Source: Nephrocerus scutellatus (Eukaryota > Arthropoda > Insecta > Diptera > Pipunculidae). Taken from it: a DNA stretch of 64,000 nucleotides. The notes under the pieces are model-generated. The model was not told where the DNA came from. It saw nothing but the letters and a program-made list of their open reading frames with translations, and did no database searches. Positions 1-64,000 of the stretch are shown here, one piece after another; within the stretch, counting starts at the first letter, position 1, and the number at the start of each line of letters is the position of its first letter. The position numbers and the translations under genes are program-made. The stretch spans positions 60,173,016 to 60,237,015 of the forward strand of contig OX352763.1 in assembly GCA_947095585.1 (NCBI GenBank). The letters are read 5' to 3'.

Positions 1-8
1 TCTTACGG

Positions 9-353
9 ATGATGTCAATAGCGATGGCCGAACTTACGTATTCACGCTGTTTTATTTACCTTGATGACTTAATAGTGTTTGGTAAGAACATTATAGATCA
101 TAACAAAAATTTGATAGACGTGTTCAAACGACTTAGGGAAGTAAGCCTAAAAATTCATCCAGAAAAGTGTGCCTTCATACGAAAAGAAGTATTGTATCTA
201 GGGCACATTATTTACGAAAAGGGAATTCACCCAGATCCGACAAAATCAGCAGCAACTTTTCAACTTCCTAAAACAATCCTAAATAGCTTCAATTCTTCAA
301 TTCCCGAATTTGGACAAAGAATTTATTTTACTGACAGGCGCCTCAGGTTTTGA
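9..353 (+). pseudogene. Ty3/gypsy reverse transcriptase, C-terminal part
   Basis: This is the end of a reverse transcriptase that copied a retroelement RNA into DNA. The catalytic YLDD box lies near residues 18-21 and is followed by the usual NPEKC-like (IHPEKC) and YLGHII motifs of the RT thumb. The start of the protein lies outside the window. After residue ~90 the frame loses similarity, and a deletion joins it to the RNase H part at 350. The motifs are those of the 17.6/297/errantivirus branch. It is part of one decayed element with the RNase H and integrase pieces up to 2242. Confidence 0.85.
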
Positions 354-985
354 ACAATGCTGTATTGTCCAATTTCGATGACAAACCCATTGCTTATGCG
401 AGTAGGACTCTGAATAGTGCCGAGAAGAATTATAGCACTATCGAAAAAGAGTTACTGGCAATAGTATGGGCGATAAAACACTACCGATCATATTTGTTTG
501 GACGAAAATTCAAAATTATAACAGGTCACAGACCCTTAGTTTACCTTTTGAAATTCTCTATATTTTCTGTAAAAATTTGGAAGTGAACGGGGCCCTTGGT
601 CGGGTGGCACCCATACAAATTTTATAAAAAAAAATATGATTTTTTTTTAATTTTATACGCATGTGTGTCTCCGATGCACAACACTTTTTGTAAAAAATTT
701 GGAAGTAATCGGACTATTGGTTGAGGGGTTGGGGTGCATCCATACAAATTATATGAAAAAAGTACCCGATTTTCTTCAAATTTTATACGCGATGGACAAC
801 ACTTCTTGTAAACATTTTGAAGTGAAATGGCCCCGGGGGCTCTCTAACAAAAATTTTAAAAAATTTACCCGATTTTATTCAAACTGCACATTGTGTATTC
901 CCGATTTTAGTTTTTATGGGTTGTTTGATTTTTCCCTTAAAGAACCATCAACAGCTGACGCTTTAAGTCGCATTAAATGGGATTC
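350..985 (+). pseudogene. Ty3/gypsy RNase H, interrupted by a short repeat element
   Basis: RNase H degrades the RNA strand of the RNA/DNA hybrid during reverse transcription. The visible motifs are [26 protein letters not shown] and the HRPLVYLL box, in the order expected for Ty3/gypsy. The usual D of the D-H-R/K-P box is G here (TGHRPL). The domain stops near 550, where a repeat element is inserted, and resumes near 945 with SLKEP and ADALSRIKW, the conserved end of the domain. The middle of the domain tail is missing. The copy is dead. Confidence 0.8.
551..944 (+). mobile_element. Short repeat element of the monomer family (copy 1)
   Basis: This copy is inserted in the RNase H domain. The head reads AAATTCTCTATATT, as in the copy at 51946. 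It contains about three degenerate monomers with the family hallmarks: GATTTT(C/A)TTCAAA, TATACGCATGTG, CTCCGATG and ACACTTTTTGTAAA. It ends in the family tail TTTTTATGGGTTG. It has no coding capacity. The coding frame of the host element resumes after the tail, so the boundaries are approximate to a few bases. See the findings for the family as a whole. Confidence 0.7.
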
Positions 986-1151
986 CGACTAACTTAAAGA
1001 ACTACACGTTTGTGTCATAGCAAGGTCTAAAACACAAGCGTATATAATCGTATAATTACAGAGCTACTCAAGCCACCAGAACATGGAAATAAAATAACTG
1101 AGCTTTTTAGCATGTAACAGTTTCGAGGACGAGGAATATCAAATCAAAGAT

Positions 1152-2242
1152 ATGGATATAATCCTGGGACCCAACAAAGTTTTGGCATACGTCCCAGTGA
1201 AGAATTGTATACTCCTAAGAAGGGACAAGGATGGCAATACAGCCCGATCGACATCATTTTGCGATTTGTTGTCGAGGGACGTGCGTCGCATCTGTGGACC
1301 ATTATCAATTAATAAATTATACATTACAAAAGAAGAAATTAACAAACTCGAAGACGGCCGTCGAGAATACAATATTCGCGAGTTGCAAAAAATCTTAGGA
1401 GATATGTTTAAGAAAAGTAATGTAAAGGTAAAGTTAAAGTAAGGTAAAGGTGTAATCAATAAATGTATAGAAATTACCTATCCTCATAAAAAGAAAATAT
1501 TGCACCCAAGAAACAGCCAATGGAAATAACTTCAACTGCAAAATCAAGTTTCGACAAAATATATTTGGACTTAGTAGATCCTTTAGACGAATCGGTGAAC
1601 GGATATAGGTACGTACTGACTTTACAAGACGAACTGACCAAATTCACGGAGGCTATTTCAACTCGAAATAAGGAAGCTAGTACAGTAGCTAAAGGTCTAG
1701 TAGAATGTTTCATCCTTAGATATGGAGTTCCAAAAACTGTAGCCTCTGATCAAGGAACAGAATTTATAAACAAAATTTTTAAGGATATATGCAAATTACT
1801 AAAAATAGAACAATACAGCCTACCATCACGAAAGTATAGGAGCTTTAGAAAATTCCCATAAGGTTCTCGGAGCATACTTCAGAAGCTATGTATCCGATAA
1901 GCATACCGACTGGTGTACTGGTTACCGTATTACGTATTTTGTTACACCACAGTACATACAGAAACAGGGTATACACCATTTGAATTAGTATTCGGTCGAC
2001 GTTGTACATTACCTTCATTAACAAGGCATGTAGAACTAAGATACAACTACGAAGATTACGTAATTAACTTAAGAGAAAAGTTACAAATCGCTCATAGAGA
2101 TACGAGAGATACACTTCTAGACAGAAAAAACGATAGGAAAACTGATTACCACAGGAAGGCTAGAAGGAAAAAAACTAGTTTTGAAGTAGGTAGTTTAGTT
2201 TTGTTGAGAAACGAAAATAGAAAAAAACTGGATCCTATTTAA
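1152..2242 (+). pseudogene. Ty3/gypsy pol linker and integrase remnant
   Basis: This is the integrase end of the same decayed gypsy element. The segment 1152-1442 is a linker reading frame with only weak resemblance to a family. The segment 1520-1861 carries the integrase core, with the first catalytic Asp in IYLDLVDPL and the second in ASDQGTEF. The region of the catalytic Glu is disrupted near 1850. The segment 1913-2242 carries the downstream part (FCYTTVHTETGYTPFELVFGRR) and the basic C-terminal tail. The zinc-binding HHCC module expected before the core is missing. At least two frame breaks are visible. Integrase joins element DNA into the host chromosome. Confidence 0.8.
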
Positions 2243-2537
2243 ATAGTGCCATATGAAGTTTTATCTGAAGAAGGAGTAAACTGATTGAAAAAATTTTATG
2301 TGTATATATTAAAACAATTTTTTTTCTCTTATCAAAAAAAAAAAAAAAAAAATAAGGAAGGAAGGAGAGAGACTGCAAGCTTGCAGATTAGAAGAAACCG
2401 GTTTAGAATAAGTATTAGAATTAATAATAGAATAATAGAATTTTAACAATTTAAGTACATCCAAATATATCCAAAATAATTAAGATTATAGTTAACGTTA
2501 GGAATAAGTACTAGGATTAGAGACGAGAATAATAAAG
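2243..2537. other. Non-coding remnant with purine-rich tract
   Basis: No gene is seen. The stretch holds a 17-base A-run near 2335-2352, followed at once by an AAGGAAGGAAGGAGAGAG purine tract. That could be the polypurine tract of the preceding gypsy element with an LTR remnant after it. No matching LTR is available in the window to prove this. Confidence 0.35.
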
Positions 2538-2882
2538 ATCATCATCATCATATTTGGCTCTACAACCGGGGTCCGGTCCTGGCCTCCCGCAAAAAGTCTC
2601 TCCAACGGTCCCGATTTCGATCCGATGTCATCCAGTTTGGCGTCCTGGTTTACGCCATCCTACCAGCGTAGGCTTGGCCGGCCTCGCTGTCGTGTTCCAT
2701 AAATCCTACCGCAAAGGACTTTCCGAGCAGAATCCTCTTCGCATACTCAATAACGTTATACCACGATAATTGCTGCATTTTGTGATATCTCCCTTCTTAT
2801 GTATGGGGCCTCTTCGCCAGTCTTCTGGCATAACTTCTTCTTCCCATACTTGCACTATTATTTCATGAATTGCTTGGTGTAA
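2538..2882 (-). mobile_element. RTE-like LINE, internally deleted 3' end
   Basis: On the minus strand this is the 3' end of a LINE whose best copies are at 41690-43515 and 49785-50878. The copy ends, on the left, in a GAT-type microsatellite tail (ATCATCATC on the plus strand, 2538-2551). That kind of tail is typical of RTE-clade elements, which lack long poly-A. From 2552 to about 2755 it matches the C-terminal coding region. From about 2755 to 2882 it jumps to the RT N-terminal region, so the middle of the element is deleted. Confidence 0.75.
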
Positions 2883-3040
2883 ATAAAGATCAAATTACTT
2901 TAAAATGCCCTAGTAATTAAGAAGTATTATTAATGCTAAGCAAAACCATTTATTAATACCATTATTAAAAAAAAAATGTTTGTCACTTCTAATAAAAATA
3001 ATGTAAGTTAATTGTTCGTAGTAAACAATAAATAATAAAC

Positions 3041-3495
3041 TTGAATTTATTTAAAATTAAGACATTGGCTAATCAAAGTAAAAATCTTACAACAAAATTG
3101 ATCGACCTTCAACCACTTTCAGCGAGAAGAGAGATTTGCTTATTAAATTTTGTTAGAGACGTATTTACAGACTCCATTGATTGCCCGGATATCTTATCCT
3201 TGTTTTATTTGTATGCTCCTGAAAGGCCTTTGCGCACTAGGGCCCTTTTTTACATTACCCATTGCAACAGGAACTTTGTGTTGAATGATCCGATTGTTAA
3301 ATGTTCTGTTGCTTTCAACTCCATTTGCAATCTAATTGATTTTTCCATGTCAAAATCAGCGTTTAAGAAACGTATAAATGATCTATTTAGATAATACATT
3401 TCTTACATAATATAAATTCAGGTAAATTTTAGTTTTTAAGTTTTTTTTAAGTCTGTTTATATCTTAGACTAAATAAATAAATAAATAAAAAAAAT
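3041..3495 (+). mobile_element. 3' end of a jockey/CR1-type LINE
   Basis: The open frame 3041-3394 (117 aa) resembles the extreme C-terminus after the thumb of CR1/jockey-type LINE polymerases: a helical SARREICLLNFV segment, PERPLRTRALFYI, then FSMSKSAFKKRINDLF. It is followed by a short 3' UTR and a TAAA-repeat tail at about 3470-3495, the expected 3' end of a LINE. The upstream RT is absent, so this is a 5'-truncated copy. The family does not match LINE A or LINE B of this window. Confidence 0.6.
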
Positions 3496-3650
3496 TATAA
3501 TTATCCATAGTAAATAAAATAATTATTCATAGTAAATAAAAACCAAGTTAATAATAATTCATAGCAAACACAACATTCTGAAATAACATAACATTTCGAA
3601 ATAACAAAAAATGTGTCAAAACATTAAAAAACTACATTGTAATGGATTTT
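3496..3650. repeat. AT-rich degenerate tandem repeat
   Basis: Short related blocks (AATTATTCATAGTAAATAAAA and variants) recur about every 40-50 bases, followed by a duplicated ATAACATTTCGAAATAAC block near 3580-3606. No coding potential is seen. Confidence 0.5.
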
Positions 3651-3715
3651 TGAGATCCCTAATTCTATAAGTGGCGCGGAAAAGAAGAAATCAAGATATG
3701 TCATGATTTCTCCTT

Positions 3716-3815
3716 TATCCCCCAGGAAGGGTGGTAGAAGGGATCGCACCAGCGACCACATGAATAACATGCCTAAAACATACAACGCTTTCAACCCTAC
3801 ATCAACGCTAGTGCC
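3716..3815 (-). repeat. Possible tRNA-derived (SINE-like) head
   Basis: Read on the minus strand, the segment has a TAGGGTTGAAAG block that could be a degenerate A box and a GGTGCGATCCC block like a Pol III B box, spaced roughly as in a tRNA. No cloverleaf or target duplication could be confirmed, and no second copy is present in the window. It could be chance. Confidence 0.3.
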
Positions 3816-4087
3816 TCACAAAGTGTAAAGCAAACAGAAATAACCCATACGTATTCTTTAATAGCACACTCGGTGCATGAGAACAAAAAATATAAAACAT
3901 TTCCAATAGCATAATTTATGACCAGCGGTCGTTCGCCTATGCAAATAAATATGCGATATAAGCATTCTGGGCAAACGAGCGCTGGCCGCTTAGAACGTAA
4001 ATTACCCTTTCCATGCATTGCGCTGAGTAAGCGGCGCATGGAAATGGTAATGAAATAATGAGGTCGTTCGCTTGTGGAAATCAATAT

Positions 4088-4475
4088 GTCAACGCAGCAG
4101 CACAGGCGAACGAACCCAAAAATACTTGACGCGGTCGGTCATATGCTACATACTTACACACATTATGCTGATCGAGCATTATTTAGGAATTTCGATGAAT
4201 AGGCATGCAAGAGTCGATATATGGTCGAAAACAATCCAATATTTTTGTATAAAAGAAGGAATATTTTCTTAATAAAATCACTCGTAATCTTACAGTAAAT
4301 CCGACGACTATTCCTCTTATTTTCGGTATCTGACGCCGTACGGAGCCCCGGATTTTGGGTATTTGTTAACCAGGCAATTCGCCGGACGAGTCAGCTATCG
4401 ACTTTGTATCTTAATCTTATTTTAAGTTCTTACAGCAAAGTTGTTCATAAAATAAAACAACTTTACACATCACAG
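4088..4475 (+). promoter_or_regulatory. Possible solo LTR with TATA box
   Basis: This segment begins TGTCAACGC and could end in TTTACACATCACA. It contains a TATAAAAG box (near 4248) and AATAAA-type signals (about 4270 and 4450), the arrangement of an LTR promoter and polyadenylation region. I found no convincing target duplication and no partner LTR, so it remains a suggestion. Confidence 0.25.
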
Positions 4476-5011
4476 TCCGGGCATTGATGTAGCTATATGT
4501 AGCTATTCAGAAAAGAGCTCCATCCTGATCTCAGTTGTGCCAGGGTTTATCTGGTTTGTCTGGGGATGTTTTCCTCGCTTTTATGTATAGGGGGAGGGTG
4601 ACCTCCCAACACGATGTTATTTTGGCGATCTTCTACTGCGGCTCTGACTTATGCTTGATGAATTGCATTTAGGGCTGCTTTATAGTCGGCTGGATCTAGA
4701 GGTGTATGTGCGATGAATTGGTTTGTCTTTTCGCGGAATATGCGAATATCGGATCGGATGATCGGGTTTGTGGCATGCCAGTAGGAATTGTTTGGCGAGA
4801 AGCTCGCTGTGCTCTTTAACTTTTAGCATTTGGATTTCTTGATGGAGATGGTCCTCATTTTACATGCGGTGGCAACCAGTGATGATGCGAAAAGCAGCAT
4901 TCTGACTGGATTGAAATTTCTGCCATTGTGTGTGGCAGAGGCGAGGTGTCCAGATGGGTGCCGCATAGTTAAGGACCGATCTGCCAATCGCTATGTGGTA
5001 CGAAGGGTTTT

Positions 5012-6030
5012 TTAGTCCTTACTCCATGTACTGCCCGCTAGGGATTTGAGGACTTTATTTCTGGACATGACACGTTTATAAATGTTTCCCGAATGAGTCG
5101 AAAATGTCAGCATATTGCCGAATGTGTTTCCCAAGATCTTTGGATGTTTGATTGTAGGTATTGTCCTGCCGTGTATCGAGATGTCGAGCTGTATGTTGAC
5201 TTCTTTGGTCCAGGTGGTGAAAAGTGTAGCGGATGATTTTTCTGGAGACAGGATTAGATTTCGACTGGTTAAATTTTTTTTGGAATATCGAGGTAGGCGT
5301 TGATGCTTCTGCAAATGGTGGGGATGTCCTTGCCTGAGGCAAGAATGGTGCAGTCGTCGGCGTATGATATCAATTTGACTCCGGTAGGTGGTGCAGGGAG
5401 TTTTGCCATGTAGTGGTTGAAGAGAGTCGGTGAGAGGACCCCTCCTTGCGGTACACCTTGCTTAACTTTCCTGTATAGCGATTTATTGTTCCGGAATTCG
5501 ACGTAAGATTTCCTACCATTAAGGTAGTTTTTAAGCCAACGTTTCGTGGTGTTGGAAAGCTGTGACTCTAGGATGTCTTGTAGTAAGATACATGGGTCAA
5601 CGCTGTCGAATGCCTTAGACAGTGCAACAAGGACAGTGCGGTCACGGGGACGCTGTTGGTTAAGTCCTTGCGAGATAAGTGTGGTGATCTACGAAAGGGC
5701 TGTGGTTGTGCTGCGCTGCTTGCGGAAGCCGTGTTGGTGTTCAGCTAACTGGAGTTTGGAATGAAGCTGAGGAAGTAGTATAGCTTCTAGTATTTTCGCT
5801 GTTGGAGACAGGAGAGAAATTTGACGATACGAGGATCCTTGGTCTGCCTGTTTACCGGGCTTGAGTAGGGTAATAATTCTGTCCGTTTTCCAAGGGTCAT
5901 GGATGTCCAATGTTTTAAGTGAAGCATAATCGTTGCGATTCCATCCGGTCCAATGGCTTTGGAGGGTTTTACACTGCGTATAATTCGACTTCGAAGGGAA
6001 GTAGAATATGTGAGGTGTTGTCATAGTCAA
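5012..6030 (-). pseudogene. LINE B reverse transcriptase
   Basis: Reverse transcriptase for target-primed insertion. In minus-strand order: a KPGKQADQGSSYRQISLLS block (RT motif 1), EHQHGFRKQRSTTTAL (motif 2), a GVPQGGVLSPTLFN block near 5460-5420 (motif 4), an intact YADD catalytic box near 5365, then SPEKSSATLF and the thumb (KHPKILGNTFGNML). The reading frame is broken between 5690 and 5314, so several frames must be combined. The order and motifs place it in the jockey superfamily. The catalytic box is intact but the protein is not. Confidence 0.8.
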
Positions 6031-6170
6031 GGCTGTGTAATTTCCTGAGAGTAGTACGCTTGCTCTTGTTACAGTGCGTTGGGTGTTCTATAAACTGGCG
6101 ACAGAACATTGAGGAACACTTCCTGGGGCAGTCTTGTTGTGTGCTGTTGAAGGTGATGGTTGTTAGGTCT

Positions 6171-6557
6171 CTACGTTTGGTGGTGTTGGAGAGCTCCTTG
6201 GTGGTGGACTAAAGTTTCTTTGAGCCCCGTCACAAGATTGAAGGTACTCCAGCTATTTAGATCGCCTGTGTTGGTTGACGAGGCGACCAATCTGTGATTT
6301 AGTAGGTCGATTCTGGTGTTCGCGGGGTTGATGCTGCGAATATGGTCTTGTTCGTTAGCGAGCTGGACTGCTTCTGCTGGGAAGTTAGGCCTAATTATTG
6401 GGATTCTGCCGAAGAAGGCGGAAGATCCTTTCACCTGAAATTGCGTTGGTGGGGGGTGGTAACCGTCCCAATTGTCTGTCGACAAAACTGGTGAAACTTG
6501 GCCAGTCCGCCTTGGCGTAATTGACAAACGTGCGTTTATCCGCTGACACAAAGCCAT
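6171..6557 (-). pseudogene. LINE B linker between endonuclease and RT
   Basis: The 128-codon frame resembles the linker between the endonuclease and the RT in this LINE family. It includes a SSAFFGRIPIIRPNFPAEAV stretch and a conserved acidic/basic helical region. It has no catalytic motif of its own. It continues in order with the flanking domains of the same minus-strand copy. Confidence 0.6.
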
Positions 6558-6559
6558 CG

Positions 6560-7080
6560 GCTTTATCCACTATGATGATGATCGGAATATGGTCGGAGTT
6601 TAACGCTATGTCTGTTCTCCAGGATGTAAAGAGGCGCTCACTATGCTGATGTCTGGGGAGCTGGAACTGGTGGGTGAGTTTTCATTGATGGTACCAAAGT
6701 TTGACTCATCGATTTGCTCGGCAATATGCGTGCCGCGACTATCGTTCTCTAGATTAGAGTGCCAGAAATCATGGTGGGCGTTGAATTCCCCAACAATCAG
6801 GAGGTTACCATCTGTTAGTAGATGTTCTAAAGAAGGAAGGTAGCCGATTATGGAGCATGTTGTTGGAGGAATATAGACATTTGTTTTTTTTTATTAGGGT
6901 GTCGTTGGACTTGACTGCAATAGTTTGTGTTTGTTGTTATAATTGGTGCTTCTGGATAGCAAGCAGGAGGGGGTGTGCTTTGTTTCTTGTATGGGAGCAA
7001 TTAAGATCCCATGGTGATCCATAAAGTTGGTGATTTCGGTTACTTTCCCTCGTAAGCCGTTGCAAGTCAGATGCATCATA
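6560..7080 (-). pseudogene. LINE B apurinic-like endonuclease (EEP) domain
   Basis: The endonuclease nicks target DNA to prime reverse transcription. On the minus strand the N-terminal CNGLRGKVTEI and APIQETKHT boxes are visible at 7079-6990. The second carries the metal-binding Glu. Further on is an IVGEFNAHH box near 6790, where the usual catalytic Asp of GDFNAHH is Glu. The frame is broken in the middle, and the central part of the domain is shortened. The copy is inactive. Confidence 0.75.
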
Positions 7081-7414
7081 GCGAAAGTTATGTGGTGTTC
7101 ATGTGTGGTATGTTGGTAGTTTGCAGGTGGGGGTGAGTCCGTGGATGTTGGTGGAGTGTTGATGAGAAAGTTGACATTGTCTAACGGGTTGTGGAATGGT
7201 TGTGGGGGAGTGAGAGGTTGTGGGGGTGTCTGTAGTGTTTGGTTAGATCAGCATGGGGCCAAGAAGTTGGCGGTCCATTGATGACAGTTATTAAGTCCAG
7301 AGCATGTTCTAAGATGACATCAGTTCTCACAGCCATTGTATTTGAAGGAAGAGGCATTGCCGTGTATGCAGCTTTTACCAGGTAGTAGCGTTTTTGGTTG
7401 TCTGAACTCGTGCC

Positions 7415-7574
7415 CTGCAGCATTCCGCAATGAAACTTCGCTTCCAGTCTCTGATTTAAGTTAGACCTGAGCATCGTCGGAAATGGCACCAGTGTTTGCA
7501 GTTGTTGCACTTAACTGAGGAGATGTTTCTATTTATCCTTGTGTTGCATACAGAGCATGTCCAGATCCGAGGAC
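7415..7574 (-). pseudogene. LINE B zinc-finger (PHD/treble-clef-like) region
   Basis: The minus-strand translation just left of the DNA element shows the pattern C-x2-C, then VKCNNC, then HWCHF and a further Cys. This is a cross-brace-like zinc finger seen upstream of the endonuclease in this LINE family. A stop follows soon after. A related RRCSGL block is seen at the start of the plus-strand copy near 29775. Confidence 0.6.
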
Positions 7575-7577
7575 CTG

Positions 7578-8468
7578 GGGTGGAATCGGCTAAGGCGATA
7601 GTTGACTGTCACTGTTTTGATTGTCAATTCTGATTATCTTTTCTTTGTTCTGCGTAAAGTGATCGCTAAAAATGTTGGAGTGCTTGGCAGCACTCACATA
7701 TTATAATGTCATTTCGATCAGCTGTTGTGTTTTATTGTGAAAATGATTGTGTTGTTTATGGTCTCTTAATAACTGCAGCGCTTATTTCAGCTACAGTACT
7801 TTGTCCCATCGGTGCAGTCCAATCAACCCCAACTTGTCGTTGGTAACCACCACCTCCAAGAACATTTAAAGTTGCAGCCAGTTAAAGGATAGGTGGAATA
7901 TGTGTTGATCTTATTCCTGATGGTAAATCGAGCAACCGCAAAACATACATAAACGTTTCTTTGTTTAGTCAAAAAAAAATTTCAAGAATCTGAAATATAT
8001 AATTTATATGTTGAATATAACTGATTAATGAATATCCATAGAGTCTTATAGGTACATTGGGTTAGGAAGTTCCAGAATATTTGCTTTATTCCTTAAGTTA
8101 ATTCTGAGCAATTGAACTTTTTTATAGTCTTTTTCTTCATTTCTCGTTCTGTTCGCCGCATAGAAAATTGAAATTGAATTGAAAATAGAAATTGAAGTAT
8201 ACTTTTATGTTCACTTATTTTTTCTTTTCACTTTGATAACTTTTTCACTTTTTTCACTTTCGATCTTTCGATTTATAGTGGAGATGAAGCTGACACAACT
8301 TATCTTCCTAAAAATAATTGAACAAAATGTATGAAAGTGACACCTAAATAGCTGTCACCCACAAACCATAGCAAAAAAGTGATAGTCAATTTGATAATCA
8401 CCTTACGTGGAGCAAAATCATTTATTTTGATGATCAACAATCAACTATCGCCTTAGCCGATTCCACCC
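7578..8468 (-). mobile_element. PIF/Harbinger-like DNA transposon, non-autonomous
   Basis: This 891-bp element has perfect 28-bp terminal inverted repeats (7578-7605 and 8441-8468, beginning GGGTGGAATCGG). It is flanked by a 3-bp direct repeat CTG at 7575-7577 and 8469-8471. A minus-strand fragment near 7870-7760 reads GYQRQVGVDW followed by MGQSTVAEI, which resembles the N-terminal region of Harbinger transposases (the ATGSYQ..VG...SQSSVSR block). No DDE domain is present. A 3-bp target duplication fits PIF/Harbinger, although CTG differs from the usual TWA. Confidence 0.75.
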
Positions 8469-8471
8469 CTG

Positions 8472-9720
8472 GATTCGGCTCGATGCTGGCTAAAAAGAGT
8501 AATCAATTTGGAGAAAGCAAAGCTGTTGCACACGATATTTCTAAGGCATTTGACAGAGTTTGGCATCAAGTCTAAAATGCGTGCTTATGGAGTCGAAAAC
8601 TGCTTCATTGGATTAGAAGCTATCTTTTGGACCGCTCAATTCAAGTTGTTTTGGACGGTTTCAAGTCTACGGTTCATTACTTAAATGCTGGCGTTCCCCA
8701 TGGCTCTGTTTTGTCCCCGACTCTCTTCCTCATTTTTATTATTGATCTCTTATCTGTGACTTCTAATCCAATTCACTCTTTCGCCAACAACAGCACTTTC
8801 AGCTTCTCATATAAGTTTGAGGATCGCCCCTCCTCTTCTCATGTGGAACTCAAACAACTACGTATGTTAAGCACGTTAAATTATGTCCTTGACAGCATAA
8901 TACAATGGGGACAAACCAATCGAGTAGAATTTAACGCTTCCAAAACCCAATGCTGTCTTCTGTCGTCTAAGCGAATCCTTAATTCCATACCATTATTCAT
9001 GAATGGGACTTGCATCGAGGAAACTGAAAATCTGTGCGTTTACGACAAGCTTCGTTGGAATGACTGCATATTTACCTTCGCCAAAAATGCTGCGAAATGT
9101 TTAGGTTTTCTAACCCGGTGCAAGAATTATTTCACTTCCCTGATCTGGCTACTATTTACAAGCTTTTATTGTCCTTAACCTAAGTACAATTGCCATATCT
9201 GGTCTGGTGTGCCTAAAACTACCTTGCATCAGCTAAATAGAATAAAAACCGTGCGATAAAACTTATCGGTGACGAATACATTGCGAAAGCAATAGATTCG
9301 CTTGATCACCGCAGGAACGTTTCCTGCTTGTCACTATTTTATCGCTTCTTCCACCAGCGGTGCTCAAGAGAAATATGCAGCTGCATGGTGGCATGCATCC
9401 TTGAATTCAACCGAAATACTCGTGGCGTTCTAAATGCTAATCAGTTAAGCCTCAAGCCCATCTTCGGACGCACAGTTAAGTTCAGGAATTCGTTTTCAGC
9501 CGTACAACACGTATGTGGAATGCTTTGCCAATCTCTGTCTTCCCACATCAATATGATCCACAGACATTCAAAACAGAAGCTCATAGACATCTCCTCTTTT
9601 CTCCTCTTAACGCCCACGCAGTGCCAAGCATATAGACAAAAGTCGTTGCACACAGGGAGATGATAATTAACGAGTTTGTTTTAGAATATGACGTTACACA
9701 AAATGTGAATGCAGCGCACT
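8472..9720 (+). mobile_element. LINE A, 5'-truncated copy with dead RT
   Basis: LINE A is an APE-RT non-LTR element; the best copy is at 55146-58226. This copy starts inside the RT (KAFDRVWH near 8545), continues through HGSVLSPTLFLIF, and carries the catalytic box as FANN instead of FADD (8786-8791). It cannot polymerise. The thumb follows (CCLLSSKRIL) to 9176, then a frame break and the C-terminal domain with HRRNVSCLSLFYRFFHQRCS to 9665. It is joined directly to an RTE-like fragment at 9727. Confidence 0.85.
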
Positions 9721-9726
9721 TAGAGT

Positions 9727-10236
9727 ATCATCATCATCATCATCATATTTTGCTCTACAACTCCTGGTCTACGCCATCCTCGTAGCGTAGGCTTGGCCAG
9801 CCTCGCTGTCGTGTTCCATAAATCTTACCGCAAAGGACTTTCCGAACAGGATCCACTTCGCTCATGCGAGCTAGGTGTCCTGCCCACCGGAGGCTACCGA
9901 GCTTAATTCTGTTCATTATGTCGACATCGCGGTAACGCTCGTAGCTCTCATCATTATAGAGTGGCCACCATTTACCTTGCTTTGCTCTCATTTGTGTGCA
10001 ACCTTAGATTTCTAGCCGCCTGTTCGATCTGGATGAAAACTTCCTGACAGCTCTTCGGTTTCTACCAACGATGTCAATATCGTCTGCGTAAGCCAGTATC
10101 TGAATGGACTTATAGAGGATTGTTCCTCTCGCCGTTACGTTAGAGTCTCGGATCACTTTCTCCACCGCCAGGTTGAAGAGGACGCAGGCCAGTCCATGCC
10201 CTTGTCAGAGCCCTTTATAGATGTTGAATGGGCCCG
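9727..10236 (-). mobile_element. RTE-like LINE 3' end (minus strand)
   Basis: The left end is the GAT-type tail (9727-9745). The minus-strand frame 9991-9755 has RYRDVDIMNRIKLGSLRWAG and the HLARMSE block, the C-terminus of this LINE. Further right the RT palm is visible with an intact ADD catalytic box near 10085, and the fragment ends near 10236. The segment between palm and C-terminus is shortened. Confidence 0.8.
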
Positions 10237-10750
10237 CATTTGTATGATCTTCAGTCATTTAAGACACATATGCATATACACCTCATATTTGCCTGACTGT
10301 TGCCCCCAAGACCACATTACATCTACTAGACAGAATTCATAACCAGGCGATAAAACTTATTGGTGACGAACATATTGCGAAAACAATCGAATCGCTTGAA
10401 CATCGTAGGAATGGGTGTCACTGTTTTATCGCTCTTTCCACAAGCAGTGTTCAAAAGAAATATCCAGATGCATCCCGTCCATCCTCCAACATATCCGCAG
10501 TACCCGTGCCTCAGCTCGTGTTCACGGGTTCGTGTTCACCTATCTTTGGTCGTACCAACTAATTCAGAGATTCCCTCTTTTTCCGCACAATTATTATGTG
10601 GAATGCATTGCCTGATTCTGTTTTTCCGCATTTGTATGATCTTCAGTCATTTAAGACAGATATGCATATACACCTCATATTTTCCTCTACATAATTTCCT
10701 AACACCAACGCTGTGCTAAGCATTATAAGGGTGCAAATGCCTTGAGCGTG
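10237..10750 (+). mobile_element. LINE A-related 3' end with internal duplication
   Basis: The C-terminal domain of a LINE A relative is recognisable in broken frames: IKLIGDEHI, then SLNIVGMGVTVL in place of HRRNVSCLSLFYR. A block of about 55 bases (TTGTATGATCTTCAGTCATT and on) occurs at both 10244 and 10629. The copy therefore has a duplicated or shuffled end. It diverges clearly from the 8472 copy. Confidence 0.6.
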
Positions 10751-10849
10751 TGTACGTTACTCCACTCTAAGTTACTTGATAAAACCGGACGGTTCATGGA
10801 CGGCCTGCAGTGGGAAATCCCGAATCCCGCTTTTTATTGAGACTAATTC

Positions 10850-11760
10850 AATTAGGTTAAGTGACTTAACAGGGACAAGACATTACCAAGAACACCATTC
10901 GGTTTACACGGGAGATATAATGAATAAAAAACGAATCCAGTAGGCAATAAGCGGCTTCAAACATTGCTTTGAGGGTGCGTTCTATAACGTAAAAACTCAG
11001 GCAATCAGGGAAGAAATGTCTCTCTTAGAGGTGGACCGCCCGATAAGCAGGCTAATCAATCATATGTTTTAAACAGGATTATTAGCGCGGAGCTGGGGAC
11101 TCCATCATTAAAAGGCGAGCAGTAAGAGGAATACCGCAAGGAGGCGCACTATCCACTCTACTATAGAACATAGTAACCAATGGACTACTGTTGGAACTTG
11201 ATAGGGAAGACACTGGTTGCGTATACTGATGATGTCACGTTATCTATCTCAGGGAAATACCTTAAAACGATTAAGGAGGTAATGCGAAATGCCCCCTCAA
11301 TCCTTACAAAATGGAGAAGTAAATGCGGTATGGACCGTCAACCCGAATAGGACAGAGCTATTTATTTTCAAAAGTTTTTACCAGTATTTATTTTTAAAGC
11401 AAAATTTTTTAGAAATATCTTGGACTAACTAATATTATGGAACGAGTAAATAGGGCGAATATAGGTTTATACTCATGCAGAAACGCCAACCTTAAAAAAT
11501 GGGGTTTGAAACCAGAGCTGATTACACAGCCGAAGTAAGACCGGTACTATTGTGTATGTAAGCGTATGGCAACCAGCTCTGAAAAAGTTACATATAGGAA
11601 CATAGTGGAGAAGGTGCAAAGAGTGGCCTGTATGTTTATAAGAGGGGCGCTTAGATTAGCACCAACACGCGCCTTAAACTTATTCCAGTAGATATATTTG
11701 GCAAACATAAAGCGGCGTATACGGCTTCGCGACTGTTAGCGGTAAATCAGTAAATAGTCA
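10850..11760 (+). pseudogene. R1/LOA-type LINE reverse transcriptase remnant
   Basis: A third LINE type is seen only in broken frames. The diagnostic blocks are RAVRGIPQGGALS near 11118-11155, a YTDD catalytic box near 11224 (usual form YADD), and KWGLKPEL near 11500 in the thumb. They are in the order and spacing of R1/LOA-type elements. No open frame longer than about 60 codons survives, so this is an old fossil. Confidence 0.6.
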
Positions 11761-11917
11761 CCAATAAACAGCTGATTAATCTTGATTACATTACACCAGT
11801 CTTATGCTTCGACAAGCGCTTTTGTACAACAATACCCTTCCGCGCCCAAGGGACGAGGAGCGCCAAATATAAATTTGTTAAAAAAGTAACTAGTTTTTCT
11901 TCAAATTTTGTAGTACT

Positions 11918-11966
11918 GTGAGTACTGGTATGACCATTGTCCTATACACCAGCAGCTAGGATGTAA
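11918..11966 (-). mobile_element. RTE-like LINE, left part split by the BEL element
   Basis: The minus-strand sequence here matches the CATAACATCCAAGCTGCTG / TTCATACCAGTACTTACATA region of the RTE-like copies (compare 43028-43078). The rest of the same copy resumes at 16319, on the far side of the BEL element. Confidence 0.65.
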
Positions 11967-12144
11967 TCGCAGCGCAAACGCATCCCAACCCCAACATTAT
12001 TTGGTCCTTTGACCCGGATTGGGAGCCACAAAGGAAAATCCACCATCATAACCTGCAGAAGATTCCAGCTGAAACACGCGGTCAACCACAGTCATTCAGC
12101 CTACCGCATTGCAGTTCAGCTGGCCAAGCTAACAGTGCACAGCA

Positions 12145-13292
12145 ATGAGTATGTATGAAAGTCTCAAGAGACAACGCTCTGCTTGCAAGGGCGGTTTAAC
12201 AAAACTTGTTAAATTTGCCAATGAACTAACAGATGGTTCAAGTGTGTCTGTCGACGAAATCAAATCTAGACTATCGTGCAAAGGAGTTGATGGAAAGGTT
12301 TCTCAAGCTAGAAGCAATCATACTCAAAACCGATACTGAAGAATCTCAAATTAGCATCTCAAAATACCATGCACCAACCCATCAATGTCGTCAAGTATGC
12401 TAAGGTCGATATTCCAACATTCTCAGGTGAGCCAACCGAGTTCCAAAGTTTCATTGATTTGTTCAACGCTGCTGTGCATAACATTGAAACATATACACAG
12501 TCACAAAAATTTCAATTGCTAAAGCGATACATGTCTGGTGAAGCCGCTGCGCTAGTACGTCATCTTCGTTCAATTACTGATGCAAACTATGCAGTAGCAA
12601 TGCAGCGTTTAAATCATCGTTATGATCGTAAAAAGCCCAGGATTTACGCATTCATTCAGAAGTTTCTAAACACACAAAGAATATCCACAGCAACTGCATC
12701 AAATATAAGATCGGCACATAATACGGCAGATGAAGTATTGCGGGGGCCTAAATGCATTGGGTACAACGCTGCTGTTCGAGACTGGTGGTTAATCTACTTG
12801 CTAACCGAAAAGATGGATGATGAAACTAAGTCGCTATGGGCGCAAGCAACAGTCAGCAAAGACAACCTTGAATTTGGTGACTTCCTTAAGTTCTTGGACG
12901 CACGAGGAGAAGCTCTTGATGCAGTTCACGTATCAACCAAGTCCACAGATCTAACCTTCACAAAGAAAACCCCTCATTCCACATTTAAGTCTACTGCGCT
13001 TACCACCTCTGCGGAACCAGTTGTGTATAAATCCAGCCATTGCCCACTTTGTATGAAGGGAGCTCACCGTTTGATTGAGTGTCCAAAATACAACGCATTG
13101 CCAGTTAAGGAACGCCAAGAACACATTCACTCAGTCTTAACGCTGGGCACCGTGTTCAGTTTTGCCGCTCAAAGTCAAGATGAGCCGTTTGTCACCGGAG
13201 ACATCATAAGTCACTACATTCTGATGAGCAACTCACCGCTGCTGACTCAACCTCTGCTGACTCAACCTCTGAAAACGTCACTTCAGTTTTGA
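12145..13292 (+). pseudogene. BEL gag
   Basis: The structural protein of the BEL particle. The first frame (12145-12339) is separated by a frame break from the main frame (12369-13292, 307 aa). The main frame begins with VDIPTFSGEPTEFQSFIDLF, the typical start of the DUF1759 gag domain, and continues through the helical core to a zinc knuckle CPLCMKGAHRLIECPKY near residue 227. The second BEL knuckle that normally follows is missing, and the end carries a short duplicated LLTQP tract. A deletion before the protease is likely. Confidence 0.85.
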
Positions 13293-13329
13293 CTCAGCCG
13301 AAGATACAAAGTCTACAAGCTGCGCCAAA

Positions 13330-13648
13330 GGTTATTGCAGTTCTACCGACAGCTATAGTTCGTGTAGTTGACAATCACGGGATCGAATGAGAATTCAGAG
13401 CATTACTCGTTTCCGGATCACAAGCCTCCTTCATAACCGAGTCTTGTTTACAACAACTAGGGTTAAAACGATCCAATGGTCGAATAAATATCACCGGCAT
13501 TGGTAATACATCAGCTGTCACCTCTCGAGGCATCGTCACAATTCGCATAAAATCACGGCTTACAAACCGCATTGATGAAGTGACTGAAAACGCACTGGTC
13601 ATCTCTAAGATAGCAGCTACAGCTACTCAAGCCCAAGAAATCCAATAG
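13330..13648 (+). pseudogene. BEL aspartic protease, catalytic Asp lost
   Basis: The frame reads TAIVRVVDN, a stop at 13388, then EFRALLVSGSQASFITES. The conserved family motif is LLDSGSQ or LLDPGSQ. Here the catalytic Asp codon is Val (13409-13411), so the protease cannot work. The C-terminal half (GLKRSNGRINITGIGN) is recognisable. Stops bound the piece on both sides. Confidence 0.75.
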
Positions 13649-13657
13649 CACTGCACT

Positions 13658-14770
13658 TTGCTCGACATCGACAATACGTTGCGGCGATTCTGGGAGATAG
13701 AGGATGTTCGGGACCTTAAGCAACATGTACTGAGCGCTGAAGAAGCAGCCTGTATTAAGCACTATAAGGAAAACATAACACGTTCTGAGGATGGACGTTT
13801 TATCACACGACTACCGTTCAAATCCAATCGAAGCATCCTACCAAGCAATTACCAGATAGCAATATCCCAGCTAAACGCGCTATACAGACGATTCAAACGA
13901 GATCCAGAACTCAATCGTCTATACAATGAGTTTCTAGCTGAATACTGTAAGCTTGGTCACATGAGAAAAATCGATGGTCTCGTTGATCCCAACGCATACT
14001 ATATACCGCATCACGGAGTCTTAAATGGGAAAAGTGCAACCACTAAACTGAGAGTCTTCAAAACTTGGTCAGAACCCGTCGCTCAACGATATGCTTTTGA
14101 CAGGTCCAACAGTCCAATCTACACTCTGGGCAATTTTGCTTCGGTTTCGCCTGTACAAATTCGTCTTTTCAGCGGACATTGAGAAGATGTACCGTCAGGT
14201 GGCGGTAAACGAGAAAGACCAGAGATACCAGTTAATTATTTGGCGGGACGATGAGAGCAATCTGTGTGCATATCAACTTACTACAATTACCTACGGGACT
14301 TCATCCGCTCCCTTTGTCGCTACAAACACACTAAAGGAGTTAGCCTCATACTTTTCGCAAGATTATCCACAGGCCGCCAAAGCTATACAAGAAGATGTTT
14401 ACGTGGATGACGTTCTCAAAGGTGCCAATACAGTCGAAGAGCTGATAACGCTCAAAAGGGATATTTGTGTCATTCTGCGAAGTGGCAAATTTCATCTAAG
14501 AAAATTTGTAAGTAATCATCCAGATCTTCACGGTTCGTCTCTATTGTCCAAAAAGTCCAAAACGCAAAATCATTAGATGAGCATCAAGACAAAATCAAGG
14601 TGCTCGGAATCCAGTTGGGTCCTCTTCAAGATCGATTTCGCTTTGCGACACAACTTTTAGTCAGGAAAATGCACACCAAACGATCGATCCTTTCTGAAGC
14701 TAGTCGAGTTTCGACCCGTTTGGCTGGCTATCTCCGCTTCTAATTCTGTCAAAAATCCTTCTACAAAATT
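13658..14770 (+). pseudogene. BEL reverse transcriptase
   Basis: The frame 13658-14182 carries the BEL RT N-terminal region with LRRFWEIEDV and AYYIPHHGV. A frame shift near 14100-14170 leads into frame 14091-14576 with the palm: FSADIEKMYRQV, then ITYGTSSAPFVA and the catalytic YVDD at 14400-14411. The thumb continues in a third frame to about 14750 (KVLGIQLGPLQD). The catalytic box is intact but the polypeptide is broken in at least two places. Confidence 0.85.
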
Positions 14771-15333
14771 TGTGGCGTAGTAATGTGGATTGGGATGACT
14801 TACCCAGGCTGGAACTTCTGGGTGCTGAACTTCTTGCTAGTCACGTGCAGTTGATCCTCAATGAAAGCAAAATCAAACCTACACGCATTACCCTTTGGAC
14901 GGACTCCAAAATAGTTCTGGACTGGCTGTCCAGCCAACCAAGAAGATGGGCAACGTTTGTCGCAAACAGAGTTGCAAAGATCACAAGCCTGTTCAAAAGA
15001 ATGCTTTGGCGTCATATCCCATCGCAATTTTACCCAGCGGATTGCGCGTGTCGTGGTATATCGTTGAATGAATTGAGGAGCCATCCGTTATGGTGGACTG
15101 GACCAAGCTTCCTAAGTGCAGTGCAGAAAAACTATGATGTATCCGAACACATTGAAGAGAAGGCAGTCAAGCTTGCTAGCAACTTAGCAGCTCATAGCGA
15201 AAAGGAAACAGGAAAAGATGGCAGAGACAACACGACATTGACCTATCTATTTACAAAATTTTCAAGCTACAAAAAAATTCTTCGCATGATGAAATTACTC
15301 AGACAATATTGTGCAGAGAGATGCAGCGCATAG
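14770..15333 (+). pseudogene. BEL RNase H and linker
   Basis: The frame shows LPRLELLGAELLA and TLWTDSKIVLDWL, the two most conserved blocks of the BEL RNase H region, then FVANRVAKI and YPADCACRGIS before the linker to integrase. The domain before these blocks is truncated by frame breaks near 14770. RNase H removes the RNA template. Confidence 0.85.
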
Positions 15334-16075
15334 AGTTTTCGCGAGAGTACAATGAGTTGTCACAACATCAGATGATCATTAAGAAAAGCTATCTTCTTCA
15401 ATATGCACCTTCCTTAGATGATGACCTAGTTATGAGAGTGGGTGGTCGAATCAAAAACAGTTTGACACCATACCACACGAAGCACCCTATTATCTTGCTT
15501 TCAAAATGGACAATAAGTCAACGTATTGTACATCAAATCCACAATGATTATTTCACCCTGGACCTGCACTGTTAATGGCCATCATGGGAAACTTGCCAAT
15601 GGAACGTGTGAACATGTCTGCCCCGTTCGCCTGTGTTGGAACAGATTTTTCAGGCCCCTTCAGAGTTCACACAATTCGTAAACGAGGAGCCAGTCCAGAG
15701 ACAAAATTATATTTGTTTGTCTTTGTCTGTATGTCAACTCGAGCCATTCACTTAGAACTGTGTCTGCAATTAACCACCAAATCATTTTTAGTGGCATAGA
15801 AACGCTTTGTTGGCAGGCGTGGAATGTGCAACACTATACTTTGTGACAACGGAACCAACTTCGTTGGCGCGGCAAATTTCTTGAAGGAAATGCAAACATT
15901 TTTTAAAATGAATCCCATGACAATCACAAATAAATTACTGGACGACTGAATTCAATTCAAGTTCAACCCACCTGGTGCTCCTCATTTGGGTGGACTATGG
16001 CAATCAGCAGTTCGACTAGCCAAAACTCTTTTGCATCGCACCATTGAAGAGCAAATTCTCACCATTGAATAAAAA
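15309..16075 (+). pseudogene. BEL integrase, truncated
   Basis: Three broken pieces. The linker frame 15309-15575 has LMRVGGRI-type sequence (VMRVGGRIKNS) and HPIILLSKW. The core frame 15575-15799 has VGTDFSGPF with the first catalytic Asp, and MSTRAIHLEL. A third frame 15800-16070 has LCDNGTNFVGA with the second Asp, and PHLGGLWQSAV near the catalytic Glu. The first zinc-binding half is missing, and the protein ends abruptly near 16070. Confidence 0.8.
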
Positions 16076-16318
16076 TTAAACCAATTTAAATTCTGATTTT
16101 ATTTCAATTATAGAAAGTGGTAATTATTCTCAAAGGCATTTGCACGTTTATTTGCGATAGTCGATAGTTGATTCAAGGGAATTTCCAACTTAACATAATG
16201 TGCAAGTTCACATGGTAGCGAGGCTATGTTCGCATCCTTACCCTCAAGGGCGTATATCCTGCGAGACCGTGGAGCCTAATTTTCTTGAAACCAGCGCAAA
16301 CGCATCCCAACCCCAACA

Positions 16319-17085
16319 GTAGGCTTTGACCAACACGTGCGCGTTTTTCTGGTTCCATGCTGTTATCGGCTGCTACAGTTCACCCGAGATCATTAAAGGA
16401 TTGCACTACTTCAAATTCGCGCTCCACTATTTGAATTGAGGGACCAATGTTGGATCTTCTACTCGCAGACGTGGCCACCATGTACTTTGTTTTGCTCTCA
16501 TTTATGTGCAGCCCCAGATTTCGTGCCGCCTGCTCGATCTGGACGAAAGCTTCCTGTACAGCTCTTCGGTTTCTACCAACGATGTCAATATTCTCTGCGT
16601 AAGCCAGTATCTGAATGGACTTATAGAGGAGTCTCGGATCACTTTCTCCAACGCCAGGTTGAAGAGGACGCAGCCAGTCCATCCCCTTGTTGGAGCCCGT
16701 TATAGATGTTGAATGGGCTTGATAGTGATCCGGATATTTTACTTGGCTTATAACATTGGTAATGCAACCTACATAGTCGTGTCAGTTTATTTGGGATGCC
16801 GAATTTTCTCATGGCTTTATAAAGTTCTACTCTGGCTATGCTATCATAGGCGGCTTTAAAGTCTATAAAAAGATGGTGTAGTGAGTTTTGAAACTCGAGA
16901 TATTTTTCCATCACCTGCCTAAGGGTGTAAATCTGATCAGTCGTTTATTTGCTTGGGATGAAGCCCCACTGGTATGAACCAATGATCCCTTTACCATTCA
17001 ATCTTGAGTACATGATTTCGATCCATCCATCATTTCGACTATGCTTTCAGTTGGATCAGAGCTTGATTCATATGGAGTCTTCTCG
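16319..17085 (-). mobile_element. RTE-like LINE, right part split by the BEL element
   Basis: Minus-strand RT of the RTE-like family. The palm frame 16682-16380 has LAYAENIDIVGRN, where the usual ADD box is AEN, so it is dead. The frame 16914-16639 has HLFIDFKAAYDSIARVELYKAM (RT motif 3) and LSSPFNIYNGLQQGDGLA. The homology resumes directly at the right border of the BEL element. About 45 bases of the LINE are missing at the junction. Confidence 0.85.
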
Positions 17086-17759
17086 GTTGCTTGGTTAAAA
17101 AAATGCATTATTTCTTTGACGGTGTTGTGAATGGAGCCGAAGTAATTTTCTTCAAAATATTCTTCGTTTGTTACCCCGGCGGTAAGGAGTGTGTGATGAT
17201 TCTGCTCAAATTCCTTACAGATATTTTCAACGCATTTAATTTTGTCGTCTTAAGTAGATGCCCTTTTCCAAACAATTTGTTGCGGAATCAGACGAGTTCT
17301 TCACCAAGCTGATTTGGTTTTTCATTCATTTTTATGTTGTACGTTATGTACTAGTTTATTATTTTTTTGATTTTTGCATTGCACTTTCTGATTTGTAGCT
17401 TCACAAATCTAATCACTTAACTGGTCTTTTAGCCCCAGAAAACGCTTTTTTAAGAAAATAATACAAATTTCAGAAGGAAACAAGTTGTAAGTTTGTTAGA
17501 CTCAATAAATTGAAAAAGAAATTGGTCAAATTCTTAAATCCTTTGAATATCACCAACCCCGATATTTTCAGGGTCGCCTAAATATGAAAAACGGATACTA
17601 TGGGTAAAGTGGATACTTCATGATCCGATTAAACTTTTTGAGGAGTTATTAATAAAATTACTCAATAATTAGTTGACATTTGATTCTAAGTGCTCATATA
17701 AATACGGCAGGCGAACTTTTTCGTATGGAAACTCGTGGTTTAAATCGATTATAATTTTT
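17086..17759. other. Unassigned region
   Basis: AT-rich. A short plus-strand frame 17091-17312 and minus-strand fragments show no recognisable domain. No repeat shared with the rest of the window was seen. Confidence 0.4.
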
Positions 17760-17772
17760 AAAATATATGATA

Positions 17773-18063
17773 ATAATAACAATATTCGGCGCGACAGACC
17801 ATTGCGGTCCAAGGCCTGGCTTCTCGCAACCATTTGTGCTGAGCATGTATATTTTTGCACACAAATGGAGGGGACCTACAATTTTTAATGCCGGATCCGA
17901 ACGGCGAATTGAGAAGCTTTCCGTGACAAGTTATAACTCACGGACGTTTACATACTTTCGTGAGAGTTGGGACACCGTGAAAAATACTTTTGGTTGTTAT
18001 TGGGATTCGAACAGCGAACCTCCTGCTCAGAAGCCATCCTCTTATCCACTGAGCCACATCCAC
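17773..18063 (-). mobile_element. tRNA-derived SINE with 13-bp target duplication (copy 1)
   Basis: Read on the minus strand, the head (right side) carries a Pol III A box TGGCTCAGTGG and a B box TGTTCGAATCCC in tRNA-like spacing, followed by a ~200-base body and a TTATTATTAT-type tail. The element is flanked by a perfect 13-base direct repeat AAAATATATGATA at 17760-17772 and 18064-18076, the mark of LINE-assisted retroposition. A second copy lies at 47164-47416. The SINE family itself is unnamed here. Confidence 0.85.
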
Positions 18064-18459
18064 AAAATATATGATAGGAACAAAAAAAACAATTTTGTTC
18101 GATGATTCGGCTTATCTTGAAACTCCTTTAATTCATTAATTCTCTTGGAACTTATACGGAAAAACTTGTATATATTTCGGCAAAGTTTTTCGATTTTTAC
18201 CGAAAGTTTTTTACAAGCGTAAGATAAATATAAATGTAAAGAATGACTTCATTTAAAAAGTCAACGTCTTTTTTATATTTAGCTTAAATATCCTTTTGGG
18301 CAATTACGCTACCTCCGTCTGTTGCAAGTCTAATTAATGGTATATTATCATCAAAGAATTGTTTTACGCATTGAGAAATAGTACCCACCCAACTGACCCC
18401 CACCCACACTGACTTACCCCTTCCCCGCACTTGCCCATTCCGCTGTCAACCCACCTTCC

Positions 18460-18602
18460 TTCCGCTGAAACATGTAGGCTATAACCTCCGGAGCAAAAAA
18501 CTCTGTACAATGGTGAAAACCTGATAAAAATGGGTCCAGTAGTTTCGAAGATAATTTCCCACATACAAACAAACTTTACCTCGTTATAATATTAGTAGAG
18601 AT
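18460..18602 (+). repeat. TE-derived conserved repeat end
   Basis: The segment ends in CCCACATACAAACAAACTTT then ATAATATTAGTAGAGAT, a terminal signature shared by many insect interspersed repeats. Upstream is a GGTCCAGTAGTTTCGAAGAT block, also typical. No coding sequence. The boundary to the left is not defined. Confidence 0.4.
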
Positions 18603-19329
18603 ATGGTCTGTCAAGTGTCAATGTCAAAACAAATGACAATTAGTACCTGGATTCACTCATTTCCATTCCTTGACCAAAATAAAGCGTTTAAACAAGTTGA
18701 TTCAATTAGTCTATGTTTACATGTGTACTTTTTTTGGTGCAAATGTTTTTAAGTTGATTTGAAATTATTTCAGTTTTTATGTCAATTGTTAAAAAATGTT
18801 TGTTTCATAGGCTTAGACTTTTAAAAAAACCTACCAAATTGAATTAAAGCTTACTAACCTACCAAAGCTGAAAAAACCTACCAAGTGTTGTAGGAATCTA
18901 CCAAAACGGCACCCGTGGTTCTTAATCTAGGTATGTACATTTATGTTTATGTGCGCTGCATTGGAATAGATCTTTATTTACACAGCTGCACACATTTATG
19001 TTGTAAAGTATACATCAGGTATAAATTTGGTTTGTGAAAAGGTTTCTTTGACAAGGAATATTGATATAGGATTGTTTTTATTTAAGTGGACTGTACGAAT
19101 GTATGTTTTATGATAACATTTTCTGTTTTATCAGGAAAGGTAATATTAGGATAGGATTGTTTCCTTTACGTGGATTGTGTGAAATAGCGTTTATGCTATT
19201 TAAGCAGAAAATAAAACGTGTTCATATTTAAACATTTTGGGAAGGGAAAAAAGGTTCAAGAGGAGTAGATTCCAAAATTATTTTAGGGTTTCTTTTACAA
19301 AATTTAGATCTTAGATACATTAAAGTAAA
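18603..19329. other. Non-coding region, possible LTR of the env element
   Basis: No gene. The block CTACCAAA/CCTACCAA recurs several times between 18820 and 18905, and GGATTGTTT blocks recur near 19068 and 19155. Because env ends just to the right on the minus strand, a 3' LTR of that element could lie here, but its ends could not be set. Confidence 0.3.
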
Positions 19330-20741
19330 TATGAAAATTAGAATAATAATGAGCATTAAAGAACTGTAACCACTGAACGTGTAGTGCCTTCAGCTTCACC
19401 TGCGTTGTCTTCAGTTTATCTAAATGGTGTCTGAGGTTATTCATATTCAAGCTGTTGTTTATCATCATCGTCTCCAATGGGTTTGTTTGTATTGAATTAA
19501 ATAGACCTTTATTTTTCTTCCAAGATATCGTTCGTAATAGATTGGTTGTTTGCGGCTGGTATTGTGTCGGTGATGTTAAAGTATTTTGATTTCTGTTGCT
19601 AGTCTCCAGTGTTTGTGATCTTTACAGAAGTAATAACCATCAGGAGTTCTTTCACATGTGTTAAGTTCCGATTGAGTCATTAACTAATATGAATTATAGT
19701 CAAAATTATAAACTATAAACTCCGCATCTACATGTGCTATGATAGGTGTATTATTTATTTCTATTAATAATGGAATGAGTCTGAATACTTCTGATATTTC
19801 CCTATATATTTTATCAAAGGTATCTCAGCCTTTATGACCAATCGGTTGTCCATTATGATTGCCTTCATGGTTAATAATTCATAGGTTTCCTGTATTTCAG
19901 TTCTAGAAATCACGCCTTGTAGTATTACTTTTGGGTTTAGTTGACCTCTTATGACTTCTAGTTCCTGGTGCAGCTGTCCTGGAGTTAATAAATGGGGCTT
20001 AACGTGCCCATGGTTTATATCGATCAAAAGATCTCTTATTGACGATTGAATTCTGTCACATTCGTCTATCATAAGGTTTTTTTGCGTCAACATTAACTGG
20101 AATATCATAGTACCTCTTTCTTTGTTTTTGTCTTTTATTAATACTTCTTCAAATAACTTGGGCTGCACATTCATTCTTCCAAAATTAATGTTTACTTCGT
20201 CAGTAGTGTTCTTCAAAATATTTACTGTGGAGTCTAGAACTGACGTCTATTGTTTTTGCAGGTTTTAGATATTTTCTTGATAGTCGAGCAGATTTTTCAT
20301 ATTTTCCTCCATCTCATCTCTATCATCTAAATCCATCATCCCAAACAGAATGTGATATATTGAGCTTACAAATTCAAATGGCGCTCTTTTTTTCCTTTTC
20401 GTTGCTATTAATAAGTCATTATTATTTTTGATGATGCTAACACAACGTTTCATGCTTGTTGACATCGCTTCACATGCTTCCTTGCAATTGGTCAATCTAA
20501 TGCACTGTTTACCAAAGCTGGTAATGAAAGTTGGTATTTGTTTCACTTCCGTTAAATAGGAGCTCAAATTGAAGTATACAATTAAGTTCCATTTGGAACT
20601 CTCAATATCCATTTTTCCAATTTTATCCAGAAAGATTGCCGTTTCTTGATGTAGTGGCGGTATTGATGTTCCCTTTAAATATGGTACAGTCTTTATGCTT
20701 TTTGCCATTCCTAAGATGAGTAGAAGGATCAAAGACCACAA
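19330..20741 (-). pseudogene. Errantivirus envelope-like gene, broken
   Basis: An insect endogenous retrovirus envelope remnant. The frame 20741-20265 begins with a hydrophobic signal-like segment, has several Cys, and carries a basic RKKR furin-type site (around 20385-20400) followed by a hydrophobic APFEFVSSIYHILF segment, as in baculovirus F-like envelopes. The frame 20216-19764 continues the ectodomain. Left of it, broken frames include two further Cys and a hydrophobic membrane-like stretch near 19340. At least two breaks. No pol of the same element is adjacent: a repeat fragment (20905-21268) lies upstream. Confidence 0.75.
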
Positions 20742-20904
20742 TTTTCAATGATCGGCGTCTTTGGCTTCTTGCGAACCAGGTTGGCGCTTGTTTTTTGTCC
20801 GATTTTGCAAATTTTGCTGATTGGTCTTTTTAGAAAATTATCTTGAAGCTTCAACGTAACCACTCCAATTTTTCCATAATTTCCGGGATTTACGTCACTT
20901 TTTG

Positions 20905-21268
20905 TTAAAATTTTACAGACCCCGGGCCCGGGGTCGTGAGGACCCATACAAAAATTTTTAAAAAAATGAATCCCATTTTCTTCAAATTTTTTATACATGT
21001 GTATCACCCAAGGACAACACTTTTTGTAGAAATTTTGAAGACCCAGGCCCAGGGGTCGTGGGACCCATACAAATATTTAAAAAAAAATGAATCCGATTTT
21101 CTTCAAATTTTATACTCATGTGTATCTTGAGGCCGAGTGGTGCCTATATAATTTTTTTAAAAATTAGCCCGATTTTCTTCAAATTTTAAACACATATGTA
21201 TCTCCGATGAACTAAACTTTTTGCAAAATGTTTGCAGTGAACGGGCCCTGAGACCCGAGTGGTGTCCA
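20905..21268 (+). repeat. Monomer-family repeat (copy 3), three tandem units
   Basis: About three tandem units of the ~115-bp monomer, each with CATACAAA, ATTTTCTTCAAATTTT, CATGTGTATC and a GGCCC-rich block. No head or tail end is visible. It abuts the RTE-like LINE at 21272. Confidence 0.75.
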
Positions 21269-21271
21269 TGT

Positions 21272-22060
21272 CAAGCCCGTTCAACATCTATAACGGGTTC
21301 CGACAAAGGGTTGGACTGGCCTGCATCCTCTTCAACCTGGCGTTAGAGAAAGTGACCCGAGACTCTGACGTAACGGTAATAGGAACAACCCTCTGTAAGT
21401 CCATTAATATACTGGCTTACGCAGACAATATTGACATCGTTGGTAGAAACCGAAGAGCTGTACAGGAAGCTTTTATCCAGATAGAGCAGGCGGCACGAAA
21501 TCTGGGGCTGCACATAAATGAGAGCAAAACAAAGTACATGGTGGCCACGTCTGCGAGTAGAAGATCCAACATTGGTCCCTCAATTCAAAAAAAGGAGCGC
21601 GAATTTGAAGTAGTGCAATCCTTTAACTATCTCGGGTCAACTGTAGCAGCCGATAACAGCATGGAACCAGAAATACGCGCACGGTTGCTTAAAGCCAACA
21701 AAGCCTTCTATAGTCTGTCAAGACTCTTCAAATCCAGGAACTTAACCATAACATCCAAGCTACTAATAATATGACAATGGTCGTACCAGTACTTACATAT
21801 GGATCCGAGACTTGGGTGCTTAGCAAAAAGCAAAGCATTCTGACCCCTTAGCCGCGTTCGAGAGAAAAGTCTTACGGAGAATCATAGGCCCCGTATGTGA
21901 GGAAGGACGATTCCGGAGACTCCATAATGATGAGATCTACGAGCGTTACCACGATGTCGACATCGTTAAGAAAATTAAGCTCGGTAGGCTGCGGTGGGCT
22001 AGCTAGCATGAGCTAGCATTACCAAAGAGGATCCTGCTCGGAATGTCCTTTGCAACACGC
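21272..22060 (+). mobile_element. RTE-like LINE fragment
   Basis: RT palm to C-terminus of the RTE-like family. The frame 21259-21774 has SSPFNIYNGFRQRVGLA, where the usual RQGD is RQRV, and LAYADNIDIVG, where the catalytic ADD is ADN. Both changes are inactivating. It continues with TKYMVATSASRRSN and AADNSMEPEIRARLLKANKAF, then broken frames with LTYGSETWVLSKK and the C-terminal region to about 22060. No tail. Confidence 0.85.
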
Positions 22061-22275
22061 CACACAGTCCTTTATTATTTGGTAATAATCGCCAAAATAT
22101 ATGTTTTTGAGGGCGGGGCTACTTCAAAGTATTTTTTTTTCCACGTTTCAAACGCGGGATTGAAACGCAGTTAGTTTAACGCATGCGGTAAACTAGCTAC
22201 GTTACAAACCATATGCATAGTAAATAGACCAAACGACATATAAGGTAAAATACAGATACCAGACATGTATCACAA

Positions 22276-22340
22276 TGGCGCGATGGGGAAGACCTTTGGC
22301 TACCATGCAGTAGGTATGGGTTCGAATCCCATACGTGCCA
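22276..22340 (+). tRNA. tRNA-like cloverleaf, 65 nt, probably a degenerate tRNA or SINE head
   Basis: A 7-bp acceptor stem (TGGCGCG with CGTGCCA), a T arm ATGGG-TTCGAAT-CCCAT, a short CTAC/GTAG anticodon-type stem with loop CATGCA, and a shortened D arm give a cloverleaf. At 65 nt it is short, the D arm is weak and the anticodon loop has six bases, so a normal functional tRNA is unlikely. It lies upstream of the Osvaldo-like LTR. It could be the head of another SINE. Confidence 0.4.
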
Positions 22341-22599
22341 TAAAGACAAAGTCGAAAAACTTGTTTTTTTAATGAACAATCAGACATAGTGATTTTTTTC
22401 GGCCATTGAATCACATAGGTATTATTAAGCGACATATATATTCAGAGAATAAATAGAAATAAATATAAATAAATATATATAAAAGAATATAGGCCGACAT
22501 TATAGGCTCGATATATATGAGAATTCTTAATTTCATTGGAAATACCCATAAAATTCCTAACAATTTGAGAGAAATAAGTAAAGACAACGGCCGAGAAAA

Positions 22600-23425
22600 A
22601 TCAAAATAGGCAGAGAAGAGGAGACTCTACTCCACAGTAGCAATAGCTCTTCGCTGGTAGGCAAACATGCTAAACACCTTTGTTCCTTCGGAACAATAAA
22701 CTCGGTCCTGCACGAACCATTTAATTAATACATACATCGCTGACGTCGCAGTTTTGATTTGCTGGGCGTGCAGTACAAGTGTCCATACGGACAACGACCT
22801 GAATATTATACCTTACTGACGTCACAGTTTTGATTTGCTGGGCGTGCAGTACAAGTGTCCATACGGACAGCGACCTGCATATTATACCTTACTGACGTCA
22901 CAGTTTTGATTTGCTGGGCGTGCAGTACAAGTATCCATACGGACAGCGACCTGAATATTATACCTTACTGACGTCACAGTTTTGATTTGCTGGGCGTACA
23001 GTACAAGTGTCCATACGGACAGCGACCTGAATATTATATCTTACTGACGTCACAGTTTTGATTTGCTGGGCGTACAGTACAAGTGTCCATACGGACAGCG
23101 ACCTGAATATTTATATCTTACTGACGTCACAGTTTTGATCTGCTGGGCGGTCAGTACAAGCGTTCAGTGTCCATACGAACAGACGACCTGCGTACGCTAG
23201 ACCTGGTACCTATGCGTATTAATAGTTTAAGTCGATATTGTATTAAGTATATAGGTATATATGTAATACCGACGTTATAGACATAATACGAAAAAAAAAA
23301 AGAAAATAAAAGAAAGAATAAATAACACATATATCCGAAAACGCAACAACATATCTTTAATTTGTAACACAGGAGGGAAAAGAGAACCCTGGGTGACCGG
23401 CGTCACCCGAGCGTACAACGTTACA
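22600..23425 (+). promoter_or_regulatory. 5' LTR of the Osvaldo-like gypsy element (start not defined)
   Basis: The right end is set by the primer-binding site that follows (23430-23447); the LTR ends in CGTTACA. Inside are the 76-bp tandem repeats (22741-23200), an A-rich stretch with AATAAA-type signals, and a perfect 7-bp hairpin GGGTGAC-CGGC-GTCACCC at 23391-23408. The left end could not be fixed because no second LTR is present. Confidence 0.65.
22741..23200 (+). repeat. 76-bp tandem repeat, about six units, each with a CRE motif
   Basis: Unit starts are at 22741, 22817, 22893, 22969, 23045 and 23122, giving a period of 76 (last step 77). Five of six units contain the palindrome TGACGTCA, the CREB/ATF site; the first has TGACGTCG. 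Each unit also has the small hairpin GTCC-ATAC-GGAC. Neighbouring units differ at only a few positions except the last, which is diverged. The array lies in the LTR and so could act as an enhancer. Confidence 0.9.
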
Positions 23426-23429
23426 AATT

Positions 23430-23447
23430 TGGCGCCCGAGCAGGGAC
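23430..23447 (+). other. Primer-binding site, tRNA-Lys type
   Basis: TGGCGCCCGAGCAGGGAC is one base different from the tRNA-Lys-3 complementary site used by many retroelements. It stands four bases after the LTR end. Osvaldo and Ulysses elements of flies use this primer, which supports the class assignment. Confidence 0.9.
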
Positions 23448-23649
23448 GGCTATTTAAGTCGTATCACCGACCGAGACAGTTACCAGAAAAAAAAATCTGA
23501 AAGTTTACATCGGCTAACTCTACGCCGATCAAAATATTCTGTTGGGCTGGTACAAAGCACCAGCAAAGAACGTTAGCCAAGCTAAGACAAAAAAATTACC
23601 GAATTCGGCAATATATCAACCGAGGAAACCCCACTAAGTGTCTCTGGGA

Positions 23650-24794
23650 TATACTCACTGAATAAAGACGAACTAACAACCGAGTTGAGCCGTCGTGGTC
23701 TCAACTACAGTGGTATTATGGACGAACTCCGCAAACGGCTATCTACCGAGCTGAAGAGACACCGGTCATGTGGTGATCTGCGAGGAGTAGAAGTACCGCT
23801 TACCAACGAAAAACTACCTACAGTTGCCTACTCGCAAGTAGAAATACTACTCACAACCGAAAAACTTCCTACGATTACCTACTCGCATGTAGAAGAAACC
23901 TCTTCCCGAGTACCAACCTACCGACTGACCGATACCGACGTCATGGACAAGGTCCGTAAATGGAACGTTCGGTATGACGGGGGAAACAACAATCCGCTAG
24001 AGTTTTTAGAGCGAGTAGAGAAGCTAGCTGAGTGCTATCAAATACCACTAGATCGTATAGTCCGAACGCTGCCAGAACTTCTAAAAGGCAATGCATTAGT
24101 ATGGTACAGAAATAATAAGGAGTACTTAGGTAGCTGGGAAAACTTCAGCAAGGAACTGCGTCGTTTCTTCCTACCTCCACGCTTTGCGAGTCAACTCGCC
24201 GACCGCATTCGAAACCGAACACAAAATATCCGAGAAAAGGGCAAGGATTATATGACGTCCATCCAAGCACTAATGCGGTGGCACGTCACGCTCACCAATG
24301 AGGAAAAGTTAAATATGATATATGAGAACCTCCGACCGGACTATCGTCATTATATCAAGCGGAGGGAATTTTCTACACTATCCGACCTCACGACACTCAT
24401 CGAAGACTTTGATAGTCTCACAAATGAACAACCGCTCGCTAGACCAGCTCCAAACCCAGTCCGACCGCCGACATCACGCACTACCATACCACCACCATTT
24501 TGGCCATCCGCACCGCTATTTCGACCTGCCGCACCACCAAGGCATCACACCGTACCAACAAACCAACCTGCATATAACTTACCGATTCAGTTCGCCCGAC
24601 CAGTCATACCGCCCAACCTACCGAGCACCAGCGAAGTAACACATCAGTACCACGCTCCACCCGTCCGTCCAGCCTACACCAGCAGCGGAACATACCGCCA
24701 GCACGCACCGCCCGCCAGACCAACCGATACTAATGAAGGAATATATTATCCTCATCAATTGCCACCAGATTTACCGCATATACCAGCGAAGTAG
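23650..24794 (+). pseudogene. Osvaldo-like gag with SAP-like N-terminus
   Basis: The open frame starts before any ATG: the first in-frame ATG is at 23718, inside an N-terminal motif. The residues NKDELTTELSRRGLNYSG then MDELRKRL fit a SAP (DNA-binding) motif. Next come near-repeats (VEVPLTNEKLPTVAYSQVE / VEILLTTEKLPTITYSHVE), then a gag core with NNPLEFLERVEKL, GNALVWYRNN and WENFSKELRRFFLPP. A Pro-rich tail ends at a stop (24794). The zinc knuckles lie after the stop in the same frame, so the stop truncates gag. The start codon appears to be lost. Confidence 0.75.
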
Positions 24795-24866
24795 CGCATA
24801 CACATTACGCACAGTTTCCTATGCCAATGGCCACCGATGTAACACAACCGCGACCGTCAGACCTGC

Positions 24867-24972
24867 TGTTGGACCTGCGGTCAGCCTGGTCACACCCGCC
24901 GAAGTTGCCATCAGAACCGCCAACTGTTCTGCTCGTACTGCGGTACACCTGGCATACAAAGCTGTCATTGTC
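24867..24972 (+). pseudogene. Osvaldo-like gag zinc knuckles (after a stop)
   Basis: In the gag frame the sequence reads CWTCGQPGHTRRSC (CX2CX4HX4C, 24867-24908), then CSYCGTPGIQSC from 24930. In the second knuckle the His position is Ile. These bind RNA during packaging. They lie about 75 bases beyond the gag stop at 24794. Confidence 0.7.
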
Positions 24973-25039
24973 AGTGCAGGCCGGGAAACGCCTACGGGCC
25001 GTCCAATCTCGTGAGGCATTAGACGCCCCTATTAATACC

Positions 25040-26180
25040 GCTCTCAACCATGCCTCGTACACCCTACCAATAAAATTTTTATGTCGCTCGTACAACGCTG
25101 TCATCGACACCGGTGCCGGAAGATCCTGTTTCGGGAAAACCATTCGGCAACTTTGTATCAAAAACAATATACCCGCCCAAACTATCGCAATGACGTTCGC
25201 GCTGGCGGATAATTCAACCGTCACCAAGCACGCCAAGCGTACACTCTAAAATTTAGCTGGGGAGAATGGAACTTCACCCAAGAATTCATGTATATTCCGA
25301 AATTAATGGATGAATTTTTAATTGGAACCGACTTCTTACGAAAGCATGAGTTCACCATCAACGGTGGAGAAGACTGCATCACTGCACGAACCGAATCTAG
25401 CCCACCAGCCGTCCGAAATATCGTAACCGAGAAACAACAACTGGAAAAATTCTTAGACATAACACTACCGGAATTCGAAAACTTCAAAGAACCGACAAAC
25501 CTCACCGAGCATGAGATTCGCCTGAAGCCTCACCGACCTTTTAAACAAAGGTATATGTACAGGAACCCCGCGATGCAAAATATTATCGACACGGAGATCA
25601 ATCAACTCCTGTCCGAAGGAAAGATTGAGCCATCCAAGAGCCCATACAGTGCACCCATAGTACTTGTAAAGAAGAAACAAGGCAGCTGGAGACTCTGCGT
25701 CGATTATAGGCAACTGAATGACCTATCAATCAAGGATGCATACCCGCTCCCACAGATCAACCACATCCTGGACAAATTAAAAGGGGCTAAATACATCTCT
25801 ACCATAGATCTCAAACAAGGATATTGGCAAATACCTCTGAAACCGACCAGTGGACGGTATACCGCTTTCACAGTCCCCGGCCGAGGACTTTTCCAATGGA
25901 AGGTAATGCCATTTGGGCTCCATTCCGCACCCGCCACCTTCCAACGATTGCTTGACCGTATCATCAGCCCAGAGCTAGAACCATATGCTTTTGCTTACGT
26001 AGACGACGTCATCGTCATTGGTAGCACCTTTTCCGAGCACATAGCAGCACTAACAGAAGTACTCCAACGACTAAAACAGGCCAGACTAAGAATTAACCCC
26101 GAAAAGTGCGAATTCGGAAAAGCTGAGATGCGCTACCTGGGTCATATGGTCAACCAGAGCGGGATACACACCGACCCGTC
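25040..26180 (+). pseudogene. Osvaldo-like protease and reverse transcriptase
   Basis: The protease has the DTGA active site (VIDTGAGRSCFGK) in a frame that stops at 25249. After a shift, frame 25288-26235 continues the protease C-terminus (EFLIGTDFLRKHEF), then the RT: YSAPIVLVKKKQGSWRLCVD, PLPQINHILDKL, FGLHSAPATFQRLLD and catalytic YVDD near 25998, then RINPEKCEF. A further shift near 26181 leads into RNase H. The active sites look intact, but two frame breaks disable the gene. Confidence 0.85.
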
Positions 26181-27188
26181 GTGTCATCGGTCGCGTCGTG
26201 GTATCGACGCTTCGTTCCAAGCTTTTCCACAATAATATCACCGCTGACCAGATTATTGAAAAAGAAACAGAAGTGGACATGGGGAAATACCCAAGAAGAG
26301 GCTTTCCAGACACTCAAAACCAAATTAACCGAGGCACCTGTTTTCGCCTGTCCCGATTTCACCCGACCTTTCTTGCTACAAACCGACGCCAGCGCCGAAG
26401 GGCTCGGAGCAGTCCTTTCCCAGAGTATCGACAATCAAGAACGAGAAGTCGCCTATACCAGCCGAACTCTTACAGATGCCGAGCGAAACTATTCTGTTAC
26501 AGAGAAAGAATGTTTAGCAGTGGTATGGGGTATCCGTAAAATGCGACCCTACCTGGAAGGCTACCACTTCCTCGTCCACACAGATCACCAGTCGCTAAAA
26601 TGGCTACACGGCATAGACAATCCATCTGGACGCCTGGCGCGTTGGGCAATCGAACTGCAACAGTACGACTACGAAATCCGTTACCGGAAAGGCTCAACCA
26701 ACACCGTAGCAGACGTACTATCGAGGCACCCGACTTCCGATCCACCAATCAAACTATTACTTCCGATTACGGAAACCTGTCCATGGTATCAGGCCAAAAC
26801 GCAAATGGTAAAATCCAAACACGAGGAAAATTCCGAATATCAAGTAGTAGACGGAACTCTATATCGACATATTTACAACCCGACCTGCAACACCGAAACT
26901 GCTCCGACCGCCTGGAAAGTGTGCGTTCCGAAACCACTCCGCCATCAGGTCTTGCTTGAAAACCACACCGATATAACAGCGGGCCATATGGGGATCGCAA
27001 AGACGATTGCCAGAATAGCCCAGACGTACTACTGGCCTGGACTATTGCGCGACACCGCCCGATTTGTCCGCCAACCCGCGGTAATCAAAGCATTTAAAGA
27101 GCGCATCCTCAGCCGGTATGGATGCCCAAAAGTCTTAATCACCGACAATGAACGCAGTATCGGAGTAATCAATTCCAGGAGCTACTAG
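26181..27188 (+). pseudogene. Osvaldo-like RNase H and integrase N-terminus
   Basis: The frame starts in the RT-RNase H connection (YRRFVPSFSTIISPLTRLL), then RNase H: LQTDASAEGLGAVLSQ, VTEKECLAVVWGI, HTDHQSLKWL and VADVLSRHP. Integrase begins with the HHCC zinc module half HTDITAGHMGIAKT. The sequence then jumps from FVR straight to AVIKAFKERIL, so CX2C and the first catalytic Asp are deleted. The second Asp is present in VLITDNE. Confidence 0.85.
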
Positions 27189-27690
27189 CACATCTCCAGG
27201 TCAAACAGCGATTTACACCCCCTTATACACCCCAAGAGAACCCGACAGAGCGTATGAACCGTGTCATAAAAACCATGGTTGGACAATATGTGAAAAAGGA
27301 CCATAGAAAGTGGGACGAGTACCTACCGGAACTCATGCTGGCCATGAACACAAGTCGCAACGAAACGACTGGGTACTCCTCTGCCTACCTAAACTTGTCC
27401 GAATGAACCTAGGTTAAGCATTTGGAATACAGAAACGCTACTACGACCTCCGTCGCTCCGTCATTCCTACCATAGAAGAGATGGTATACTACCGCTACCG
27501 ACCACTCTCTTCGGCAGCACAACAATTCACTGCTAAACTAGCACCCAGATATATCGGACCATACCGAATCAAAAAAAATATTTCACCAGTAATCTTCGTC
27601 AGTAGAAGGAGAGCAACAGAAAACAATAACCGCCCACATAAAGGATTGCAAGAAGACCAACGACCCACCCGACACCAGCAGTACTGATAT
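27170..27690 (+). pseudogene. Osvaldo-like integrase C-terminus and chromodomain-like tail
   Basis: Broken frames continue the integrase: TPPYTPQENPTERMNRVIKTM carries the catalytic Glu, and WDEYLPELMLAMNTS follows. After another break near 27405, frame 27481-27687 has LAPRYIGPYRI, the end module that links to chromatin in gypsy integrases. This is the last recognisable pol piece of the element. Confidence 0.75.
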
Positions 27691-28586
27691 CATAGGTATT
27701 GACAATCGCACCACAACCGAATCAGTATTACACAGGATGTCAAACCAACAACATCACCTCGCGAAATACACCGAAGCCACCGCAGCACCAGGGACCCACC
27801 GACGTACCAAGCCACGTCCCGTGCTAGCACCACCACCCAGCACCACGTTCGGAACCAGGTGTGGAGAAAAATGCCACCACCACCCAAGCGACCACTTACC
27901 AGCAACGAGCTGACTAAGCTGTGCAAGATCGTACCCCGAGACGTTGGTACCGCCGCAACCCCCGTCCCTTTTGCTGAAAGCCGACCGACACCACCCAAAC
28001 AACCACCACGCTTCCTACCCCGTATGCCGATTCACCTCAGTTTCCCAATACCGATAGAATCTTTGACGCCATCTACCCCCCACTACCGAAGGCCGAAGAA
28101 ACCGAAGCTCCCGTCAAGACCACGATGCCTCCACTACAAAAGCCCGAAGAAACAGTAGATCCAGTTAAGACCACGTTTCCCCCGCAACCCCCGTACCGCC
28201 GGACCATTACAATTGCCCGAACCGAAACTAGGATCGCACACCTACCGCAGTGCCGCCCAGTTCAAGGAACCAAACGAGCACCAATAAGATGTCCAGACGC
28301 GGAAATACCAGCGAAGGCAACTACCAAAGCTTTGCCCGCAACCCCAGCCGAAGTTCAAGCAAAGCCAAATATCAAAGCACCAACCGAGACACCTACCAAA
28401 GCAAAGGCAGAACCATGGCAGATGGACGACAGCACCCCGACCACCAGTACTACCAGCAGTACCAGCATCAGCAGACCAGAAGTCACCTCAAGCGACAAGC
28501 GACCCTTATCCGCATTCACAACAACACCAACAACACCACCACCACCACCACCACCACAACCACCACCACCACCACCACCACCGCCA
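27691..28586 (+). pseudogene. Pro/Thr-rich region downstream of pol, function unknown
   Basis: Two overlapping frames (27859-28158 and 28125-28829) encode Pro-, Thr- and Lys-rich sequence without a recognisable domain. A competing frame at 28250 reads Ser/Gln/Arg-rich sequence. The region ends in a long CCA/ACC microsatellite (28535-28586), then joins LINE B. It could be the third frame or 3' untranslated part of the Osvaldo-like element. The 3' LTR is absent. Confidence 0.35.
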
Positions 28587-28590
28587 CCAT
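28535..28590 (+). repeat. (CCA)n microsatellite
   Basis: Nearly pure CCA/ACC triplets, about 18 copies, at the boundary of the gypsy-derived region and LINE B. Translations give poly-Pro, poly-Thr or poly-His depending on the frame. The minus strand gives poly-Gly. None is taken as coding. Confidence 0.9.
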
Positions 28591-29460
28591 GCTGCATACG
28601 TCAAGACATCAGGACGTACAGAGACTGTATAAACCCAGTCATACCGACCACCTGGAATCCCGCCACTGTTCGTTCAGCCTCTAATAGTATAGACTATGAT
28701 ACAGTCTCTGCAGCAGTCTCCTCAAGCAAGGTTAACAGGGTCCTTGGTACACATCCTATAAATCGGATAAACCCGGACAACCCTGGCACAACTTCGGTCG
28801 GGTTGGTGCCATATACTTTAGAGCTATAAAGCTCGCATTTTCCGTGGCACCAACGATCTCTGCCCAAATTGAAACCTCGGCCCCTTTCAAAAAACGGATG
28901 TGGACGTTGCAGATCTGTGGTCCATCCCTGTTGGCGCGGCCTCATTTCTTGGCCTGCCAACATAACTCGACGACTAAGCACCACCTTTAGTTCATCTAAT
29001 TAGTATAGGAACTTTCATTTTCTATCTGCTTTGCTTGCCATAAGCCATTGCCTATAAATCGGATAAACCCGGACAACCCTGGCACAACTTCGGTCGGGTT
29101 GGTGCCATATACTTTAGAGCTATAAAGCTCGCATTTTCCGTGGCACCAACGATCTCTGCCCAAATTGAAACCTCGGCCCCTTTCAAAAAACGGATGTGGA
29201 CGTTGCAGATCTGTGGTCCATCCCTGTTGGCGCGGCCTCATTTCTTGGCCTGCCAACATAACTCGACGACTAAGCACCACCTTTAGTTCATCTAATTAGT
29301 ATAGGAACTTTCATTTTCTATCTGCTTTGCTTGCCATAAGCCTTTTGTTAATTGAAGCACAATACGAAATTAAATAGTTTTCTTTGTACTCCGAATGATA
29401 GTTGAATGTTTGGAAGGTTTCATCTTGATCTCGTTTCAGGCCTGGAGTTGCTACAACCAC
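28586..29460 (+). mobile_element. LINE B copy b1, 3' end with tandemly duplicated 3' UTR
   Basis: This copy starts inside the C-terminal coding region (CIRQDIRTYRDCINPVIPTTW), reads to a stop near 28829, then enters the 3' UTR. A 296-bp block starting CCTATAAATCGG occurs twice in tandem (28755-29050 and 29051-29345); a third copy is in b2 at 31778. The copy ends at GGAGTTGCTACAACC, the start of the CAA-type tail of this LINE. The next copy begins directly. Confidence 0.85.
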
Positions 29461-29964
29461 AACACCAACACCTTTCCACGACGATTGGTTCTACCACCGA
29501 AAGGACCCCAATACCTATCAAGGCATTGGGCCAAAGATCGTCAACACAACAACAGGTTTGAGATTGGATCACCTGGATCCACTTCTTACATTTTCTTTAT
29601 TTTACTTTGCAAGCATTCCTATTTTTTCCTGCTTTCAGAGTGGGCCTCCCGGCATGCCTACTCTGCATATTACTAATTAGAGCCGGGATCGAGTCGAACC
29701 CAGGTCCCAGGACCTGGTAATGCTCGGTCTGCGACTGTCAGATCCGGAAATGTCAAGTCTCTGTGCGTTGCATCTGCGGCGATGCTCAGGGCTACACAGT
29801 GCCAACGATTATAACATCAGTTTCGTTGGCACATGCTGCTCCCAAGGAACTCCACAACAACCCCCCCCCCCCCACACCATTCTATCTCTACCACCACCCC
29901 TCTGCACTAACAATGCACCGACCCCCCGCCACAAATTCAACACAGCCAGCACATAGGCCATTGA

Positions 29965-30715
29965 GTTAATTCTTTCAAGATCCTTCAATGGAACTGTAAT
30001 GGCCTGCGAAACAAATTAAGAGAGATCACCCACTATATGTTTCGCAATAACATCTTAATTGCTGCTGTGCAGGAGACCAAAATTCCCAACTCATGCTCAT
30101 TGACATTCTTTGACGGCTATCAAATCATTCGACACGTCAGATCCGACAGAGGCGGCGGACTCGCTTTTATTCTTCACTAGAATGTATCATACAAATACAT
30201 CTGCCAGCAACCCTCCCCTGATCCTCATCTTGAGGCAATGAGTATTTCAGTTAACACTGGATATTTCGAGTTATTACTCACCAATATTTACATACCCCCG
30301 TAAACAGCACAGTAAATGGTTATCAACCATACTGCACCTTCTCCAGGGTGAAAACAAAATTGTAATCGGGGACACCCCCTTTGGTTCTCCGCTCTTCCTG
30401 AGAACAACCGTGAAAACTGCATTGTGGACATATTAAAAGAAACTGACTTTGTCACCTTGAATGAAGAAGCACCAGCGCTTAGCTCTGATCACATCCTCAT
30501 TGTGATCACATTGGATAGACCAGACAACTTTGTCACATCCGAACAGCGAACCTTCATAAACCACAACAAAGCCAATTGGCAAGGTTTCGCTGATTTCGTC
30601 GATACAAAATTACACCAGTTGCCTTATCTACTGAACGCTATATCTGGTGAGAAGGCCTTCTGTGACATTGTAGTTCGTGCCGCCAAAAGATTCATTCCCA
30701 CCGGAAGAATCTAAA
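29965..30715 (+). pseudogene. LINE B copy b2 endonuclease and linker
   Basis: In broken frames: LQWNCNGLRNKLREITHYM with the metal-binding region, VQETKIPNSC, RSDRGGGLAFIL, then a stop at 30178. Further blocks include ALSSDHILIVITL near 30475 with the catalytic SDH motif. The frame 30424-30714 continues past the endonuclease into the linker. Several stops and shifts make it inactive. Confidence 0.75.
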
Positions 30716-31049
30716 AGGTCATTCCATCCTTTCCGCCGGAAGCCCTCCAGCTTGCCGAGCGTCGCGACCAACTAAGAGTTACGGATCCTGCTGACCCTCG
30801 AGTTACTCAGCTAACCAAGGACATATAAAAACTAGTTGCCGATCACCGCGATCCAAGTGGCTGAGTCATCTTGAGAACTTCACGCTAGGATCCAAAAAGC
30901 TCTGGTCAACGGTCAAAGGGTTTCTGGGAAATCCCAATTTCAATTTGTCCAAGCCTTTCGACAAGGTTGACCACTCTACTCTCTTACAGGACATACTGAA
31001 TTTCATTATCCCCGACTCAATCAAAATGTTCCTGTAAGCTTACATAAAT

Positions 31050-31851
31050 GCAGGAGCGCATATGTGGAATTCAGATATTCCTGCTCAAAGCATCGAAAAC
31101 TTAAGATGGGAGTCCCAAAAGGAGGGGTCCTCTCCCCCATCTTATTTAATCTCTATGTTTCGATGCTCCCTACTTCCCCTTCTGATGTTAAACTGATCAC
31201 TTACGCTGATGATTGCTCTGTTGCTGCTTACCTTCTGTAGCCACGCCAAAAATATTTCCAGTAAAGTGATTAGTCGGAATAGGGTTCTAAGAGCCCTAGC
31301 CGGAGAGTAATGGCAAAGAAGTCTTTGTAACGACGTATAAAGCTATTGGCCGCTCAATTATTGACTACGCCGCCCCCAACTGGACGTCATTTTTAAGTCA
31401 CACTCAATGGAATAATATCCAATACATGCAAAATACAGCCCTTCGCATCGCAACTGGTTGCCACTCTATAACCAACCCTGATCATCTTCATGACGAAACG
31501 TCCATGCTCCCCGTCAGGAAACACAATGAACTACTGTCAAAGCAGTTCTTGTTAGCCTGCCAAAACCCCGCACACCCAGTTCACGACATCACTGTCAGTG
31601 AGATGCCTCCATGCTGCATACGTCAAGACATCAGGACGTACAGAGACTGTATAAACCCAGTCATACCGACCACCTGGAATCCCGCCACTGTTCGTTCAGC
31701 CTCTAATAGTATAGACTATGATACAGTCTCTGCAGCAGTCTCCTCAAGCAAGGTTAACAGGGTCCTTGGTACACATCCTATAAATCGGATAAACCCGGAC
31801 AACCCTGGCACAACTTCGGTCGGGTTGGTGCCATATACTTTAGAGCTATAA
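31050..31851 (+). pseudogene. LINE B copy b2 RT remnant and C-terminal domain
   Basis: The RT segment has MGVPKGGVLSPILFNLYVSML and YADDCSVAA with an intact catalytic box near 31204. After a deletion the thumb reads NRVLRAL with breaks, and frame 31426-31851 (141 aa) has NTALRIATGCHSIT, LPVRKHNELLSKQFLLACQN, CIRQDIRTYRDCINPV and TWNPATVRSASNSI. The C-terminal 80 codons are identical to copy b1. Confidence 0.85.
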
Positions 31852-32178
31852 AGCTCGCATTTTCCGTGGCACCAACGATCTCTGCCCAAATTGAAACCTC
31901 GGCCCCTTTCAAAAAACGGATGTGGACGTTGCAGATCTGTGGTCCATCCCTGTTGGCGCGGCCTCATTTCTTGGCCTGCCAACATAACTCGACGACTAAG
32001 CACCACCTTTAGTTCATCTAATTAGTATAGGAACTTTTATTTTCTATCTGCTTTGCTTGCTATAAGCCTTTTGTCAATTGAAGCACAATACGAAATTAAA
32101 TAGTTTTCTTTGTACTCCGAATGATAGTTTAATGTTTGGAAGGTTTCATCTTGATCTCGTTTCAGGCCTGGAGTTGCT

Positions 32179-32270
32179 ACAACCACAACACCAACATCAA
32201 CACCAACACCAACACCAACACCAACACAAACACAAACACCAACAACAACCACAACAACAACACCTTTCCA
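32179..32270 (+). repeat. CAA/CAACAC microsatellite tail of LINE B
   Basis: This is an expanded version of the CAA-type tail of LINE B, which is short at 38890-38918. Minus-strand Val/Gly-rich translations of it are artefacts of the repeat. Confidence 0.85.
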
Positions 32271-32780
32271 CGACGATGCACCGAAAGGACCCCAATGCCT
32301 ATTAAGGCATTGGACCTGGATCCACTTCTTACATTTTCTTTATTTTACTTTGCAAGCATTCCTATTTTTTCCTGCTTTCAGAGTGGGCCTCCCGGCATGC
32401 CTACTCTGCATATTACTAATTAGAGCCGGGATCGAGTCGAACCCAGGTCCCAGGACCTGGTAATGCTCGGTCTGCGACTGTCAGATCCGGAAATGTGAAG
32501 CCTCTGTGCGTTGCAACACCTGAGTCTCGCCTCCCACCAACATGGCTTTAGGAAAAATCGCAGCACTACTACCGCTCTAACGGAGCTGACGTCCCACATT
32601 GCGGACGGTCTTAACCACCGTCGCCCGCACTGGCGCACTGCTTTCGTGGCACTCGAACTGTCCAAGGCTTTCGACACGGTTGACCTCCCTACTCTCCTAC
32701 AGGACATACTGAATTCCACTCTCCCCGACTCCATCAAAAGGTTCCTGTCAGCCTACCTAAATGGCAGGAGCGCATATGTG

Positions 32781-33189
32781 TGTGGCGGTCCATGCATACC
32801 GTCACAATGCAAGTTGTGGTGGCGCTAATTCCATACGGTCGCCAGGCAAGTTGTTGTTGCGTTCGCTCTAAACATTTTGGCTGTCGCTCGCCATAAGACA
32901 AAGAATAGCGGACAGCCAAAGAAAATTGTTGTTGCGGTCGTGCCGAACTTTTTGGGCTGAAGCATATTCGATAGGAAAAAAGTCAGCCGTAACAAGTTAG
33001 ACCGAGAACGCATACGTAATAGGAAATCGCATAAGAAAAACTCGTATTCAACGTTGACAAAGAATCGAAATCGACATTTTTTATTATTGTAAAGTAGTAT
33101 TATAGAAAGTGGTGTTAGCAATAAAATTGAATTTAAAATTATTTATTATTATAAAAAGGCAGTGTTTTTTATTGGTGAACGAACACCAA
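32781..33189 (+). repeat. 5' LTR of the gypsy element
   Basis: This is 409 bp. Compared with the 3' LTR it has an extra block near 32805-32840 and scattered single differences. The primer site follows at 33192 with TGGTGACCCCGACGTAC. Confidence 0.95.
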
Positions 33190-33244
33190 AGTGGTGACCC
33201 CGACGTACACCGTTTCGCAATTTTTATAATCTTTCTTAACTAAA

Positions 33245-34136
33245 ATGCCGGACGAGAAAGATTTGAAAGCTTCAAATAGCCGAGACTCGTCCAACATGCT
33301 CGACGCAGAAATAGCCGCGGGTTCATACGCACGCCTGCAAATACCGGCTTTCATTGAGACAGACATAAGCAGCTATTTTTATTTAATAGACTTCTACTTC
33401 CGGGCAAGCGGCATTTCTCGAGACCATCGCAAGTTCGACACAATCTGCTCACAAATACCACCTGCTCGCGTCACTGAGCTCCGGCCAATTATTGACGCAG
33501 CCCCCAGTACAGGTAAATACGATTATATTCGCGCAAAATTGCAAGACTACTTCGCCGACAGCAAGCAAAAGCGACTTCTTCGCATCATGCACGTCATGCC
33601 GCTTGGTGATAAGAAGCCAAGCCAGCTCTTTCATGAAATGGTCCAAGTTTCCGACGGCATTTTAAGCGAGCAAGTGGTAATCGAAGCAAGTGGTAATCGA
33701 CTTATGGATGTCACGCCTACCCTCAGCAGTCCAAACCGCCATCTGCAAAGGCTCGCCAATTGAAAAAACACAACTAGCAGACACCATTGTAGAAAACATC
33801 GAACTGAAACAAATTAACGCTAGCGCTTTACCTCGTCACAACCACGCTGTAGAAGAGTCATACTCTCAAAACCCTCAGCAGTCGTCTGATGCAGTTAGCT
33901 TAGTAGCAGAACTCTCCAAATTACTGACAAAACAAAAACAACAGGCCCAACATCGCCGTCAAACACAACATCAATCAGATCCCCAACGTAAGTACAATCA
34001 GCGCAGCCGCGAAGCTTCAGTTGAACAATTCCCGCATTGTTGGTATCACCGTTCATTCGGCAACAAGGCAACAAACTGTCGCCAGCCATGCACCTTTAAT
34101 AGAGTCGCAACTGCTTCGTACAATACAATAGAACAA
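33245..34136 (+). pseudogene. Gypsy gag with a 16-bp tandem duplication
   Basis: The frame 33245-33763 begins with MPDEKDL and has a capsid core: YFYLIDFYFRASGI, KFDTICSQIP, then RLLRIMHVMPLGDKKPSQLF. A 16-base tandem duplication (33667-33698) shifts the frame. The remaining part continues in frame 33690-34136 with ICKGSPIEKTQLADTIVENI, a Gln-rich tail and a knuckle-like CWYHRSFGNKATNC. The shift makes this gag inactive. Confidence 0.85.
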
Positions 34137-34224
34137 TGACTTCCTACGTCGGGCTATGATAGCGAACATCATCAATCTATCAATCTCGAGCTATCATAGC
34201 CAGACTTTGTGTTCATGATCAAAG

Positions 34225-35285
34225 AACACATAAACATTATTTGATTGATACGGGGGCCGAAGTTTCTTGTATCCCGCCTTCAACATCTTTAAAACAACTT
34301 CATCCAACATCAACACGACTTTTCGCTGTCAACGGCTCGCCAATTAACGTTTACGGTCAAGTAACATTACAACTTGATCTTGGCCTTAACCGACAATTCA
34401 GCTGGAAATTTATCGTAGCAAAGGTTTCTTCGCCTATCATTGGTGCGGACTTTTTACGGCATCATGACCTATTGGTGGACTTGAAAAGATCACGACTTGT
34501 GGACTCCCGAACTCAGGTACGTTCAAAACCTCTTTTTGCGATTACAAGCCATGAACCAGCACCCTGTCTAGCCCTCGTTAGACCATTTGCAGACTTGATC
34601 GACAAATACCCCAATATTACTCAGCTCGCACTACCAGGAGCGACGACGAACTCCAAAGCGATACACTTCATCGAAACTAACGGTCCACCATGTTACGCAC
34701 GAGCTCGTCGTCTACCACCAGACAAGTTAAAAGCTGCAAAAAACGAATTTGAATCGCTTATGCGAGCTGGAATTTGCCGTCCATCAAAATCCAAGTGGTC
34801 AAGTCCCCTTCAATGGTTAGAAAACCAGACAGATCGTGGCGGCCTTGCGGGGATTACAGAGCACTAAACGCAATCACCTTACCAGATAGATACCCACTTC
34901 CGTACCTACACGATTTTGCGAACATCTTCAATGGAAAGACAATTTTCTCGAAAATCGACCTACAAAAGGCATTCCATCAAGTGCCAATCAACCCTGACGA
35001 TATTGCCAAAACGGCTATAATAACACCTTTCGGCTTGTATGAATTCACGCACATGACATTCGGATTACGAAACGCTGCCCAAACCTTCCAGCGTTTGATA
35101 CATGAAGTGCTGCATGGGTGCGAATTCGCCTTTCCTTACATGGACGACATATGCGTTGCGTCGACAAATATCCAGGAACACCGTAAACACCTGAAGGAGA
35201 TACTTTGCAGACTAGCCCATCATAACTTGGCAATAAAATTGTGAAATTGCGCCTTCGGAAAAAAGGAAATTGAATTTCTAGGCCA
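34225..35285 (+). pseudogene. Gypsy protease and reverse transcriptase
   Basis: The protease has LIDTGAEVSCIPP and IIGADFLRHHDLLVD. The frame runs into the RT N-terminus (YARARRLPPDKLKAAKNEFE, GICRPSKSKWSSP), shifts near 34810 and continues in 34774-35244: CGDYRALNAITLPDRYPLPY, FGLRNAAQTFQRLIHEV and catalytic YMDD near 35140. A stop at 35242 is followed by the thumb (EIEFLGHRITKEG). The active sites are intact. The two breaks disable the protein. Confidence 0.9.
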
Positions 35286-35289
35286 CCGA

Positions 35290-35960
35290 ATAACTAAAGA
35301 AGGAACCTCTCCTCTACCTTCAAGAGTCGAAGCCATTCAGCGAATAAAACGACCGCAAACCATAAAGGAGCTAACGAGTTTTATTGCCACTATAAACTTC
35401 TATCGCAAGTTCATCCCCCACGCCGCCGAAACACAAATACCACTTCTCGCAATAGCACCAGGTAACAAGAAAAACGACAAAACCTCTCTGCAGTGGAACG
35501 ATTCGCAAATTACAGCCTTTAATAAATGCCGGCAGCAAGAGCAGTACAGCTTTCGCATCCTAAGCCAAACGTCGAACTAAGCTTAACCACGGACGCTTCC
35601 AACCTGGCGGCCGGGGCAGTCATAAATCAGTTGGTCGACGGCGTGGCAGAGCCTCTGGGATACTTCTCAAAAAAGTTCTCCACCACGCAACAACGTTACT
35701 CGACATACGATCGCGAACTCACCGCAATCTACCTAGCAGTACGGCCCTGCAGGGATCTCCTGGAAGGACGGAAATTCTATATTAAAACGGATCATAAGCC
35801 ACTTATTTTCGCCTTCAAACAGCGCCCAGAAAAATCATCGCCAAGACAAATCAACTACATATCCTTCATAAGTGAGTACACAATAGACATCCGATAAATA
35901 AAAGGAGATGATAACCACGCAGCAGATTTATTTTCTCGCATCTATGTCATCAACAACCAC
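35290..35960 (+). pseudogene. Gypsy RT thumb/connection and RNase H
   Basis: The connection reads ELTSFIATINFYRKFIPHAA (about 35370-35440), then a shift near 35525 leads to RNase H in frame 35526-35897: LTTDASNLAAGAVINQ, YFSKKFSTTQQRYSTYDREL, IKTDHKPLIFAF. A stop at 35897 is followed by the last block (DNHAADLFSRI). Confidence 0.85.
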
Positions 35961-35966
35961 GAAGAC

Positions 35967-37086
35967 TTGTATGCAAAACTAGCAAAAGCACAAGAAACAG
36001 ATGAAGAACTCCAACAGTATATTCGAGGTGACAAAACAAATTCACTGCAATTGACATTGTTTAACTTTCCACACATAGAAAACCCAATTTATTGCGATGT
36101 CTCTCATGAGCGAGTTCGTCCATTTATTACAAAAACGCTACGCAAGATCTTCTTCGCTTCAACACACAATCTGTCCCATCCAGGCCGACGAGCTTCAGCA
36201 CGCCTCATGTCCGAACGGTTTGTCTGGCCCAATATGCAAAAAGATTGTGCAAATTTCGCAAAGGAGTGCATACCATGTCAAAAATGTAAAGTACAACAAC
36301 ACACTTAAACCGAACTTCAACGCTACCGGGCACCAGATGAGAGATTCGCAAGCATCAACATCGACATCGTAGGACCTTTTCCTCCTTCAGAGGGGCATCG
36401 CTACCTGTTAACGATAATAGATCGCTTCATCGATTTTTACAGAACTCTGCAAACTGATGGGAACGAACCAGACAATGACCACGTCCTATCACCCGCAGTC
36501 AAATGGTATAGTCGAGCGCTTCCATCGAACCCTTAAGGCAGCAATCAATTGCAACGGTTCAACTAGCTGGGTAAAACGCTTACCCCTCATCCTTCTTGGA
36601 TTACGATCAACCTTTAAAGAGGATATCGGCGCAACGCCAGCAGGATTAGTGTACGGAACTCAACTTCGCCTGCCTGGCGACTTGTTAGCATCGTCTTTAA
36701 CAAATCGTTCCCAGGGGGAGTACGCAAAAGCATTGTAGCAAATGATGCAACAAACCACACCGTATCAAACAGCATGGCATTCACAACCGAGACCTTTAGT
36801 CCCGAAAGACCTAAATTCGGCAACCCACGTTTTTGTACGCAACGACTCAGTGAAGGCGACAATCGTTCCACCATATGAAGGACCCTTTGAGATTGTAAAA
36901 AGAGGAACCAAGTTCTACACCGTCAAGATTAGAGGAAGTAGAAAAAACATATCACTGGATCGATTAAAGCCAGCTTACATAGAAAAAGCCCAAGATGATT
37001 TGAAAAAACCACCACAACAGATTAGAAACCAGACTCTTCGCACACGTTCAGGCAGACAAATAGTCGCCCCAAAGCGCTACAATTAA
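35967..37086 (+). pseudogene. Gypsy integrase with internal deletion
   Basis: The zinc module has HNLSHPGRRASARLM and CIPCQKC (HX3HX~30CX2C type). The core begins with INIDIVGPFPPSEGHRYLLTIIDRF, with the first catalytic Asp, then is deleted straight to IDFYRTL and TNQTMTTSYHPQSNGIVERFHR, where the catalytic Glu lies. The second Asp region is missing. The C-terminal frame 36742-37086 has VPPYEGPFEIVKRG and the end RSGRQIVAPKRYN. Integrase cannot work. Confidence 0.85.
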
Positions 37087-37118
37087 AAATTCTCGAGTCT
37101 GCTTGGGGGGGGGGGCTA

Positions 37119-37500
37119 TGTGGCGGTCCATGCATACCGTTCCAAACGGTCGCCAGGCAAGTTGTTGTTGCGTTCGCTCCAAACATTTTGGCTGTCGCTC
37201 GCCATAAGACAAAGAATAGCGGACAGCCAAAGAAAATTGTTGTTGCGGTCGTGCCGAACTTTTTGGGCTGAAGCATATTCGATAGGAAAAAAGTCAGTCG
37301 TAAGAAGTTAGACCGAGAACGCATACGTAATAGGAAATCGCATAAGAAAAACTAGTATTCAACGTTGACAAAGAATCGAAGTCGACATTTTTTATTATTG
37401 TAAAGTAGTATTATAGAAAGTGGTGTTAGCAATAAAATTGAATTTAAAATTATTTATTATTATAAAAAGGCAGTGTTTTTTATTGGTGAACGAACACCAA
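37119..37500 (+). repeat. 3' LTR of the gypsy element
   Basis: This is 382 bp, preceded by a G-run (37105-37115) that is probably the polypurine tract. Its right border is exact, because LINE B sequence resumes at 37501. Confidence 0.95.
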
Positions 37501-37505
37501 ATGTG

Positions 37506-38463
37506 GAATTCAGAAATTCCTGCTCAAAGCATCGGAAACTTAAGATGGGAGTCCCACAAGGAGGGGTCCTCTCCCTCATCTTATTTAATCTCTATGTCTC
37601 GATGCTTCCCACTCCCCCTACTGGCGTTAAACTGATCACTTACGCTGATGATTGCTCTGTTGCTGCCTCCGGTGCAGATGTAAACGAGGTCACACTTAGG
37701 ATAAACTCCTACCTGACAGAGCTATCTGAATTTTTCAAGAAAAGGAAACTCCACCTCGCTTCCCAAAAATCATCTGCTACGCTGTTCACCTCTTGGACTA
37801 AAGAAGTCAAGCTCGCACTTGACATTCGTATCAACAACGAAACTATCCCTACAAGCAATAACCAAAATTTTAGGAGTCATATTCGACAACCTCCTTACCT
37901 TCTGTAGGCACGCAAAAAATATTTGCAGTAAAGTGAACAGTCGTAATAGGGTTCTTAGAGCCCTTACCGAAACCGCATGGGGAAAGGACAAAGAAGTCCT
38001 TAGGACGACGTATAAAGCTATTGGCCGCTCAATCTTTAATTACGCCGCCCCCATCTGGACGTCATTTTTAAGTGACACTCAATGGCATAATATCCAGTCC
38101 AGACAAAACACAGCCCTTCGCATCGCAACTGGGTGCCACTCCATTACCAATCCTGATCATCATCATGGCGAAACGTCCTTTCTCCCCGTCAGGCAACACA
38201 ATGAAATGTTGTCAAAGCAATTCTTGCTAGCCTGCCACAACCCCAGACACCCAGTTCACGACAACACTGTCAGTGAGATGCCTTTACGCTGCATACGTCA
38301 AGACATCAGGACGTACAGAGACTGTATAAACCCAGCCATACCGGCCACCTGGAATCCCGCCACTGTCCGTTCAGCCTTAAATAGTATACACTATAATACA
38401 GTCTCTGCAGCAATCTCTTCAAGTAAGGTTAATAGGGTCCTTGGTACACATCCCCCCCTTTAA
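37506..38463 (+). pseudogene. LINE B copy b3 RT second half and C-terminal domain
   Basis: The frame 37473-37907 carries the RT palm with YADDCSVAASGADVNE, FFKKRKLHLASQKSSATLF and then a shift near 37850. The frame 37819-38463 continues with ITKILGVIFDNLLTF, WGKDKEVLRTTYKAIGRSIF, NYAAPIWTSFLSD and the C-terminal domain. The catalytic residues are intact. One frame shift and the gypsy insertion disable the gene. It is the best preserved LINE B 3' half in the window. Confidence 0.85.
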
Positions 38464-38920
38464 GTTGCAGCGAAAAGTCGCTGCCCAGGGAAACCCGGAC
38501 AACCCTGGCACAACTTCGGGCGGGTTGGTGCCATATACTTCAGAGCTATCAAGCTCGCATTATCCCTGGCACCAATGATCTCTGCCCCGACTGTAACCAA
38601 GGCACCCATACTACCAACCACCTTTTCCTTTGCCCCCTACACCCTACGGATTTGGAAGTTGCGGACCTGTGGTCCCACCCTGTTGGCGCGGCCACTTTTA
38701 TTGGCCTGCCAACGTAACTTGATACTTGATACTAACATTTCCTTTAGTAAGTCTAATTGGTTTTAGAACTTTTATTTTCTATCCGCTTTGCTTGCCTTTA
38801 GTTAATTTAAGTACTTAGCGTAAATGAATGGGTTTGTTTGTATGGTGAATGAGAGTCTGATGTTTGGAGGGTTTCCTCTTGGTCTCTGGAGTTGCTACAA
38901 CAACAACAACAACAACTTCC

Positions 38921-39149
38921 TTTTAAACTGTTCTCTTCCATTTTTATCATCACCGAATAAAGACGTGCTCCCGTTTTATTCACACTTGCATTTTTTGTTC
39001 AAAGTATCTTCTCAATAAATCACTATTACTTAATTTTATTAATTCATAACAGTCAATATACAAACAAACACATAATTAACAGTACTAGTTTGTACATAAA
39101 GGGAAAATGAATTAATGTTGTATTAACAAACTTATAATATAAATCTTAC
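38921..39149 (-). other. Rbcn-3A intron sequence left of the third exon
   Basis: AT-rich, non-coding, with no repeat shared with the rest of the window. It is bounded on the left by the LINE B tail, so the intron continues into the transposon region. Confidence 0.5.
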
Positions 39150-39246
39150 CACAGAAGTCCCACGCCCTGATTGAATGCCTATGGTTTGCTGATAGTTCGG
39201 TGATACTCCGTAGTTTTGTATATTAGGGCTTGCACTTACTAAGTTT
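39150..39246 (-). CDS. Rbcn-3A: Rabconnectin-3A (DmX/DMXL) internal exon, third in the window
   Basis: A 97-bp exon on the minus strand, preceded by a TTTCTTGCAG acceptor and followed by a GTAAGA donor. It begins with one base completing a codon, which matches the two-base end of the 45765-46032 exon across a 6.5 kb intron, and then reads 32 codons without stop. It ends GIQSGRGTSV, which fits the DMXL sequence just before the last WD40 repeats (SGRG.SVV then LKHK). The next exon (ending phase 0) is not seen to the left in this window. The gene product assembles the V-ATPase and acts on endolysosomal membranes. Confidence 0.8.
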
Positions 39247-39552
39247 CTGCAAGAAATATTTTCGTTAATATAATTAGAGCACCAACGATACGACTACTTC
39301 TGATACGATTGGTATGCATGAATTGTGAGCGCTCTCTATAACTTACGTGTGTTGGTACCAATAGGAAAATGACAGGCCAAAATGAATACGTCGTCAACTA
39401 CATCCGTATGCATTCACTTGGTAGGCGATGTAAACTCACGGAATACCATAACAAAAAATTCAGCTCTTTAAACTCACTTTATCGGATGGTCAGTTATATG
39501 ATTATGACAACCTACAGATTCTGATCGTCGAACCAAACAAATAAAACAAACC

Positions 39553-40480
39553 ATAAAAATTAAAATGTTTCTTGTAAATTCTCAAATCAGTGATACACAT
39601 GTGTCAACGTTTGAATAAGATTTTATTAGTTTTAAAAAAATTATATAGGAACCCCTCGGCCCTGGGGTCCGATAAATTCCAAATTTTTACAAAATTGTTG
39701 TCCATCAGAGATACACATATGTATAAAATTTGAAGAAAATCGGGTACATTTTTAGAAAAAATTGTATGGGAGCCCCTCGACACCGGGGCCCGATCACTTT
39801 CAAATTTTTACCAAAAGTGTTGTCAATCGGATACACATTTCTATAAAATTTGAAGAAAATCGGATACTTTTTTGAAAAATTTGTATGGGTTCCCCCGACC
39901 CCAGGACCCGATCACTTTAAATTTAAAAAAAAAGTGTTGTCCATCGGATATATATATGCGTAAAAAATTTGCATTAAATCGGGTAAATTTTGTAAAATAT
40001 TTGTATGGGAGCCCCCCGACCCCGAGGCCTGATGGGCTCTAATTTTAATAGAAAATCAGTCAGGACAAGGTTTATACGAAAAGAAAAATTAGAAAAGTTG
40101 CCCGGAAAATTTTAGAAAAAACTTAAAGTGTTTTTACATGACCATAACTCACGATTCGAACAGTATACATTTTTTGCCGATATAAGTTTCGATTCTATAG
40201 TTTTCTGGGTGGATGAGGTGGTTTAAACAAACAATTATTTTTATGATTTATTTGTGGCTTTATTTTGTTTGTTTACGGCGGAATCTTGAGATTAATTTTT
40301 AACCCACTTCATGAAGCCTGATTTTAGTCAAACTTTGCATACATGTGTTTATCCAATGACAACACTTTCAATTCGAATTTGGAAAGTATCGGACCCCAGG
40401 GCCAGGGGGCTCCTATATAAATTTAAGGTATTGGGCCCAATTAATTTCGAACAGTTCTTCTCGTTCTTCTCAGGAAATTC
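39553..40480. mobile_element. Monomer-family repeat, two arms in opposite orientation (copy 4)
   Basis: The left arm (39553-40080) is in reverse orientation. It starts with the reversed tail CCATAAAAATTAAAATG and contains about four reversed monomers (ATACACATGTG, TTTGAAGAAAATCGGG, GAGCCCCCCGACC). The right arm (about 40255-40480) begins with a head-like GCGGAATCTTGAGATTAATT and AACCCACTTC, and carries one forward monomer. Between them is ~170 bp with GATTCTATAGTTTTC, a block repeated near 44808. Confidence 0.7.
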
Positions 40481-40770
40481 TTCTCAAAATTTTATTTTGA
40501 TAAAATATAAAATTACTTAAAAACTGAAGCAAGAAATAGTTTAACTGGTTATTAAATTATTATTATTTTTTATCATTAAAAAAGTAAAACAATTACAAAT
40601 TTAAATGCAAAAAAAATGAATTTTTGCTAAATTATTATCCTTATTAATTATTATTAAAAAAAAAAGATGAGCGGGTAAACTCTACGCGCGGTTGAAGTGA
40701 CACGTAGTTGACGTCGTGACCGATATTACGATTAAATTAAAAAGTAAAAAATGGCCCACATACAAAATTT

Positions 40771-41085
40771 CACACAAATCGGTTGAGAAATGGCTTAGTT
40801 CCCGGAATTCCAGTTCCTCAAGATGATATCTTAAAATTTCGATAGGAAAAAGTCTTAATATCACACAAATCGCTTAAGAAATGGTTTAGATCCCAAAATT
40901 CTAGATCGTATTGGAAAATTTTCATTAGAACAAGTCGTATAGTCGCATCACTTCTGCATCCAAATGTTTTCAGTTACACATATGAAATCTCACATCTTCA
41001 TCAAAACGATTTTAGTTACAAATTCGAAATTTAACATCCGCATCAAAATGATTTCAGTTATCCCTAGTCGCGCCATGATTTGGAG
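40771..41085 (+). repeat. Two short tandem repeats (91-bp and 42-bp periods)
   Basis: CACACAAATCG(G/C)TT(G/A)AGAAATGG occurs at 40771 and 40862 (period 91). CATC(C/A)AAA(A/T) blocks with TT(T/C)AGTTA occur at 40957, 40999 and 41041 (period 42). They are non-coding, lie in the Rbcn-3A intron and are not found elsewhere in the window. Confidence 0.6.
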
Positions 41086-41685
41086 TTCACTCAGTTGGTT
41101 GAAGGGTAGAAATCGAACAGGTGAAACCGCAAAACTTACAAATATCAATTTTCTCACCCAACTCGTCGAAAAGCCAACTAGATATTCCGATATAACTGGT
41201 CAATCACCTTACCATTTAGATTTATTTCTAACATCTATGCCAGATAAATATTTAATTGATTTATCTGCACCATTAGGACTTTCCGACCACGCTCTGGTAA
41301 AAGCCAAATTTTCAATTTACCTAGCACTTGTGGAGACAAATCCTAAAAGGCTTCTCTGGCAATTCAAAAATTCTAACTGGGAGCTTCTGAACCAAGTTAT
41401 AGCTCATACGACTGGTCAACCTACCTTTTCAACAATAATGCTGATATAGCTTCACAACTTATCTTGTCAACCATGTTTCTAGGAATGGAAAAATCCATTC
41501 CTTCATCCTTTAAGTATAGTAGTATTCGTAAGAATAAGTGGTTAAATGAAAAATACAAAGCAGCAGTAGCTAGTAAAAAAGGAGCACATTAGGGCTATGT
41601 TAATTACACTTCCGAAGAAAACCAGGTTAAGTTTCAAATGACCAATGTTGCCTACCGAGCAATGCAACAATCTCATAATATAAAG
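41080..41685 (+). pseudogene. LINE A-related endonuclease C-terminal fragment
   Basis: In frame 40964-41449 the sequence NFLTQLVEKPTRYSDIT, HLDLFLTSMPDKYLI and LGLSDHALVKAKFS matches the end of a LINE endonuclease domain with the catalytic SDH motif. Compare LTQLVNEPTRIPDIA and LDLFLTS in LINE A at 55890-55980. The linker continues in broken frames to about 41685. It is clearly diverged from LINE A proper and lies in the Rbcn-3A intron. Confidence 0.7.
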
Positions 41686-41689
41686 AGCT

Positions 41690-43515
41690 CAGAAAATATG
41701 AAAAAACAGTTCACCGGCGAAAGAAAGCAGCCTGGGAGAAGAATCTCGTCCGTGAACTGGAACAGTAAAGAGAGCAAGGACCGCACCAGGCGCAGAAGTT
41801 CTACCAAAGAGTCCGCGGTATGACGCAATATACACCGCGTTGCACATACTGCAAGGACAAAGAGGGTAATCTGATCGCCGATCTTAAAGGCATCTTAGAG
41901 CGATGGGAAGAGCACTTCCATGAGTTGCTAAATGGCCAGCTAACTGAGGAATTGGAGGCTCCTCCAATGACCGATGATCATACTGCCGCCACCAAGCATA
42001 GACGAAGTTAGCAGAGCGATAAATCGGCTCAAAAATAATAAGGCCCCGGGATCTGATGGGATCCCAGCGGAACTGATAAAAATAGGAGGCCCCACATTAC
42101 ACCAAGCAATTCTTGAAGTAATAGTGCAAGTATGGGAAGAAGAAGTTATGCCAGAAGACTGGCGAAGGTGCATCCTGTGCCCCATACATAAGAAGGGAGA
42201 TATCACAAAATGCAGCAATTATCGTGGTATAACGTTGTTGAGTACCGCGTATAAGATTTTCTCCTCTATCCTTTAAGACAGGATAGCCCCATACGCTAAA
42301 GTCATCATTGGTCCAAACCAGTGTGGCTTCATACCAGGCAAATCAACAACTGATCAGATTTACACCCTAAGGCAGGTGATGGAAAAATGTCTAGAGTTTC
42401 AAAACTCACTACACCATCTTTTTATAGACTTTAAAGCCGCCTATAATAGCATAGCCAAAGTAGAACTTTATAAAGCCATGAGAGAATTCGGCATCCCAAA
42501 TAAACTGACACGACTATGTAGGTTGACCATGACCAATGTTATAAGCCAAGTAAAAATATCCGGATCACTATCAAGCCCATTCAACATCTATAACGGGCTC
42601 CGACAAGGGGATGGACTGGCCTGCGTCCTCTTCCACCTGGCATTGGAGAAAGTGATCCGAGACTCTAACGTAACAGCGAGAGGAACAATCCTCTATAAGT
42701 CCATTCAGACGATATTGACATCGTTGGTAGAAACCAAAGAGCTGTACAGGAAGCTTTCATCCAGAAAGAGCAGGCGGCACGAAATCTAATATAAATAAGA
42801 GCAAAACAAAGTACATGGTGGCCACGTCTGCGAGTAGAAGATCCAACATTGGTACCTCAATTCAAATAGTGAAGCGCGAATTTGAAGTAGTGCAATCCTT
42901 TAACTATCTCGGGTCAACTGTAGAAGCCGATAACAGCATGGAACCAGAAATACGCGCACGGTTGCTTAAAGCCAATAAAGCCTACTATAGGCTGTCAAGA
43001 CTTTTCAAATCCAGGAACTTAACCATAACATCCAAGCTGCTGATATATAAGACAATGTTCATACCAGTACTTACATATGGATCCGAGAGTTGGGTGCTTA
43101 GCAAAAAGCATTCTGACCACTTAGCCGCGTTTGAGAGAAAAGTCTTACGGAGAATTGTTGCCCCCGTATGTGAGGAAGGACGATTCTGGAGACTCTGTAA
43201 TGATGAGATCTACGAGCAAGCGTTACCGCGATGTCGACATCGTGAAGAAAATTAAGCTCGGTAGGCTCCGGTGGGCAGGACACCTAGCTCGCATGAGCGA
43301 AGATGATCCTGCTCGGGAAGTCCTTTGCGGTAGGATTTATGTAACACGACAGCGAGTCCGGCCAAGGCTACGCTGGAAGGATGGCGTAGACCAGGACGCC
43401 CAGAGTTTAGGGATGCCAAACTGGATGACATCGGCACAAAATCGGGACCGGTGGATAGACTTTTTGCAGGAGGACAGGACCGGACCCCGGTTCTAGAGCC
43501 AAATATGATGATGAT
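41690..43515 (+). mobile_element. RTE-like LINE, longest copy
   Basis: The most complete copy of this LINE in the window. It covers the linker (41820-42011, TYCKDKEGNLIADLKGILERW), RT N-terminal region (42025-42276, NNKAPGSDGIPAELIK, CILCPIHKKGDITKC, NYRGITLLSTAYKI), palm (42376-42789) with FIDFKAAYNSIAKVELYKAM and GLRQGDGLA, and the C-terminus (42815-43496) with SASRRSN, LTYGSESWVLSKKHS and RLRWAGHLARMSED. A deletion removes the catalytic ADD near 42715. It ends in a GATGATGAT tail at 43506-43515. Its 5' endonuclease is missing. Confidence 0.85.
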
Positions 43516-44719
43516 ATTAACTTCACGTGCCCGTGTGTTTGTTTGTTTGTCGTGGAATCTTGCGATAAATTTTGAACCCACTTCCCAATGTCCGATTTCA
43601 TTAAAACTTTGCACACATGCATATCTCTCTCTGATGACAACACTTCCTATTAAAATTTTAAAATTTAAAAAAAAAATTAACCCAATTTTCTTCAAATTTT
43701 ATATGCATATATCCTATATACCACAGTTCTTTTAAAAATTTTGGAGACCTCGGTCTCCGGGTTGTGAGGCCCATAAAATTTTTTTAAAAAAAATCCATCT
43801 CCGATGGACAACATTTTTTGTAAAATCTTTGGAGACCCCGGGCCTCGGGGTCGTGGGGCCAAATAAAATTTTTTAAAAAATTAACCCGATTTTCATCAAA
43901 TTTTATACAGATGAATATCTTTGATGGATAACACTTTTGTACAAATCTTAAAGACAACGGGCCTCGGGGTCCCATACAAATTTTAAAAAAATAACCCTAT
44001 TTTCTTCAAATTTTATACACATGTGTATCTCCGATGTACAAAACTTATTGTAACATTTTTGGAGTGAACGAGCCCTGAGGCCTGAAGGGTGCCCATATAA
44101 TTTATTTAAAAATTAGCCCAGTTTTTTTCAAATTTTAAACACATGTGTATTTGTATGGACAAAACTTTTTGTAAAATATTTGGAGTGAACGGGCCCTGAG
44201 GACCGAGAGGTGCCCACATAAATATTTTAAAAATTAGCCTGATTTTCTTCAAATTTTAAACACCTGGGTATCTCGGATGGACAAAACTTTTTGTAGAATT
44301 TTTGGAGTGAACGGGCCCTCAGGCCCAGGGGTTTGAATCGGGCTTTAGGAAGTGGGTTGCCCATATACATTTTTTAAAAATTAACCCGAGATACACACGT
44401 ATATAAAATTTAAAAAAAATCGGATTAATTTTTTTAACAAAAATTTTGGGACCCAATGGCCCAATTTTTACAAAAGTGTTGTCCATCAGAGATACACATG
44501 TGTATAAAATTTGAAAAAAATCGAGTAAAATTTTGTAAAATATTTGTATGAGAGCCCACCGACCCCGTGGCCCGAGGGACCTCAAATTTTAATAGAAAGT
44601 GTTGTCTCCGGAAATACACATGTGTGCAAAATATCAATAAAATCAGGCTTTGGGAAGTGGGTTAAAAATTTATCGCAAGATTCCACGACAAACGTGCCAC
44701 GGGCAAGTGAAGTTAATAT
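43514..44719. mobile_element. Foldback-like element with ~75-bp inverted ends and tandem monomers (copy 5)
   Basis: The left end ATATTAACTTCACGTGCCCG is repeated in inverted form at the right end (44719 reading left), and the match continues through GGAATCTTGCGATAAATTTT and AACCCACTTCCC for about 75 bases. The left arm has about five forward monomers (CTCCGATGGACAA-type blocks near 43797, 43916, 44027, 44148 and 44270). The right arm has two or three reversed ones. It begins exactly at the tail of the RTE-like LINE. Confidence 0.8.
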
Positions 44720-45034
44720 AGATAATTTAATTAAACTGATTTTATTCAAATTTTACACGTATGTGTAAGAGAATTTACATCAAAATTTTACTACCGATAG
44801 TAGTGTGGATTCTATAGTTTTCGGTGTCGCTAAGGTGAATAGTGATGCTAAGACAGCTTTATAGGTATAGGGTCGACAGCAGAATGTTTAGAATGGTACT
44901 CTGTGAGCGGCTTAGTTTGGGGGTGAGGACATTCTATTTAAAATTGGAGAAGGTAGATTAGTAAACGTAAAATAGGCCGTGGCAATATAAAATTGACATC
45001 TGAATTTTGTAACATATCGTAGAGCTTATCTTTA

Positions 45035-45615
45035 TCTATATATACATGTGTATCTGCGATGGAGAACACTTTTTGTGAACATTTTGAAGACCTCTGGGCC
45101 TCGGGGTCGTGAGACCCCATACAATTTTTTTAAAAATATTAAGCCGATTTTCTTCAAATTACACGTCTGTATCTCCGATGGACATCTTTCTGTAAATCGA
45201 ACGGGCCCTGAGGCCCGAGGAAGCCAATACATTTTTTTAAAACTAGCCCGATTTCTTTAAATTTTAAACACATATGTATCTCCAATGGACAAAACTTTTT
45301 GTAAAATTTTTGGAGTGACCGGGCCTTGAGGCCCATATAAAATTTTTAACAATCAGCCCGATTTTCTTCAAATTTTTAACACATGTGTATCTCCCAAAAA
45401 AAAACAACACTTCCTATTGAAATTTGGAAGTAATCAGGCCCCAAGGTAGGGGGTTCCCATACAATTTTTTAACGCTTGTGTATCTCCGGTGACAACAGTT
45501 TTTGTGATAGAGGGGCTCTAATATTATTTCTTTCCAAATTAACCCGGTTTTAAATTTGCACACATATGTATCTCCTTTTAGAGCATTTACATGAAAAAAT
45601 TTAATTTTTATGAGT
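45035..45615 (+). mobile_element. Monomer-family repeat (copy 6)
   Basis: About five forward monomers with CATGTGTATCTGCGATGGA, GGGCCTCGGGGTCGTGA and GATTTTCTTCAAATT. It ends in the family tail TTTAATTTTTATGAGTTG near 45597-45617. It lies in the Rbcn-3A intron close to the 45765 exon. The head is missing. Confidence 0.75.
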
Positions 45616-45764
45616 TGTTTTTTATTACACGTAATGGTATCAGACGTAGTCGCGTCATTTTGCGAATATCCTTAGTGTAATCTAATCTATACAGTACATA
45701 TAAACTTATTTCGTTGCATTGAGATAAGTAATCATTAGCTACACTTGTAACAGTTCTAACTTAC

Positions 45765-46032
45765 CTGTCAGTCGCAGTTTGAATTACAAGAAATGCTGTT
45801 GCTGGTAGTGTATCTATATCCTTCGACAGGTTTAATATATCATATTCACATTCATCTTCGGACCAATTAGGTGATTCTAGAAGAAGAGATATATCCATTT
45901 CCTGTATCTCTCGGGGAATAGCAATAGCGACAAGTCCAGGTGATACATTGTTAACACAGAACGCAAATATGGATTCTTGATCTTTGTGAATAATACGTAT
46001 TGGTTCATAATGCATATTTGCATGGTCAATAG
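45765..46032 (-). CDS. Rbcn-3A: Rabconnectin-3A (DmX/DMXL) internal exon, second in the window
   Basis: A 268-bp minus-strand exon with acceptor TTTCAATTAAAG (AG at 46034-46033) and donor GTAAGTTAG. It starts with two bases completing a Thr codon shared with the previous exon. The open frame reads through EPIRIIHKDQESIFAFCVN, EIQEMDISLLLESPNWSEDE and ATAFLVIQTATD. These blocks match DMXL/Rabconnectin-3A proteins, including the QEMD region and the acidic stretch. The identification is by family memory and was not tested by search. The frame is intact and its composition differs from the surrounding AT-rich repeats. Confidence 0.85.
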
Positions 46033-46128
46033 CTTTAATTGAAATAAATACAAATAAATAAAACAAAACAAAACAAAATTAAAACATTATAACTAGATAG
46101 TTTATGAAGAAGAAGTTAAGAAACTTAC

Positions 46129-46380
46129 TTAAATCAATATCGGAGTTACCGACGTAATCTGGTTTCGAGTAAGATCCTATGTCGAAATGTACTGACGCTT
46201 TTTTGCCAAAAATTGCTCTTACAAATACCTCTTGAACTTGCTCTTGCCGAACAAGATAGTTCCATAAACGCCGAGCTGGACCAGCTGATGAACTGGCTAT
46301 AAATGGGGTATTCTGTTTTTCAATAATTGACCTATACTTATAAATTGCTGGACCTTTTATCTCATTCTCGACATGGCAGC
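46129..46380 (-). CDS. Rbcn-3A: Rabconnectin-3A (DmX/DMXL) internal exon, first in the window
   Basis: A 252-bp minus-strand exon with acceptor AATCCTTAG before 46380 and donor GTAAGT at 46128. It begins with two bases of a split codon and then reads CHVENEIKGPAIYKYRSII, ASSSAGPARRLWNYLVRQ and EQVQEVFVRAIF without stop. The GPARRLW-YLVRQ-VQE-F block is characteristic of DMXL proteins. Its one-base end and the two-base start of the next exon fit together (96-base intron 46033-46128). Upstream exons are outside the window or beyond the transposons to the right. Confidence 0.85.
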
Positions 46381-46456
46381 CTAAGGATTACATCAAAAAA
46401 ATTATTTTAAGGTACCCTTTTTTAATTAAAAAAAAATGACATATCAATCATATTGT

Positions 46457-46985
46457 TACAAAATTTAGGATTACTAAGAGGTTCGTAATTGATTTTGCAG
46501 ATAAAAACACAACTCAAGTTTGTTTATTCACAAATTTCAACTTTAATTCACAACTTGCATGAGTTAACAAATTCGCACTCGTGATTCACACAAATAACAC
46601 ACTTATTCACAAATATTTACATATAACACTGCTGTATATACTCGCAAGTACTCTGGTACAAATCCAAATCATAACTAACTAAATGCGACAAAGTATAGGG
46701 TACAGCAACAGTTTCGAGAATGTTCTATACTTTTCTTTTCTATTCTGTTAAATTTAAATTATCTAGCTTCTAGCAAATACGAGAATATACTGATATATAT
46801 ATATATAAGACTCAACACATAATTTTATATACAAATACAATATTACTCAGCCTAAGCATATGCAATGGTTTTTGGTAATTTCTTGATTCTAATACAATTA
46901 AACACAATGTTTATACTTAAATTGTGTCTACAGATGGCGCTTTAAAGTGTACTTAATCCATTACCACCCGCCCTTAATTTTGTTC
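46457..46985 (-). repeat. Probable 3' LTR of a minus-strand gypsy element
   Basis: The sequence lies directly after the integrase stop of the minus-strand gypsy remnant. It begins after a purine-rich AATTAAGGGCGGG tract (minus strand) and ends in TTTTGTAACA near 46457. It is AT-rich, with TATA-type stretches. No second LTR is available for comparison, so both ends are estimates. Confidence 0.45.
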
Positions 46986-48420
46986 GTCCTGAACAGATTC
47001 AGCACTAGTCCGGACGTTGAACCGGTTCTGCCAATGTGGACAGCTTCCATTTAGATCTCGGCCATTGTTGAATCTTATGTACTATATTGCTGATCTTTTT
47101 GATAATCTTGTAAGAGTTTTCCCAACTCTGCTGTAATTTATTTTCTCTTCTTGGGGTTGTAATAATAATAGTTTGGGGCGGCAGACCGTTACGGTCCAAG
47201 GCCAAGCTTCTCGCGACCATTTGTGTTGTGCATGTATATTTTTGCGCACCAATGGAAGTTACATACAATTTAATACCGTATCCGAACGGCATATTCAAAA
47301 GTTTTCCTTGATGTTTTCCTTGTGTGTTTGTCAGACATTCACGAGAGGTGGGACCGTGAAAAATATTTTGGTGTTTTCTGGGACTCGAAACCCGAACCAC
47401 GGCGCCCACTCTGGGATTGTAATGGCAGACCAAATCTCCTTCCTTAAATCCTCCACAGTTCGCACATAGGTCATATCGCGTTTTCAAGCGGCATCCACAG
47501 TTTTGGTCCTTAATGCAGCATGAACACTGATCATCTTCTGTAGATCATCCAGGCTAGATGAACTTCTCTGCTGAATACGACCATTGCTGGTGAGTAGTCG
47601 TACTGTGTACAGCGCTGCTAAAACCCATCATAAAAACTGTATACAGTGATCCCATTCATCTTCTTTTCGCAGATGTTCTTCCAGAGTTCTGTTGAACCTT
47701 TCAACCCTACCATTTGACTGTAGATGTAACGGAGTAGTCCTCGTTTTGTTGATCTTGAGTACCTGGTACAGCTCTTGAAAGACTAGTGTTTCAAAGTTCC
47801 GCCCTTGATCGGAAGGTAGTTTCAGTGGTATCTCAAAATCTAACTGTCCACGAATGCCCTTATGCCATGGAAATGGGGCAGCTATGTACATTGCTATCCG
47901 CCAAAAGGCGCTTTAATATTGTATTGGTGAAATTTTCCTCTAGTTCTTGCTTGCGGTCTCTGCGGCAATTTACCCAGTCGAAGCGGTTTCTAACTTAACT
48001 TAATTCAGTGTCTTGTGCTCCTGATGTACCACTATGTATTTCGTGATGAATTTCGTTGACTCGGTTTGTTGGAAGCACAATCTGCAATGTGGTGCTTCGA
48101 CCGTCGGCGGATTCCCATTGGCTTACCAGTAGTCCACTTTCCAATTTCAATGATTGCCATTGAGCCCAGTACATTTTTACCAAGGACCTGCTATTGGAAT
48201 TCCATGCCACTGTGGTATTTTTCCTTGCTTTATCCATCCCACCTGGTTCATATAAGTACTTATGGAAGTGTTTGAAGCTATCCACAACAGCTAGCAGTAG
48301 TTATGTAGTACGCAATTACCCCTCCTTCGCTGTTTAATTCGGCGATAGCACCGCTGCTATTGCGGTGTTGCTTGCATCAGCGTATAGAACATACGCCAGT
48401 TGTCTTCCAATCGCCCTAGT
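46986..48420 (-). pseudogene. Minus-strand gypsy RNase H and integrase remnant
   Basis: In minus-strand order: an RNase H start (VLYADASNTAIAAVLS near 48400), the integrase linker (QWESADGRSTTLQIVLPTNR, HSGTSGAQD, frame 48285-47995), then a core fragment (LPSDQGRNFETLVFQEL with the second catalytic Asp, LQSNGRVERFNRTLEEHL with Glu) in frame 47891-47628, and the C-terminal module (MKTRYDLCANCGGFKEGDLV, then KLQQSWENSYKIIKKIS). The last module is split by a SINE. It is heavily deleted and broken. Confidence 0.75.
47164..47416 (-). mobile_element. tRNA-derived SINE (copy 2), inserted in gypsy integrase
   Basis: Shares the body with the SINE at 17773-18063: GG(C)GGCAGACCGTTACGGTCC, TTCTCGCGACCATTTGTG and GTATATTTTTGCGCAC blocks. 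The minus-strand head has a B-box-like TTTCGAGTCCC and is shortened, lacking the A box. The tail is AAT-type (left). A 7-base direct repeat TTGTAAT flanks it (47157-47163, 47417-47423). It splits the integrase C-terminal module. Confidence 0.8.
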
Positions 48421-48439
48421 GCACGGTCTTGCTGCACTC

Positions 48440-49571
48440 CACGCGCGCTGTCGAAAAACTACGCAGTGTGTGGTGTCCGTGTACAGCATTTTAAACAGCC
48501 CAGCTAAAGAAATTGGAAAACTATAACTGTTCTCCAATAGTTGTGTTTGTTTTTTGTAGTTATGTGTGATTTCAGAGCGGATCTCAGCAACATTCGTGGA
48601 CTAAAGAACGAATTTTTTGCTGTGTTTACACATGTACATGTCCACTGGCCAGCAGCTCTGGCGCTTAGCGAAACTGAGGTATATGATAATTCCGATAACT
48701 TGGAATTTAAAACTGACTCTGCTGCGTTTCAACTTTTGCCTCAATTCAGCCAATGTTCGAATCCGGAATTTAATTTGATATGGCTCAAAGGGACGGTTCA
48801 AAATCTTCACATAGACTACTGTTTCTTATATAGATGCCCCAATTTAGACTATGTTTCCATGTAATTAGTTTGATTCACTGTCTGATTAAATTACAAGAAT
48901 TGTCAGAAATGACGTTTACATTGAAATTGTTATTGCGGGCGATTTCAATGTACACAATTCTGGCCAGACAACAATCGAAGGAAGAGATTACTCAGCTTGT
49001 AAATGAGCCTACAAGAATACCTGACATTGCATATCATTCCACAAACACCCTTGACTTGTTCCTTACCCGCTGATAAATACTCCGTCAACGTATTATCGCC
49101 ACTAGGCTCATCAGACCTTTGTGTAGTATCAGCTGATTTCTCGTTAACGCAGTTAGAAAAAAAGTTCCCAAAAAAAAACTTTTGGCAATACGAGAAAGCA
49201 AATTGGGGCGGCCTTAACAACTTCTTTGGGAGTATTCACTGATCGCTATTGTTTCGCGATAGCAACGTGGATGCCGCCTCTGATGTGATCACAAACAACA
49301 TCCTAATTGGTATGAGAGACCTTATCCCTTTCAGGAACAAGTCTGTCAAACCAAAGGAAGATGGATGGTATGACTCGAGCTATAAATAGCCTTCTAGTAT
49401 TAGAGAGGTATTACAAAGTAAACCCTACTGAGGACCGAATAAATTTTAAACGATCCAGAAATGATTGCCCATCTTCGGCGAGTCATATTCCCCTATGACC
49501 AAAAACTGAGGCAAAAAATACTGCAATGTCCCAAAGGTAGTAAACATTTTAGGTTATTCGTGAAAAGAATA
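48440..49571 (+). mobile_element. LINE A copy, 5' half
   Basis: The 5' region (GTGTCCGTGT, GCTAAAGAAATTGG blocks) and endonuclease of LINE A: DLSNIRGLKNEFFAVFTHV, LALSETEVYDNSD, then breaks, GDFNVHNSG-type block near 48940, LTRTPDIA-like and LGSSDLCVVSADFS. It runs to VKRIKK at 49571, where a monomer-family repeat begins. The second half of the same copy resumes at about 51325. Confidence 0.8.
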
Positions 49572-49790
49572 AAAAAAAACAACCCATAAAAATTAAAATT
49601 GTTCGTGTAATTCTCTAATTGATACACAATGTGCAAAGTTTGAATAAAATCGGATAACATTTCATAAAACCAATTTGGGAGCCCCCTTATCCTGATCACT
49701 TCAAAATTTTTACAAAAAGTAAAAGTACATGTGGAGAAACACATGTGTATAAAATTTGAAGAAAATCGAGTAAATTTTGTAAAATCGGCT
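49572..49790 (-). mobile_element. Monomer-family repeat (copy 7), reversed
   Basis: It starts with the reversed tail AACAACCCATAAAAATT and contains about two reversed monomers, ending at the border of an RTE-like LINE. It is inserted into the LINE A linker. Confidence 0.75.
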
Positions 49791-50878
49791 CAAAATTAAT
49801 AAGGCCCCGGGATCTGATGGGATCCCAGCGGAACGTATAAAAATAGTAGGCCCCACATTACACAAGCAATTCTTGAAGTAATAGTGCAAGTATGGGAAGA
49901 AGAAATTATGCCAGAAGACTGGCGAAGAGGCATCCTGTGCCCCAAACATAAGAAGGGAGATATCACAAAATGCAGCAATTATCGTGGTATAACGTTGTTG
50001 AGTACGCTTATAAGATTATCTCCCGTATCATTCAAGACAGGATAGCCCCATACGCTAAAGTCATCATTGGTCCATACCAGTGTTGCTTCAACCCAGGCAA
50101 ATCAACAACTGATCAGATTTACACCCTAAGGCAGGTGATGGAAAAATGTCTAGAGTTTCAAAACTCACTACACCATCTTTTTATAGACTTTAAAGCCACC
50201 TATGATAGCATAGCCAGAGTAGAACTTTATAAAGCCATGAGAGAATTCGGCATCCCAAATAAACTGACACGACTATGTAGGTTGACCATGACCAATGTTA
50301 TAAGCCAAGTAAAAATATCCGGATCACTATCAAGCCCATTCAACATCTATAACGGGCTCCGACAAGTGGATGGACTGGCCTGCGTCCTCTTCAACCCGGC
50401 GTTGGAGAAAGTGATCCGAGACTCTGACGTAACATCGAGAGGAACAATCCTCTATAAGTCCATTCAGATACTGGCTTACGCAGACGATATTGACATTGTT
50501 GGTAGAAACCAAAGAGCTGTACAGGAAGCTTTCATCCAGATAGAGCAGGCGGCACGAAATATGGGGCTGCACATAAATAAGAGCAAAACAAAAGTACATG
50601 GTGGCCACGTCTGCGAGTAGAAGATCCAATATTGGTCCCTCAATTCAAATAATAATATTGGAGCGCGAATTTGAAGTGGTGCACAATCCTTTAACTATCT
50701 CGGGTCAACTATAGCAGCCGATAAACAACAGCATGGAACCAGAAATACGCGCACGGTTGCTTACAGCCAACAAAGCCTACTATAGGCTGTCAAGACTCTT
50801 CAAATCCAGGAACTTAAGCATAACATCCAAGCTGCTGATATATAAAAGACAATGATCAATCATACCAGTACTTGTACT
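49785..50878 (+). mobile_element. RTE-like LINE fragment
   Basis: It covers RT N-terminus to thumb. The frame 49970-50620 has IISRIIQDRIAPYAKVIIGP, FIDFKATYDSIARVELYKAM, GLRQVDGLA and an intact ADD box (LAYADDIDIVGRN) near 50478. GLRQVD differs from the usual GLRQGD, which probably disables it. The thumb continues in broken frames to about 50878. Confidence 0.85.
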
Positions 50879-51324
50879 TACATATGGATTTTGCGGGAGG
50901 CAATGGTTTTTAGCCATTGGGAGCGACAGAAATGTAATTTCACCAGAAGAATTATTTCTCGGTTTTGTATCGGACGGCCGTGGGATTTGATCCACACATC
51001 ATGCGATTACCGGGCGGAAGTATTACTATTGTGCTACTGTCGCACATGCATTGTACTGAGTACTTTGCCTATACGTTGTGCAGCGTAGTACTACGGTGCT
51101 TTGGGTACTTTTAGCGAATGATCAGCAGTATGCTTTAAGGCGGTACTAATGATATAGTAGTTTATTAATTCTGGTTTATATAGAATTTTAGCGGATGATA
51201 AGCAGTATGCTTTTAGGCGGTAAATAATTATGTAGACATTTATTGATATAGTCTATATAGATATGATGTGTAACGTAGGTGATTTAATCCAAAATAATAG
51301 TTGGATTAAACCAACCTCGCACAC
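50879..51324. other. Unassigned segment with 77-bp duplication and hairpin
   Basis: A block AGCG(A/G)ATGAT(C/A)AGCAGTATGCTTT occurs at 51113 and 51190 (period 77). A perfect 10-bp hairpin TTTAATCCAA / TTGGATTAAA lies at 51283-51310, next to where LINE A resumes. No coding sequence. It may be the remainder of an unrecognised insertion into LINE A. Confidence 0.4.
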
Positions 51325-52680
51325 TGTTTGCTGCACATTTTGCACCTAGATCTACGCTTCCAAACTGTGCATTGTTGCCGCCTGTACCTCTGAGTTTAGA
51401 AAACTCTATGGGACAGATTTACATTCGTACTCGTGTACTCCCTGCACTTGCTAGAGTTTTAAACGATCTCAACACTCAGAAATCCCCATGCAGCCCATAC
51501 CTATAATAGGTGAACCGTCGTCTCCATTTCGTACCGACCCATAGCACTTACATCCATTCTTTCCAAGGTCATGGAATCAATTCAATTTTCAGCTCACGAT
51601 ATATCTTTAAACCAACGAAATTCCTAATGACCGCTACGGATTTCGTGGGCAACATTCTACTAATGATTTGATGGTATATCTCACCGGAACATTATTTACA
51701 TCAATTTGGTGATAGCAAAGATGTTGTACTCGATATTTTCAAGGCATCGACAGAGTTTGGCATCAAGCTCTTTTGTCAAAAATGCGTGCTTATGGAGTCG
51801 ATGAAAAACTGCATCTGGATTGGTAGCTATCTTTTGGACCGCTCAGTTCAAGTTGTATTGGACGGTTTCAAGTCTAAAGTACATAACATAAATGCTGGCG
51901 CTCCACAGGTCTCTGTTTTATCCCCGACAATTTTTCTCATTTTTAAATTCTCTATATTAACTTCGCGTGCCCGTGGCTGGCTGGCTGGTGGACAGAATCT
52001 TGTGACCAATTTTTAACACACTTCCTAAAGTCAGATTTTATTCAAACTTTGCACACATGCGTATTTCCCATACTTTCGGCACCTCGGGCCTCGGGGTCAG
52101 GGGCTCCCATACAATTTTTTTAAAAAATTTAACAAAAACAATCTCTAACAAAAATTTTAAAAAATTTACCCGATTTTATTCAAAGTGCACGTTGTGTACT
52201 TCCGATTAGAGAATTTTCACGAAAAATTCTAATTTTTATGGGTTGTTTTTTTGTTAATGATCTCTTGTCCATTACTTCTAATCCAATTCACTCTTTTGCT
52301 GAAGACAGCACTCTCAGCTTCTCATATAAGTTTGAGGACCGTCCCTCCACTTCTCATGTGGAACTCAAACAACCGCGTATGTTAAGCACGTTAAATTCTG
52401 ACCTGGACAGCGAAGTAAAAAACCAAATGCTGTCTCATATCGTCTAAGCGAATCCTAAATCTAACGCCATTATCCATGAATGGCACTTGTATCGAGGAAA
52501 CTGAAGACTCGCAATTCTCGGTATGTGCCTTAACGACAAGTTTCGTTTGAATGACCACATATTTACCGTCGCCAAAAATGCTGCGAAATGTTTAGGTTTT
52601 CTAACCCGGTGCAAGAAATATTTTACTTCCCCGATCTGGCTATTATTTACAAGGCTTTTACCTCCTACCTGAGCGTCGAA
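51325..52680 (+). mobile_element. LINE A copy, 3' half, with dead catalytic site
   Basis: Resumes the LINE A copy of 48440-49571 with the RT in broken frames: MRAYGVDEKLHLDW-like block, YLLDRSVQVVLDGFKS, SVLSPTIFLIF. It is interrupted by a repeat (51946-52253) and continues with LLSITSNPIHSFAEDSTLSFS, where the catalytic FADD is FAED (52301). The thumb and the KNAAKCLGFLTRCKKYF block follow to about 52680. The C-terminus is missing. Confidence 0.85.
51946..52253 (+). mobile_element. Monomer-family repeat (copy 8), complete short element
   Basis: A 308-bp insertion in the LINE A RT with both ends defined by comparison with the uninterrupted copies at 8735 and 57290. Head AATTCTCTATATTAACTTCG, about two monomers, then a hairpin AGAATTTT-CACG-AAAATTCT-like near 52210-52230 and the tail TTTTTATGGGTTG. 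No target duplication is visible: the insertion sits between A and T, as in Helitrons. Confidence 0.8.
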
Positions 52681-53078
52681 CTTGACGAGTTGTAGGGGCT
52701 AAGTAAGGTCAAAGATTCTTGGGAATTTTTCCCTAAGATGAGTCCTGAAACTAAAGGGCGCTCGTACTGTTGTACAATCTTTCCTAATTCCTCCTACCAT
52801 CTCCTTCATCTACTATTCACATCCCCGTCCTTACCCCCCCCTGGGCTGAATTAAATAATAAACATTTTTCTTTTGCTAGTTGTGAGAAAACTAGCACTTC
52901 TAATACCGGTTCTTCTTCCATACCGGACGGTAGCACGGTGCAATCGCTGTCTACCGTTAGTGCCCCTGCAACGGCGGATGGTGGTTTATCCACTGCCGAC
53001 AAACGCAGAGCGGTTATTAATGCAAAAAATAAATTTTCAATTACCGGTTCTTCTTCTATACCTGTTTGGATTTCGTAG
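52681..53078 (+). other. Unassigned segment with LINE ORF1-like peptide
   Basis: A frame near 52865-53078 encodes Ser/Thr-rich sequence (STSNTGSSSIPDGSTVQS, then DKRRAVINAKNKF) ending at a stop just before the BEL LTR. It could be the ORF1 of a LINE. The block ACCGGTTCTTCTTC occurs twice (about 52904 and 53043). Confidence 0.35.
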
Positions 53079-53310
53079 TGTTGGATTTAATATGTTATTG
53101 AATTTGCATGACTGACTGACTGACTTAACTCGTGTAAACATGCACTGTACTCGCTGCTATGTTCGTACAAAAAAAACATACTTATTGATTGACAGCTTCG
53201 TGCTTTAGTTTTCTTATTCTCTGTGCTTTCAACCCGAACACACGTTTGCTTTTTATTAATAAAATAAATTTTGATAATTGTTTGAGCTTTCTTCTTTTTT
53301 ATTTTTAACA
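53079..53310 (+). repeat. 5' LTR of BEL element 2
   Basis: A 232-bp LTR beginning TGTTGGATTT and ending TTTTTAACA, with an AATAAAATAAA signal near 53257. The right end is fixed by the primer site that follows (TTGGTCCTTCGA near 53317). The left end is an estimate because no second LTR is present. Confidence 0.7.
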
Positions 53311-53558
53311 ATATTATTGGTCCTTCGATACAAAATTATACATCTGGTCCACATCGAGCCGGATTGCACAAACGTGCAAAAGTTTGGATTGACATCGATT
53401 GCACAAACGTGCAACAAATTAAATTGGACTCGAACACAACCATTTAACCTCGATTGCAAACGCAAAAACTTGGATTTAATCTTGGTTTAACCCTTGTAGA
53501 AAAGTGTGAAAAATTGGATGATGCTGATCTAACCTCAATTTGCAAAAACGTGTAAACA

Positions 53559-53900
53559 TTGCAAGTAAGCGGAGGTAACCACGTTCTGGAAACCATCAAT
53601 CAACATTCGTGTAAAATACATGCTAAAATTTACGTAACGAAAACCAACATCTCGAATACTGTAAATTCCAGCAACAATAATCAGGAAAATTCAACGATTC
53701 AACTGGATTTGCCCAACGAAGAAAGTCATACAGCACGATTAGAAATCGTATTTGTCGCCACACATGTCTCAAATCAGCGTGGGACTCCAGTTTATTTATT
53801 TCAAACCAGAAATCGTTCACCTTCAGCAAATACTGTAAGTCTAAACTCTTTTTTGCTCAAACATTTCAACTTGTGCGCATTCCATTTAAATTTTCGGTAG
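53559..53900 (+). CDS. Small ORF in the BEL 2 leader, unknown
   Basis: A 113-codon frame rich in Asn, Ser and Thr with no recognisable domain, between the LTR and gag. The start is chosen at the first ATG. It may be translated, or may be chance in the leader. No family is claimed. Confidence 0.25.
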   Translation: MQVSGGNHVLETINQHSCKIHAKIYVTKTNISNTVNSSNNNQENSTIQLDLPNEESHTARLEIVFVATHVSNQRGTPVYLFQTRNRSPSANTVSLNSFLLKHFNLCAFHLNFR

Positions 53901-53987
53901 ACACATTTGCGAATTTCCAACATAACCTTGAATTATATTCCTGCATTTTTGTTAATAAATATTTGGTGTTTGGTTTGAGGTTATAAA

Positions 53988-55130
53988 ATGCCACTTTGTT
54001 TGAAAGCAACTACCACAAAGGCAGCGGTAACAGAATTCAACAAAAAACTAGGGGTGTTTAAATCCAGATTGACTATTGTCGAAAATTCATTAAAACGGGA
54101 AGACATCTCATTTATTGTAAATGAGTGTCATAGTAGAGTTGTTAGCCTTGAGAAAACGTTTGTAGATTTTAATTCCCCTGTGAGTAGCTTTGCTGAGGTA
54201 GTCTCCGAAGAGGACATTGCTGAGTATTATGATTCTTTTGCCGAATTTGACAATCGTTTGCATTTTCTAATTGGTAAAATGCGCTTGATTGCTGATCACA
54301 ATTTAAATGATCAAAGTCATGAGAACATGGTACAAGTAGACGAAAGTGATTATCCCAAATATATTGTTCGAACCCAAACCCACAAATTAAAATACCTTAT
54401 TTTGACGGTAGCGACCATACACAATGGACAACCTTTCGAGGTACTTATATAGCCATAATTCATAGCAAAGACTCAATCGATGAGGTGCTCGAATTCATAT
54501 ATCTAATGGACAGACTTCGTGGTGGCGCATAGACATCGATTGGACACATAACGTTGACTAAAGCATTCTATGAAAAGGCTTGGGATACACTAACGAAAAT
54601 GTATGATGATCGTCGCATCATTATAGATAAACATACTGAAGCATTGATTGACTTAGAACATGTGACCAAACGCAGAGAGCCAGAACTTCGTAAACTTCTG
54701 AATGATATACTCTCCCATATTTCTTCCTTAAACGCCAGTGGTTTTGACTTTGACAAGTTGTCACAAACAATAGTATTCAAACTAGTAACTCTAAAACTAG
54801 ACAACAGCACTCGTGGCGAATGGGAAGGCCCCATTTAGCTCTATGAACTCGCAGATTGGGAAACATTTGTAAAATTTATTGAACGGAAATGTTGCGTATT
54901 ACGTGAAAGTGAAAATGCTATGGCAAAAATGCCAAATGCAAGGTCGCAACAGATAACGTTAAACCAGATTCCGCTTAGTAAAACGTACCCCAAACGGGAA
55001 TCAAAATGTTTTACTAACAGAGCAGCAAGTGGAAGCTCTAATTGTGATGTTTGTGGTAAATCACATCATCCATATTTTAATTGTCCAACATTTCTTAGTT
55101 TAACACCACCAGAACGCTTGCGCAAAAACA
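53988..55130 (+). pseudogene. BEL element 2 gag
   Basis: The frame 53988-54452 begins MPLCLKATTTKAAVTEF and carries helical N-terminal BEL gag sequence. Breaks follow near 54450 and at a stop in 54530. The frame 54554-54838 (AFYEKAWDTLTKMYDDRRII, LDNSTRGEWEG) is typical of the DUF1759 C-terminal half. A stop at 54836 is followed by frame 54920-55219 with a first zinc knuckle CDVCGKSHHPYFNCPTFLSL near 55045. An A-run then marks the LINE A border. Confidence 0.85.
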
Positions 55131-55344
55131 AAAAAAAAAAAAAAAAATTAAAGTGCTCGCGAAACAATCAACGGTGCGTCGTGATCGGCGCCGATCAACA
55201 AGTGCAAAGTGCAGTGTGAGTGTCCGTGTTCCCCATCCCCATCATCGCAGCTAAAGAAATTGGTGAAATATAACTGTCGTATGTTTTGTATGCGGCAGTC
55301 TGTTGATGATCTAATTCTTTAGCTATTACAATACCGGGTTGTGA

Positions 55345-56199
55345 GTGTTTGTTTCTTCTGGTGATTTAACTCATTTTGTGGATCTCAGCAACATACGTGG
55401 GCAGAGAACGAATTCGTTCGCTGTGTTTAACCATGTAAATGTCCACAGGCCAGCAATTCTGGCACTGAGTGAAACTCAGGCATTTGATAATTCTGACGCA
55501 TCGGAATTTAATCTACCTGGGTATAGCTTGGTGCCATTATTTTTCCCTCGACGCGGACTCGCAATCTATATCCGTAGTGAAGTTGCGTTTCAGAGTTTGC
55601 CTCAATTTAGCCAAAGTTCCAATCCGGAATTCAATTTCATTTGGCTCAAAGTAAAGGTACAAGAGCGCAACATCTACTACTGTTTCCTTTACAGAGGCCC
55701 CCACTTAGACAGTGTTTAAACTCAGAGCGAGTTTGATGCATTGTCTGATTCCATCTTAAGAATTGGAAATCGTAAAAATGAAATCGTTATTACGGGCGAT
55801 TTCAATGTACACAATTCTGGGTGGCTTCGCCATTCTGGCCAGACAACACTCGGAGGTATGTGTGTTGAGTTATTCGCTGAGTTTAATCACCTTACTCAGC
55901 TTGTAAATGAGCCTACACGAATACCTGACATTGCAAATCATTCCGCAAACACCCTTGACTTGTTCCTTACCTCTCGTCCTGATAAATACTCCGTCAATGT
56001 ATTATCGCCCCTAGCCCTCCCTCCTCCTCCTCCTCCCAAAAAAATAGTATGGCAATACGAAAAAGCCAATTGGGACGGCCTTAACAACTTCTTTGGGAGT
56101 TATAACTGGTCGCTATTGTTTCGCGATAGCAACGTGGATGCCGCCGCTGATGCAATAACAAACATCATTCTTATTGGTATGAGAAAGTTTATCCTTTAA
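55345..56199 (+). pseudogene. LINE A endonuclease
   Basis: The frame 55345-55719 has DLSNIRGQRTNSFAVFNHV, LALSETQAFDNSD, with the metal-binding Glu, and RRGLAIYIRSEVAF. It stops at 55719. The frame 55741-56199 continues with VITGDFNVHNSGWLRHSGQ, with the catalytic Asp-Asn pair, then LTQLVNEPTRIPDIANH and LDLFLTSRPDKYS. The LSPLALPPPPPPKK stretch replaces the expected LGSSDHCVVS, so the catalytic SDH motif is lost. The domain would nick the target for priming. Confidence 0.85.
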
Positions 56200-56239
56200 G
56201 GAATAAATCTATCAATCAAAGGAAGATGGATGGTATGAC

Positions 56240-57625
56240 TTGAGCTGTAAAGAGGCTTCTAGGATTAGAGAGGTATGCTTTCGGTTTTACAAAGCAAACC
56301 CTTCCGAGGAAAACCGAAAAAAGTTTAAACGAGCAAGAAATGATTGCAATGCCCATCTTCGTCGAGTCAAATTCGCCTACGACCGAAAATTAAGGCAAAA
56401 AATACTACAATGTCCCAAAGGTAGTAAAAATGTTTGGTCTTTCGTGAAAAGAATCAAAAATTCAGCCTCGTCGTCGATTCCAACGCTCATTTATAATGAC
56501 ATTCCAGTTGTCAGCTCTATGGACAAGGCCAATCTGTTTGCTGCGCATTTCGCAGCTAGCTCTACGCTTCCAGATTGTGCATTGCCGCCTCCTGCACCTC
56601 AGAGTATTGAACACTCTATGGAACAGATATTTTTTCGTACTCGTGCAGTTGCTAGAGTTTTAAATGATCTCAACACACACAAATCCGCTGGTCCATATGG
56701 TATTTCTCCATTAGTTCTGAAGAGGTGTTCTTCCAAGCTGGCATTACCATTGCGTAAGCTTTTCCATCTATCCTATTCTTCTGGACTCTTCCCGAGAAGT
56801 TGGAAAACAGCATTTGTCCAGCCCATACCCAAAAAAGGCGAACCGTCGTCTTCTTCTTCGTACCGACCCATAACACTTACATCCATTCTTTCCAAGGTCA
56901 TGGAAACGATAATCAATTGTCAGCTTAAGAAATATCTTGAAACCAACGTAATCCTTAGTGACCGGCAGTATGGGTTTCGTGGGCAACGTTCTACTGGTGA
57001 TTTGATGGTTTTTCTCACCGAACAGTGGAACCGATCTTTGCATCATTTTGAAGAAAGCAAAGCTGTTGCACTCGATATTTCAAAGGCATTTGACAGAGTT
57101 TGGCATGAAGCTCTTTTGTCTAAAATGCGTGCTTATGGTGTCGATGATAAACTGCTTGAATGGATTAGAAGCTATCTTTTGGACCGCTCAATTCAAGTTG
57201 TTTTAGACGGTTTCAAATCTGAAATACACCACATAAATGCTGGCGTTTCCCAGGGCTCAGTTCTGTCCCCGACACTCTTTCTCAATTTTATTAATGATAT
57301 CTTATCTGTGACTTCTAATCCAATTCACTCTTTCGCTGACGACAGCACTCTCTGCTTCTCATATAAGTTTGAGGAACGTCCCTCCACCTCGGATGTGGAA
57401 CTAAAACAACTTCGTATGTTAAGCACGTTAAATTCTGACCTTGACAGCATAATACAATGGGGAGAAATCAATCGAGTAGAATTTAACGCTTCCAAAACCC
57501 AATGCTGTCTCCTGTCGTTCAAGCGAATCCTAAACCCCATGCCATTATCCATGGATGGCACTTGTATCGAAGAAACTGAAAATCTCGCAATTCTCGGTAT
57601 GTGCCTTAACGACAAGCTTCGTTAG
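56240..57625 (+). pseudogene. LINE A reverse transcriptase, 461-codon frame
   Basis: The longest uninterrupted LINE frame in the window. Visible RT motifs: KKGEPSSSSSYRPITLTSIL (about residue 200), RQYGFRGQRSTGDLMVFL, VALDISKAFDRVWHEALLS (about 280), GVSQGSVLSPTLFLNFIND (about 345), catalytic FADDSTLCFSY (about 370), and FNASKTQCCLLSFKRIL. The catalytic Asps are intact. A stop at 57625 truncates the protein before the C-terminal domain, which resumes at 57794. Confidence 0.9.
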
Positions 57626-57793
57626 AATGACCACATATTTACCGTCGCTAAAAATGCTGCGAAATGTTTAGGTTTTCTAGCCCGGTGCAAGAAATATTTC
57701 ACTCCCTCTGATCTGGCTACCATATACAAGGCTTTTATTCGCCCAAAACTTGAGTACAATTGCCATATCTGGTCTGGTGCGCCTAAAACTACT

Positions 57794-58093
57794 TTGCATC
57801 AGCTAGATAGAATACAAAACCGCGCGATAAAACTTATCGGTGACGAAAATATAGCGAAATCGATTGATTCGGTTGAACACCGCAGGAACGTTTCTTGCTT
57901 GTCACTGTTTTATCGCTTCTTCTACCAGCGGTGCTCAAGAGAAATAGCCAGCTGCATGCCACCTATCCTTGAATTCAACCGCAATACTCGTGGCGCTCTA
58001 AATGTTCATCAGTTTACCCTCAAGCACATCTTCGGATATACAGTTAAGTTGGATGTACAGTTAAGTTCAGGGATTCGTTCTTCAGCCGTATAA
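57794..58093 (+). pseudogene. LINE A C-terminal domain
   Basis: Frame with LDRIQNRAIKLIGDENIAKS, HRRNVSCLSLFYRFFYQRCS and NTRGALNVHQFTLKHIFGYT, the conserved terminal block of this LINE after the thumb. Copies of this block are found at 9320-9660 and 10330-10720. It is separated from the RT by a stop (57625) and a frame break. Confidence 0.85.
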
Positions 58094-58231
58094 CTCGTAT
58101 GGAATGCTCTGCCAAGCTCTGTCTTCCCACATCACTATGATCCACAGGCATTCAAAACACAAGCTCATAGACATCTCCTCTTTTCTCCTCCTCTTCCTTA
58201 ACGCCCACGCTGTACCAAGCATATAGCAAAT

Positions 58232-58538
58232 CTGCTGGATGTAAACTGTATCAAGGTCGTCATCATACGTTATTACATTTTGATCAAACGATTAAACCAA
58301 AACCTGAAGGGCATAAAGGGTTGACCCCTTTCACTAGTCACAGAGTCACTAGTTTCGCAGAGTATAACAACTGTTGTTCATTCGAATTACCAAAGGTTTC
58401 ATGTTAAGTTGGATTTTGCAATAACTAACACAATCTCTAATAGATTGCCTTCAAATACGTTCAACATTTCGCGTTGGCAACTGCCTACAAACATCAAACT
58501 AGCAGATTAATTCTTTAACATAGCAGCGCCAATTGACA
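58232..58538 (+). pseudogene. BEL element 2 second zinc knuckle and protease end
   Basis: After LINE A the BEL frame resumes with GCKLYQGRHHTLLHFD, where the expected CX2C is CX2Y. The part up to the stop at 58406 is the gag-protease spacer. The second part reads LPSNTFNISRWQLPTNIKLA, a stop, then FFNIAAPIDI, the end of the BEL protease-type domain. It ends abruptly at 58538. Confidence 0.7.
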
Positions 58539-58556
58539 TCAGGAATCAATGTTTAA

Positions 58557-59637
58557 ATGGATTGTTTTCTGAAAGTGCGAACAGAAAATCCAATTAAATA
58601 TTTAAATGCACTCCATTATTTTGACGGAAACCCAGACAATTTACTAACCTTTTCGAACTTAGTAGACAGAATACACCCACTCTTATTAACATACGACGAC
58701 TTATCCAAATATTTATTTTCTGATATTATTAAAACTAAATTAATTAAAAAAGCCAGGGAAGTTATAGAAATAAATACACAAGCCACTGCATGGAGCGACA
58801 TTAAAGTTGTTTTACAAAATAACTTTAGTGAAAGACGTAGTCCAGAAGAACTCTACGATGAGTTAAGAGGCGTAACTTTCAAAAATAACGTATTAGGCTT
58901 TTATAATGAAATAAAAGACAAATTAAGAAAATTAAATAATAAAACTTTACTAATTTCTGGTCCAGGTGAAATATCAAACCAATGTGCATTAAATAATATA
59001 CGCACAGCATTAACCGTTTTTAAAAGTAAAATACCCGAACCCATGAAAACCATTTTAACCTGTAGAAATCCTAAAAGTCTTAAATCTGCAATCGACGTAT
59101 TAAGCCAAGGAGGTTACGTAGACCAATCTTATAATGAAAATCATTATAACAATAGACAAACGCGTAACTATAGCAATAACAAATACAATAATCCATTCTC
59201 TAATCAACAAGTAAATCAAAATAGAAACAGACAATTTAACAATAACAGGTATGAACAAAATCAAAATAGAAATGAACAATTTAAAAAAATTAAATACGTA
59301 CAAAACCAAAACAGAAACAACAATTTAACAACAATAAGTATGAACAAAATCAGAATAGATACAGACAATTTAATGACCACAGGCATGACCAAAACCAAAA
59401 TAGAAATTTTCAATTTAATAACTATAGACACAATCAAAACCAGAACAGATATAGACAATCCGACAATAATTATAGATATGACAGTAGACAACAGAACTAC
59501 AATAGATTTTCAAACGACATTCAAGACAATTTACCAAATGTTCAACAAAATCAAACGGTTGAACCCATGGATGTTAATCAATGTGAAACAAGTGAAAATT
59601 TTCGCTCACGAGCCTCGGAGGTGACTTACCATATGTA
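58557..59637 (+). pseudogene. Errantivirus-like gag, frame shifted near 59315
   Basis: The gag capsid of an errantivirus-like Ty3 element. Frame 58557-59624 starts MDCFLKVRTENPIKY, with an alpha-helical core (HYFDGNPDNLLTFSNLVD, FSERRSPEELYDELRGV, CALNNIRTALTVFKSKIPE) and an Asn/Gln/Arg-rich tail with repeated NRNRQFNNN-type blocks in place of a zinc knuckle. The tail's natural reading moves to another frame near 59315 and ends at 59637 (frame 2). Pol follows in the -1 frame. The 5' LTR is missing. Confidence 0.85.
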
Positions 59638-60966
59638 AAAATTAAATCTAACAAAAATCCACTAAAATTTATTGACACTGGAGCAACAAATTCAATCATT
59701 AATCAAGGTCTCTGTAACCCTAAATGGAAAGTACCAACAAATAAAATTCAAATTAAAACAATACAAAATAATATAACAAATGTAACCGAGAGAGTATCAG
59801 TTCCTCTTTTTAAAGAACTTGGCATTTCTGAGCAAAAAATCGACTTTTTGGTTTGTGCATTCCATGATAAATATGACGGTTTAATTGGTAATGAAATACT
59901 GAAACGATCTAACGCTAAATTAGATTATAAACAAAATCTATTAGAAATAAATTGCCAAACAATACAAATCTTGTTCCAAAATTCAAAACAGCATACTATA
60001 CACTTATTAGTGAACCAACAAAAGGGTTTAGCCTATCTCAAGACGAAGATGTTCTTGGAAGGTGAAGTTATTGCTGATGAAGGAATTTACAATGTTGAAA
60101 ATCATAAGATTGAAGTTCAAACAAATGTAAAATGCTTAGGCCCTATTGAAATTAGACCTAATCAAATCGAACAAGTAACCACTGAAAACTTTTGTGTAAT
60201 AGATGAACTTGAAAATATACCACTAATGAAACAATTAAGAACTCAACATTTAAACTCAGAAGAAAAACAAAAATTATCAAAAATAATAAATCGATACTCA
60301 GATATCTTTTATCAAGAAGGTACAAACCTTACTTTTACAAATGCAATAAAGCATGAAATTCGTACAATCGATAATGTACCATTAAAAGTAAAATCATATA
60401 GGTACCCATACATACATAAAGATGAAGTCAAACAACAGATTCACGAACTCCTCGAAAATAAAATAATAAGACCGAGTTATTCGCCTTATTCCGCTCCTGT
60501 TTGGATCGTACCGAAGAAGGTCGACGCAAGCGGTAAACAAAAGTGGAGGCTTGTCATAGACTATCGTAAACTTAATGAAGTTACAATAGACGACAAGTAC
60601 CCTCTGCCAAATATTGATGAAATATTAGATAAACTGGGCAGATGCCAGTATTTCACAACCCTTGATTTAGCTAAGGGATTTCATCAAATAGAAATTGAGG
60701 AAAAAGATGTTCACAAGACCGCCTTTAATGTAGAAGGAGGACACTATGAATTCTTACGAATGCCATTTGGACTGAAGACAGCCCCTGCGACATTTCAAAG
60801 ACTTATGAATAATATCCTTAAGGATCATATTAATAAGATCTGTTTAGTATATCTGGATGACATTATCATCTTTTCAACATCGTTACAAGAACATATAAAT
60901 TCTAAAAATATTAAAGATTCAATTAGACAAATCTTAAAAAAGGAAACAGAATTCCTTGGACATATA
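59638..60966 (+). pseudogene. Errantivirus-like protease and reverse transcriptase, 5' part
   Basis: Protease DTGATNSIIN (from 59674), followed by GLIGNEIL. The RT part has TLKVKSYRYPYIHKDEVKQ-like sequence, YSAPVWIVPKKVD, WRLVIDYRKLNEVT, YPLPNIDEILDKLG, FGLKTAPATFQRLMNNIL and catalytic YLDD near 60849. The frame is open from the pol start to 60966. The mariner inserted there separates the remaining pol. The short continuation 60967-61011 is mariner sequence. The domain motifs are intact in this half. Confidence 0.85.
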
Positions 60967-61908
60967 AAGGGTGATCAGATTGGAGGTACTTTTTCCAATA
61001 GTATTTTTTGACATGTCACGCGTGACTACTGTCAAACTAAATACATAATTTTATTCAGTATTCATTGACATTTCATCATGGAAAGACTAACGCCTGAACA
61101 ACGTTTACAAATCGTACAGTTTTATTACAAAAATCTACGCTCTGTGAAAAGTGTTCATCGCGCGCTCAGGCCAACTTATGGTGTTCAGCGATGAGGCCCA
61201 TTTTTGGCTTAATGGCTTCGTCAATAAGCAAAATTGCCGTATTTTGGCTGAAGAGCAACCCGAAGCCATTCACGAACTGCCATTACATCCATTGAAAACT
61301 ACCACTTGGTGCGGCCTACAGGCTGGAGAAATCATCGGACCATATTTCTTCAAAGACGAGGCTGGTGCCAATGTAACAGTGCATGGCGAACGCTATCACG
61401 CCATGATAAACGTCTTTTTGTTGCCGGAAATTGAAGCCCGTGATCTCCACGACATTTGGTTTCAACAAGACGGCGTTACATCTCATACAGCCCGTGACAC
61501 AATGGATTTACTGCGTCCTCGTTTCGGTGAGCAATTGATCTCTCGTGTCGGACCGGTGGATTGGCCACCAAGATCGTGTGATATCACACCTTTGGACTTT
61601 TTTTTGTGGGGGTATGTAAAGTCTAAATGTTTTGTGGATAAACCAGCTACGATTGAGGCATTGGAAGCCAACATCACTCAAGTTATTCGCGAGATACCGA
61701 CCGAAGTCCTCGAGCGAGTCGTTCAAAATTAGTGTTTTCGGATGGCCGAATTACGGCGCAGTTGCGGCCAACATTTGAAAGGGATTATCTTCAAAAAATA
61801 AATGTCATAAATGGTTCTAAACTAAAATAAAAAAGATTGCCCAATCAATTTGAATGTTTGTTGTTTTATTTCAATTTAAAATCCGATACCTCTAAATTGA
61901 TCACCCTT
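60967..61908 (+). mobile_element. Mariner-like DNA transposon, internally deleted
   Basis: A 942-bp element flanked by TA (60965-60966 and 61909-61910), as expected for Tc1/mariner. Ends AAGGGTGATCA and TGATCACCCTT form inverted repeats of about 11 exact bases, with weaker similarity beyond. It interrupts the pol frame between RT and RNase H. Pol similarity resumes at once after the right TA. Confidence 0.9.
61078..61732 (+). pseudogene. Mariner transposase, N-terminus fused out of frame to the catalytic domain
   Basis: The start (61078) encodes MERLTPEQRLQIVQFYYKNL, a DNA-binding helix-turn-helix N-terminus, and stops at a TGA near 61192. The catalytic part lies in another frame (61151-61732): VFSDEAHFWLNG with the first Asp, IWFQQDGVTSHTARD with the second, and RSCDITPLDFFLWGYVKS with the third; 36 residues separate the second and third. 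The middle (about 100 residues between HTH and FSDEAHF) is deleted. The copy cannot make transposase. Confidence 0.85.
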
Positions 61909-61910
61909 TA

Positions 61911-62627
61911 GTAACACAAGACGGTATAAAACCAAACCCAAAAAAAATCGAATGCGTGACAAAATTTCCCATTCCAAAAACTATAAAACAAATTAAACAA
62001 TTCCTAGGACTAACTGGTTACTATAGGAAATTTATTAAAGACTATTCATTGATAGCGAAACCAATGACATTATTTCTAAAAAAGGATGCAAAAACAACAG
62101 ACATAAGATACCAAGAAAGCTTCAATACACTTAAAAAACTGTTAACACATGATCCAATATTAGTATATCCTGACTTTACCAAGAAATTCACACTTACAAC
62201 AGATGCTAGTAATTATGCGTTAGGCGCAGTACTTTCGCAAGATAATCATTCAATTTGTTATGCTAGCCGCACACTTAATGAACATGAAATTAATTACAGC
62301 ACAATAGAAAAAGAATTATTAGCAATTATCTGGTCAACCAAATATTTCAGACCATATCTTTTCGGACGAAAATTCTTGATCGAAACTGATCACAAACCAT
62401 TAACTTGGCTTTTCTCAATTAAAGAACCTAATTCAAAACTTGTAAGATGGAGATTAAAATTATCAGAATTTGACTACGAAATTAAATATAAAAAAGGAAC
62501 ATTAAATAAAAACGCAGACGCTCTTTCAAGAATAGAGATAAATCTTAATGAAGAAAATGAAGACATCGGAAACATTTATCCATTTCCAATCACCAAATCT
62601 CCTCTACCATCTTCAAAAGACAAATAG
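61911..62627 (+). pseudogene. Errantivirus-like RT end and RNase H
   Basis: Pol resumes after the mariner with the RT connection ([20 protein letters not shown]), then RNase [53 protein letters not shown] and [11 protein letters not shown]. The RNase H catalytic residues are present. The frame shifts near 62600 and stops at 62627. Confidence 0.85.
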
Positions 62628-63883
62628 CAATTCTTAAAACAAATTCTGGTTCTTTACGAATAAAACAAATAAGAATTTTCAACAAACACAGAAAAGTAAT
62701 TTATGTCAAATCCTTAGATGCAGAAACTGCATTAACACTTTTAAAATCACATTTTAATCCAAAATCTCTAAACTGCATCTACATAGAAAATGAAGAATTT
62801 CTTAAAACACTAGAAGATGTTTATAAAACGCATTTTGAAGCACAAAACCAATTAAAAATAGTCAGAACTGAAATAATGCTAAAAGACATAATAAATGAAG
62901 AAGAATTAGCAGAACTCATTAAAGAAGAACATCTTAGAAACAACCATAGAGGAATTATAGAGGTTTACAAAGAATTACACTTAAAATATTATAATCCAAA
63001 ACTCAATATCAGAGTCACTCAATTCATTAATAACTGCGAAATATGCAACTTAGAAAAGTATGAACGTAAGCCAATCAAGAATAAATATCAATTAACAGAA
63101 ACACCCTCAGGTCCTAACGAAATTATTCACGCTGATGTATTCTATACACTCGAAAAACAAATTTTCATTACATTCATCGACAAATTTAGTAAATTCGCAC
63201 AAGCTATTAAAATTACAGCAAGAACTTGGACCGAATTCAAAAGAACCATTCTTGTTCTACTTTCTACAATAGGATCAATAAATAAAATTATAGTCGACAA
63301 CGAACTAGGATTCAAAGCTCTTCCACTAAGAGAATTTCTACAGAGCGAACAAATAGAAATCCACTATACTTTTAATAACAATCACACATCTAATTCAGAT
63401 GTAGAACGACTACAGAATACAATTAATTAACACATAAGATTATTAAAACATGATCCCAACAAAGACAATGATACAGTTGAAGAAAAAATTTTAAAAATAA
63501 TACGCTTCTATAATGACACCATTCATTCTACAACAGACAAAAAGCCAATAGATTTTAAAAATGGAACTATAAAAAATGATGAATATAATTTAATTAAAGA
63601 AAAAATTCTAAAGAAAAAGCAAATTACTATCGATAAATTAAATACAGGAAGAGAAGAAGTAGAAATACAACCTGGAACAAATTTTATTAAAGAAACACGT
63701 GGTGGAAAAAATCATACAAAGTTTAGGAAACTCAATACAGAAAAAATCGATGAAAATCATATATTTAATAAAGAATCTGGCTTAAAATATTACAAATCAC
63801 ACATAAAGCGTAAAAAGAAATTTCAAACAATTGACTCTCCTTCAATTCAAGCGAAAAACAAAATCATTAAAAGGAAACCTTAA
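62600..63883 (+). pseudogene. Errantivirus-like integrase, one nonsense codon
   Basis: The linker is followed by the zinc module (EEHLRNNHRGI and CEICN) and the catalytic core: IHADVFYTLEKQIFITFI with the first Asp, IIVDNELGFKA with the second, and NSDVERLQNTIN with Glu. A TAA at 63428-63430 interrupts the frame just after the core. The remaining C-terminal part runs to a stop at 63883 with a Lys-rich tail. With the shift near 62600 this makes at least two inactivating changes. Confidence 0.85.
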
Positions 63884-63902
63884 CATATTCCTATCTTTAC
63901 AG

Positions 63903-64000
63903 ATGAATTCCCAAATCATAATTTTACTATTCTCAACAATATTATCCTTAATACACGGACAATCACTAGAGATACATGACTTAACTAACAACAATGGATA
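63903..64000 (+). CDS. Errantivirus-like envelope, N-terminus (cut by the window end)
   Basis: A frame starting at an ATG (63903) encodes a hydrophobic signal-like segment (IIILLFSTILSLIHGQ) shortly after the pol stop. The place and start match an env gene in gypsy-type errantiviruses. The window ends after about 33 codons, so the rest cannot be judged. Env would be expressed from a spliced RNA. Confidence 0.6.
   Translation, partial: MNSQIIILLFSTILSLIHGQSLEIHDLTNNNG

Follow-up and report, generated by a model that had tools for sequence, protein, structure and literature searches.

Three consecutive exons on the minus strand of the analysed window (the whole stretch of 64,000 nucleotides) very probably belong to the host's own normal DmX gene (Rbcn-3A, Rabconnectin-3-alpha), whose introns appear to be inflated by transposons. 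The exons, designated A to C in Table 1, would encode about 205 residues located immediately ahead of the C-terminal WD40 region and would be joined by splicing into a very long mRNA, the transposon insertions having presumably enlarged the introns while leaving exons and splice sites intact. In the intron between exons B and C, the insert would be a foldback-like element that contains a reverse-transcriptase fragment, and the flanks would harbor elements of both the LTR and the non-LTR type. We infer that the gene is complete beyond the window, expressed, present as a single normal copy and working like its relatives. Nothing found marks this copy as unusual, and the gene itself is well known.

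Table 1. Positions of the exons, the introns and the main repeat features of the long intron.
Feature	Position	Strand	Evidence or description
Exon A of the DmX/Rabconnectin-3A gene	46129..46380	minus	open frame, splice sites, tblastn of relatives, HMM E 1.9e-28
Intron A-B	46033..46128	minus	96 bp, 17.7% G+C
Exon B	45765..46032	minus	open frame, splice sites, tblastn, HMM E 3.2e-52
Intron B-C	39247..45764	minus	6518 bp
Exon C	39150..39246	minus	best tblastn E 1.9e-7, HMM E 0.00035
Composite repeat filling most of intron B-C	39543..45621	.	self-comparison, tandem units
Repeat-covered run with reverse-transcriptase fragment	42021..43658	plus	Pfam RVT_1 E 2.7e-9 on 42376-42789

A view on the exon borders shows that the three GT-AG-bounded segments proposed in the preliminary description are reproduced exactly, to the base, as are the short intron and the long one, for which about 6.5 kb had been given. 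The exons measure 252, 268 and 97 nt and read CHVENEIKGPAIYKYRS...NSDIDL (exon A), IDHANMHYEPIRIIHKDQESI...LVIQTATD (exon B) and NLVSASPNIQNYGVSPNYQQTIGIQSGRGTSV (exon C). Their donors, GTAAGTTT for exon A followed by GTAAGTTA and GTAAGATT, carry the hexamers GTAAGT, GTAAGT and GTAAGA for exons A, B and C, respectively, and the acceptor ends are TTAG, AAAG and GCAG, the last one belonging to exon C. The first two bases of exon A belong to a split codon (N|GC, a Gly in the relatives), and the phases agree as had been claimed, with a codon split 1+2 between A and B, another split 2+1 between B and C, and phase 0 at the end of exon C. The joined frame of 205 codons contains no stop, while the other two forward frames contain 12 and 15, and none of 20,000 random rearrangements of its bases came out free of stops. 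Thus, we see no signs of decay in the three exons, since the splice sites are unbroken and the frame is without a stop.

The assignment to the DMXL/Rabconnectin-3A family, just ahead of the C-terminal WD40 region, was likewise borne out by protein matches, tblastn, a profile search and the junctions of relatives. The members of this family carry a C-terminal WD40 propeller, N-terminal WD40 propellers and a conserved Rav1-like region, and take part in a V-ATPase assembly complex together with WDR7 and ROGDI. A protein search with the 205-residue translation matched 57 proteins at E values up to 1e-3, with significant similarity over the visible part and a best E of 2.1e-60. Six of these bear DmX-like names (P0002, P0006 and P0049, named by jgi, and P0017, P0018 and P0020 from Homalodisca vitripennis); of the remainder, one uncharacterised protein is from Timema and the others are without a name. 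When the 57 relatives were compared with the window by tblastn, all of them matched the area of exons A and B, and five (P0015, P0022, P0028, P0051 and P0053) matched exon C, with E values from 0.005 down to the best value in Table 1. A profile built from the same relatives ranked the three exons ahead of everything else among 3143 six-frame segments, the next one having an E value of 9.4; exon B shows the strongest similarity to the relatives. Other searches gave no additional assignments: no PDB chain matched the translation at E values up to 10, the window contained no Rfam match at or above the gathering score, and no relative was present in the viral contigs scanned. Two Pfam matches of the translation to a nucleotidyltransferase domain (E 0.021 and 0.093) both stay below the curated cut-offs and are regarded as chance.

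Further evidence comes from insect proteins which read through the same exon junctions. The proteins P0201 from Diploptera punctata and P0243 from Ephemera danica contain the parts A, B and C as one protein, with 52% identity over 180 and 54% over 179 aligned columns, respectively; starting from position 30 or 32 in the window translation, these alignments include the larger part of A together with the complete B and C. P0197 from Aedes albopictus spans the junction from the end of exon B through all of C with 65% identity over 78 columns. Of the seven relatives aligned over tens of residues, this mosquito protein shows the greatest identity, albeit over a short stretch, which is a weak indication of a fly; taken together, the relatives speak for an arthropod host, probably an insect. 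All three are annotated as hypothetical proteins, were retrieved with a DMXL C-terminus as query, and run on into WD40 sequence past exon C, P0197 without a break, and the phase-0 end of exon C coincides with the start of the WD40 part in the mosquito relative. Because the insect relatives read across the same borders, exons B and C are adjacent in the protein despite the 6.5 kb separating them. At least 277 residues separate the end of the visible piece from the C-terminus, as counted on P0197, which may itself be incomplete. The segment therefore resembles the DmX/Rbcn-3A proteins of insects and DMXL1/DMXL2 of vertebrates in the sequence of exons A to C, the order of the parts and the junction to the WD40 region, but differs from them in that only 205 residues are visible, the neighbouring exons lying outside the window or missing, and in its large, transposon-filled introns.

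The divergence of the copy was assessed with 19 sequences containing near-complete A and B parts, 16 of which were used for analysing constraint after P0006, P0007 and P0020 had been removed as near-duplicates. The window sequence differs at five of 65 columns that are conserved to at least 90% among the others, with L replaced by I three times in addition to one T>I and one S>T exchange, while the 15 relatives differ at 0 to 8 of these columns. In a tree of 19 sequences, it is placed beside P0002/P0006 with a support of 0.744 and has the longest single-tip branch (0.287), the stem of a leafhopper pair being longer (0.346); by mean distance to all other sequences, it comes third among the 19. 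This may indicate a mildly fast-evolving copy, and branch length and conserved columns taken together fit an ordinary, somewhat diverged gene, apparently under constraint and without sign of decay. That the exons are a pseudogene fragment too young to have accumulated stops or frameshifts appears very improbable. Such a fragment would agree with the visibility of only three exons, with the T>I exchange, which falls within an ATPRE motif, and with the residue after NW in the NW-EDE motif, an S in place of the M, L, F or Y of the aligned relatives; however, the substitutions in conserved columns are mostly conservative, all splice motifs are intact, and 205 codons have stayed free of stops.

The claim that the long intron and the flanks are filled with repeats can now be given in numbers. 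Repeats that occur at least twice within the window (blastn, E values up to 1e-10) cover 58% of intron B-C and 32% of the window, but no base of the three exons. Units of about 120 bp occur near both ends of the intron (39592-40055 versus 43797-44333 and 45039-45470), and 19 of the 25 matches between the two sides of the composite repeat are inverted, while six are direct; its outer ends (39543-39604 and 45560-45621) are also inverted relative to each other, with 81% identity over 62 bp. As judged from this arrangement, the composite repeat looks like a single foldback-like element of about 6.1 kb enclosing the reverse-transcriptase fragment, although the six direct matches are ill-fitting for a simple foldback. 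Without this element, the intron would be roughly 440 bp long. Self-comparison of the window also shows copies related to the run with the reverse-transcriptase fragment at 49782-50889, 21271-22053 and 16319-16993 (minus strand), and unit stretches related to the composite repeat are found at 562-883 and 20896-21268. The dense transposon DNA around the exons might also suggest that a transposon picked up these exons from a host gene and now carries them, but we consider this extremely unlikely, since the exons have kept their introns and phases and have no second copy inside the window, and since the composite repeat sits within the intron rather than around the exons.

The remaining parts of the window contain further mobile elements. 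Pfam searches with 20 open frames chosen from 52 identified fragments of reverse transcriptase, RNase H, integrase, gag and an envelope-like protein (Baculo_F), while four of the 20 had no match at E 0.01. The stretches 32829-33194 and 37140-37506 are 98% identical and enclose several separate open frames, two of them with reverse transcriptase or RNase H domains; the region 32829-37506 is probably an LTR element, located 1.6 kb from exon C, and the similarity of its ends suggests a fairly recent insertion. The envelope-like fragment at 19764-20741 on the minus strand (Baculo_F, E 6.2e-8 on 20265-20741) presumably resembles those of insect errantiviruses. An open frame of 461 residues at 56240-57625 codes for a jockey-like reverse transcriptase, with related stretches at 8502-9640, 51491-51945 and 52249-52660; the best match of its coding part (56240-57622) is an ENA protein with 70% identity, and the matches that bear a species label (Callosobruchus beetles, Armadillidium, butterflies and moths) reach at most 49% identity among the best 120 of 362. 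In addition, a 76-bp unit is repeated 5.5 times in tandem at 22740-23160 (96% matches), and the region 28583-32515 harbors two blocks of 99% identity (28583-29049 and 31605-32071) together with a tandem 296-bp unit at 28755-29342. These blocks represent either a recent local duplication or an effect of the assembly.

No upstream exon was recognised in the 17.6 kb of the window located 5' of exon A in the orientation of the gene, where three query pieces covering about 160 residues directly before exon A gave a best E of 0.45 among the seven rows kept after removing those starting at 45700-46500. Similarly, no downstream WD40 exon was recognised in the 39.1 kb past exon C. A search with a DMXL C-terminus yielded a best E of 0.089 among the matches listed, on the plus strand at 29453-29644, and tblastn with 79 fetched C-terminal relatives (E values up to 1) returned 65 rows, 23 of which fall on exons A to C. 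Another 31 rows are scattered with a best E of 0.046 and are attributed to chance rather than to WD40 exons; the 11 further ones all derive from P0239, and those inspected are histidine-rich and of low complexity. The profile of the 79 C-terminal relatives recovered exon B weakly (E 0.15) besides two chance matches (4.4 and 6.8). With no neighbouring exon recognised on either side, one possibility is a break in the gene outside the window. Otherwise, unless an exon has escaped recognition through its shortness or divergence, the flanking introns would be large, longer than 17.6 kb on the upstream side and 39.1 kb on the downstream side. A gene continuing through very large introns is consistent with the absence of further recognisable exons in the window.

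These flanks also bear on the possibility that the three intact exons were moved or duplicated as an incomplete copy into a new location, such as a Y chromosome or another heterochromatic region, while a complete DmX gene resides elsewhere. The repeat-rich surroundings, the lack of recognised neighbouring exons in 64 kb and the somewhat long terminal branch would all agree with such an origin, which is nevertheless unlikely: the conserved columns are retained within the range of the relatives, and large transposon-filled introns are also known from normal genes in large insect genomes. Still less probable is a functional DmX copy that moved to heterochromatin, possibly the Y, and is expressed across gigantic introns, e.g., as a V-ATPase regulator of the male germline. 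A literature search, with few subscription papers among those covered, returned a paper on the coconut crab and no description of a Y-linked Rbcn-3A. The Y-linked genes kl-3 and kl-5 of Drosophila, which have gigantic introns according to PMC6508621, share the repeat-rich introns between exons with the present segment; unlike in their case, Y linkage, testis expression and megabase introns are not evident from the 64-kb sequence, and the counterpart DmX of D. melanogaster is X-linked, as stated in PMC8264551.

The reading as part of the normal DmX gene connects the segment with a known function. PMC12527914 and PMC8264551 describe DmX/Rabconnectin-3A as the large scaffold subunit; the complex it belongs to, Rabconnectin-3/metazoan RAVE, promotes the joining of V1 and Vo of the V-ATPase. 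Drosophila is reported to have one Rabconnectin-3-alpha, DmX, with mutant defects resembling those of V-ATPase mutants. By homology, a role in V-ATPase assembly may be suggested for the gene in the window. The finding is an ordinary one, consisting in the correct annotation of a conserved gene, which gene finders may split because transposon DNA separates its exons by kilobases or perhaps even tens of kilobases; it would gain significance beyond annotation only if the copy were relocated or sex-linked.
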